Below, in pieces: positions 1 through 42,357 of a stretch of 42,357 bases of DNA. The notes under the pieces were generated by a model, which ran no database searches, was not told where the DNA came from, and saw only the letters and a list, made by a program, of their open reading frames with translations. Source of the DNA: a virus. The stretch spans positions 1 to 42,357 of the IMG/VR virus record IMGVR_UViG_3300002933_000022, one strand, 5' to 3'. The position numbers and the translations under genes are program-made. Position 1 is the first letter of the stretch; each line of letters starts with the position of its first letter.

Positions 1-68
1 TTAACATAGAGAATTGTATCTACGTTAGCCGTACCATATATTCTAGTCCCACTTTGAAGTTTTGCCAT
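1..68 (-). CDS. Tail-fibre-like protein, N-terminal fragment (runs off window)
   Basis: Only the first 22 codons are inside the window, reading leftwards off the edge. The peptide begins MAKLQSGTRIYGTANVDT, the kind of short opening seen on fibre proteins of T4-like environmental phages. It follows the 327-aa fibre-tip-like gene with a 30-nt gap that holds a late-promoter-like box, and an AGGTAG sequence lies about 7 nt before the ATG. I infer it is one more member of the fibre array. With 22 residues the functional call is weak, but the start and strand are well supported by context. Confidence 0.6.
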   Translation of the reverse strand, partial: MAKLQSGTRIYGTANVDTILYV

Positions 69-92
69 TTATATCTACCTGTTTGTTTCTTC

Positions 93-100
93 TATTTATT
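93..100 (-). promoter_or_regulatory. Late-promoter-like box (AATAAATA) before the edge fibre
   Basis: AATAAATA (one mismatch to the T4 late consensus), 25 nt from the ATG at 68, in a 30-nt gap; it overlaps the stop codon of the 327-aa gene. Confidence 0.5.
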
Positions 101-1082
101 ATGTCAATGTTGAGGTTTCATCCAAGATACCAGCAACATAATAGTTGCCCGACGAATCTTGCCTCCTTGCAATTCCACCAGAAATTGGATATATAGTTAC
201 CTCATCATACATCCCTGATGAAATAATATAATGATTTCCCAAATTATCTTGACGACTAGCTATATTAGTTAAATTTAATGATGTACCATCAAACGTTGCC
301 CATGCAACTCCGCCAGCCTTACCGCCGTTACCACCACCTGCATTACTAGAACCAAACGAACCACTGGAACCACTGGCACCCTTACCAATAGCCCAAATTT
401 GCACGTAATTTGTTCCTGTTGGAAACGTAAATGACCCAGCGCCAGAAGATTCATTGACTAATTGATAATAATTCGTTCCTGCTATCTGATACTGAAATAC
501 TATAGCTGCGTTTCCACCAGCAGCACCAGCACCATAAAAACTAGTACCATTTCCTCCACCACCACCACCGCCACCACCGCCAGCAAAAAAACCAACTGTT
601 CCATTATGCGCAACGCTACCAGTATATTCAGCACCACCATAAGCACCTTTACCAAAATTAGAACTACTAGTTCCGGCTCCGGTTACTGCAGCAAATAAAC
701 CATTAACATCGTTATGACCTTCTATAACCGATGTAGCATTATATGTGCCTATACCACCGCCAGTACCACCAGCACCATTTAAAGCAGAAGTAGTACCTAG
801 TTCACCATTACCACCATTAGCTCCACCATTCGTAAGAGTTCCTTGTACAGTAGCAGTTCCTGTGACTGAGTAAGTACCACCAGCATTATAACCAGAACCA
901 GGATTTCCAACTATAGTCAAACCACCAAATGTAGCAGTAGCAACATCTGATGTAAATGTGTAGGTTAAAGTTAAACCTCCATAAATTACCGGCGCTATAG
1001 GCGCTATAGTAACCTCATCAAAAACACCAGTGTTTTGTATAGAAAAGTTTCCTGACGAGTCTAATCTAGACGCTATAGCCAT
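99..1082 (-). CDS. Glycine-rich fibre tip / adhesin-like protein (327 aa)
   Basis: I do not recognise a named family. What is visible is a Gly-rich protein with a run of ten glycines at residues 168-177 and many GG pairs between about 60 and 260. It also carries three copies of a motif of the form I-A-x-R-x-D-x-x-G-N: IASRLDSSGNFSIQNTG near residue 3, IASRQDNLGNHYIISSG near 272, and IARRQDSSGNYYVAGI near 301. The first two are followed by (F/Y)DEVTI. Gly-rich stretches of this sort form polyglycine-II helices in T4-like adhesins (gp38 type), so a receptor-facing role is inferred. The start codon overlaps the stop of the 1454-aa fibre (TAATG), suggesting translational coupling and perhaps a shared tip. 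It is the last complete gene of the array. Confidence 0.6.
   Translation of the reverse strand: MAIASRLDSSGNFSIQNTGVFDEVTIAPIAPVIYGGLTLTYTFTSDVATATFGGLTIVGNPGSGYNAGGTYSVTGTATVQGTLTNGGANGGNGELGTTSALNGAGGTGGGIGTYNATSVIEGHNDVNGLFAAVTGAGTSSSNFGKGAYGGAEYTGSVAHNGTVGFFAGGGGGGGGGGNGTSFYGAGAAGGNAAIVFQYQIAGTNYYQLVNESSGAGSFTFPTGTNYVQIWAIGKGASGSSGSFGSSNAGGGNGGKAGGVAWATFDGTSLNLTNIASRQDNLGNHYIISSGMYDEVTIYPISGGIARRQDSSGNYYVAGILDETSTLT
552..581 (-). repeat. Polyglycine codon tract (10 Gly) in the 327-aa tip protein
   Basis: Ten GGN codons in a row, a simple-sequence tract liable to change length in units of 3 nt by slippage. Such change would keep the frame and vary the Gly-rich tip. Confidence 0.7.
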
Positions 1083-4000
1083 TATCCAAATACCGTATCA
1101 AGGGTTCCGAGTGTTTGATTGTAGTAGGTATATGCCACACTGACGTTAGCAGTGTTGGAGAATCCTACTCTTCCAGCAGTATATATGTTGTTAGCTACAC
1201 CAAGTCCGCCAGCTATGGTAACAGCTCCTGTCGCAGAGTTACCTGACGCAGTGGTGTTAGAGAAGGCGACTACTGCCGCTGTATTTACAGATCCACCGCC
1301 GCCTGTTCCCCAGTAAACTCCAGTACCATTTGTAGTTAGTACCTGACCAGCTACACCAGCATTCGCAGAGCCATTCGCATATACTGCACCAGTTATACCA
1401 AGGTTAGATACAGATATAGACTGACCATTGGTAAAACCACCTCCACCGCCACCAGATACTGTTGACCAATATACGTTGCCAGATCCATTAGACGTAAGTA
1501 CCTGACCGTTTGTGCCTTGTGAACCAGTAGAATCTATAACACTGATGCCAGCAGTTAATATAACATTAGCTGCATATGTTACCTTACCACTGAAATAACT
1601 ATTGGCGCCAGTAAAATATAGATTGCCTGACAAAGTTCTAGAATCGGTATTTTGAACATATGAAGCGGCTGCTACAGTACCAAGATAGGCAGCACTATTA
1701 GCTGCTAACGTAGCAACATTGGCAGACAAACCAGCAGTAGTTTGATAATTGTTAAGATTAGAAGATAACTGTGCTGTGTTAACATAATTGACAAGATTAG
1801 CTGATAGTTGAGTATTAGACACTACGTTAGCAGCTGATACTAATCCAACAAAAGAAGTGTTGTTAGCAGTTAAAGTAGCAACATTAGATGCGAGACCAGC
1901 AGTAGTTTGATAACCAGAAGCTGCAACTCCTCCAAGGTAAGAAGTATTATTAGCATTTAATGTGCTATTTGAAGATAAAGTAGCAATATATGTGCTATTA
2001 ACAAACACACCTGATGAATTTGAAATCAAACCAGTATTAGCAACAATATAATTTGCAAGATTAGCTGTAAGAGTTACAACGTTAGATGCAAGACCAGCAG
2101 TAGTTTGATAGACAGATAATGAAGCTGATGTTAAATAATTTGCAAGATTAGCAGCTAGTTGAGCATTAGATACTACGTTAGCAGCAGATACTGTTCCAAC
2201 ATATGCTGTATTGTTTGCTGTAAGAGTAGCAACGTTAGATGATAAACCAGATGTAGTTTGATAATTTGCAAGGTTAGAACTAAGCTGGGCATTAGATACA
2301 ACGTTAGCAGCTGAAACAGTTCCAACGAATGATGTATTGTTAGCAGTTAAAGTAGCAACATTAGATGCAAGACCAGCTGTAGTTTGGTATCCAGATAATG
2401 ATGCCGATGTTAAATAATTTGCAAGATTAGCAGTTAATTGAGCATTAGACACTACGTTAGCAGCAGATACTATACCAACAAAAGAAGTATTGTTAGCGGT
2501 TAAAGTCGCAACATTAGAACTCAACCCAGCACTAGTTTGGTATGCTGTCATACCTGCAGTTGTTTGATAATTTGCAAGGTTAGAACTTAATTGAGTATTA
2601 GATACTACGTTAGCTGCAGACACAGAACCAACAAAATTAGTGTTATTGGCAGTAAGTGTGGCAACGTTACTAATTAAACCAGCAGTAGTTTGGTATCCAG
2701 ATAATGAAGCTGATGTTAAATAATTCGAAAGATTAGCAGTTAATTGAGCATTAGATACAACGTTAGCAGCTGAAACAGTTCCAACGAATGATGTATTGTT
2801 AGCAGTTAAAGTAGCTACGTTACCAGACAACCCAGCAGTAGTTTGGTAAGCAGTCATACCAGCTGTAGTTTGGTAATTAACTAGGTTTGCACTTAATTGC
2901 GAATTAGATACAACATTAATTGCTGAAACAGTTCCAACGAATGATGTATTGTTAGCAGTTAAAGTAGCTACGTTACCAGACAACCCAGCAGTTGTTTGAT
3001 AAGCAGTCATACCAGAAGTTAACTGGTAGTTAGCTAAATTATTTGTTAGGTTTGTCGTTGTTACGTAATTAGCCAAATTCGAACTTAACTGTGTATTAGA
3101 TACAACGTTAGCAGCTGAAACAGTTCCAACGAATGATGTATTGTTAGCAGTTAAAGTAGCTACGTTGGCTGACAACCCAGCAGTAGTTTGGTAATTTGAA
3201 AGATTAGAACTAAGTTGGGCATTAGACACAATGTTAGCGGCAGATACAGTTCCAACAAACGAGGTGTTGTTAGCTGTACCAGTATAAATTGTAGTATTTA
3301 CAGTTGCATATACCGTCGAGTTGCCTGCATAAAATGTATCAGCTTGCATAGTTCCAAGAGCAATGCCTGTAGGATCAGAAAGAGCGGCATCCGTAGATGT
3401 TTTATAATATGTAAGGAATGCATTTGATTGATTAATTGCAAGCAAAGCTTGTTTGTCAACAGTATCATAATAATGGAAAGCTGTACCAATTAATTTGCCA
3501 TCATTAGAAGTTAATGGCGCAAGATTAGCAAGTGTATGAAGACTAATAACAGCATCTTGAATAACTAAATTGTTAGCACCAACAGAAACACTATTACCAG
3601 AAAAAGTTATATTTCCTGATACTGTTAAGTTATTTGAAATAGTAACTGCACCACTAAATGTAGCGCCAGTAAGAGCAGCATAACCAGCGAGATTAGAACT
3701 AAGCTGAGTATTCGATACAACATTGGCAGCAGAAGTAGTTCCAACATAATTAGTGTTGTTAGCAGTTAAATTTAATACATTAGATGACAAACCAGCCGTA
3801 GTTTGATAATTGTTCAAATTAGAAGATAACTGACTAGTATTAACGAAATACTGAATGTTAGCTTGTAGCTGTGTATTAGATACTACGTTAGCAGCGGATA
3901 CAGATCCAACAAACGATGTATTATTGGCAGTAAGTGTTGCTACATTCGAACTTAATCCAGCAGTAGTTTGGTAGTTAGCCAAATTAGAACTAAGCTGTGT

Positions 4001-5446
4001 ATTAGATACCACGTTAGCTGCAGACACAGAACCAACGAAACTAGTATTGTTAGCTGTGAGAGTTGCTACATTAGCCGACAATCCAGCAGTAGTTTGGTAG
4101 TTAACTAAGTTTGAAGATAGCTGTGTATTCGAAACAACGTTAGCAGCAGATACTGTTCCAACATAATTAGTATTGTTAGCAGTACCAGTAAATGTAGTAG
4201 CGTTAACAGTTCCTGTAACAGTAATACCACTTGAGTTAACAACTGCCATTGCTGTACAAGCAACGCCACCATTATAAAGTGTTAAACTATCAGCTGGACC
4301 TACAGATATACGCCCATTTCCAGTAATATAATCAACAACAATACCATCTGCATATACAGGAGAACCAGCGAATGTAGAATTCGTATAAAAACCATTACTT
4401 GCAACAACTTCATTATTTACTATCAGAACACCATTAACAACAAGATTAGCACTGTGTGTATGAACACCAGTTATTGTGTAAGTGCCAGAAGTATTAACAT
4501 AATTTGCAGCAGCAACACCACCTAAATTATTTGCATTGTTTGCTGTAAGAGTTGCAACATTAGAACTCAAACCAGCAGTTGTTTGATATGCTGACATACC
4601 CGAAAGCAACTGATAATTAGATAAATTGGAAGATAGTTGTGCATTAGACACAACGTCAACAGCTGCAACCGTTCCAACGAAATTGGTATTATTAGAAGTA
4701 AGTGTTACTACGTTAGAAGCAAGACCAATTAATGTTTGATAATTTGATAAATTACTTGACAACTGAGAAGTATTGACGTATAATTGTCCTGTAACAAATG
4801 AAACTGCATTAGAGTAAGCAGTAGCTGAATTAGCTGTGATAGCAGTATTAACAACACCGATTCGAGTATCTGTGTATGTTGTCGAATTACTGTATGCAGC
4901 TGCAGCATTAGCAATCATAGCTGTATTTGCAACACCTATTTTAGTATCGGTATATGAAATTGCAGCACCAGCTTTAGCTGTGGCATCAGCAGAAGCAACT
5001 GTAACAGCGTTCGAATAAGCAGTAGCTGAATTAGCTGTGATAGCAGTTGCTATTTGACCAACAATTTGTGCATTTACATATGATACTGCATTAGAGTAAG
5101 CAGTACAAGCGGATGTATCAGTATAAGTTCTTAAAGTAAGAGCAGTGTTACCATTAAGATAAGTTGCAGAATTTGCTGCTAGAGTTGCTACGTTTGCAGC
5201 CAACCCAGCTGTGGTTTGATAACCAGTAGAAATAAGACCACCAAGATATGTGGAATTGTTAGCATAATTTGCATTATTTGCTAGTTGAGCAATAGCATAA
5301 CTTAAACTTGACCAAGCAGTAATACCATCACCAATTTTATAATAACTGGTATCGATTTCTAAACCAAGTTCACCTTGAGCCAGTGTAGTGTTCGCAGACT
5401 GCCATTGTGCAGCCGTTCCTCTACGAAATTGAATTTGAATGGCCAT
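1082..5446 (-). CDS. Long repetitive tail fibre (1454 aa)
   Basis: This is a fibre-like structural protein. Residues 1-50 resemble the Mtd_N-type module found at the head of many phage fibres (QGELGLEIDTSYYKIGDG). Most of the rest is an imperfect repeat of about 40-50 residues built on NNTSFVGTVSAANVVSN, TQLSSNLANYQTTAGLS and NVATLTA, expected to be a fibrous trimer shaft. A globular-looking insert near residues 610-690 (NNLVIQDAVISLHT, then a FHYYDTVDKQ segment) interrupts the shaft. Near the C-terminus two copies of a GQVLTxNGxGxxxW motif precede a short end. The ATG overlaps the previous stop (TAATG), has GGTGGAG 7 nt upstream, and has a perfect TATAAATA box 32 nt upstream inside the preceding gene. 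Several DNA repeats are near-identical, implying recent internal duplication or conversion. Confidence 0.85.
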   Translation of the reverse strand: MAIQIQFRRGTAAQWQSANTTLAQGELGLEIDTSYYKIGDGITAWSSLSYAIAQLANNANYANNSTYLGGLISTGYQTTAGLAANVATLAANSATYLNGNTALTLRTYTDTSACTAYSNAVSYVNAQIVGQIATAITANSATAYSNAVTVASADATAKAGAAISYTDTKIGVANTAMIANAAAAYSNSTTYTDTRIGVVNTAITANSATAYSNAVSFVTGQLYVNTSQLSSNLSNYQTLIGLASNVVTLTSNNTNFVGTVAAVDVVSNAQLSSNLSNYQLLSGMSAYQTTAGLSSNVATLTANNANNLGGVAAANYVNTSGTYTITGVHTHSANLVVNGVLIVNNEVVASNGFYTNSTFAGSPVYADGIVVDYITGNGRISVGPADSLTLYNGGVACTAMAVVNSSGITVTGTVNATTFTGTANNTNYVGTVSAANVVSNTQLSSNLVNYQTTAGLSANVATLTANNTSFVGSVSAANVVSNTQLSSNLANYQTTAGLSSNVATLTANNTSFVGSVSAANVVSNTQLQANIQYFVNTSQLSSNLNNYQTTAGLSSNVLNLTANNTNYVGTTSAANVVSNTQLSSNLAGYAALTGATFSGAVTISNNLTVSGNITFSGNSVSVGANNLVIQDAVISLHTLANLAPLTSNDGKLIGTAFHYYDTVDKQALLAINQSNAFLTYYKTSTDAALSDPTGIALGTMQADTFYAGNSTVYATVNTTIYTGTANNTSFVGTVSAANIVSNAQLSSNLSNYQTTAGLSANVATLTANNTSFVGTVSAANVVSNTQLSSNLANYVTTTNLTNNLANYQLTSGMTAYQTTAGLSGNVATLTANNTSFVGTVSAINVVSNSQLSANLVNYQTTAGMTAYQTTAGLSGNVATLTANNTSFVGTVSAANVVSNAQLTANLSNYLTSASLSGYQTTAGLISNVATLTANNTNFVGSVSAANVVSNTQLSSNLANYQTTAGMTAYQTSAGLSSNVATLTANNTSFVGIVSAANVVSNAQLTANLANYLTSASLSGYQTTAGLASNVATLTANNTSFVGTVSAANVVSNAQLSSNLANYQTTSGLSSNVATLTANNTAYVGTVSAANVVSNAQLAANLANYLTSASLSVYQTTAGLASNVVTLTANLANYIVANTGLISNSSGVFVNSTYIATLSSNSTLNANNTSYLGGVAASGYQTTAGLASNVATLTANNTSFVGLVSAANVVSNTQLSANLVNYVNTAQLSSNLNNYQTTAGLSANVATLAANSAAYLGTVAAASYVQNTDSRTLSGNLYFTGANSYFSGKVTYAANVILTAGISVIDSTGSQGTNGQVLTSNGSGNVYWSTVSGGGGGGFTNGQSISVSNLGITGAVYANGSANAGVAGQVLTTNGTGVYWGTGGGGSVNTAAVVAFSNTTASGNSATGAVTIAGGLGVANNIYTAGRVGFSNTANVSVAYTYYNQTLGTLDTVFG
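1680..4160 (-). repeat. Imperfect long coding repeats in the 1454-aa fibre
   Basis: Repeat units of about 110-190 bp recur through this stretch. A 71-nt block is identical at 2769-2839 and 2922-2992. The first 53 nt of it recur at 3114-3166 and the first 47 nt at 2310-2356. Such identity, higher than needed for protein similarity, points to recent duplication or gene conversion. Confidence 0.75.
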
Positions 5447-7029
5447 TAGTACACTCCACCGGCATCTAGTCTAGGATTATTTATATAAGAAGATAGAGGG
5501 CTACCTCCATCGAAAATACCACCACTAGCATTAGTAATGTCTGACCAATAAACACCATTACCGTTCGATGTCAATACCAATCCTTTATTACCGATAAAAT
5601 TATTCGCGAACAATGGACCTGTTAATGCAAGATTAGCAACAGAAATCGATTGACCGTTTGTTGTTTGCCAAAACACATTACCCGATGCATCAGCTGCTAA
5701 AACTTGTCCTGTAGTACCAGAAATACTGTTAGCTATAAGTGCTCCTAATAAATGAACGTTAGCAGCATGACGATAAACACCAGTAATAAGATAATTACCG
5801 AATGTAGTAGGATAATTATATGGAGCAAGATTATTAAAATACGCAGAATTGTTCGCAGTTAATTTAGCAACATTAGCAGCTAATCCTGCATTAGTTTGTA
5901 ATGTTGGTATAACGTTAGCATAAGCATATTGATTGGCAGCAAACCCACCAAGATAAGAAGCATTATTAGAATTTAAAGTTGCTACATTAGCAGCTAATCC
6001 TGCTGTTGTTTGTACAGAGTTAGCAAATGGATATTGATTGGCAGAAAATCCTCCAAGATATAATGAATTATTAGAATCTAATTGTGCTACGTTAGCAGCT
6101 AATCCTGCTGTTGTTTGAAGTGTAGGTATAACGTTAGAAAATGCATATTGATCAGCATTATAACCACCTAAATTATAAGCATTATTAGCACTTAAAGTAG
6201 CTACGTTAGCAGCTAATCCTGCTGTTGTTTGAAGTGTAGGTATAACGTTAGCATAAGCATATTGAGTAGCGGCAATACCTCCAAGATATAGAGAGTTATT
6301 CGCAGTTAATTTAGCAACGTTTGATGATAAACCTGATGATGTTTGAAGAGTAGGTATAACATTCGAATATGCATATTGATCAGCTGTAAGCCCATTAAAA
6401 TATAAAGTATCATTTGCAAAATAAGAAATACCTGTAAAAAATACGTTAGTTGAGTTAGCAAACATAGTTGCATTAACAGTTGTATTACCTACTATAACAT
6501 TTGCAAAATGAAAATGTATACCACTAATTGCATAATTACCAGAAGTATTAACGTAAGCACTAGAAGGTGCGCCATTTAAATGTATTGCATTATTTACTGA
6601 GTTAGCCCAATATACTCCTGTAGGAGTAGATGCTAATACATCACCAGTATTTCCGGAAGATGAATTGGCATATAAAAAATCTGTAGTAACACCATTATTT
6701 ACATATAATCCATTTTGAGCCTGTAAAAACCCAGAAAAAGATGCTTGATATGAATCTACGTAAGTGTTTGAACCACCAAATGAAGATATTTTAAAAGCTG
6801 TTGAATTGACAGATATATTTGATAACGCATCACCAATAATAACAGCTGCAGTATCAATATTTGTCGGTGTTATATATGTATAAACAGAAGAATTACCAAC
6901 GCTGATATGACTTGCATTTGCAAATAAATTGTTTGCTGCCTGGTCGATCTGACCATCAATATACTCTGTTAAAGTTTGAATCGCAAGATGACTTGAAGAT
7001 AAAACTGAAGAGAAATTAAAATTTGGCAT
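5446..7029 (-). CDS. Tail-fibre-like structural protein (527 aa)
   Basis: A fibre paralogue. The N-terminus (MPNFNFSSVLSSSHLAIQTL) differs from its neighbours and may be a separate attachment module. From about residue 220 to 400 there are six imperfect repeats of roughly 37 residues with the pattern NNSLYLGGxxAxQYAYANVI followed by PTLQTTAGLAANVA. Two shared fibre motifs occur: SGNYAISGIHFHFAN near residue 165 and FGNYLITGVYRHAAN near 408. GQVL/GLVL...W motifs appear three times (TGDVLASTPTGVYW, TGQVLAADASGNVFW, KGLVLTSNGNGVYW). It ends in a DGGSP segment and RLDAGGVY, similar to the LDGGxF ends of its paralogues. It lies 3 nt after one fibre gene and overlaps the next by 1 nt, so it is probably co-expressed and co-assembled with them. 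Confidence 0.8.
   Translation of the reverse strand: MPNFNFSSVLSSSHLAIQTLTEYIDGQIDQAANNLFANASHISVGNSSVYTYITPTNIDTAAVIIGDALSNISVNSTAFKISSFGGSNTYVDSYQASFSGFLQAQNGLYVNNGVTTDFLYANSSSGNTGDVLASTPTGVYWANSVNNAIHLNGAPSSAYVNTSGNYAISGIHFHFANVIVGNTTVNATMFANSTNVFFTGISYFANDTLYFNGLTADQYAYSNVIPTLQTSSGLSSNVAKLTANNSLYLGGIAATQYAYANVIPTLQTTAGLAANVATLSANNAYNLGGYNADQYAFSNVIPTLQTTAGLAANVAQLDSNNSLYLGGFSANQYPFANSVQTTAGLAANVATLNSNNASYLGGFAANQYAYANVIPTLQTNAGLAANVAKLTANNSAYFNNLAPYNYPTTFGNYLITGVYRHAANVHLLGALIANSISGTTGQVLAADASGNVFWQTTNGQSISVANLALTGPLFANNFIGNKGLVLTSNGNGVYWSDITNASGGIFDGGSPLSSYINNPRLDAGGVY
5478..5485 (-). promoter_or_regulatory. T4-type late promoter (TATAAATA) inside the 527-aa gene, before the 1454-aa fibre
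   Basis: A perfect TATAAATA overlapping the last codons of the 527-aa gene, 32 nt from the ATG at 5446, with GGTGGAG between. Since the genes overlap by 1 nt, a promoter for the long fibre has to lie in the coding sequence. Confidence 0.6.
5820..6390 (-). repeat. About 110-bp coding repeats in the 527-aa fibre
   Basis: Six units of roughly 37 codons, each with LYLGG/YNLGG, QYAYANVIPTLQTTAGLAAN and NVA(T/K)L. Units are similar but not identical in DNA. Boundaries approximate. Confidence 0.7.
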
Positions 7030-7032
7030 CTA

Positions 7033-8505
7033 TTATCCCACGCTGCTTGGATTAAAAGTTCTAGATCCACTCACATCGATAATATTACCAACAGTGGTAT
7101 TACCAACATAAACACCACTATCAAAAACATAAACTACTTTTGTTCCATTTTTAATAGTAACACCAACTGGATTAGCAGCGTAAATATTACCAACTATTGA
7201 AGTATTAGCTAATACTGGGCACAATTGAGATAAATTGCCGACTGTGCCACTTTCTGTGTAATCTATTATTATACTTCCAGAAGTTAATGTTATTAAGCTT
7301 AATCCATTATATAAACTATACGGCGGTGAACCTATTGTTCTTGTAGTGTATATTATTACAATTGTAGAATTACCATTACCGTTGTCAGATATACTGTTTA
7401 TAGTCCAAGTACCATTTAATACATTTGGATTTAATCTAATTCCTGCAACACTAGATGTAATAGGAGTATAATTTGGGATTCCAGTAAATGTTATACTTGA
7501 ACCTGTGGTATATCCAGAAAATGATACAGAAGGGGCTGTTATTTCGAAATATACATTTCCTATTTCAATTTTATTTGAATTGTAATAAAAATTAGGATCA
7601 TTATAAATGAATAATGTTGCACCTACAAGACTAACAGGAACAGTGGCATATTGACTTTGCATATATGCCACTGTTAAAGAATCTAATACAGTAAGAGTTA
7701 CAGCGGCTGGTGTATTATTATAATCTAATAATGAAAATGGAACTTTTTTATAATTAACATTGGTTACATAAGCTTGGTCTAAATTTTGATATAAATGTGG
7801 ACCTCTTGTTGCTACTGTAACCAACCCAGTTGTATCTCTAGTAATACTTTGAATTGTTCTATCGCCCCATTTATATTTAAAGTTATCAGTTGGTACTGTA
7901 AACGTTATAGTATTTGGTGTTGGTACGCCAATAATATTAAAACCATTTTGGTAATCAACACTATAATTTGCAGTATTAAGAGAAACTTGAGCAGTATTTA
8001 CAATGAGTTTTGATTGAGATATAGATGTAATACCATGATCAATTGAAGTTTGTATTGTAGCAACACCAGTAGTACTAATATTTGCTAAACTTATCGAAAT
8101 TGATTTTATACCACCAGTTACATCAATCGCAATATTAGCAGCAGTATTGCCAACATATATTGTAGTTGGGCTAAGAACTGAATTACTGGTACTATTTTGA
8201 ACAGAAATAGATGTAGTATTGATTGTTGTATTAGTATATAAATTACCGGTAAAAACAGATGTTGAATTAATTGATAAAAGATCTGAAGCAATATCGCCGA
8301 TACGAAGGGATTCGCTAAGTGTTAGCGAGGCGCCAGCCGAACCAATTGTAATCAGATTTGTTCCATCTGATGTATACAATTGCTTGTCTGTCATATTAAG
8401 CGCAAATTCGCCTGGCGCTATGTATGATGTGTTTGAAGAATTTGTAGTGTTAGGAACACGACCAGGAACAGTCGTACGCTTAACTTGAATTCTGTTATTA
8501 GCCAA
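7033..8505 (-). CDS. Tail-fibre-like protein with a distinct C-terminal half (490 aa), TTG start
   Basis: The reading frame could begin at a GTG at 8514, but I chose the TTG at 8505. It has GAAGGG exactly 8 nt upstream (8514-8519), and the resulting N-terminus (M)ANNRIQVKRT aligns with MASNKIQIRRS of the 821-aa fibre and MVSRPIQIKYS of the 213-aa one. The GTG would leave no room for a ribosome site. Residues 1-85 form the shared fibre head (PGEFALNMTDKQLYTSDG). After a short Asn/Ser/Thr-rich linker the C-terminal two thirds (from about residue 170) is less repetitive, with FKYKWGDRTIQSITRD and ATRGPHLYQNL segments. It is probably a globular beta domain rather than a shaft. Function beyond virion structure is unknown. 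Confidence 0.75.
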   Translation of the reverse strand: MANNRIQVKRTTVPGRVPNTTNSSNTSYIAPGEFALNMTDKQLYTSDGTNLITIGSAGASLTLSESLRIGDIASDLLSINSTSVFTGNLYTNTTINTTSISVQNSTSNSVLSPTTIYVGNTAANIAIDVTGGIKSISISLANISTTGVATIQTSIDHGITSISQSKLIVNTAQVSLNTANYSVDYQNGFNIIGVPTPNTITFTVPTDNFKYKWGDRTIQSITRDTTGLVTVATRGPHLYQNLDQAYVTNVNYKKVPFSLLDYNNTPAAVTLTVLDSLTVAYMQSQYATVPVSLVGATLFIYNDPNFYYNSNKIEIGNVYFEITAPSVSFSGYTTGSSITFTGIPNYTPITSSVAGIRLNPNVLNGTWTINSISDNGNGNSTIVIIYTTRTIGSPPYSLYNGLSLITLTSGSIIIDYTESGTVGNLSQLCPVLANTSIVGNIYAANPVGVTIKNGTKVVYVFDSGVYVGNTTVGNIIDVSGSRTFNPSSVG

Positions 8506-8513
8506 TATTGGCA

Positions 8514-8519
8514 CCCTTC
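8514..8519 (-). promoter_or_regulatory. Ribosome binding site deciding the TTG start at 8505
   Basis: GAAGGG with 8 nt to the TTG. The alternative GTG at 8512-8514 overlaps this site, which rules it out as the main start. Confidence 0.65.
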
Positions 8520-8524
8520 ATAAT

Positions 8525-8536
8525 CGGTATATACCG
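8525..8536. promoter_or_regulatory. Palindrome CGGTATATACCG in the gap before the 490-aa fibre
   Basis: A perfect 12-bp palindrome about 20-31 nt before the TTG start at 8505, exactly where other gaps of this size carry the late-promoter box. It could be an operator, a degenerate promoter containing TATATA, or a small hairpin (CGGT/ACCG with a 4-nt loop). No way to decide from sequence. Confidence 0.35.
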
Positions 8537-8540
8537 AGGT

Positions 8541-8882
8541 TTAATCTTCTTTTGCCTTTTTACTTTTTTGATTTTCAGAAACTAGCAAAACAGCATTTTT
8601 TAATGATTCGTTTTCTTGAATTATTTTTTTCTTTTCATCGAGTAAAATTTGATTTTCATCAATTATTTCTTTGTTAGTATTAGATAAATTTTTGTACAAA
8701 TCTTCTTGGCGTTTCTTGTTATTTTCATAATCTTCAATTAATTTGTTTTTTTCTTCTGCTAATTTAGTAATTGCCTTTTCAGCAATTACTAATCTTGTTT
8801 GAAGCATAATTTCACTGCGAGTCAATTCTTCAATTTTTTTATTATTCATTTCAATGTATGTGTTAACAAATTCTTCATTCAT
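8541..8882 (-). CDS. Small coiled-coil protein, unknown function (113 aa)
   Basis: The whole protein is highly charged and helical. Residues 1-105 show heptad-like spacing of L/I with K/E (for example LTRSEIMLQTRLVIAEKAIT and LLDEKKKIIQENESL), then a Lys-rich tail SKKAKED. There is no transmembrane segment or signal. A GGAGAT ribosome site lies about 6 nt before the ATG in the 15-nt gap. Placed between two fibre genes, it could be a fibre-assembly chaperone or a trimerising accessory, but nothing in the sequence proves this. It differs clearly in composition from the Asn/Thr-rich fibres around it. Small coiled-coil ORFs in this position recur in related phages as far as I recall, but I cannot check it here. 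Confidence 0.7.
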   Translation of the reverse strand: MNEEFVNTYIEMNNKKIEELTRSEIMLQTRLVIAEKAITKLAEEKNKLIEDYENNKKRQEDLYKNLSNTNKEIIDENQILLDEKKKIIQENESLKNAVLLVSENQKSKKAKED

Positions 8883-8897
8883 AATATATCTCCATTG

Positions 8898-11363
8898 TTA
8901 AAAAGAACCACCATCTAGTACATCATAATAAGGAAGGTTTGATGCGGATATTTGTAATACTTGTCCAACAGTACCAATTGATAACTTACTTAGTGTGCTT
9001 GAAGAACCAGCATATAAAATATCACCAGTACTAAATGATGTTTGTCCAGTACCACCATTATTTGCATATAATGCAGTACTTAAATTTATAGTATTAGCTT
9101 TGATATTAACTGAAAATGAACTGTTTGCTTGAATAGTAACTACTGTAGAATTCGCAAGAAAACCACCAACTGAATTTGAACCTACAAGTGGTCCATGTGG
9201 TTCTAAATATGCTCCTAATGTACCAACACTATAAGTTGATTCTTGAGTAGAGTTGGCAATTTGAGCAGCGCCGTATGGATCTGTTGGTTCAAGTTTAGTA
9301 GAGAAAAATCTCCAAACATCTTTTCTACCACTACTTGAAGAAGCTCTACTATCTCTATAAACACCAGAAAACCAAACGTTAGCTGTATTACCATATGTGC
9401 CGTAAAGACCAAAATCAAGACTATCAAGATAAGTTGCACTATTAGCCTGATAGTCTGCTACTTTAATTAAGTTATCTTTTACAACAAGAGTATTAGTATC
9501 AACTGTAGTTAAGGTGCCAAGAATAGTTAAACTGTTAGCAGTAATACTTGTTGCATATATGTTAGCAGCTGATACGTTAGCAACGAATGTAGTATTACCA
9601 AAATATTGATTTTGTCCAGTATACGAAGCATTTCTTGCAAGCGTATCCGCCATCGCATTTGCATATGCTTGGTTTATTTGTGTACCAACAGTAACGAGAT
9701 CATTACTGATTAATGTTTGGGCATTAGCGTATGCTTGTGCTGCTTTACCATCAACATATGCTTGAGTTGCAGCACCACCAGTAGCATTATAAACAGCAGC
9801 ATCAACATAACTTGTAGTAGCGTAAGAAGAAGCTAATGTACCACCAAGATAAGCAGAATTATTTGCGGAATAAGTTGTTCCTGTAAAATAAACTGTTGTA
9901 CTGTTAGAAGTAATAGCACCATTTACACTAGTATTACCAATAGCAATAAATGTTGAATTTACAATAACCCCAGTAGCAGCAACACCATAACCACCACCAG
10001 TAGTATAAGAAGTAGCATTAACAGTACCAGTAAATAAACTACCAGATAGTTTAGCATAATTGGCAAGATTAGAACTTAATTGAGTATTAGATACTACGTT
10101 AGCTGCAGATATTGAACCAGCACCAACACCAACATAATTTGTAGTGTTTGCAGTAAGGTTTTGAACATAACCAGATAATGCAGAATTTGTGGTATAATAA
10201 GAAGGTAATTGATTTCCAAGATAATTAGCATTGTTGGCAGCTAATATCGCTACGTTAGCAGCAAGTCCTGCTGATGTTTGATAATTAGCTAATGCAGAAT
10301 TAGCAGCATAATAAGTGTAATATTGACCACCAAGATAATTAGCGCTGTTAGCTGCTGATGAATTAATTAAAGAAATTGTACCGGAGGTGTTGGTATAATT
10401 AGCTAAATTAGCTTGTAATTGTGCATTAGATACAACATTAGCAGCAGATACTGAACCAACAAAATTTGTACTATTAGAAGTGAGACCCAATACTTGCGTA
10501 GTAAAATTACCAATCGTAACATAATTAGCTAATGCAGAATTAGCAGCATAGTAAGTATAATACTGCCCACCAAGGTAATTTGCATTATTAGCAGTTAATG
10601 TAGCAACGTTAGCAGCAAGTGTGTCATTTCTTTGTAGTGGTGTTATAGAATTAGCATAAGCGTATTGAGTGGCTAAAACCCCACCGAGATATACCGCATT
10701 ATTAGATGTAAGAAGAGCTACACGTGAAGCTTCTCCAGCAAGAGTACCATAATTAGATAATGCAGAATTAGCAGCAAAATAAGTAGCTGCCTGACCACCA
10801 AGATAATTACTATTGTTAGCAGTTAATACAGCAACATTAGCAGCTAGTCCTGATATCGTTTGATAAGTTGCAGCTGCATAAGTACTGTTAACGTATGCGC
10901 CTGCAAGTACACCACCAAGATATAGTGAGTTATTCGCAGTGCCGTTAATTGTCGCTCCAAATGTAACTACATTTTGAAATACTTGAGTATTCGCCCAAGT
11001 ATACTGAGCATTTTGATCTACACCAAATCCAGAAGTAGCTTGCCAAGAAACATTACCACTAGTACCTGCAGATGTTAAAACATAACCAGGTGTTCCCCAA
11101 TCATTATTAGCATTAACTCTGTTTACTGTAAGATTAGCACTAATAATTCGATCAATGCCACCAGAAGAATTAGCAACAAGAGCTTGGTTTGCAATTAAAA
11201 TACCAGGAGTACGTGCTCCGCCAATTGGAATCGCAGCGCTCGTAACAGGATCACCAATATAAAGTATACCGCCGTTACTAGTATATGCTAATTCGCCCTG
11301 TGATAAACCAGTAACATTACTGTTAGACTGCGAGCGTCTAATTTGAATTTTGTTGCTTGCCAT
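8898..11363 (-). CDS. Tail fibre (821 aa)
   Basis: Starts MASNKIQIRRSQ, with the shared fibre-head segment LSQGELAYTSNGGILYIGDP at residues 20-39. The shaft carries repeats of about 35 residues with NNANYLGGQYYTYYAANSAL and NYQTSAGLAANVA patterns. Near residues 625-700 is a globular module (VVKDNLIKVAD, then LDFGLYGTYG, SGVYRDSR, WRFFSTKLEP) of a type seen in many phage fibres. Near the end is GGTGQTSFSTGDILYAGSSS, another widespread fibre motif, then GQVLQIS and the terminus VLDGGSF. The gap upstream holds an AATAAATA box and AAGGG 9 nt before the ATG. It probably forms a trimeric side fibre. Confidence 0.85.
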   Translation of the reverse strand: MASNKIQIRRSQSNSNVTGLSQGELAYTSNGGILYIGDPVTSAAIPIGGARTPGILIANQALVANSSGGIDRIISANLTVNRVNANNDWGTPGYVLTSAGTSGNVSWQATSGFGVDQNAQYTWANTQVFQNVVTFGATINGTANNSLYLGGVLAGAYVNSTYAAATYQTISGLAANVAVLTANNSNYLGGQAATYFAANSALSNYGTLAGEASRVALLTSNNAVYLGGVLATQYAYANSITPLQRNDTLAANVATLTANNANYLGGQYYTYYAANSALANYVTIGNFTTQVLGLTSNSTNFVGSVSAANVVSNAQLQANLANYTNTSGTISLINSSAANSANYLGGQYYTYYAANSALANYQTSAGLAANVAILAANNANYLGNQLPSYYTTNSALSGYVQNLTANTTNYVGVGAGSISAANVVSNTQLSSNLANYAKLSGSLFTGTVNATSYTTGGGYGVAATGVIVNSTFIAIGNTSVNGAITSNSTTVYFTGTTYSANNSAYLGGTLASSYATTSYVDAAVYNATGGAATQAYVDGKAAQAYANAQTLISNDLVTVGTQINQAYANAMADTLARNASYTGQNQYFGNTTFVANVSAANIYATSITANSLTILGTLTTVDTNTLVVKDNLIKVADYQANSATYLDSLDFGLYGTYGNTANVWFSGVYRDSRASSSSGRKDVWRFFSTKLEPTDPYGAAQIANSTQESTYSVGTLGAYLEPHGPLVGSNSVGGFLANSTVVTIQANSSFSVNIKANTINLSTALYANNGGTGQTSFSTGDILYAGSSSTLSKLSIGTVGQVLQISASNLPYYDVLDGGSF

Positions 11364-11382
11364 TACGGAAACCCTTTTTTAT

Positions 11383-11390
11383 TATTTATT
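11383..11390 (-). promoter_or_regulatory. Late-promoter-like box (AATAAATA) before the 821-aa fibre
   Basis: AATAAATA in the 30-nt gap, 20 nt from the ATG at 11363, followed by AAGGG as ribosome site. One mismatch to TATAAATA. Confidence 0.5.
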
Positions 11391-11393
11391 TAA

Positions 11394-12035
11394 TCAGAAA
11401 TTTCCACCATCAAGACCAGCTCCTGTTGAAGAAATAACTGTAGCAAGATTCGACCAAAAAACATTACCAGAATCACCGTTAGACGTTAACAAATCCCAAT
11501 CGTTACCAGCACTACCTCCAATTATTATTCTACTATTTATAGCTATATTTGCATTGTATGTATGAACACCATTAATAACATAATTGCCATATGTATTAAT
11601 ATAGTAATCTGATGTATACCCGTTTAAACTTGCAGCATTATTTGAAGTACCAGAAAAAAATGATGAATTTATTATGCCGTCGCCAATAGATATACTTGTC
11701 GAATTAATTGTGCTGTTAACAGTATTGTTACCAATACTAATAGCTCCAATTATTATATTATTTGCTGTTATTCTATTAGAAATTAATTGTGATATTTCAC
11801 CAAGATCAGCAATAACATGGTCGATACCGCTAGTAGAGTTTGCAACTAATGCCTGGTTCGCTGTGAGAAAACCAGGGACCATTTGTCCACCGATACGAAT
11901 ATTATCAGAAGATCCATCTGGCGAACCAATAAAAAAAGTATTTCCGGTTTGTGTGAATGCAAGTTCGCCCTGAAGAAGGGTCGGTACGACATTATTCGTC
12001 ACAGAATATTTAATTTGTATTGGTCTAGAAACCAT
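11394..12035 (-). CDS. Short tail-fibre paralogue (213 aa)
   Basis: A compact member of the same family as the 821-aa and 490-aa proteins. The head MVSRPIQIKYS and LLQGELAFTQTGNTFFIGSP (residues 20-39) matches theirs. A middle segment is rich in NSTxxS/IGNNT. The common YGNYVINGVHTYNAN motif is near residue 147, followed by LLTSNGDSGNVFW and the terminus GLDGGNF. It looks like a fibre with the shaft repeats removed, keeping head, HxH-like motif, VLTSNG motif and terminal tag. Its ATG is 22 nt downstream of a perfect TATAAATA box, the best late promoter among the fibre genes. It may be a minimal fibre, an adaptor, or the attachment portion of a multi-protein fibre. Confidence 0.75.
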   Translation of the reverse strand: MVSRPIQIKYSVTNNVVPTLLQGELAFTQTGNTFFIGSPDGSSDNIRIGGQMVPGFLTANQALVANSTSGIDHVIADLGEISQLISNRITANNIIIGAISIGNNTVNSTINSTSISIGDGIINSSFFSGTSNNAASLNGYTSDYYINTYGNYVINGVHTYNANIAINSRIIIGGSAGNDWDLLTSNGDSGNVFWSNLATVISSTGAGLDGGNF

Positions 12036-12056
12036 GTCGCGAAGCTCTTTTATTAG

Positions 12057-12064
12057 TATTTATA
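12057..12064 (-). promoter_or_regulatory. T4-type late promoter (TATAAATA) before the 213-aa fibre
   Basis: A perfect TATAAATA, continuing ACTAAT, in the 30-nt gap between the 113-aa gene and the 213-aa fibre. It is 22 nt from the ATG at 12035. Confidence 0.72.
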
Positions 12065-12065
12065 T

Positions 12066-12407
12066 CTAGAAAGTACCTCCATGCAATCCTCCTGTAACAT
12101 AATCCATGTCAAGCTGCTTCACGACATAAGTGGTGTTACTAGTTTCGTAAACAAGAGTAGAACCTTCAACTTTATTTGAACTGTCAATATTTTTAAGTTG
12201 CTCTAACAATTCAGCGCCTACCGAAAGTAGCGTAGGCGTATTTACCAAGGTAACAGGACTAGTAGAATCAATTATACCCATTGTTGCATTAGCTGAAACT
12301 TGAACTGTTTTTTGCTTAGCAACAATCACATTCGTTGTTTGTGTTTTAGTTACATTAGTAGAAACATTAACACGATTAATTTTGTTTATTAATGCTACAC
12401 TAACCAT
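12066..12407 (-). CDS. Small fibre-associated protein, unknown (113 aa)
   Basis: I do not recognise a family. The N-terminal half is rich in V/T/N (NVTKTQTTNVIVAKQKTVQV), suggesting beta strands, and residues 50-113 contain LLSVGAELLEQLKNID. The protein ends GGLHGGTF, echoing the LDGGSF and LDGGNF ends of neighbouring fibre paralogues, which suggests a shared terminal tag. It lies 3 nt after the 109-aa gene and is separated from the next gene by a 30-nt gap containing a late promoter. It is probably a small virion or fibre-assembly component; that is inference from position and the shared terminus only. Confidence 0.65.
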   Translation of the reverse strand: MVSVALINKINRVNVSTNVTKTQTTNVIVAKQKTVQVSANATMGIIDSTSPVTLVNTPTLLSVGAELLEQLKNIDSSNKVEGSTLVYETSNTTYVVKQLDMDYVTGGLHGGTF

Positions 12408-12410
12408 CGA

Positions 12411-12740
12411 TTATCTCGTTACTTGAGGAGTGACCGTAACAATACCTTCAACAACTCTAGAAACAGTATTACCATTAGTTATTTCTACGTCATAAACATA
12501 TCTACCAGCCGTTATTCCATTAGTACTATTTGCTGTTAAACTTAAAGTAATAAATGAAGAATCAGTATTTATAAAAGTATTAAATGTTGCTGTAGCATTA
12601 ACAGAAGTATACGTTTTTCTCATTTGAGATGCAGCAGTATAACCCGATAAAATCAAAGGCATACCATCTGTATCTGTTAAATATAAATCAGTTGAAAACG
12701 TAGCGCCCTGATCGATTACTAGATTAGCTTTAGATGCCAT
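12411..12740 (-). CDS. Small beta-sandwich-like structural protein (109 aa)
   Basis: A small protein with the pattern VIDQGATFSTDLYLTDTDG, then LSGYTAASQMRKTY, ending GIVTVTPQVTR. This arrangement (an 'F.t.l.v.D..G.p.dLtGyta..qmR' opening and a 'YvYDVEIT....V.RVVEGIVTVTP' close) is one I know from small conserved structural ORFs of T4-like cyanophages and resembles BppU-type N-terminal domains of phage baseplate or receptor-binding proteins. It probably folds as an immunoglobulin-like sandwich and joins fibre components. It follows the 1022-aa fibre by 1 nt (TGAcATG) and precedes another small ORF, so all three are likely translated together. The specific role is unknown. Confidence 0.7.
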   Translation of the reverse strand: MASKANLVIDQGATFSTDLYLTDTDGMPLILSGYTAASQMRKTYTSVNATATFNTFINTDSSFITLSLTANSTNGITAGRYVYDVEITNGNTVSRVVEGIVTVTPQVTR

Positions 12741-12741
12741 G

Positions 12742-15700
12742 TCACACCACCAAATTAGTTCTAGTTAATGTTGCAACAACAGTAGTTGTTGCTGCTGCTA
12801 TACGTATTCTAATGTTACCGCTATTAATATCAGCGCTGAATGTACCTAATAAACTTTTATTATATAACTGAGCGTATTCAGTAATATAAGGGCTAGTTCC
12901 ATCATGAAGGATTAGTATTTTACTTACTTGATAACTAGTAGATGAAAGATCTGTTAATTGAATAAGATATTCAGCAGATCGATACGCAGTAGCCGAGAAA
13001 CTATCAACAGTTTCAGCTCCTGTTGTTAAGAAATTATACTTGCCAGAATATGAATAAGAAGTATTGCTAATAGACAAATAATTAGATACTGCAGTATTAC
13101 CGGAAATACTAACACTATTGCTTACAGTAACAATACCATTAAACGTAGAATTAGAATTGAAAACAGAATTAGCTTGTATTATAGTATTTCCATTAAAAGT
13201 AGAAATACTGGTAACAAACATTGTGTTAACAGTAGCAACATTTAATGTTGAATTTGACGTTACTGTAATATTAGCAAAATTGCCATTTGAAGTAACATCA
13301 ATACTGTTAGCAGAAATAGTCCAACGTAGTGTATTATTACCAAGTAAATTACCATTGGCATTTGGATAAGTGTTACCTACTGTAATAGTATTATTAACCG
13401 TAACTGGATTAACAAAACTAGCACCCATAGCTGAAAGGTTAAATCTATTAGTATTATTACCAAGATTGACAGAATTACTTGTTGGTATAATATCACCGGC
13501 AGCAGAAGAACTTTGAGAAGTAGTACCAGTAACGTACAAGTTACCCGATACGTGTAAATCACCACCAAAGAAAGAATTACTTCCAGATACTGTACTATTT
13601 CCTGTTACTGTTATATTTTGACCAACAGAAACAGAATTTGAAACTATAAGCCAGTTGCCGTTAATATTATTTGCATTTAATATAGGAAGAGTACCAACTG
13701 CAGTAATACCGGTATACTGACCAGAAATTCTTCCTGGTGCTAAAATACCTGATGTTAAATTGGTAGCATTAGTAGAAGCTGTAGTTACAGTACTAACTAT
13801 AGAAGCACTTACACTATCAGTATAACTAGTTGCACTAGATAAAGTAGAAGATGCTTTACTGTCAGTATATGCAGTTGAGTTAGCATAAGCAGTTGCAGCT
13901 TTACCATCAGTGTATACAATAGCAGCTGAATAAATTGAATCTGTATAAGATCTTAAAGTTGCAGCACTATTACCATTTAAATAATTTGCATTATTAGCAG
14001 TGATTAAAGGTTGATTTGCAGTAGTAAGAAGACCAGCAATGTTAGTTGCAAAAACGTTTGACACAGTAATAGAAGTTGAATTAATTACTGTGTTAACTAA
14101 ACCATTTCCGATACTGATAAATGAACTGTTATTTGTTGCAATACTTAAACTACTGTTAGAAATAGATACAGCACCATTTACAGATAAACCTCCGTTTGCT
14201 GTAATAGAATTGTTAACAACAATAGCACCATTAACACTCACAGAACTAAGGAAAGTAGCAAGACCTGTTGTAATAATTTGACTTGAAAAGGTTGTATAGC
14301 CAGCAACGTTAAGAGTATTTGATAATACTGTTGCACCAGTTACAGAAATACTATTACTTAAAGTTGTATTACCAGTAACTACTAATGAATTCGAAAAAGT
14401 AACATTGCCAGTTACAGCAAGAGAATTGCCGAATGTAGAGTTACCAACAACTGATAATGTATTTGCAAATTGAGCATTACTTACAACATTCATAGAACTA
14501 TTAACAGTAACGCCACCATTTACAAATAATGTATTTGAGAAAGTAACATTACCGACAGCCGAAATAGTATTACTGAAAGTAGCGGTGCTTGTTACAGCTA
14601 TAGAATTCGCAAACGAAGCAGCGCCAGTAACAGCGATTGTATTACTAAACGTAGAATTTCCTGTTACTGTAAAAGTATTAGATAAATTAACATTACCGCT
14701 TACTGATAAAGTATTACCAAATGCAACGTTACCAGTTACAACCATAGCATTAGATAAAGTAACGTTACCAGTAACTAACAATGTATTCGAAAAAGTAACA
14801 TTGCCAGTTACAGCTACTGAATTACTGAATGTAGAATTGCCAGTAATAGAAAGACTATTAGCACCAACAATAGAACTGTTTACTGCCAATACACCAGGTA
14901 CAACAACTCCACCAGAAGTTTGGAAACTACCAGAATTGTCAGAAAGTGTTACTGTGCCAAGATAAATGGTAGATCCAGAAACGTAAAGAGATTTCCAACT
15001 AAATGTAGAGTTACCAAGAGTATAAGTGTTATTGACATCAGGTGTTAAATTAGAATCTACTTTTTGTATATTGACAGCATTTGCAATAGTAGTGTAACCA
15101 CCAATTGCAACATTAGCAGAAATATTAGCAGTACCTGTAACAGCGAGAGTAGCGTTTGGGGCAGTATTGTTGATACCAATACCGGTATCAGTAATACGCA
15201 TACGCTCGTTTTGTCTAAATCCACCACTAGTAAAAAAACTTATATATTTGTTAGAAGAATTTGTACCAATAGTAAGATTGCCACCACCAGTATAAAGATA
15301 TCCGTCATTTGCAACACCAATAGTCCACTGAGTATTGGACCAAACAGTACTTAAAACACCCATGTCGACAAATGTAGATTGGGTAATATCATCGTTGTAA
15401 GCAACCCAATCAGCAGAAGCAGCTAAACCAGTATTACTGTTTGTTGTAGTTGTTTGAATATATGAATTTGTACTGGCATAAAAAGAACCAATAGCCTGCG
15501 TCGCAGATACATAACCAAATGCAGCATTAATTGTCGTATTACCAACACTAAGATAATTATTAACGAAAGTATTTGAAACAATCAATAATGCTGTATTAGT
15601 TGAAATATTACCACCAGCAAGTGTAGTGGTATATAAAGTGTTTGCACCAAACATACCATTAACAAATGCATTACCTGTCGTATAAGCGCCACCTGCTAAT

Positions 15701-15810
15701 GCTCCTGTCGTAATAACGTTAGAAGAAAAAGCATCTGCTACGTCATTTATTCTCTGAACAACAGAGCCAAAAGATTGCGAATATGAAATTTCTGAAATTT
15801 GGATAGCCAT
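12742..15810 (-). CDS. Long tail-fibre protein with dodecad repeats (1022 aa)
   Basis: The N-terminal region (MAIQISEISYSQSFGSVVQR and about 300 residues) contains non-repetitive segments such as ASADWVAYNDDITQSTFVDM. From about residue 318 to 545 the protein is a tandem 12-residue repeat, for example NVTFSNTLLVTG and NVTLSNAMVVTG, about 18-19 copies, consistent with a triple beta-helix or beta-spiral shaft. Next comes an Ala/Tyr/Asp/Ser segment (AYANSTAYTDSKA), possibly a coiled coil. The last about 100 residues form a non-repetitive domain (ETVDSFSATAYRSAEYLIQ, then LILHDGTSPYITEYAQLY) that recurs at the C-terminus of fibre-like proteins in environmental T4-like phages. It is the first fibre gene after the baseplate block, and separate from the N-terminal-head family of the other fibres. 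Confidence 0.82.
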   Translation of the reverse strand: MAIQISEISYSQSFGSVVQRINDVADAFSSNVITTGALAGGAYTTGNAFVNGMFGANTLYTTTLAGGNISTNTALLIVSNTFVNNYLSVGNTTINAAFGYVSATQAIGSFYASTNSYIQTTTTNSNTGLAASADWVAYNDDITQSTFVDMGVLSTVWSNTQWTIGVANDGYLYTGGGNLTIGTNSSNKYISFFTSGGFRQNERMRITDTGIGINNTAPNATLAVTGTANISANVAIGGYTTIANAVNIQKVDSNLTPDVNNTYTLGNSTFSWKSLYVSGSTIYLGTVTLSDNSGSFQTSGGVVVPGVLAVNSSIVGANSLSITGNSTFSNSVAVTGNVTFSNTLLVTGNVTLSNAMVVTGNVAFGNTLSVSGNVNLSNTFTVTGNSTFSNTIAVTGAASFANSIAVTSTATFSNTISAVGNVTFSNTLFVNGGVTVNSSMNVVSNAQFANTLSVVGNSTFGNSLAVTGNVTFSNSLVVTGNTTLSNSISVTGATVLSNTLNVAGYTTFSSQIITTGLATFLSSVSVNGAIVVNNSITANGGLSVNGAVSISNSSLSIATNNSSFISIGNGLVNTVINSTSITVSNVFATNIAGLLTTANQPLITANNANYLNGNSAATLRSYTDSIYSAAIVYTDGKAATAYANSTAYTDSKASSTLSSATSYTDSVSASIVSTVTTASTNATNLTSGILAPGRISGQYTGITAVGTLPILNANNINGNWLIVSNSVSVGQNITVTGNSTVSGSNSFFGGDLHVSGNLYVTGTTSQSSSAAGDIIPTSNSVNLGNNTNRFNLSAMGASFVNPVTVNNTITVGNTYPNANGNLLGNNTLRWTISANSIDVTSNGNFANITVTSNSTLNVATVNTMFVTSISTFNGNTIIQANSVFNSNSTFNGIVTVSNSVSISGNTAVSNYLSISNTSYSYSGKYNFLTTGAETVDSFSATAYRSAEYLIQLTDLSSTSYQVSKILILHDGTSPYITEYAQLYNKSLLGTFSADINSGNIRIRIAAATTTVVATLTRTNLVV
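14165..14860 (-). repeat. Tandem 36-bp coding repeats (12-residue unit) in the 1022-aa fibre
   Basis: About 18-19 in-frame copies of a 36-bp unit encoding variants of N-V-T-F-S-N-T-L-x-V-T-G. Units are diverged (NVAFGNTLSVSG, NSTFSNTIAVTG, NTTLSNSISVTG), so this is an old structural repeat forming a fibre shaft, not a recent expansion. Boundaries approximate. Confidence 0.8.
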
Positions 15811-15813
15811 TTA

Positions 15814-16029
15814 TTACAATTTTCCTAAAAGAGTTTTTAACATATCTTTAATCTCATTAATATCGTTTTTCATTGTATCATGTTCTTCAACAACTCTAGC
15901 AACTTTCATTTTATATTCACGTTCTAACTTATATTTATTTAATTCATCTGGGTCGCAATTGACAATACCTTTGCTTCCTTTTTGGCGAAGTAAATTTTTA
16001 TGATTGCGAACTTTAATATATTCTACCAT
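15814..16029 (-). CDS. Small basic coiled-coil protein, unknown (71 aa)
   Basis: A 71-residue protein starting MVEYIKVRNHKNLLRQKGSK, followed by GIVNCDPDELNKYKLERE and a Lys/Glu-rich C-terminal helix (NDINEIKDMLKTLLGKL). The layout 'V..h.nLvRd..s.aIin.d..e...Y' is one I have seen in short ORFs of T4-like phages, but I know of no assigned role. It lies one base after the 829-aa protein and 3 nt before the 1022-aa fibre, so it is co-translated with large structural proteins and could assist their assembly. There is no membrane segment. Confidence is high that it is a gene and low for any function. Confidence 0.7.
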   Translation of the reverse strand: MVEYIKVRNHKNLLRQKGSKGIVNCDPDELNKYKLEREYKMKVARVVEEHDTMKNDINEIKDMLKTLLGKL

Positions 16030-16030
16030 A

Positions 16031-18520
16031 TTATACCTGTAATGCGATTGCTCTCATATCTTGTGCTCTTGGAACAACTGCAGTTGTATCTGAAATAGGA
16101 ACAATTTTAATGGCAAAAGTTAAATAAGAATCATAAACCACATATTTTAAATTACCAGAAACATATCTAACAGTGTTATTGTTAGCTGAATAACGAAACG
16201 CACCATTAATAGCATCAAGACCTGGTATAATACCAAACGCCGCATTACTAATATTAAATGGAGGTGTTTGTATCAACATTAAAGATTTATTAGTTGTTCT
16301 GTTGATGCCTTTTACTTTTGCAGTAAAAAAATTACTTGATGTAGTATCAGCAAGATATACATAATCACCAATATTAACGTTATCAACTGATGGAACATTA
16401 ATCCAATTATTAGATGTTACTGAATTTGCAGAACTTGAAAATAATTCAATGCTTGATGGAAATCCATATTGCAATTCAATAAAATCATTTTTATTAACAG
16501 TACTACTTAATAATGCAGGAGAAGAAATTTGTGTTAGTAATGACCAAGCTTTATTAATAAATTTGCCTGGATCTTCTCTATGTTGTATTTTAGCATACAC
16601 AAGAAAATCAGTATTTGCTGGGCGATAAGCAGTTAAATAAACTTGTAGATCTTCAGCATCTTGACCTGGAGAAAGAACAACATTTTTCGAAATATATCTT
16701 GAACCATATTTAAAATTGGCATTTGTATTTTCACCAAAAAAACTTACAGAAGTTGGTGTAGCATTAATATTATTATTGGTTGATTGCATAATAGAAACAT
16801 TGCTAGCAAAATAACCAGTTATATTATAAAGAATAATTTCATTATCATTAGAAACGAATACTGTTCCTGTTCCAATAGTATTATTAGAAACAACATTTTG
16901 TTGAATTACAGAATCACCCACATTAAATAATACTGGATTATTATCAATTGCGATTCTATATCCTGTTAATTGTGATTGTGGTACAATTGCATTACCAATA
17001 ACATTAACAATAGTCAAACCAGTATCTATAATTGGAGAAATTTTATTATTTCCGGTAGACATATTTGCATAAACTAATGTGCTTGGTTGACCTAATCTAC
17101 CAACGGGCAATTTATTATATTCATTACTTCTTGACATCAATACTCTTGGCAAATCAGATAATTCTAATTCGACATTGTTTACAAGAGGAATAGGTGCAGA
17201 GTCTAAAGTTCTATTTGAATCTTGTGCAGATCCAATAAAAGACCAAGAATTATTAGTGCCTGGAGGTACTGATTCGTTAAATTGAGGAATAATAGTATTA
17301 TACATTGCATCGTAGGTATACACAACATTTGCAGATGCACCTGACCATGCTCCCATAAAATATTGTCCTATAGCATTAGAATAATTTAATGAGGTATTAG
17401 AGGTAACATTATCTAAGTTTATAATAATACGCTGTGTATTGTAAATATTATCAGCGTTTTGAATAGCTGCCATTAGATAACCATCGCCTCTTACTCTACC
17501 AAATAAAGCATCAGTTTCATCGAACATTGCATTAGATGAAAGCTGTAAAGTAGTGCCATCGATAATAGCAGTAATAGTTGATGGTTGTAAATATGATCTA
17601 TTATTTGTACCAATATAAATCATTTGGTTAATAGAAAATGTATTAGTAAATGGAACCGTTATATTATTTGAGCCCATAAGCGTTGCAACATTAGCATAAA
17701 CAGCTGAAACAACAGCATTGGCAGAAGATGTTGCACCTTTTACTTGATATGAAGTAACAAACATACCAGTACTATTTGACAATTTAATTGAACTAGCATT
17801 TACAGAAGAAATTACACCAGTTGCTACATTACCTGTACTATTAGCCTGATAAAGAACTTCACCAACTGTAAATGGACCAGTATTAGAAGAAATAGTTAAA
17901 CGTGTAAGATCGTATGAGCTATTTGATATAACAACAGGTTCTCTTGGTATAAAAGTACCAATTAAATCTCTAATAATAACATAATCAGAATTTCTTGAAG
18001 TAAATACAGCTGTTCCTGTATTATTTTTAAATTGTGCAATATAAAGAGTAAATTTAATATCTTCTGTTTGCACTGCAGTAAACTGAATATCATTTGATGA
18101 AAGAAACAATGTACCAGTATCATTATTAGTAGTAATTGGTAAATTTGTTGTTACGTCTGTAGCATTGACGCCAGCATTTAATTCAGCTGTCCAAATATTA
18201 TAATTTGGATTACCACCAAGAGGAATAATTACAAGAGCATAAGAAGTAGCAGATTGTAAAAATACTGGTGAAGTAAAAGTAAAATTCGTTGCTACCGATG
18301 CATCTGAACTTACATTAACATTAGAAGGTTGTAAAATAACATCACCAAAAGGCATTACGTATGATGTTGGAGTCCCATTTTCTGTTTGTCGTATTTGAAC
18401 TTGTACGCCAAATGTAGGATCTTTAGATTGAAAATACAAATCTAATCCTGTTAAATAAACGCCAGCAACACCATTAGAAGGTTCATTAATATAAAACGTT
18501 TGTGCAATTGGTTTAGTCAT
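16031..18520 (-). CDS. Large peripheral baseplate/tail structural protein (829 aa)
   Basis: Begins MTKPIAQTFYINEPSNGVAG, then LTGLDLYFQSKDPTFGVQVQ and a segment FLQSATSYALVIIPLGGNPN. This belongs to a conserved structural protein type that sits beside the DUF4815-like gene in marine T4-like phages. In this region T4 would carry gp9-gp12, none of which I recognise here. Internal segments from about residue 210 to 300 match a module also found in gp8 and others (RLTISSNTGPFTVGEVLYQ, then IKLSNSTGMFVTS), and a second copy is near residues 520-590. It probably connects the wedge to the fibres; that is inference from position. A ribosome site AAGG lies about 7 nt upstream and an AATAAATA box about 20 nt upstream. 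Confidence 0.75.
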   Translation of the reverse strand: MTKPIAQTFYINEPSNGVAGVYLTGLDLYFQSKDPTFGVQVQIRQTENGTPTSYVMPFGDVILQPSNVNVSSDASVATNFTFTSPVFLQSATSYALVIIPLGGNPNYNIWTAELNAGVNATDVTTNLPITTNNDTGTLFLSSNDIQFTAVQTEDIKFTLYIAQFKNNTGTAVFTSRNSDYVIIRDLIGTFIPREPVVISNSSYDLTRLTISSNTGPFTVGEVLYQANSTGNVATGVISSVNASSIKLSNSTGMFVTSYQVKGATSSANAVVSAVYANVATLMGSNNITVPFTNTFSINQMIYIGTNNRSYLQPSTITAIIDGTTLQLSSNAMFDETDALFGRVRGDGYLMAAIQNADNIYNTQRIIINLDNVTSNTSLNYSNAIGQYFMGAWSGASANVVYTYDAMYNTIIPQFNESVPPGTNNSWSFIGSAQDSNRTLDSAPIPLVNNVELELSDLPRVLMSRSNEYNKLPVGRLGQPSTLVYANMSTGNNKISPIIDTGLTIVNVIGNAIVPQSQLTGYRIAIDNNPVLFNVGDSVIQQNVVSNNTIGTGTVFVSNDNEIILYNITGYFASNVSIMQSTNNNINATPTSVSFFGENTNANFKYGSRYISKNVVLSPGQDAEDLQVYLTAYRPANTDFLVYAKIQHREDPGKFINKAWSLLTQISSPALLSSTVNKNDFIELQYGFPSSIELFSSSANSVTSNNWINVPSVDNVNIGDYVYLADTTSSNFFTAKVKGINRTTNKSLMLIQTPPFNISNAAFGIIPGLDAINGAFRYSANNNTVRYVSGNLKYVVYDSYLTFAIKIVPISDTTAVVPRAQDMRAIALQV

Positions 18521-18539
18521 AGATTTACCTTTTTATGAA

Positions 18540-18547
18540 TATTTATT
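18540..18547 (-). promoter_or_regulatory. Late-promoter-like box (AATAAATA) before the 829-aa gene
   Basis: AATAAATA in the 29-nt gap between the 1497-aa and 829-aa genes, 20 nt from the ATG at 18520. One mismatch to the consensus. Confidence 0.5.
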
Positions 18548-18549
18548 AC

Positions 18550-21500
18550 TTATGAATCACCGGCATCACAAGAAGCAGTGGCGCTACTACTACATCCTGC
18601 ACCACCAGCTCCACCACCACCACCACCAGAACCACTATCACTATTAGCATCAACAGCTGTTACAGTAGCTATTATATTTCCATTATTATCAACAACATCA
18701 TTAACTACTGTATTGTTATTAATATTTTGTGTAACATTAGTAACGTTATTGACATTAGTTTGATTAACTGTAGTAAATGTGTTATTGTTAATGTTAATCT
18801 GTTGTGTAATTGGTGGACCAGGAATAACCTGAAGACTAGTTTGATCAGAAGTACTTGAAGATGTTAATGTTTGTTGTTGAGTAACTTCTTGAGAACTAAT
18901 AATAGGAACTCGAGTGTTTAAAATAGAAGTTCCCTTGGCTATAGAAAGGTTAGTAGCATAAAAAATACCAGTTCCTTGTGTAGTAATAGCATCAATACCA
19001 GTAGTTAAATTATCAACATCACAAAGCATAAATGTCAATTCAGTAGCCTGGAATGTATTTGGAGGAATTTGAAACCATCCATAAATTGTACCATCCGGCT
19101 GAACATACATAGGGTCTCCAAATACAGCAGGCGTTCCTGTTTGTGGATATAGAGTATTGCCATTTGGCAATGCTATAGCGCTACCAATCCAATTACTACC
19201 TGATGGTTGATAAGCTACAAGACCAGTTGCTGCAGAACCAGCAATAATAGGTCCATAAACAGGAGTAGTTTGAACACACCAATTACTAACAGGAGTATTA
19301 TTAAAATATGCATAAATTTTAGCACCAGGTTTTAAACCAAGAGCAGAAAACATAATTTTAGTGCTTGAAATATATGGATTGATACTTACATCTTGAACAA
19401 AAGTGCCAAGATTAAATTGTTGATCATTGTTACCATTATTAATAAGCTGAGTGCCAGTTTGACTTTGTAATGTGTAATTTGTTGTAGTAGTTTGTGTATT
19501 ATATGTATTAATAATGTTACCTTGACTATCAGTTTGACTTCCTGATTGTGTAACATTACCAACAGTATTAGTTTGGTTAGTTGCAACAGTTTGCCAGTTG
19601 CCCCACTGTGTTCCCCAAGCATTTTGAAGATTAATCCAGTTTTGTGATAAATCTAAATTATTAACAACATCAGGATTTTTAGTCATATCCGGTGTTGTTT
19701 GATAATTTGGCTGTAGATTAACATTACATTTAAATACGTAAATATTACCTTCAATACAATTTCTAAATTTGTTTGCATATTGTTGTGTAATATATGGAGT
19801 CCAATTATAATCTAGCATAATCAATGCGCCAGTTTGAACAACTCCAGTACTTAAAGATGTGTCTAATCTAAATTGTTCTGCACGCTGATAAAATGCTGGT
19901 CGCATTTCTCTTTTATTTGAATCAATAGAAATATTAAAATTAGGATCTAATGTATTCGATATATCGAATCCTGCAAATGGATCTACAAGAATACCATTTT
20001 TAAATCTATTTAAACCAGTAGTATCATTTTTAACTAAAAGACTATTGGTTGCTTGTTCAAGCAAATTAAGTGAAGTATAATATTCAAGATTCGTAATTCT
20101 TGTTGCAAGTTTGCCAATTTCAGCCATCGTATAACGCTTGTTTTGTGTTATACTTGCTGTAATAGCATAATCAAATCTTTTATAATTTTTGGCTTGCGCA
20201 GAAGTGAGAGATGGATATGGGGGAATATTTACAACACCAAGTTGCATTGTTCCTACAGGATTCAAAGGTGTTTGTGGTATAGAATCAGAAATACCTTCAA
20301 TAATTTTGAAAGCGCCTTGATTTGTAACAATGGCAAGATCATTTCTTGGTAGATAATGAATTACATCAGACTGCCAATTTGAATCAGGTGTAGGTACATA
20401 TGATCCAGAAGATAAAATACTGATACTATTAGTATTACTTGGATTAATTGTAGCATTACTAATAATTGTATTAACAGTCGCAGTATTAGATACATATACA
20501 CGAAAATCAACACAATCTCTAAGATCATATCTTAATGATGATGATGATAAGTATTCTGGTATTTCTTGGATAGTAATTGCTGTGGTATTTGATGTATTGA
20601 TGTCATCGATAGGATATGAATTAGCTGTAAAGAAACCAACGCCTTGAGAAAAATCAGGAACAAAAACATCTAAATCTACAAGTATAGTTGAAGTGTTACT
20701 TAACAAACCTATTGATGCATTTTGTAGTTTAATACTTGCAAGTGTATAAAGATTATCTGTTTGACCATTAACAAAAGTAAATGCCTCAGAAGAATCTGTA
20801 ACACTATTAGAGTAAACACCAGAACTGCCAATGTAAATGTTATTAACCTGATAAACGTCAGGTAAACCCAACGACCATGGCCCAACAGTATTAGCTGGGT
20901 GGCTAGAACAATCAATTTTTACAAATGCATTTTTAACAATTTTTTTCTGAGCTGAAATAGTAGATTTTCTTAAAATATCATGATAAATTGTTGTTTGTAA
21001 ACTAGATGCAAGTGTTTCGTTCAATGAAAATTGCGCAGTACTTCCGCTTATACTAGCAGATCTTTGTACTTGAGTAAAATCAATAGGAACTCCAGCAACG
21101 AATTGTTTAGCATGAGTATTTGCTACTGGTGATGTAGAGAAATTGTTACTTACTCTAATTAAAGTATTATTTGCAACAAATACTACAAGATGTGTTTCAT
21201 TATTAATTTTAATAAAATCGCCAGCTTGATAATCATTAATAAACGTTGTTGCTGAACCTGTTACAGTATTTTGACCAGATGATGCTGAAACAGTACCAGT
21301 TTTATTTGTAGTTGTTACTGTAGTAGTTGGAATTAGTTCAAAATTTCTCAATTCTTCATGAGTTAATACGCCGCTATAAGTATAGCTTTCTGTTCCTGTA
21401 CCAACTATAGAAGCTAATGAAACAGACATAATACCTGTACAAGCAAACGAAGCACTAGATTTATTTCGATAAACATACTGTGTATTATTAAAACCACTAG

Positions 21501-23043
21501 GATTTAATGCTTGTTGACCAAGTGGGAAAATTAAAGTATTTAATGCTGTTTCTTGCAGTGAAGCAATATTTGTATTTGATGCAGCATTGTACTGTAATAC
21601 AGTATCTGCTACAGCCAATACGCTTGAATTATAATTTATAATACTTTTTACATTACTAAAAGATTGGCCTGCATTCATAATGACATTAAATAGATATAAT
21701 CTATAAACATCATTTCCTGTACCAATTTGTCCTGAATCATATGCCACGTTTAATACGTAAGCTGTACCAATTTTAGTTGATGTTGAATATCCAACACTTA
21801 AAAATCCACCACTTGAGACAGCAGTTTTGGCTACGTTATGTAATTCTATTTTAGTTATTGTATCTGTACCAAAATCGCCAACTAATTGATTTGCATAAAC
21901 ATAATTACCATAATTAGCACTTACAATTTGACCAGAAATACTTTCTGTGTCAACGCCCTTTCTAAGAGTAGTTTTATTATTTCCAATAAATTCTACTCTA
22001 TAACCTTCAGAATATCCAAGACCCGTAGAAGAAATAAGATTTACGTAATCATGATAAAGTGGATCAGTTGAAGCTTTTGGTTCGGTCGACAGTAAAAATG
22101 GATTAACGATAAAATTGCCATTTGTTTCGTATGTTCTTTGTGCTAATTGATTACCAAGAATATTATAATCTGGGCTATTTTTGATACTTATAGGAACGCC
22201 AGCACGAAAATCAACAAGAGAAAAGAAAGCTGAATTGCTACTTTGATCAGTTGTTGTAACGAATAATGTAGGTATTAATTGTAAACGATGAGCACCAGGA
22301 GCTGCATAATTTGGCGCACCGGCAGCATTATCTAACAGAGAAGTATCAGCTTCAGGAGTTATGATATTTTCTACGGGATTGAAACCGACAGAAACATTAT
22401 CTGGTGTATTTGAATATTTCGAAACAATAATTGTTTGAGGTTGTACTGTAATAAAAAACCCTTTCTGGAAAATAACACCTTCGCTTGTCGTGAAAGCATA
22501 TCCAGTTCCAGTAGAATTAGTTACTGTTGCAACAGTAACGTTACCAATAATAGCCGTTGTATTCGAATTGTTAACATTTCCAGAAATAACAAGAGTATCA
22601 TTATTTGCGAATGTATTTTGTGGCATACCATTCGCAAAAGTACCTACGTTTAAATATTTAATATAAAGCGTATTAAGATCTGGATCTTGCGCAATATATC
22701 CAGCAACTGTGTTAATAATAACACCTTGCAATCCGTTATTATTATACACATATTTGTTTTGAAAATCTGTAATAGTAAAAGCAAATCCATTGGCATAAGT
22801 ATCACCAATTTTTACATACTGGTACGCATTATCAAAGGTAAAAGAGCAACCTTCTACTACAGAACCTTCGACGAAAATATGGCGACCAAATTTATCGATT
22901 TGATCTTGCAAAATAGTTTGCATCTGATTAAGTTCACGAGTTTGTACAGCTGTGCCTGGTCTGTATAATACTCTGTAGAAATTTTTATCTACATTGTAAT
23001 CATCATAATAGGGACTACGAGATAAATCTGTTGTTAATGCCAT
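18550..23043 (-). CDS. Giant DUF4815-type baseplate/tail structural protein (1497 aa)
   Basis: The N-terminal region (LSRSPYYDDYN, GTAVQTRELNQMQ, DQIDKFGRHIFVEGSVVEG) matches the DUF4815-type structural proteins of phages, which I recall from T4-like cyanophages and pelagiphages next to gp8. It is probably a peripheral baseplate component in the place of T4 gp10. The middle (about residues 880-1160) includes FDYAITASITQNKRYTMAEI and the YYTSLNLLEQ segment. The C-terminal 100 residues are strikingly different: an Asn/Thr/Val-rich stretch (NNVTNVTQNINNNTVVND), a Gly-rich run near 1470-1480, then AGCSSSATASCDAGDS with cysteines at 1484 and 1492. The gene follows gp8 by 8 nt with GAGG upstream of the ATG. 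Confidence 0.75.
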   Translation of the reverse strand: MALTTDLSRSPYYDDYNVDKNFYRVLYRPGTAVQTRELNQMQTILQDQIDKFGRHIFVEGSVVEGCSFTFDNAYQYVKIGDTYANGFAFTITDFQNKYVYNNNGLQGVIINTVAGYIAQDPDLNTLYIKYLNVGTFANGMPQNTFANNDTLVISGNVNNSNTTAIIGNVTVATVTNSTGTGYAFTTSEGVIFQKGFFITVQPQTIIVSKYSNTPDNVSVGFNPVENIITPEADTSLLDNAAGAPNYAAPGAHRLQLIPTLFVTTTDQSSNSAFFSLVDFRAGVPISIKNSPDYNILGNQLAQRTYETNGNFIVNPFLLSTEPKASTDPLYHDYVNLISSTGLGYSEGYRVEFIGNNKTTLRKGVDTESISGQIVSANYGNYVYANQLVGDFGTDTITKIELHNVAKTAVSSGGFLSVGYSTSTKIGTAYVLNVAYDSGQIGTGNDVYRLYLFNVIMNAGQSFSNVKSIINYNSSVLAVADTVLQYNAASNTNIASLQETALNTLIFPLGQQALNPSGFNNTQYVYRNKSSASFACTGIMSVSLASIVGTGTESYTYSGVLTHEELRNFELIPTTTVTTTNKTGTVSASSGQNTVTGSATTFINDYQAGDFIKINNETHLVVFVANNTLIRVSNNFSTSPVANTHAKQFVAGVPIDFTQVQRSASISGSTAQFSLNETLASSLQTTIYHDILRKSTISAQKKIVKNAFVKIDCSSHPANTVGPWSLGLPDVYQVNNIYIGSSGVYSNSVTDSSEAFTFVNGQTDNLYTLASIKLQNASIGLLSNTSTILVDLDVFVPDFSQGVGFFTANSYPIDDINTSNTTAITIQEIPEYLSSSSLRYDLRDCVDFRVYVSNTATVNTIISNATINPSNTNSISILSSGSYVPTPDSNWQSDVIHYLPRNDLAIVTNQGAFKIIEGISDSIPQTPLNPVGTMQLGVVNIPPYPSLTSAQAKNYKRFDYAITASITQNKRYTMAEIGKLATRITNLEYYTSLNLLEQATNSLLVKNDTTGLNRFKNGILVDPFAGFDISNTLDPNFNISIDSNKREMRPAFYQRAEQFRLDTSLSTGVVQTGALIMLDYNWTPYITQQYANKFRNCIEGNIYVFKCNVNLQPNYQTTPDMTKNPDVVNNLDLSQNWINLQNAWGTQWGNWQTVATNQTNTVGNVTQSGSQTDSQGNIINTYNTQTTTTNYTLQSQTGTQLINNGNNDQQFNLGTFVQDVSINPYISSTKIMFSALGLKPGAKIYAYFNNTPVSNWCVQTTPVYGPIIAGSAATGLVAYQPSGSNWIGSAIALPNGNTLYPQTGTPAVFGDPMYVQPDGTIYGWFQIPPNTFQATELTFMLCDVDNLTTGIDAITTQGTGIFYATNLSIAKGTSILNTRVPIISSQEVTQQQTLTSSSTSDQTSLQVIPGPPITQQININNNTFTTVNQTNVNNVTNVTQNINNNTVVNDVVDNNGNIIATVTAVDANSDSGSGGGGGGAGGAGCSSSATASCDAGDS

Positions 23044-23051
23044 ATTTTCCT

Positions 23052-26000
23052 CTAAAACTTAATAATCAAATTGATATTTTCTTTAGATGTAGCAGTTCTA
23101 GTTACTGGTGCGATATTTTCCAAATAAACTACGGAACCACTATCTCTTACTAATTCAGGATAAATTATTGTTGACAATTCACTTTTGCCTACAGATCCAC
23201 TTTGGTTTCCAATAATCGTATTAGCGCTGGTTTGGAATTTATTACTTCCATTTACATTATTTAATACTAGAACAGGATAAACATAATTAATATAAGCACC
23301 AATATTAAGATTATTTATAATTCTATGCGAAGTCGAAAAAGTTCCAGTAGATGAAGTTAATCTTAAATATGAAGTATTTGCAAATGTTACTAATGCAGTA
23401 GCGCCAGAAGTATTATCAGTAATTTGATTACCAATATTAAATACACCATTAGCATTAGTGAAAGAAATATCAATATCAGTATTTGTACTAATTATTACAC
23501 CAGATGCGTTTGTAACATTTTGTGTTACTGTTTCACCAACTAGATACGGTCCAGTATTCGATGATAGTGTTATTCTAGCTAATTGAGAAAATTTAAGACC
23601 GAAATTAGAAGACGAATCAATTGTATTGTTAACAGTATAGATAGCAGTAACATTAGCATAAGCATTGATAATAGAATCGTATACTGTATCATTTACATCA
23701 AAACGCCCAGATACATTTGTTAATTGCAATACATCACTATTTGCTTGTAGTACAAAAGCAGAAGCGTTTGTTGATGTTTCTGAGACGATATCTACATTCG
23801 AAGCAACGAATTGTATTGTATTTGCAATATAAACATTAGCTGTAGTATTTGAAGTAAGACCGATAATATTATCACCAGAACAATTTTGTACAAAATTACC
23901 TTGAATATTTTTTAGCTGCATAAATGTACTATTTGTAGTTACTATAATACCTGCAGCACTAGAATTAGCCTGAGTGATAAATTCGCCAGCAACGAACCCA
24001 ATTCCGCTTCTGTTTTGAATAGATAAATTGATACGATCATAATTCGCTACGTGAATAGAGGCGTCAGCAAACAATGGATTTTCAATAATTCCAATTCTAC
24101 GATATTTACCATATACTGGATATTTATAACCTTCATTTTCGCCAGTATCAATAGTCATAGAAATACCAGCATATCTAGCACCTAATTCTTTATATGCATT
24201 CGAACCATGACCAGAAAGCGGCGAAATTATTGGATTAGCAGAAGCGCCATTACCGAATAAATTATTTGATGAAAAGGAAATATTAGCATAAGTGTAATTG
24301 TTGCCTGGGTTTAACATTACAACAGAACTAATTTCATTAGCAGAAAGAAATGTAGTATTTACAACAGAATACGCTAAAGCTCCTGTGCCATCACCAGTAA
24401 TATTAACTGCAGGTGAAATAACATACTCCGTTAACTCATTTGGTATTTTATATGAAGCAATAAGACTTGCATTACCAACCAAAGACAAATCAGGCAAAGT
24501 TTTAATAAAAATTTGTTGACCTGAAATAAAACTACCTTGTGGTGAAGATAAAGTAATATTTGGAAAAGAAATAGATGAAACGATATTAGCTTTTTGCAAA
24601 CTCGACACGCCACGAATAAAATTATTCGGACCAGTTGCAAACGTTCCTTGAATACTACTTAAAATGATAGCTGTTGTATTGCAAAATGAAACAATACCAT
24701 TTGCACCTTGAACAACATTATCTGAACCTACCATATCAACACGTTCACCAACTGCAAACAATAAACTGTTTATTGAAGAATTATTATAGCTTAAAGTTAC
24801 GCTATTTAAATTAGTATTCGAAATAATACCATTAGCTTGAGTTACAGATATAGAAGTTGGTACAGCAGCATATACTATTTGATAAACGCTATTCGCAATA
24901 GCATTAGTAGTTAATGGATAATTTACTGTAATAACACTGCTGTTAACAGCTGTTATGTAACGGATATTTACACTACTATTAGAACCAACTCTAATATATT
25001 CACCAACAGCAAAATCAGTAGTAAATGATGTTCCGCTATTAGAACTAATATAATATGTGTTAATAGAAGAATTTACTGTGGCTGTTTGACCAGTAAATGA
25101 ATGACCAGATTCTGTTTTGCCTTTTGCCAAAGTAATAGGGGTATTACTAGTACTATTTGTTGTTAATTTAAAACCAGTACTGTTAGCGCCAATAACATAA
25201 TAATAGTTAGCATTAGCTAAATTAGCTAAAACACTGTTGCCAGAATCTGTTTTGTAGAAAACATAATCGCCGTTAGCAAAATATTGACCTTGACCTACTA
25301 AAGTAACAAAATTATTACCAGGATCAACATTAGTATTAGCATTAAAATATACTGGCAGCGGTGGCGAAACTGTAACAGTTGGTGGTAATGTGTATCCTGT
25401 ACCTTGACCTGTTATGGTAATCGTTCCAATTCGTCCAGTAGAATTAGCAGTTGAATTGGCAGTAGCTCCTGTGCCTGTAGTATCGCCAACAGAATTAGCA
25501 ATAGTTACGGTCGCATTAGCAGTATATCCAGAACCAGGAAATGTTAAATTTAATGTTCTTAATATATTTGTTTTAATATCAACTGTACCATTTCTCAATA
25601 CGCCTGCTTGTGCAGTATTGTAAAATGGAAGATTTTGGATAAAATCATTCGAACTAGATTTGATTACTTTTAATAAAGTAACATTAGCGGATATAATATT
25701 AGCAGTAGCTCCAGTATCAGATTGAACGATTTGATCGTTAATATTTAAATAACCTTGCTGATAAAGAAAAGAAATATTATCTATTCTTTGAGAAGCTAAA
25801 GTACCTACATTAAATGCACCATTAATGTTTGTAATATTTAAAATAACAGAAGTATCAAATGGTTGTGAAACTGTAACAAGTCTATTTAATCCACTATAAT
25901 CAATAATATTTCTTATTTGACCGCCACCGTAACCTGTTTTTAAATAAATTGCTGAATTTGTATATCTACCTGAAATAGGTGATGCAGTATTAGCGATTTG

Positions 26001-26648
26001 AACGACATAATTATTTTGAAAATTTTGCAAATAACCAGAGTCATATGCTTGATAATTGATGCCAATATTTGATACACGAATAAAATCAATAGAACCTTTA
26101 ATCGCATTATTAGTAACATCATTATTTGGTGTTACTGGAATATATGTAGAAGAAGTAAATTTAGTATTTGCATTAGATTCAATAGTAAACATATATTTCC
26201 AAACATAATTATCAGCAGTGGTAAATACTCCACTAGTTGTAGTTAATGATGGTTTTACTATTGAAGGGGATCCATTATTGTTATCAATACATTTATATAC
26301 TTCATAAGCATCTGTAATAACATAAAATTGATTGTCATATAAATTAGAATCAAATTGACTGTAAGCATAATAAACAGTATTGCTTGTCCAATTATATCTT
26401 GGCACCATATATGTAATGTCATCCGAAGTAATTAATTTACCGAACACAAGATCTTTATAGATAGATTGTTCATAAGAATAAATTGAAGAATTGGCTGCAG
26501 GAACTGATGTATCATCTGCATTACCATTCGTATTGATCCAAGAATCAGTTTTACCGTAAAAAAGGTAATAAGAATTTTTTGAATTCTTTACGTTGTTTAC
26601 GAAAGAACTAATCGTATCGATATACTGATTGATTGTTAAAACTGCCAT
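23052..26648 (-). CDS. 8: Baseplate wedge protein gp8, greatly enlarged (1198 aa)
   Basis: The gp8 core is recognisable in three pieces. Residues 1-200 carry YYLFYGKTDSWINTN, VPRYNWTSN, YEVYKCIDNNNGSPS and DNYVWKYMFTI, matching the order of T4 gp8 (FGRSEPWSS, IPRRDWG, VYRCLD, GYVWEYLF). Residues about 849-866 carry KYRRIGIIENPLFAD (T4 FRQISIITNPLEAK). The terminus SGSVVYLENIAPVTR and KENINLIIKF matches T4 HSGEMIYMENRPPI and EEINILFTF. T4 gp8 is 334 aa. Here about 600 residues are inserted between pieces one and two and about 300 between two and three. The insertions are made of beta-rich modules such as ITLSSNTGPYLVGETVTQ and LTFPGSGYTANATVTIA. The role is to join the wedge core to peripheral components. 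A CATAAATA box lies 24 nt upstream. Confidence 0.9.
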   Translation of the reverse strand: MAVLTINQYIDTISSFVNNVKNSKNSYYLFYGKTDSWINTNGNADDTSVPAANSSIYSYEQSIYKDLVFGKLITSDDITYMVPRYNWTSNTVYYAYSQFDSNLYDNQFYVITDAYEVYKCIDNNNGSPSIVKPSLTTTSGVFTTADNYVWKYMFTIESNANTKFTSSTYIPVTPNNDVTNNAIKGSIDFIRVSNIGINYQAYDSGYLQNFQNNYVVQIANTASPISGRYTNSAIYLKTGYGGGQIRNIIDYSGLNRLVTVSQPFDTSVILNITNINGAFNVGTLASQRIDNISFLYQQGYLNINDQIVQSDTGATANIISANVTLLKVIKSSSNDFIQNLPFYNTAQAGVLRNGTVDIKTNILRTLNLTFPGSGYTANATVTIANSVGDTTGTGATANSTANSTGRIGTITITGQGTGYTLPPTVTVSPPLPVYFNANTNVDPGNNFVTLVGQGQYFANGDYVFYKTDSGNSVLANLANANYYYVIGANSTGFKLTTNSTSNTPITLAKGKTESGHSFTGQTATVNSSINTYYISSNSGTSFTTDFAVGEYIRVGSNSSVNIRYITAVNSSVITVNYPLTTNAIANSVYQIVYAAVPTSISVTQANGIISNTNLNSVTLSYNNSSINSLLFAVGERVDMVGSDNVVQGANGIVSFCNTTAIILSSIQGTFATGPNNFIRGVSSLQKANIVSSISFPNITLSSPQGSFISGQQIFIKTLPDLSLVGNASLIASYKIPNELTEYVISPAVNITGDGTGALAYSVVNTTFLSANEISSVVMLNPGNNYTYANISFSSNNLFGNGASANPIISPLSGHGSNAYKELGARYAGISMTIDTGENEGYKYPVYGKYRRIGIIENPLFADASIHVANYDRINLSIQNRSGIGFVAGEFITQANSSAAGIIVTTNSTFMQLKNIQGNFVQNCSGDNIIGLTSNTTANVYIANTIQFVASNVDIVSETSTNASAFVLQANSDVLQLTNVSGRFDVNDTVYDSIINAYANVTAIYTVNNTIDSSSNFGLKFSQLARITLSSNTGPYLVGETVTQNVTNASGVIISTNTDIDISFTNANGVFNIGNQITDNTSGATALVTFANTSYLRLTSSTGTFSTSHRIINNLNIGAYINYVYPVLVLNNVNGSNKFQTSANTIIGNQSGSVGKSELSTIIYPELVRDSGSVVYLENIAPVTRTATSKENINLIIKF

Positions 26649-26671
26649 TCTTTAGCCCAATTTATTTTATC

Positions 26672-26679
26672 TATTTATG
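26672..26679 (-). promoter_or_regulatory. Late-promoter-like box (CATAAATA) before gp8
   Basis: CATAAATA overlapping the stop codon of the gp7-like gene and 24 nt from the gp8 ATG at 26648. One mismatch to the consensus. Confidence 0.5.
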
Positions 26680-28714
26680 ATTGAGAAATAGAAAATGATT
26701 CTGGAATAGTATAATTGTCTGTCAAATAATTAGTTAATGAATATCTGCCAAACATTTGCATTCCGCTTGGATGAATTAAATCTTTAACATACTTTTCGTA
26801 AGTTTCCATCATACGCGATGCTACAATTTCATAAGAAAAATTCTGATAATAATAACTGTCTTGAATATTTATAGTGTCTGAAGTAAAGCTTTTATTATTT
26901 TTCCAATAACCAGAACCTTTACCACCACCATTAATAACAGTAACTCCGCTTACTACTACAGGATTTGACGCTGTACTCAAATAAATTGTTTCATCTGGAT
27001 TATATCCATATCCAGAATCAACAACTTCAACCGCTGTAACAATGCCATTTGCGGAACTAGCTTTAGTTGTTATTATGGCGTCATAACCATAATAACCGTT
27101 TTTACCATCATTTATTCTTAAATCATAAATGTCAGGTTCTAAAATACTTACCGTAGGATTACTCGAATATCCTACACCAGGATTTATGTTTTTTAAATAA
27201 GTAATCGTTCCTACTTCGAAATTTTTTATAGTTAACAAATCTGAAAGTTTAGTGTCTAAGTTTGATAATTTACCAAGAGCTGATGCATATGGAAATAACC
27301 AATCCGTAAGTCTCGTTTGAGAAGTTATTGTTGCTGTATAACTATAGTTATCTCCAAAATGCGTTCCAATAATATTAGCAGATGGAATAAAACTTCCATT
27401 GATTTGATTAATAATAGCAACAGAAGTATTACTAGTAACAATAAATCCATTTGCTACATTATGTACTTTATTCGATACTCTTTTAACTGAAATTAAAGCA
27501 GAAGAACTATTGCTTATTAATACTGCTCCGGAAACTAAATTTGCATTAAGCAAATTACTATCATTACCAGTTATGTAAATTGTATTACCATCAATTTTAT
27601 ATGCTACTAAATTACTGATACCAAGGTAAGTATTTGAAAACGATTCACCATTAGCAGCAGTAGAATATAATTGCTGAACATCTAAAGTACGTGTATTTGC
27701 AACACTGTTTATTTGTTCACCATTAATATATGGTCCACTTAAATTACTGATATTAAGCTGAACACCAGCAGCTGGATCTTCTATTGCAGTGTTTAAATAT
27801 GAAGATATTTTATCTGAAACGATTTCATATACTTGTTTGTCAGTTATACCACCAACTTGAAATGAAGCTCCTCCTCCATAACCACCCGTAACACTGACAA
27901 TTGCATTCACAGAAAACCCATGCCCGCCGTCAACAAGAGTAAATGCAACTTTACCATTTTCTACTTTAGTTGATGCAACACGGGCTATACCACCTTCGCC
28001 GCCTGCATTGATTTTTAACAAATCACCAACATTAAAATTACTGCCACCATTTGTTATGCTTATAGATGAAAGAGAACCAAAAATAATTGGCGCATTTTCA
28101 GCAGTTATTTCAGGAAAATCATCACAATAAATTTGTTCGTTGAAATTAAATGATCCTTCTATACCTGAAAGGATCAACACATTGATTGTTTTATTATTAA
28201 CGATTTTAATAAAAAAGTTTTCAACTGTTGCGAAACCATCTCTCTTAGAATAAATTTTTCTACCAATAAGTTTAGGTAGCAATACATTATCAGATACTTC
28301 AATATAATATGGCACATACCACAAAGCATCTGATGGTTTAAAAATGTAATCAGCTGGTATAAAAATTGAAATTTCTTCATTAAAAAACATACGAAATAAT
28401 AATTCATATGCTCTTTGTGAACCTTTTGATCTATAAAGCTCAAGAATGTGCTTGACTAATAGCTTCTTATCAGATATAATAGATTCTGGAAGTGATGAAA
28501 TATATTTGTTCTTAAAATACGTAATAAAAGTATTTGGTGTTGTATCTAAATTTCTAATTTCATAAATTGAACGAGATAGATTAATGAAGTTATTTTGTTG
28601 TTCTGCCCATTCATAATACGCTTTAACGAATGCAATAAAGTTCGGACCTTCAGTTTCATAAAAACTAGGAAACTGAGAAGCTATTAATGGTGAAATTATT
28701 TTTTCTACATTCAT
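26675..28714 (-). CDS. gp7 / tail-protein-I-like baseplate wedge protein (679 aa)
   Basis: Residues 1-115 look like the tail-protein-I-type wedge domain: FPSFYETEGPNFIAFVKAYY, then YFKNKYISSLPESIISDKK and KGSQRAYELLFRMFF. In T4 the gene between 6 and 8 is 7, whose core is thought to correspond to P2 gpI, so position supports a gp7 role. I cannot align the remainder to gp7. Residues 200-570 contain beta modules with Gly-x-Gly-Tyr loops (LKNINPGVGYSSNPTVSI, VEVVDSGYGYNPDETIYL) and a copy of the module seen in gp8 (LNISNLSGPYINGEQI). The C-terminus (YQNFSYEIVASRMMETYEKY, then KDLIHPSGMQMFGRY) is well conserved in related phages as I recall. The start overlaps gp6's stop by ATGA. Confidence 0.7.
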   Translation of the reverse strand: MNVEKIISPLIASQFPSFYETEGPNFIAFVKAYYEWAEQQNNFINLSRSIYEIRNLDTTPNTFITYFKNKYISSLPESIISDKKLLVKHILELYRSKGSQRAYELLFRMFFNEEISIFIPADYIFKPSDALWYVPYYIEVSDNVLLPKLIGRKIYSKRDGFATVENFFIKIVNNKTINVLILSGIEGSFNFNEQIYCDDFPEITAENAPIIFGSLSSISITNGGSNFNVGDLLKINAGGEGGIARVASTKVENGKVAFTLVDGGHGFSVNAIVSVTGGYGGGASFQVGGITDKQVYEIVSDKISSYLNTAIEDPAAGVQLNISNLSGPYINGEQINSVANTRTLDVQQLYSTAANGESFSNTYLGISNLVAYKIDGNTIYITGNDSNLLNANLVSGAVLISNSSSALISVKRVSNKVHNVANGFIVTSNTSVAIINQINGSFIPSANIIGTHFGDNYSYTATITSQTRLTDWLFPYASALGKLSNLDTKLSDLLTIKNFEVGTITYLKNINPGVGYSSNPTVSILEPDIYDLRINDGKNGYYGYDAIITTKASSANGIVTAVEVVDSGYGYNPDETIYLSTASNPVVVSGVTVINGGGKGSGYWKNNKSFTSDTINIQDSYYYQNFSYEIVASRMMETYEKYVKDLIHPSGMQMFGRYSLTNYLTDNYTIPESFSISQS

Positions 28715-30537
28715 GATGATACTACTGAAATGTTAATATTATCTAAATCGAATTCAATAAGATCGTTTTTAGTAGCGTAAATATCTTCTAGTTTAGGAGT
28801 CGCTGTGCAAACTATACCAGGACTGCCAAGAAAATCTAATACAGTTATTGATTTAATCGATATAATTCCATTATTATAATCAATAGTGCCAACAACAGTA
28901 TAATTTTGACTGTTAGTAGAAGTAATTTGTTTTAAATAAACTACTTGATTTGTATTAATAATATCAAAATTTGATTGTGAACCAGTACGAACAAAAGTAT
29001 TGTTGTTCGGATTATAATCAGTAATTACGTATGTATTTCCATCAGAAAGTAAAAATTGACTACTTACAACAGTACCAGGTACTAATTGATTATTAAAAGA
29101 AAAAGATACTGGAAAATTTTTATTTAATGTTGGATTAGCTATTTTTTTAATCAAATTAGATAATTGAATACTTTCGATACTAGGATCAACGTTGTTCAAA
29201 ACAGATACAAATTTAGAATATCTAAACACCATATTAAAATTTTGTAATACTGAAGAATTATATGATGAAACAGAAGTTAGTATCAAACTTTTAATATCCG
29301 CAGGCGACATATTAGTTTGGTTGAAATTTACAGTTGCAGTTAATGTAGGAACAATGTAAAGAAAATCAGGATCAACAATTACTGGTGTTATTGCAATTGA
29401 ATTTTTATTAGATATGTAATTGATAATATCTGTTTTTAAAATATTAGTTATTGTGGCTCCAGAACGACTAACAGTAGAAATAAACACTTTACCGTATTCA
29501 ACAGACCCATAAAGAGTTTCCCCACCATATACATTGACTGCTTTTACTTCTGGAAAATTTTCATAAATTATATTAGCATAATCGCTCGTAGTAATAGCTC
29601 TATCTTGTGTTTGATAATGTTTTGGTGCTCTATATCGAATTGATTCAATAGTTTCAGCATTATCTCCATCTGTAGATGGTGAAATAGTAGAAACTGTAAC
29701 ACCAGCACTTACGCTATTATATGCCCCAATATCTTTATCAATATTAAATTGGGTAATACCATTACTAGTAATACCATTAGTAATACGATATGTTACTAAT
29801 AAAGTAGCATTGTTTTGTGGCATATAACCAAATACACCATCTCCAAATACTATTTCATACGAGCCATCAAGTGTTGCTTGAATAAAATAAATCGTAGAAT
29901 TGTTAGTTAAACCATATAAATTTGTAGCCTGAGAATAATCATTTACATTTAAACCATTATTTTCTGCAACGGTTACTGCAATACTAGTAGTATCTACATT
30001 TTTATTTGAAAGAATAAATTTTTGATTTTCGATACTGTTATCAATAATAAATGTTTCATTGATGTATGTACCTTCATAAATTGCTAAATTGCTAATAGAA
30101 AATGAAGAAGAAGTAGAAGTTAAAATATGATTTTCTGCAGTGGTGTATATAAAATTGCCGTTTGCATTAGAACCACTAAATGTTGTTCCTTTAGGAATTT
30201 CTATTGTATTAGTTGAACCTGATAAAATATTAATTGTTAAATTAATAAGAGCTTTTGCAGATAATGCACTTCTAGGAATATAATTTAATTCTTTTGCATG
30301 TGAAATAACAGAACTTAATGATTGAGCGGAATCAAGAAATCCTTCTGATACTGCCATATTAAGATAAAATGCATTTAAATAAGAATTGTATGAAAGAATA
30401 TCCAACAGAACGTTGATGTTTGAACCTTCGAAATCATAATCTCTAAATACGCTTTGAGATTGCAAATATGTTTTAAAATTAGATTTTAAAGAATCAAAAT
30501 CCAATGAAACAAGGCTTAATGAACTATTTGCTGCCAT
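28711..30537 (-). CDS. 6: Baseplate wedge protein gp6, J-like (608 aa)
   Basis: Baseplate J/gp6 family, which dimerises with gp7 and gp25 to form the ring around the hub. The N-terminus (FDSLKSNFKTYLQSQSVFRD, NINVLLDILSYNSYLNAFYL) is typical of gp6. Near residue 225 is the J-type segment YEIVFGDGVFGYMPQNN and near 299 RAPKHYQTQDRAITTSDYAN with ENFPEVKAVNVYGGE, hallmarks of the family. Its length is close to T4 gp6 (about 660 aa), so unlike gp8 and gp53 it has not been enlarged. The ATG overlaps the gp25 stop (TAATG) and the order gp25-gp6-gp7-like-gp8 is consistent with a wedge operon. Confidence 0.92.
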   Translation of the reverse strand: MAANSSLSLVSLDFDSLKSNFKTYLQSQSVFRDYDFEGSNINVLLDILSYNSYLNAFYLNMAVSEGFLDSAQSLSSVISHAKELNYIPRSALSAKALINLTINILSGSTNTIEIPKGTTFSGSNANGNFIYTTAENHILTSTSSSFSISNLAIYEGTYINETFIIDNSIENQKFILSNKNVDTTSIAVTVAENNGLNVNDYSQATNLYGLTNNSTIYFIQATLDGSYEIVFGDGVFGYMPQNNATLLVTYRITNGITSNGITQFNIDKDIGAYNSVSAGVTVSTISPSTDGDNAETIESIRYRAPKHYQTQDRAITTSDYANIIYENFPEVKAVNVYGGETLYGSVEYGKVFISTVSRSGATITNILKTDIINYISNKNSIAITPVIVDPDFLYIVPTLTATVNFNQTNMSPADIKSLILTSVSSYNSSVLQNFNMVFRYSKFVSVLNNVDPSIESIQLSNLIKKIANPTLNKNFPVSFSFNNQLVPGTVVSSQFLLSDGNTYVITDYNPNNNTFVRTGSQSNFDIINTNQVVYLKQITSTNSQNYTVVGTIDYNNGIISIKSITVLDFLGSPGIVCTATPKLEDIYATKNDLIEFDLDNINISVVSS

Positions 30538-30959
30538 TATCTTACTCTTTTGAGGATTACGGTCATTTGTATTGGTATATTACTATTTATTAAAGAAAAA
30601 ATAATATTTACATCAAATGATGATTGATCTGGATTTGGATACACATTAACACTGAGTAATACTGCTCTTAATTCATTTTGTGTTATAGTACTTTTAACAA
30701 ATGAAGTAATATTTTCAGATGTTACAATGTCATTTGGTTCGAACAAAGCATATAAAATATTTGAACCAATTGTTGGTTGAAATAATCTTTCACCAATATT
30801 AGTTAATAATAAATTTCTAATAGATTGTTTAACAGAATTTTCATTTACTGCTTTTGCCAAACTGTTATTTACAGGGTGACTATCAAAGTTATCTAAAAAA
30901 TCAGTAAAATATTCTTGTTTGACAACTGAAGTAAATTTATCTGCTCTTGTTGATGCCAT
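30537..30959 (-). CDS. 25: Baseplate wedge protein gp25 (140 aa)
   Basis: The gp25/lysozyme-like wedge fold, a sheath-initiating baseplate component conserved across contractile tails. Visible features are the SVKQSIRNLLLTNIGERLFQ segment, then PTIGSNILYALFEPND and the ending IPIQMTVILKR. I place the start at the ATG at 30959 (MASTRADKF), one base after the stop of the PAAR gene; a start 5 codons earlier would overlap that gene for no gain. The length is close to T4 gp25 (132 aa). It contributes the wedge core with gp6 and the gp7-like protein. Confidence 0.92.
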   Translation of the reverse strand: MASTRADKFTSVVKQEYFTDFLDNFDSHPVNNSLAKAVNENSVKQSIRNLLLTNIGERLFQPTIGSNILYALFEPNDIVTSENITSFVKSTITQNELRAVLLSVNVYPNPDQSSFDVNIIFSLINSNIPIQMTVILKRVR

Positions 30960-30960
30960 T

Positions 30961-31254
30961 TTATCCGCCTGCAAATACGTTTGATGAACCAGCTGCTACG
31001 GAAGTACAACCTGAAATACCATCACCAACTCTACCAGCTCCTTTGCCATTAATGAATACTGATGTTGAACCAGTAGCAATACCAGCTGCATGCGAAGGAC
31101 AAAATCTACCACCTGGCAATAAATGAACAGTATTATTGTCACCTTGACGACTCCAAGGTATACCATTAACATATACATTTGGCGAACCTTGTGCTCGTGT
31201 CATTCCTGAGCAGTGAGCTACGTCAGCGTCTCCGATTCTTGTTACTGCTGGCAT
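30961..31254 (-). CDS. PAAR-motif spike tip protein (97 aa)
   Basis: A PAAR protein, the sharpened cap of the central needle (T4 gp5.4). It opens MPAVTRIGDADVAHCSGMTR and has the GSPNVYVNGIPWSRQGD and GSTSVFINGKGAGRVGD repeats that define the fold. Candidate metal ligands are His14, Cys52, His55 and Cys83, the usual mix of His and Cys binding one iron or zinc at the tip. It is separated from the needle protein by a 65-aa gene and directly precedes gp25. Size and motif spacing are standard. Confidence 0.95.
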   Translation of the reverse strand: MPAVTRIGDADVAHCSGMTRAQGSPNVYVNGIPWSRQGDNNTVHLLPGGRFCPSHAAGIATGSTSVFINGKGAGRVGDGISGCTSVAAGSSNVFAGG

Positions 31255-31451
31255 TATTTCTTTTCCCTTTTCATAAGCTCTTTTAGCTTATCATTCCACT
31301 GATCGATAATGTCATGTTCATCGCCAGTATGCGGACCTTCAGGAATCTCAGGTAGAAATTGTATAACATTATCAAAAGATTCGGGTATATCTTCATATTT
31401 AGTATATGTTTTAAGAACACCATCTTGTAATATAGTAAATTTATGATTCAT
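31254..31451 (-). CDS. Small acidic protein between needle and PAAR genes (65 aa)
   Basis: MNHKFTILQDGVLKTYTKYE, then DIPESFDNVIQFLPEIPEGP and a charged C-terminal helix (IIDQWNDKLKELMKREKK). I do not recognise a family. It is translationally coupled on both sides: ATGA overlap with the needle gene upstream and TAATG with the PAAR gene downstream. That tight embedding implies it is made in step with the needle and tip, so a role in loading the PAAR cap or folding the needle is a reasonable inference. It could instead be a minor virion part. Confidence 0.7.
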   Translation of the reverse strand: MNHKFTILQDGVLKTYTKYEDIPESFDNVIQFLPEIPEGPHTGDEHDIIDQWNDKLKELMKREKK

Positions 31452-32149
31452 GGATTAATATCCACTCTTGGGCTTACGATAGTAATATTAGAAGCAGTGA
31501 TCGTAATTGTAGATCCGCCAACCTTTAATGTTATTTTACTATCACTTTCAATCAATATATCGCTTGACGCTTTTAATCTTGCTTTGCCATCATCAAGTTG
31601 CATATCATAATTACCAGCTGATATATGTACTCCATATTCGCCATTAATCATGTCAATTTTATGACCGGTAACCTGCTGCACTAAATCACCAGTATAATTA
31701 TGATTAACAGAACCAGTATGATCAGTAATTAAATTTCCTTCGGTAATATGAAACCCATCGCCATCAGAATGATTAATTTGAGAATCTTTTGATGATGCAA
31801 TTTTAGTCCCACCACCAGCTTCATATTTGTTTCCAGCTGTTTCTGAATGATGCCCGCCAGCAGTAGCATCACGTTTAGTACCACTAGTTTTTTCGTCTTT
31901 GTGACCATCAGTAGTTGATGAATGACCATCAGCATTATATTTGTGCTGTTTACCGACGGTAACATTTACCTCAGCGCCGTCGGGACCATGACCAGTATAA
32001 TTGCCAGTTGGTAACACATGGAATAATGATTCGTTGCCAGGATCTAAACTTTTTAATATCTGCTGAGCATGATCTTGGAAAACATGAAGATTAGGATAAG
32101 TTCCAAGGAAAGGAATTTTAGGATGGGCGTTATTTGGATCGTATGACAT
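31448..32149 (-). CDS. Central needle protein, gp5 C-terminal-like beta-helix (233 aa)
   Basis: This corresponds to the C-terminal part of T4 gp5 as a separate gene. Residues 1-50 (KIPFLGTYPNLHVFQDHAQ) may dock on the hub. Residues 65-120 are His/Gly/Asp/Lys-rich (ADGHSSTTDGHKDEK, then GGHHSETAGNKYEAGGG). From about 120 to the end are short alternating repeats such as GDLVQQVTGHKIDMINGEYG and the terminal KITLKVGGSTITITASNITI, ending SPRVDINP. This is the pattern of the triple-stranded beta-helix of gp5/VgrG needles. It lies 3 nt after the OB-domain gene, with AGGAT about 6 nt before its ATG. Together with the next genes it makes the cell-puncturing tip. Confidence 0.85.
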   Translation of the reverse strand: MSYDPNNAHPKIPFLGTYPNLHVFQDHAQQILKSLDPGNESLFHVLPTGNYTGHGPDGAEVNVTVGKQHKYNADGHSSTTDGHKDEKTSGTKRDATAGGHHSETAGNKYEAGGGTKIASSKDSQINHSDGDGFHITEGNLITDHTGSVNHNYTGDLVQQVTGHKIDMINGEYGVHISAGNYDMQLDDGKARLKASSDILIESDSKITLKVGGSTITITASNITIVSPRVDINP

Positions 32150-32152
32150 AAA

Positions 32153-33871
32153 TTATCCTGCAAATGTTGGTAAGAATGTTTCACCAGTCGTTCCAATAAA
32201 ATTACCAGTAGCTGGGTTTACAGAATTTTGTGATATAGGTGCAGCAGATGTTGTGGAAGCTACGGAATTAGATAATATTTCTCCGCTAGCTCCAGAAAAT
32301 CCTGGCTCATTCGCTGCTGCTGCAGCCTCTTGTGCTGCCTGATTATCATTATATGCTTTAATTTGGGCGTCCTGTTGTTCTGCTGGTTCGGCATCAACTG
32401 TTTTTTTCATTTCTTGTTTTTTAAGAGCAAGCAACGATTGATTCTTAGTAAAATCATTCATAGCAGGTCCAACTTTACCTGGATCTAAAACAGACTTTGG
32501 TAAATGATTATTTAAAAGACCATTTATACCTTTTGATAAATTCGGTATAAGTTTACTGGCAAGAGAAGTAATACTTTGAAGATTAACGCCTTTACCGAGA
32601 ACTTTGGTAAGAGCTTCAGCTGACAGAATACTAGTATGGCCAGTTAACAAAGAAGATATTTTACTAATTTCGCTAGTAGATATAACTCCACCTGATAAAT
32701 TAGAAATTATTGGTCCCATTGTTGAAATTAATGTAGAAGCCGAATTACCTTGAATGTGCGCCTGTGCTGTTGGATAATGAGGTTCTGTACCACGTAATGT
32801 ATACACAATATTATTTGTTGTTGGATCTTTCCACTGAATATAACCAGGATATGGTTCTGCATTAAGAGCAAAATATTGCTGAATAAAATTAGATGCAACA
32901 TTAATTACAATTAAATTTGCAGAAGGAGAACCTATTGCAGGATTAAGTGTTGGAACAGTAGTGCTTATTCCACTGTAATTATAACTACCACCAGAAGCTG
33001 TTGCTGACTTCATTACAGAAGAAAGAGCTGAACGCATCGCATTTTGAACAATAGGTGGAAGTTGACCACTATTTAAAACACTTGTTAATGGTCCAAGAAT
33101 ATTGTTAAGACCGAAATTTTTAGCTAGTCCACCAATAGCTCCTTGAATACCACCACTTAATAATTTGGTAATTCCATTAGGGCTAGTCATACTCATAATT
33201 TTTTGAACTTGTGAAAACCCATCAACAGCTCCAGGTAATACACGACTTTTCTGATCAGGATCAACATTTTTTACAATATCAAGAACATCAGAAGTATCAG
33301 CTTTATCAGCTGATGCTGTAGTTGGTTTTTTTGGCTCTTTTAATTTAGCATCAACTGCGAACTTATTATCAACTCCAGTTGAAGGTGTATACGTAGCAAT
33401 AGTTTTATATCCATCACCATTGTTAATTTGATTAATATCGATTTTACTGCCATACAAATTACTAAATGGATAATTAGGAGTTGGGTCAGAATAATTTTGT
33501 GCAGCTCCAGGAATACTGCCTGTTTTAATATCTATTTCTGGTATACCATCAGTAGTATTACCGCCATCTTTAGGATCTCCTGCTTTACCAAGAGTTCCTG
33601 TTATGATAGGAAGCTGTTGATCAGAATCAAACCAATGACCATAAACTTTTGAACCTTTAACTAATCCTAATGGCGTTTGACCAATTTTACCATATGCAGC
33701 AGATGTAATAGGTTGGTGTGGAATAGCCCAATGAAGATCTTCGTCTTTGATATTTTCTGTATCATCTTGTCTGCCAATAATACGAATTTGTACACGACCT
33801 GATTGATCAGGATCTTTTAAATTTACTACTTCAGCAATCCAATTATTTTGACCAAAATCTCTTTCTGTCAT
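32153..33871 (-). CDS. 5: gp5-like baseplate hub protein without lysozyme domain (572 aa)
   Basis: Residues 1-100 are the gp5 OB-fold: NNWIAEVVNLKDPDQSGRVQ, DEDLHWAIPHQPITSAAYG, and GHWFDSDQQLPIITGTLG. The OB domain sits under the gp27 ring. T4 gp5 then has a lysozyme domain and a C-terminal beta-helix; here I see neither. Instead there are about 450 residues including SPNGITKLLSGGIQGAIGG, a WKDPTTNNIVYTLRGTEPHY segment near residue 350, and an Ala/Gln-rich stretch (DAEPAEQQDAQIKAYNDNQ). No Glu-x8-Asp-x5-Thr lysozyme triad context is present. The needle is the next gene. It is coupled to gp27 by TAATG. Confidence 0.85.
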   Translation of the reverse strand: MTERDFGQNNWIAEVVNLKDPDQSGRVQIRIIGRQDDTENIKDEDLHWAIPHQPITSAAYGKIGQTPLGLVKGSKVYGHWFDSDQQLPIITGTLGKAGDPKDGGNTTDGIPEIDIKTGSIPGAAQNYSDPTPNYPFSNLYGSKIDINQINNGDGYKTIATYTPSTGVDNKFAVDAKLKEPKKPTTASADKADTSDVLDIVKNVDPDQKSRVLPGAVDGFSQVQKIMSMTSPNGITKLLSGGIQGAIGGLAKNFGLNNILGPLTSVLNSGQLPPIVQNAMRSALSSVMKSATASGGSYNYSGISTTVPTLNPAIGSPSANLIVINVASNFIQQYFALNAEPYPGYIQWKDPTTNNIVYTLRGTEPHYPTAQAHIQGNSASTLISTMGPIISNLSGGVISTSEISKISSLLTGHTSILSAEALTKVLGKGVNLQSITSLASKLIPNLSKGINGLLNNHLPKSVLDPGKVGPAMNDFTKNQSLLALKKQEMKKTVDAEPAEQQDAQIKAYNDNQAAQEAAAAANEPGFSGASGEILSNSVASTTSAAPISQNSVNPATGNFIGTTGETFLPTFAG

Positions 33872-35106
33872 TATACGCCTTCCTCAAGATTACCTTTTAA
33901 TAATTCCATAACGCATGTATATCTTGGACGTTCTCCTGCTCCACCTATTTCATGATGAATTCTAGACACAAGAAACTTACCTGATAGCAATGGATCTGTA
34001 TCGCTATTGTTTGTTGTACTTAATTTATTTGGAATAGCAGCATTTACCATATCACCTGCTTTTAAATTAGCATCGCCATATACTCTAATTTTCATAGCAT
34101 TTTGCATTAATGCAGATAAGAAAGATTGCTGATCAGCTGTTTGTTCTGGTATATTAGTTACTGGTCTTTGTGAAGTATCAACAGGTATCATAGCCTGTGG
34201 TGGGATTTTAGCACCATCAAAATATTTCGATTTAAAAGTAGAAGAGTCATAAGAACCATTACCGCCAGTAGTATATTGTGTGGAATCCGTTGTTATATCT
34301 TTAGTTTTATATGTATGTGTTCTAATATCAAATGTTGTTACTCTTCTTTTACCACCAGTTTCAATACGATCAGTGGCAGAAAATTGTTTTGGAACTTCAT
34401 ATGATATGATATTATTATCTGTTTTATTCATGATGCTGCTATTAATAGCATCAGACTGCTGGAAACTTTTTACAATATCGCCTTTAAATAATTTTTCAAT
34501 TGTAGTAAATTTAAATGTTTGATTGCCACCAGATCTTGTTTCAAAGAAAAGAAATGCAGATGATTTATTTTCGCTCGAAATACCACGACGACGAACAACA
34601 TCAGCAGCTTTAAATGGATTATGATGACCGATAATAATTTTCTGTTTACCTTTGGTTTCTTCAACATCCAGAGGTTTTTGACTTTTCATATAATTTTGGT
34701 GGATATCTTTTACCATGTCAGAAATAGTAGAATTGTAACTTTTTTGAATATAATTTGTTTTAGCATGAAGAGCTTCTTCTGATACTACTTTCAGTGTATA
34801 CATTTTAGATTTTTGAGAACCTGTAGATTTTAGATCGTCTAGTGCATGAAGAGCAAAAGTATAATTAGCTGATTCACCACCAGGAGCTTTAAATGACATT
34901 TGTACTGTTTCATCACCAGTCAATTTAAGTTGACCTAACTGATCGTCAGTATCAAGGACAACTATATCACCAACGATACCAGGAGTAAAAATACTCTCAT
35001 ATATAGAAGAAGATACGAATGATGCTGCAAGATCTAGTGTGCCTCTTGATGAGGTCACTGTTAATGTATCAATTATTATATCGCCGGGATTATAACCATC
35101 AGCCAT
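33871..35106 (-). CDS. 27: gp27-like baseplate hub protein (411 aa)
   Basis: Sits immediately before the gp5-like gene and has a length close to T4 gp27 (391 aa), whose trimer forms the hub ring carrying gp5. Visible segments include YESIFTPGIVGDIVVLDTDD in the N-terminal region, SKMYTLKVVSEEALHAKTN, SSAFLFFETRSGGNQTFKF near the middle, and the C-terminal KAGDMVNAAIPNK, then LLSGKFLVSRIHHEIGG. That close parallels the end of gp27-type hubs, where a 'G..v.......pl..g.fyV..v.H.i' strand pair closes the torus. The call rests on this pattern plus order. Start ATG is 3 nt after gp53's stop. Confidence 0.82.
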   Translation of the reverse strand: MADGYNPGDIIIDTLTVTSSRGTLDLAASFVSSSIYESIFTPGIVGDIVVLDTDDQLGQLKLTGDETVQMSFKAPGGESANYTFALHALDDLKSTGSQKSKMYTLKVVSEEALHAKTNYIQKSYNSTISDMVKDIHQNYMKSQKPLDVEETKGKQKIIIGHHNPFKAADVVRRRGISSENKSSAFLFFETRSGGNQTFKFTTIEKLFKGDIVKSFQQSDAINSSIMNKTDNNIISYEVPKQFSATDRIETGGKRRVTTFDIRTHTYKTKDITTDSTQYTTGGNGSYDSSTFKSKYFDGAKIPPQAMIPVDTSQRPVTNIPEQTADQQSFLSALMQNAMKIRVYGDANLKAGDMVNAAIPNKLSTTNNSDTDPLLSGKFLVSRIHHEIGGAGERPRYTCVMELLKGNLEEGV

Positions 35107-35109
35107 GTT

Positions 35110-35997
35110 TTACTTCAACAAATTCGTTAGTTCTTTTGAAATTCTACCTGAATAACCACTATCAAGAACATTGATAGATTTATTCTGTTCATTTTTTTCA
35201 CGTTCGAAATCATATATTGAAACTGCACTCCAGTATATTATTTCTTCTGATGCAAGATTATCAACGATATTTACTGCTGTTGAAAATGCAGCATTAGAAG
35301 AGCTTTCTCTTCCACTAAGATAACTGGATCCAGTTATTATTACTGTACTATTTGAAAGCGTTGTACCTGAAATATTATTAAGTGTTATTGATGTTGAATT
35401 TGCAACAACAACCTGTCCAACACCTTTATATGATGGACTAAAAACTATATCAACAACTTCATTGGTAATAAATGAAGCAAAAGAAGAACTATTTGCAGTA
35501 TATTGTCTTACAGAATTAGTATTAATAACCCAATCCTGTTGAATTCTTTGATAACCTGCAACGATAGAACTGTTGTTGTAATATGGTTCCCAATATCTAT
35601 GCACAGTATTTGAAAGAGCTGCATATTCAGATGTAGATATTCGAGTATCGTTTTCATACCAATTATTTCTGTAAAAAGCAATTTTAGATTGGAGAATATT
35701 AATATCAACATTGTATTTTTTAGTTATAAATGAATTAAAATCTTTACTACTTAAATACCAGCCATAATAAGGATCAGTTATCGTATTACCAACATAAAGA
35801 ATCCAATCTAAAAACTGATCGTTGTAATATCTGTCAGCAAACTGATCAGGACGTTCGCCTTCTGACAAATCATACTTGTAAAACAAATATGGATTTTTAA
35901 ATGAGTCTTGAGTTACCACAGCACGCTCTGTAATATTAACAGCTGCATAACCATTGTAATTTATCAGAGGAAATTTCTTAAAATAATTCTCAGCCAA
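35110..35997 (-). CDS. 53: Baseplate wedge protein gp53, enlarged, TTG start (295 aa)
   Basis: gp53 clamps adjacent wedges together. I start it at the TTG at 35997, giving (M)AENYFKKFPLINYNG, the usual 'xNYFxxFP' gp53 opening. GGGGGAG lies 9 nt upstream (36007-36013), whereas a GTG at 36015 would have no such site. Residues about 50-95 are the LysM-like core (RPDQFADRYYNDQFLDWILY, TDPYYGWYLS). The C-terminus IIYWSAVSIYDFEREKNEQN is gp53-like. Between them, near residues 185-255, an extra module is inserted (VVDIVFSPSYKGVGQVVV, then TSITLNNISGTTLS) of the type seen in gp8, making the protein about 100 residues longer than T4 gp53 (196 aa). It overlaps gp48 by 8 nt. Confidence 0.88.
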   Translation of the reverse strand: MAENYFKKFPLINYNGYAAVNITERAVVTQDSFKNPYLFYKYDLSEGERPDQFADRYYNDQFLDWILYVGNTITDPYYGWYLSSKDFNSFITKKYNVDINILQSKIAFYRNNWYENDTRISTSEYAALSNTVHRYWEPYYNNSSIVAGYQRIQQDWVINTNSVRQYTANSSSFASFITNEVVDIVFSPSYKGVGQVVVANSTSITLNNISGTTLSNSTVIITGSSYLSGRESSSNAAFSTAVNIVDNLASEEIIYWSAVSIYDFEREKNEQNKSINVLDSGYSGRISKELTNLLK

Positions 35998-36922
35998 ACC
36001 CGAATGCTCCCCCACGGAATGAATTGTTTTCGATATCTTCCTTTAGCCAGTATTCGATCTCAAGAAAATTTACACTGAGTTGAACTTCGACTGGTGCATT
36101 AGTATCTCTAAAAAATGATGGCTGACCACCAGTAGCGTAATTAACATCCATTGATTCGATTACGCATGGTTTAAATTTATATAGATAGCTATCATCAGGA
36201 AATAGATTAATAATAGCCATATTTGGATATGTTAACAGTGTACCACCAGCATTACCAGACATAGCAGGAAGCATATTAGATTTAAATGAATTAATAATGT
36301 CTCTTACTGTATTTGATTCTTGTGCATTATTAGGTGCTAGTTTCCAAGAAAATGAATGCTTTTTAAAAACTGGCGACTGGAATAAAACTGTCAAGAATGG
36401 ATTTTGAGCAAGCCCACCAAGTTGTAATGCTTGTGCAACATCGATACCGAGAGAACTAGCTGTAGCTGAAAGTGCTTTATTTGCAGCACCAGCGGCAGCA
36501 CCAGCGGCGGCATCTACTGCTATAGCACCAATACTACCACCAGAACTTTTTCCTTTAAGACCTGCTTCAATAGCAGCACCAGTTGCTGCATCTGTACCCT
36601 GCGGATTCCATTGGACCTGTTGATTTTCGGATAATTGAGTTGGTAGTGGTAAACGAATACCCCCTACTTCAGGTAAAAATGGCTGATCAAAAATAGAACG
36701 TCTTTGATACTCTTTAAATTTTATTGAAATATATGCATTACGGTTATCAAGAAGATCACCAGGAAACATCATATCACCAAGATATTTTGATTGTGTGACA
36801 GCCTGTGGCGGTTTTAAATAAGCTAAACCAGCAAGACCTGCAGCCGCTAAACCTAATCCAACACCAGCTTGTACTATTTGCCCACCAATTATAGCTTTAG
36901 AAGTAAGAGAAGAAGCGGCCAT
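35990..36922 (-). CDS. 48: Baseplate tail-tube cap gp48 (310 aa)
   Basis: gp48 caps the baseplate hub and with gp54 nucleates the tail tube. An Ala/Gly-rich hydrophobic stretch (about residues 10-30) and another near 140-165 (AAGAAAGAANKAL) flank the conserved part. From about residue 178 the tube-cap signature is clear: NPFLTVLFQSPVFKKHSFSW, then NTVRDIINSFKSNMLPAMSG, YPNMAIINLFPDDSYLYKFK and VQLSVNFLEIEYWLKEDI. It is the first gene of the minus-strand block, with AGGA 8 nt before the ATG and a perfect late-promoter box 28 nt upstream. Confidence 0.9.
   Translation of the reverse strand: MAASSLTSKAIIGGQIVQAGVGLGLAAAGLAGLAYLKPPQAVTQSKYLGDMMFPGDLLDNRNAYISIKFKEYQRRSIFDQPFLPEVGGIRLPLPTQLSENQQVQWNPQGTDAATGAAIEAGLKGKSSGGSIGAIAVDAAAGAAAGAANKALSATASSLGIDVAQALQLGGLAQNPFLTVLFQSPVFKKHSFSWKLAPNNAQESNTVRDIINSFKSNMLPAMSGNAGGTLLTYPNMAIINLFPDDSYLYKFKPCVIESMDVNYATGGQPSFFRDTNAPVEVQLSVNFLEIEYWLKEDIENNSFRGGAFGFG
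36007..36013 (-). promoter_or_regulatory. Ribosome binding site deciding the gp53 TTG start at 35997
   Basis: GGGGGAG with 9 nt to the TTG, inside the gp48 coding end. It would lie inside the coding sequence of the alternative GTG start at 36015. Confidence 0.6.
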
Positions 36923-36932
36923 AGAGTGTTCC

Positions 36933-36940
36933 TATAAATA
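36933..36940 (+). promoter_or_regulatory. T4-type late promoter (TATAAATA) for gp4 block
   Basis: A perfect TATAAATA on the plus strand, 29 nt before the gp4 ATG at 36969. By analogy with T4 the start of transcription would be about 36946. It lies in the 46-bp divergent gap and inside the predicted leader of the minus-strand transcript. Confidence 0.75.
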
Positions 36941-36949
36941 TCTTTTTAC

Positions 36950-36957
36950 TATTTATA
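36950..36957 (-). promoter_or_regulatory. T4-type late promoter (TATAAATA) for gp48 baseplate block
   Basis: A perfect TATAAATA on the minus strand, 28 nt before the gp48 ATG at 36922; predicted start about 36943. Only 9 nt separate it from the plus-strand box, so the two start sites are nearly back to back. Confidence 0.75.
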
Positions 36958-36968
36958 ATGGTGCAAGG

Positions 36969-37421
36969 ATGGCTTACAGAACATATAAAGGTTATTTTAA
37001 ACCAAAACATCCAGAAAAATACAAAGGCGATCCTAGTAGTATTATTTATCGTTCGAGATGGGAAAGTGTGGTGATGAGTAATTTAGATAATCACCCAGAT
37101 GTTATTTGGTGGCAAAGCGAAGAAACTGTTATTCCATACAAAAGTCCGATAGATGGTCGTTTTCATCGTTATTTCGTTGATTTTACTGTAAGGATGAAAG
37201 ACGCTAATGGCAAAACTAAAACAGTATTGATTGAAGTTAAACCATACGTACAAACACAACCTCCAGTAATTAAAGAAGGCGTATCTAAACGATCACGTAA
37301 ATATATAACAGAAGTTTGTACGTATGGTATAAATAGTGCTAAGTGGGCAGCAGCTCGAGAATATTGTGAAGATAGACAATACGAGTTTATGATCATGACA
37401 GAAAGAGAATTAGGATTATAA
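36969..37421 (+). CDS. 4: Head completion protein gp4 (150 aa)
   Basis: gp4 (gp50/65) is needed to finish DNA-filled heads before tail joining and has a TnsA-like nuclease fold. The signature is complete: YRSRWESVVMSNLDNHPDVI, YKSPIDGRFHRYFVDFTV and VLIEVKPYVQTQPP. Candidate active-site residues are Glu32, Asp71, Glu89 and Lys91, the PD-(D/E)xK arrangement. Length equals the T4 protein. It opens the plus-strand block, 29 nt after a perfect TATAAATA box. The ribosome site is poor (AAGG directly abutting the ATG), the only odd feature. Confidence 0.93.
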   Translation: MAYRTYKGYFKPKHPEKYKGDPSSIIYRSRWESVVMSNLDNHPDVIWWQSEETVIPYKSPIDGRFHRYFVDFTVRMKDANGKTKTVLIEVKPYVQTQPPVIKEGVSKRSRKYITEVCTYGINSAKWAAAREYCEDRQYEFMIMTERELGL

Positions 37422-38029
37422 TGACAGCTTACATATTTCAAAAAATAGCTAAAAAAGGTAAAGCTGAAGGCATTACACCTAACAAAACAACATCAGCTAG
37501 AAACTGGTATCGCAATCAAGCTTCGGCGTTGACATCAAGAAACGTCAATAAAAATCGTATTATGAACGATAAAGAAAATGTTAGAAATCAAATTACTATA
37601 AAAGATATCGGTAATATGTATTTGTTTTTCTACGATCCAAAAGGTAAAGATACGCTACCATACTATGATATTTTCCCAATGGTTTTTCCTATAGGATTTC
37701 AAGAAGGCGGATTCCTTGGTATCAATCTTCACTATCTTCCTCATTATTTAAGAGCACAGCTGATGGATGCATTATACACCACAGCCAATAATGATAAATA
37801 TGATGATACAACAAAATTAAAATTATCTTATGATATGTTAAACGGTGCATCTAAATTTGGTGCATTTAAAGCATGTGTTAAAAGATATCTTTGGGATCAT
37901 GTACAAGGTAGTAAATTCTTGTACGTCGAACCTTCTAACTGGGACACTGCATTAATGTTACCGCTTGAGAGATTCCAGAAAGCACCAAACTTTAAAGTTT
38001 TCGGCGATTCAATGGCGAAAGTAAGATAA
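37421..38029 (+). CDS. Conserved T4-like virion-associated protein, unknown function (202 aa)
   Basis: I do not recognise a named family with confidence. A Lys/Arg/Asn-rich N-terminus (FQKIAKKGKAEGITPNK, then ARNWYRNQA) leads to a compact aromatic region from residue 66 (MYLFFYDPKGKDTLPYYD, FPMVFPIGFQEGGFLGINLH, YLPHYLRAQLMDAL). The C-terminal part has KACVKRYLWDHVQGSKFLYV and ends in a basic segment. This aromatic/Gly pattern looks like a protein I have seen annotated only as hypothetical or structural in T4-like phages. It is coupled to gp4 by TAATG and immediately followed by the tail-tube-fold gene, so a neck, head-completion or tube-initiation role is possible. Confidence 0.7.
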   Translation: MTAYIFQKIAKKGKAEGITPNKTTSARNWYRNQASALTSRNVNKNRIMNDKENVRNQITIKDIGNMYLFFYDPKGKDTLPYYDIFPMVFPIGFQEGGFLGINLHYLPHYLRAQLMDALYTTANNDKYDDTTKLKLSYDMLNGASKFGAFKACVKRYLWDHVQGSKFLYVEPSNWDTALMLPLERFQKAPNFKVFGDSMAKVR

Positions 38030-38734
38030 ATGGCTGGGTTTAATATTAATAGCTTTCAATCAGATATATCTAAGAATGGTTATCTACAAACCAATAAATT
38101 TATTGTTGCATTCAATTCGCCACCAATTATGCAAGGTATTACGATTGATGATAATCCAACGAGCACAACAGAACAATTAGTTCAAGTAAGAGCTGAATCA
38201 GTTAAAGTGCCTGGTATAGCATTGCTTCAAACTGATGTTAATAGATATGGTATCGGTCCTTCTCAGAAGATGCCGTTTTCTGCTCGTTTCACAGAAAATG
38301 CTATTACTTTTATTTCTGACCGTAACGGAGAACTGTACAAATATTTTTACACCTGGATGAATAACATATTTGATTTTGGTGGAACATCAGGTACTTCAAA
38401 TATAGGTGCAACATACTCTACTGCATATAAAGACAATTATGTAACAGATCTTCACGTGTATGTTTATGATAATGCTGGTAATCAAATTAAAGATATCGTC
38501 ATGTATCGTGCATATCCTGAATCTATTAATGATATAACACTTAATTGGAACGATAATAGTAATTTGATGAAAATAACAGTAAGCATAAGTTATAGAGATT
38601 GGTCGATGTTTGGTGTTAATAACATTACCAACAATGGCACACAAATACAAATGCCAACAAATTATAATTCATTTGGGAGCACACCAGCACCTACACCGAT
38701 AACTACTGGAACAAATTCATCTGTGGCGATTTAA
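38030..38734 (+). CDS. 54: Tail-tube-fold protein, probably gp54 baseplate-tube initiator (234 aa)
   Basis: The end of the conserved region (IVMYRAYPESINDITLNW, then LMKITVSISYRDW) is the signature of the gp19/gp54 tube fold, where a beta-sandwich packs in hexameric rings. The N-terminus (FQSDISKNGYLQTNKFIVAF) and VRAESVKVPGIALLQTDVNR fit as well. It could be a tail tube protein (gp19, 163 aa in T4) or the tube initiator gp54 (320 aa in T4). Because gp18 is absent and it lies between gp4 and gp26 in a baseplate setting, I prefer gp54. A Thr/Pro/Asn-rich tail closes the protein. It begins at the base after the previous stop. Confidence 0.7.
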   Translation: MAGFNINSFQSDISKNGYLQTNKFIVAFNSPPIMQGITIDDNPTSTTEQLVQVRAESVKVPGIALLQTDVNRYGIGPSQKMPFSARFTENAITFISDRNGELYKYFYTWMNNIFDFGGTSGTSNIGATYSTAYKDNYVTDLHVYVYDNAGNQIKDIVMYRAYPESINDITLNWNDNSNLMKITVSISYRDWSMFGVNNITNNGTQIQMPTNYNSFGSTPAPTPITTGTNSSVAI

Positions 38735-38752
38735 TTATAACTGGAGAATATT

Positions 38753-39460
38753 ATGTCATTACCTAAAATTGAATATCCTATTTTTAAAATTAAAGTTCCA
38801 TCTTCAAGAAAAGAAATGAGATTTAGACCATTTCTTGTTAAGGAAGAAAAAATTCTTCTTATTGCAAAAGCAAGTGAAGAAGAAAGCGATATGCTACTTG
38901 CTATTAAACAGGTAGTAAACAACTGTGCACTTGATGAGATGAATGTTGATAAACTATCATTGTTTGATGTTGAATATTTGTTTTTGAAAATTAGAGCACA
39001 ATCTGTTAACAACATCGTTTCAGTCACATACAAAGATAACGAAGATAATACCGATTATGATTTCGATATTGATCTAAATGATGTTGAAGTTAAATTTCCT
39101 TTGAACATGGAAAAAAATATCAAGCTATCAGACACTACTGGTATTATGATGAAATACCCAGAGGCTAGTTTGTATGAAGATAAAGAATTTCTTAATTCTG
39201 GTGAAGAAGCATTTTATCAACTTGTTCTTCGTTGTATCGAAAAACTTTATGATACAGAAAATGTATACGACGTTAAAAATTATACATTAAAAGAAATTGA
39301 AAATTTTATTGATAATTTGCAAATTACTACATTTGATAAAGTAAGAGATTTTATTATCAATCAACCAAAATTAAATTATGTGATTGAATATAGAAACAAA
39401 CTTGGAAATGCACGTAAAATTGAATTAACTTCGTTAACAGATTTTTTTACATTGCGCTGA
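38753..39460 (+). CDS. 26: gp26-type baseplate hub assembly protein (235 aa)
   Basis: This matches the T4 gp26 / T4_baseplate family: EYPIFKIKVPSSRKEMRFRP, FLVKEEKILLIAKASEEESD, LSLFDVEYLFLKIRAQSVNN, and DIDLNDVEVKFPLNM. T4 gp26 (208 aa) is required for hub assembly and gp51 is encoded just after it. Here a TGGAG ribosome site lies about 9 nt upstream of the ATG. The reading frame ends SLTDFFTLR at 39460, but the last codons read GAT TTT TTT ACA and contain a T_TTT_TTT heptamer (39442-39448). A -1 slip there would add 61 codons from the next frame, giving a 293-residue product. Both the terminated and the extended form may be made, as in tail assembly chaperones. Confidence 0.88.
   Translation: MSLPKIEYPIFKIKVPSSRKEMRFRPFLVKEEKILLIAKASEEESDMLLAIKQVVNNCALDEMNVDKLSLFDVEYLFLKIRAQSVNNIVSVTYKDNEDNTDYDFDIDLNDVEVKFPLNMEKNIKLSDTTGIMMKYPEASLYEDKEFLNSGEEAFYQLVLRCIEKLYDTENVYDVKNYTLKEIENFIDNLQITTFDKVRDFIINQPKLNYVIEYRNKLGNARKIELTSLTDFFTLR
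39442..39448 (+). promoter_or_regulatory. Slippery heptamer TTTTTTT for -1 frameshifting in gp26
   Basis: Seven T in the phase GAT TTT TTT ACA of gp26, i.e. X_XXY_YYZ with all T, 4 codons before the stop. Slippage by -1 opens the 61-codon ORF ending at 39633. No strong downstream hairpin is obvious by eye. Confidence 0.65.
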
Positions 39461-39633
39461 ATCACAACACACTAGAGAATTATTATACAACTAATTTTTC
39501 TCTGATTCAGCACCATAAATATTCCATAAGTGATATTGAAAATCTTTTGCCATTTGAACGTGACATATATGTTGACATGTTAATGAATCATCTAAAAGAA
39601 TTAGAAGAACAAAAGAGAAATCAAAATGGCTAA
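39448..39633 (+). CDS. gp51-position ORF without start codon; probable -1 frameshift extension of gp26
   Basis: In the -1 frame relative to gp26 there is an open stretch from 39424 to the TAA at 39631-39633. From the slip site it reads YIALNHNTLENYYTTNFSLI, then QHHKYSISDIENLLPFERDI and YVDMLMNHLKELEEQKRNQ. The frame has no ATG, GTG or TTG before position 39547, yet its protein-like sequence starts immediately after gp26, so a normal start is lacking. The heptamer at 39442-39448 lies in the correct phase for -1 slippage. It overlaps the next gene's ATG (39626) by 8 nt. In T4, gene 51 occupies this place but is a separate, longer ORF (249 aa). I cannot claim sequence homology to gp51. Confidence 0.75.
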   Translation, partial: YIALNHNTLENYYTTNFSLIQHHKYSISDIENLLPFERDIYVDMLMNHLKELEEQKRNQNG

Positions 39634-40135
39634 ATTTGGAAAATCCATTGTAACTGAAGATGTACCAACAGCTGCTCCAGCTCCTGCTCCTGTTGCTCCT
39701 GTCGCACCAGCTCCTGCAGTAACAGTTATTGATGTGAATAATAACAATAATAATGGACAGTCTGCTGTTATGGCACAACAAACTGTTCAAATGGCATCGG
39801 TTCAAGCGACAGCACAAGCACAGGCGAGTGTTGGTTTAGCAGAAGTATCGCTTGATAGAGAAATTGTTGAAAATCAATTAGAAAAACAAGACGAACATTG
39901 GATGAAGTCATATTGGAGACCAGCAATGGGCTGGCTCTATATGCTTATTTGTTTTATGGATTTCGTTGCGTTTCCTGCAATTTCAATGTTTTTACCAATT
40001 ATAACCAAACTACCATATGTTGCTTGGCAGAGTTTAACTTTATCTAATGGTGGATTGATTCACATGGCATTCGGTGCCATTCTTGGTGTTGCTGCTTACG
40101 GTAGAACTCAAGAAAAGGTTAATAAGGCACAATAA
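39626..40135 (+). CDS. Holin-like membrane protein (169 aa)
   Basis: Residues 14-33 are Pro/Ala-rich and 41-46 an Asn run. A Gln/Ala-rich region with helical character follows (VQATAQAQASVGLAEVSLDR). The C-terminal 75 residues hold the membrane part: SYWRPAMGWLYMLICFMDFV (a hydrophobic segment about 103-125) and GGLIHMAFGAILGVAAYG (about 144-161), ending RTQEKVNKAQ. The layout 'W.RP..gw' ... 'G..LGvaayGRt.EK' matches the three-TM holins of gene-transfer agents and marine phages. It overlaps the frameshift extension by 8 nt and its stop overlaps the next ATG. It may control lysis, or act as a membrane partner for the lytic domain in the following protein. Holin identity is inferred from pattern. 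Confidence 0.75.
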   Translation: MAKFGKSIVTEDVPTAAPAPAPVAPVAPAPAVTVIDVNNNNNNGQSAVMAQQTVQMASVQATAQAQASVGLAEVSLDREIVENQLEKQDEHWMKSYWRPAMGWLYMLICFMDFVAFPAISMFLPIITKLPYVAWQSLTLSNGGLIHMAFGAILGVAAYGRTQEKVNKAQ

Positions 40136-42357
40136 TGGCTAAAAAAGGTGAGTTACTAGGTAAGATAGGCGATAGTACCTATTACAGAACTCCTGATGGG
40201 AAAGTCGTTGACGATTCAGGCGAAGAAGTAAAAGGTCCAATTGCAAAAACTCTCGCAGCTGATTATGAAGCCAAACAACAGGAAAGAGCAGCCCAACAAG
40301 CCGAAGCTAAAAAAGCTGCTGACGAAGCTAAAGCATCGAGGGCTGCACAGGCTGCAGCTGAAAAACAAGCAAGACAACAACGATTAGCATCAGAACGTCA
40401 AGCAGCTGCAGAAGCAAGAAGACAAGAAGCACAAGCTGGACGTGAAGCTTCAAGACAAGCTAATCAACAATTAGCACAGAGAGCAAACGTACAACCAACG
40501 CCATCTGCTCCTATACAAGAAGCTCCTAAAGCTGGACCTACTGTTGGTCAAAGAGTAGGTGGTGCATTTAAACAAGCGGCGATGAGTGTTGGTCAAACTG
40601 CTTTTACAGGAGCCTTTCCAACTTTATCAGGAATAATTAATAGAAATGTTCCTGATCGTGAAAATGAACCTGTATCAGCTGGTGGTGGCGGAGGTGGCGG
40701 TTCAAGACAATCTCTTAATAGAATTGCTGACGAGATAAACACAACAAACCAAATGTTGCAGACTAATACTGCACGTGCGGAAATGACAAACCAAATTCTT
40801 GGTTTAATATTAAAAGAAGTTCAACAGTTAAAAAAACCTAGCCTACTCGAAAGTTTAATAGGTGGTGCTGGCAGTTTACTAGGTATGGGAGAAGCTGTTG
40901 CTGGCGCTGGAGCTGGTGCAGCTGTAGGTGGAGCTGCTAAAACAGGAATCAAATCACTACCAAAAACTGGTGTGTTGGGTGGCGCTCGTGGACTATTAAC
41001 AAGAGCTCCGTTAATTGGAGCATTACTTGGTGGTGGTTTTTCTGCTTATGATGAATACCAAGAATCTGGAAATGCTACAAGAGCTGCTTCTACAGGAGCT
41101 GGATCTGCTGTTGGTGGTGGTCTTGGTGCTTGGGGTGGTGCTGGTGCTGGTGCTGCATTAGGAGCATTTGGTGGACCTGTTGGTATTGCTATTGGCGGAT
41201 TACTTGGCGCTGCAATAGGTGGTTATGGTGGTAGCTGGCTTGGTGGTAAAGCAGGTAAAGCTGGATATGATGCATTAGCAACTCCAGATGCATCAAAAAC
41301 TGGCGCTATACCACAGGCAAGTAAAGATATTAAAGCTGCGCAGGATGCAGCTAAAGTAAATAATCAAATATTAGAATCGCCAAAAGATTCTATTGTTAAC
41401 GTGAAAACATTAACATTTAATGCAGATAGTATAATTTTTAATGCTAAAAATCAACAAACTGTTGCTACTACTAATGCGCCAGCTGCTGCTGGACCAACAA
41501 GCACTGTTAAGCCTGCAGTTTCTAGTGGGGCGCCGTTACCTAGTGCACAAAATATATCTGGACCTACTCAATCAGGATCTGTTAGAGAAGCATTAGCATC
41601 AGCACAAACTCCAAGCTTCTTTGGATTTGGTATGAGCCAAGTTCAAGATGCTCGTGCAAATGCAGGAACCACCTCATTTGGAGTTACTCCTGGCGCTCTT
41701 GCTCCTGCCAAAATACAACCTAATCAAGGAGCAGTTCAAACTGCATCTCTTGGACCAGCTGGTACTGGTGGCCTTTCCGACGCTTCTGCAGTTCAATTAG
41801 CTTCTACCATGGTTGGGAAAAGCAGAACTCAATCATTAGATTATTTAAAAGCTGGTGGTTATAATAACAAAGGTGAAGCATGGTGTGCTGAATTTGTTAA
41901 TTCTTCATTAAAACAAACTGGCGGAACTGGTTCTGGATCAGCTGTAGCTAATAGTTTCCAAAAGTGGGGAACACAAGTCGATCCTATTAAAGTACAAGCT
42001 GGTGATGTCGTACTTCAAACAAGAGGTCATGGACCAGGAGAAACAGGTGGACACGTAGGTATTGCTACTGGTAAATATCAGCATGGTCAAATTGAAATGA
42101 TTGCTGGTAATAGTAGTGGACAAGTTAAGAGGTATTTCGTTCCTGTCAATGGTCAACTTCAAGTAAGAAGAGGATCTGGTGGTAGTGGTAATAATCCAAA
42201 ATTAGCAGAAGCAACAAGAGATCCCAGCGCTGGTAATGCTGCGGGAGCTGCAAGAGCTTCTAATCCGTCATCAACTAATGCTACTCCATCGCCAGGCGCT
42301 ACTGGCGGAGCAATTAATGCAGGTGCTGGTAGAGGTAGTGTAGTTGAAGGATTAAAC
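40135..42357 (+). CDS. Tape-measure-like protein with embedded Cys/His peptidase domain (partial, 741+ aa)
   Basis: Start is ATG at 40135, overlapping the previous stop (TAATG); the frame is open to the window end. Residues 35-125 are a charged Ala/Gln coiled coil (AAEKQARQQRLASERQ). Residues 235-385 are hydrophobic Gly/Ala-rich with several likely membrane-spanning stretches (GAALGAFGGPVGIAIGGLLG), typical of tape measures. Residues about 545-675 are a TIGR02594/NlpC-P60-CHAP-like hydrolase: GEAWCAEFVNSSLKQTGG, then GTGSGSAVANSFQKWG, AGDVVLQTR, GGHVGIATG. Cys584, His640 and possibly Asn659 would form the active site, cutting peptide crosslinks of the host wall. A Gly/Ser/Asn-rich linker continues to the edge. 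It may be gp29-equivalent or a hub protein; the rest is unseen. Confidence 0.8.
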   Translation, partial: MAKKGELLGKIGDSTYYRTPDGKVVDDSGEEVKGPIAKTLAADYEAKQQERAAQQAEAKKAADEAKASRAAQAAAEKQARQQRLASERQAAAEARRQEAQAGREASRQANQQLAQRANVQPTPSAPIQEAPKAGPTVGQRVGGAFKQAAMSVGQTAFTGAFPTLSGIINRNVPDRENEPVSAGGGGGGGSRQSLNRIADEINTTNQMLQTNTARAEMTNQILGLILKEVQQLKKPSLLESLIGGAGSLLGMGEAVAGAGAGAAVGGAAKTGIKSLPKTGVLGGARGLLTRAPLIGALLGGGFSAYDEYQESGNATRAASTGAGSAVGGGLGAWGGAGAGAALGAFGGPVGIAIGGLLGAAIGGYGGSWLGGKAGKAGYDALATPDASKTGAIPQASKDIKAAQDAAKVNNQILESPKDSIVNVKTLTFNADSIIFNAKNQQTVATTNAPAAAGPTSTVKPAVSSGAPLPSAQNISGPTQSGSVREALASAQTPSFFGFGMSQVQDARANAGTTSFGVTPGALAPAKIQPNQGAVQTASLGPAGTGGLSDASAVQLASTMVGKSRTQSLDYLKAGGYNNKGEAWCAEFVNSSLKQTGGTGSGSAVANSFQKWGTQVDPIKVQAGDVVLQTRGHGPGETGGHVGIATGKYQHGQIEMIAGNSSGQVKRYFVPVNGQLQVRRGSGGSGNNPKLAEATRDPSAGNAAGAARASNPSSTNATPSPGATGGAINAGAGRGSVVEGLN

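Follow-up and report, generated by a model that had tools for sequence, protein, structure and literature searches.

A constant gene series and a movable tip-adhesin module in the predicted host recognition cluster of an uncultured T4-like phage

Introduction

The virus record IMGVR_UViG_3300002933_000022 (42,357 nt, analysed at its full length and hereafter called the window) carries a row of fibre-like genes on its minus strand, which raises the question of whether these genes are interchangeable versions of one another or parts with separate roles. An initial annotation described an array of at least six fibre paralogues and proposed that one particle carries several fibre types, or that tips are swapped by recombination. 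In pelagimyophages and cyanomyophages, the host recognition cluster (HRC), located between VrlC and the neck genes, is reported to be large and variable and to hold several fibres (Zaragoza-Solas 2020, PMC7029224). That T-even phages exchange gp37/gp38 in a modular way has long been known (PMC3797505).

Results

The fibre genes stand in a predicted host recognition cluster

The window contains a T4-like gene set comprising tail tube, neck/head-closure and baseplate proteins, gp6, and VrlC. Among cultured phages, the best matches of its gp6 were those of Caulobacter phage Cr30, pelagiphage HTVC008M, and cyanophages, at 32-37% identity. The fibre genes are located directly downstream of VrlC/DUF4815 (phrog_358 at 16031-23043), and there are several tail fibres that differ among relatives. 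On the side of the neck genes, the window stops inside the island, and the islands of two relatives, G002 and G022, reach the neck genes. Because this placement, with VrlC on one side and, in these relatives, the neck genes on the other, agrees with the published HRC (PMC7029224), we assign the region, on its gene content and order, to the HRC of Kyanoviridae-like T4 phages in an uncultured freshwater phage. It shares with the HRC, as described in the available part of that paper, the place, the several fibre genes, Mtd and concanavalin-type domains, and the variability, whereas no glycosyltransferases were seen in this part of the island.

Megablast of the first 24 kb of the window against phages gave no match, nor did tblastn against phages with the 821-aa and 327-aa proteins as queries. 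Comparison with bacterial genomes gave no pointer to the host, and the window has no tRNA genes. The contigs of G021 and G022, and likewise the window and G001, were identical except for one 3-nt length difference in VrlC. VrlC/DUF4815 is encoded by two genes in the window and several relatives and by a single gene of ~2000 aa in other relatives; the first half ends in a fast-changing low-complexity tail that is Gly/Cys/Ser- or Asp-rich. A 97-aa PAAR-like protein, assigned by eye, is encoded at 30961-31254 and adjoins a gp25-like gene.

The features of the island are as follows.

1..68, minus: 5' end (22 codons) of the 'GTRIYG' fibre gene, beginning MAKLQSGTRIYGTANVDT and running off the window
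99..1082, minus: 327-aa putative tip adhesin with a Gly-rich centre between DE repeats (DE-repeat profile; Gly_rich_2 sub-threshold)
996..1082, minus: DE repeat 1 (residues 1-29)
183..275, minus: DE repeat 2 (residues 270-300)
102..188, minus: DE repeat 3 (residues 299-327)
1082..5446, minus: 1454-aa fibre with head C (Mtd_N), 42/51-aa shaft repeats, and LDTVFG tip (Mtd_N E 3e-14)
1085..1156, minus: 24-aa tip peptide, ending VAYTYYNQTLGTLDTVFG, kept in 25 complete carriers
5318..5434, minus: Mtd_N head of the 1454-aa fibre (residues 5-43; Pfam)
5446..7029, minus: 527-aa headless fibre, ending LDAGGVY (43% identity to the 453-aa gene at the same place in G002)
7033..8505, minus: 490-aa head-B fibre with TTG start (head profile)
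8541..8882, minus: 113-aa coiled-coil-like protein between the head-A and head-B fibres (same-place orthologues)
8898..11363, minus: 821-aa head-A fibre, ending LDGGSF (head profile; 46% full-length identity to the 750-aa gene of G002)
11394..12035, minus: 213-aa extra head-A protein without shaft, ending LDGGNF (DNA match to G002)
12066..12407, minus: 113-aa short core protein, ending LHGGTF (G-G-x-F invariant in 35 aligned sequences)
12411..12740, minus: 109-aa LtfC-like protein, putative fibre-assembly factor (phrog_3304 E 7e-19)
12742..15810, minus: 1022-aa fibre-like protein with its own N-terminal family (66-67% full-length identity to the G002 orthologue)
15814..16029, minus: 71-aa small protein between VrlC and the fibres (84% identity to the G002 orthologue)
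16031..23043, minus: VrlC/DUF4815-like, split into 829- and 1497-aa genes (phrog_358 E 2e-76 and 1e-223), upstream border of the island

The six fibre-like ORFs of the initial annotation (1454, 527, 493/490, 821, 213, and 1022 aa) are all intact and lie on the minus strand at 1082-15810. The length of 490 aa given there is correct, as relatives begin at TTG (MANN...), three codons after GTG, and the partial gene noted at the edge is the start of the 'GTRIYG' fibre gene. The 327-aa adhesin, the LtfC-like gene, the short protein at 12066-12407, and the coiled coil had not been listed. Cyanophage P-HM1 has a 73-aa protein, annotated as virion structural, in a place similar to that of the 71-aa protein.

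Three related head families

A common N-terminal head had been claimed for at least four of the proteins. We found it on the 1454-, 490-, 821-, and 213-aa proteins; the 527- and 1022-aa proteins lack it. Only the head of the 1454-aa fibre passed the gathering cut-off of Pfam Mtd_N (PF18454; 53 bits against 26.3) and so belongs to the N-terminal domain family of Mtd and phage hyaluronidases. The heads of the 821-, 213-, and 490-aa proteins singly fell below this cut-off, and all three matched one head profile. These three belong to two related families, head A (821 and 213 aa) and head B (490 aa), and the Mtd_N head of the 1454-aa fibre is termed head C. Comparison of the head-A profile with that of head B showed the two to be homologous (hhalign probability 97.5%, E 6e-12). 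AlphaFold gave a moderate model of head A (pLDDT 72), for which the best Foldseek matches were Mtd and phage hyaluronidases, none of them significant. PDB searches with head A, head B, and the short protein returned nothing useful.

A series of core genes is constant among relatives

We surveyed 80 IMG/VR loci (~60 distinct) anchored on the LtfC-like protein, and nearly all showed the same series. The order, seen in ~50 distinct relatives, is the LtfC-like protein, the short protein ending GGxF, the head-A fibre ending LDGGxF, the coiled coil, and the head-B fibre, beyond which variable genes extend up to the neck genes. The notion that the whole set forms an interchangeable pool of paralogues finds no support in the stretch from the LtfC-like gene to the head-B fibre, which is fixed and single-copy in these relatives. 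The LtfC-like protein matched phrog_3304 (E 7e-19), scored below the cut-off of PF23926, and was found in 109 phage records. The series also occurs in cultured phages. P-HM1 (PHM1_091-095) has the core order, heads, and C-terminal GGSF/DGGTF of the window, with proteins of 112 aa (LtfC-like), 73 aa (...NGGSF), 559 aa (...IDGGTF), 68 aa, and 2425 aa, but differs in that its head-B protein reaches 2425 aa and in that the DE repeat described below was not found in cultured phages. Melnitz keeps the core order without the coiled coil. In locus L110, the module of head-A fibre and coiled coil is doubled: 575 aa (LDGGMF), 82 aa, 482 aa (LDGGTF), and 66 aa, followed by a 359-aa fibre.

Complete head-A genes ended with (L/I)DGGx(F/Y) in 50 of 52 loci. 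Among 1112 complete ORFs, 111 had an xGGx(F/Y) end; 108 of these were head-A or short proteins, and two more were split head-A copies. This C-terminal peptide is specific to head-A and short proteins. The head-A genes used for the conservation comparison had been picked by their DGG ending, and the frequency of the ending was therefore taken from the other counts. Identity among these head-A fibres was 54% in the first 100 aa, 27% in the middle, and 52% in the last 100 aa, versus 43%, 22%, and 22% among head-B fibres, with shuffled controls at 20-24%. Head-B tips were unalignable between relatives, their last 100 residues being as unlike as shuffled sequence. The statement that the fibres differ in their C-terminal regions accordingly applies to the 490- and 1454-aa fibres and not to the 821- and 213-aa proteins, whose LDGGxF end is conserved. 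Conservation of head A at both ends indicates that it is not a tip-swapping series, and the different behaviour of heads and tips in head-A and head-B fibres argues against a uniform pool. An IMG/VR scan seeded with the 821-aa fibre yielded none confirmed. Instead of serving as alternative receptor binders, the head-A fibre, the short protein, and the coiled coil probably form structural components of the base of the fibre.

A tip peptide is carried by unrelated fibres

The tip of the 1454-aa fibre is a 24-aa peptide, YTYYN..LGTLDTVFG, and its gene overlaps the 327-aa adhesin gene by TAATG, with the ATG inside the upstream stop codon. Five fibres end with YxYYN..T.SLD(T/V)VF(G/S/V) or a close variant, and in all five the next gene starts in the stop codon in the same manner. 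A scan of IMG/VR with this signature gave 66 matches, 51 of them on fibre-like carriers (35 distinct); the rest resemble chance matches. DE repeats were present in the next gene in 34 of the 35 distinct cases (the exception is truncated), and the third gene was a GTRIYG fibre in 33 of the 33 modules where it was visible. Residues beyond the search pattern were conserved as well, with N at -12 in 25/25 and Y at -16 in 23/25 complete carriers.

Clustering the 25 complete carriers by their N-termini gave seven groups, among them head-B types, a head-A type, head C, a VKNG type, and a MALTR type, so that the tip is on at least seven fibre types in IMG/VR. The same tip and adhesin are attached to the head-C fibre in the window, to a head-B fibre in G022, which has two tip-adhesin pairs, and to a headless 158-aa protein in G002. 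These relatives share 68-74% gp6 identity with the window, and the swapping of tips proposed in the initial annotation thereby gains support. Tip exchange is strongly supported.

Two further loci deserve mention. In L172, a 145-aa carrier upstream of 7278 consists of head and tip without a shaft. On the reverse strand of L226 (4897-9440), a 361-aa GTRIYG fibre ends with the tip-like YTYYNTSTSSVDLVFI, which gives this island a second tip, and its gene overlaps that of a 1152-aa DE-type adhesin. The 527-aa gene of the window overlaps the 1454-aa gene by TAATG, like the tip-adhesin pair, and the same is seen in G002.

Domains of the putative adhesin are bracketed by DE repeats

The DE repeats are ~25 aa long; they lie at either end of the adhesin and also separate its domains. 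Five adhesins served to build the profile, and three of them are also among the 35 counted above; the profile hit no other ORFs of the comparison set. Between the repeats lie laminin-G inserts, Gly-rich inserts, or both, in varying number, in proteins of up to 1901 aa; in a version of 73 aa, the repeats enclose no insert. Between the 327-aa adhesin of the window and the 291-aa adhesin of G022, the first repeat is nearly the same and the last repeats are similar, with a Gly-rich centre in the former and laminin-G in the latter. The Gly-rich match of the window insert (Gly_rich_2) is below the Pfam cut-off.

A tblastn search of 50,697 phage records (327-aa query at E 1e-5; 73-aa version at E 0.1) revealed no DE repeat, although it could miss short diverged repeats. 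An IMG/VR scan seeded with the adhesin alignment yielded none confirmed, PDB sequences contained no gp38 match for the adhesin, and its AlphaFold model was unusable (pLDDT 45). The layout is of the gp38 type: the gene is directly downstream of a distal fibre and combines a constant attachment part with a variable binding part. Gene order, start-stop overlap, and co-occurrence suggest that the 327-aa adhesin docks on the LDTVFG tip, and its bracketed domain would bind the cell.

Possible deletion and recombination in the window lineage

G002 (173-kb contig, gp6 74%) is gene-for-gene collinear with the window through the head-C fibre, and its island extends about 34 kb to the neck genes; G022 (gp6 68%) has a complete, smaller island. 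The 213-aa protein, which had been described as head plus terminus with no shaft, indeed lacks shaft repeats. In DNA, its gene corresponds to two stretches of G002, 41501-41780 and 42978-44022, and lacks 1.15 kb at their junction; it thus joins the head of one G002 gene to the end of the next. Either a deletion in the window or an insertion in G002 could account for this; since L075 also has the two-gene state, deletion in the lineage of the window appears to be the simpler reading.

The N-terminus of the 1454-aa fibre is 76% identical to the head-C fibre of G002, with head and shaft common to both, and its C-terminus is 52% identical to a fibre of L099 and also matches the tip of a different G002 protein. 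Shaft repeats are common to the 1454-, 527-, and 821-aa fibres, mostly at 60-76% DNA identity between genes, with one 41-bp exact match between the 1454- and 821-aa genes. This level of identity suggests that recombination inside this genome happened long ago or seldom occurs.

Discussion

Comparison of the islands reveals a constant core, a movable tip, exchangeable bracketed domains, and start-stop coupling of tip and adhesin. Our preferred reading, to which we give a probability of roughly 70%, is that the region is an HRC in which a fixed core is combined with a movable tip-adhesin module, whose exchangeable bracketed domains would shift receptor specificity. The Mtd_N-like heads would anchor the fibres at the baseplate or on an adaptor that they have in common, and the LtfC-like protein may aid fibre assembly. 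The LDTVFG tip would be the docking end for the adhesin, which would bind the host surface, as gp38 does on gp37 of the T2 type. Tips would move and binding domains would be swapped when the repetitive shafts and the DE brackets recombine or undergo deletion, and receptor specificity would therefore change as the core stays fixed.

A related arrangement is that the core genes encode successive segments of one long fibre, like gp34-35-36-37 of T4, joined via the conserved LDGGxF C-termini and the heads. This fits our preferred reading and touches only the role of the core. It is favoured by the constant order of the genes, by their single copies, and by the conserved peptides at the termini, and a tip module on the last segment would be compatible; but proteins with head B or C are in many cases very short, at 145-250 aa, and the tip also occurs on headless proteins, and we regard the segmented fibre as possible, on the doubtful side. 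That all the genes are interchangeable paralogues, several per particle to widen the host range and recombining inside the genome, is unlikely: homologous heads, the repeats and 41-bp match common to the shafts, and the two tip-adhesin pairs of G022 would suit such a pool, but the core genes group with their positional counterparts in relatives and not with their neighbours, and the doubly conserved head A does not behave as a tip-swapping series.

For the 327-aa protein, an immediate downstream place and translational overlap are also typical of tail-fibre chaperones, and it might help the fibre tip to fold, like gp38 of T4, rather than bind a receptor. The swappable laminin-G and Gly-rich domains of its relatives, in proteins that attain 1901 aa, are typical of surface binding and make a chaperone quite improbable. 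An array of surplus fibre genes left by chance after duplication finds a possible trace in the 213-aa gene, which resembles a fusion remnant of two genes. Such decay is very hard to reconcile with ORFs that are all intact and full length, with frames of up to 1454 codons, and with intact G002 counterparts at 43-84% identity, and we consider it highly improbable.

The fixed core, the C-terminal peptides, and the LDTVFG/DE module are not described in the available part of the HRC paper, where the cluster is called variable (PMC7029224). With gp37/gp38 of the T2 type (PMC12892980 and works cited there), the module shares a small adhesin gene after the fibre and a constant attachment part joined to a variable binding part. 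The Gly-rich adhesin of the window resembles T2-type gp38 (PMC12892980), a likeness in arrangement only. Unlike gp38, which varies loops in a polyglycine sandwich, the window family swaps whole laminin-G and Gly-rich domains between DE repeats, and unlike gp37/gp38, the LDTVFG tip is found on many unrelated fibre types. We tentatively propose, at somewhat short of even odds, that LDTVFG and DE form a standard socket and plug across freshwater T4-like phages, an undescribed system analogous and not homologous to gp37/gp38. With similar reserve, many fibre types may take the socket, and lectin domains may be inserted, removed, and multiplied between the DE repeats.

In uncultured T4-like phages, islands of tail-fibre genes are as a rule called hypervariable and left without annotation; here such an island resolves into a constant core and a short tip module. 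The combination of LDTVFx, TAATGG, and DE repeats offers a signature for a likely receptor-binding protein in metagenomic phages, and host switching of marine and freshwater T4-like phages becomes testable via the tips of closely related genomes. That relatives carry the module on several kinds of fibre, and with sugar-binding domains that differ, suggests how such phages may change their attachment.
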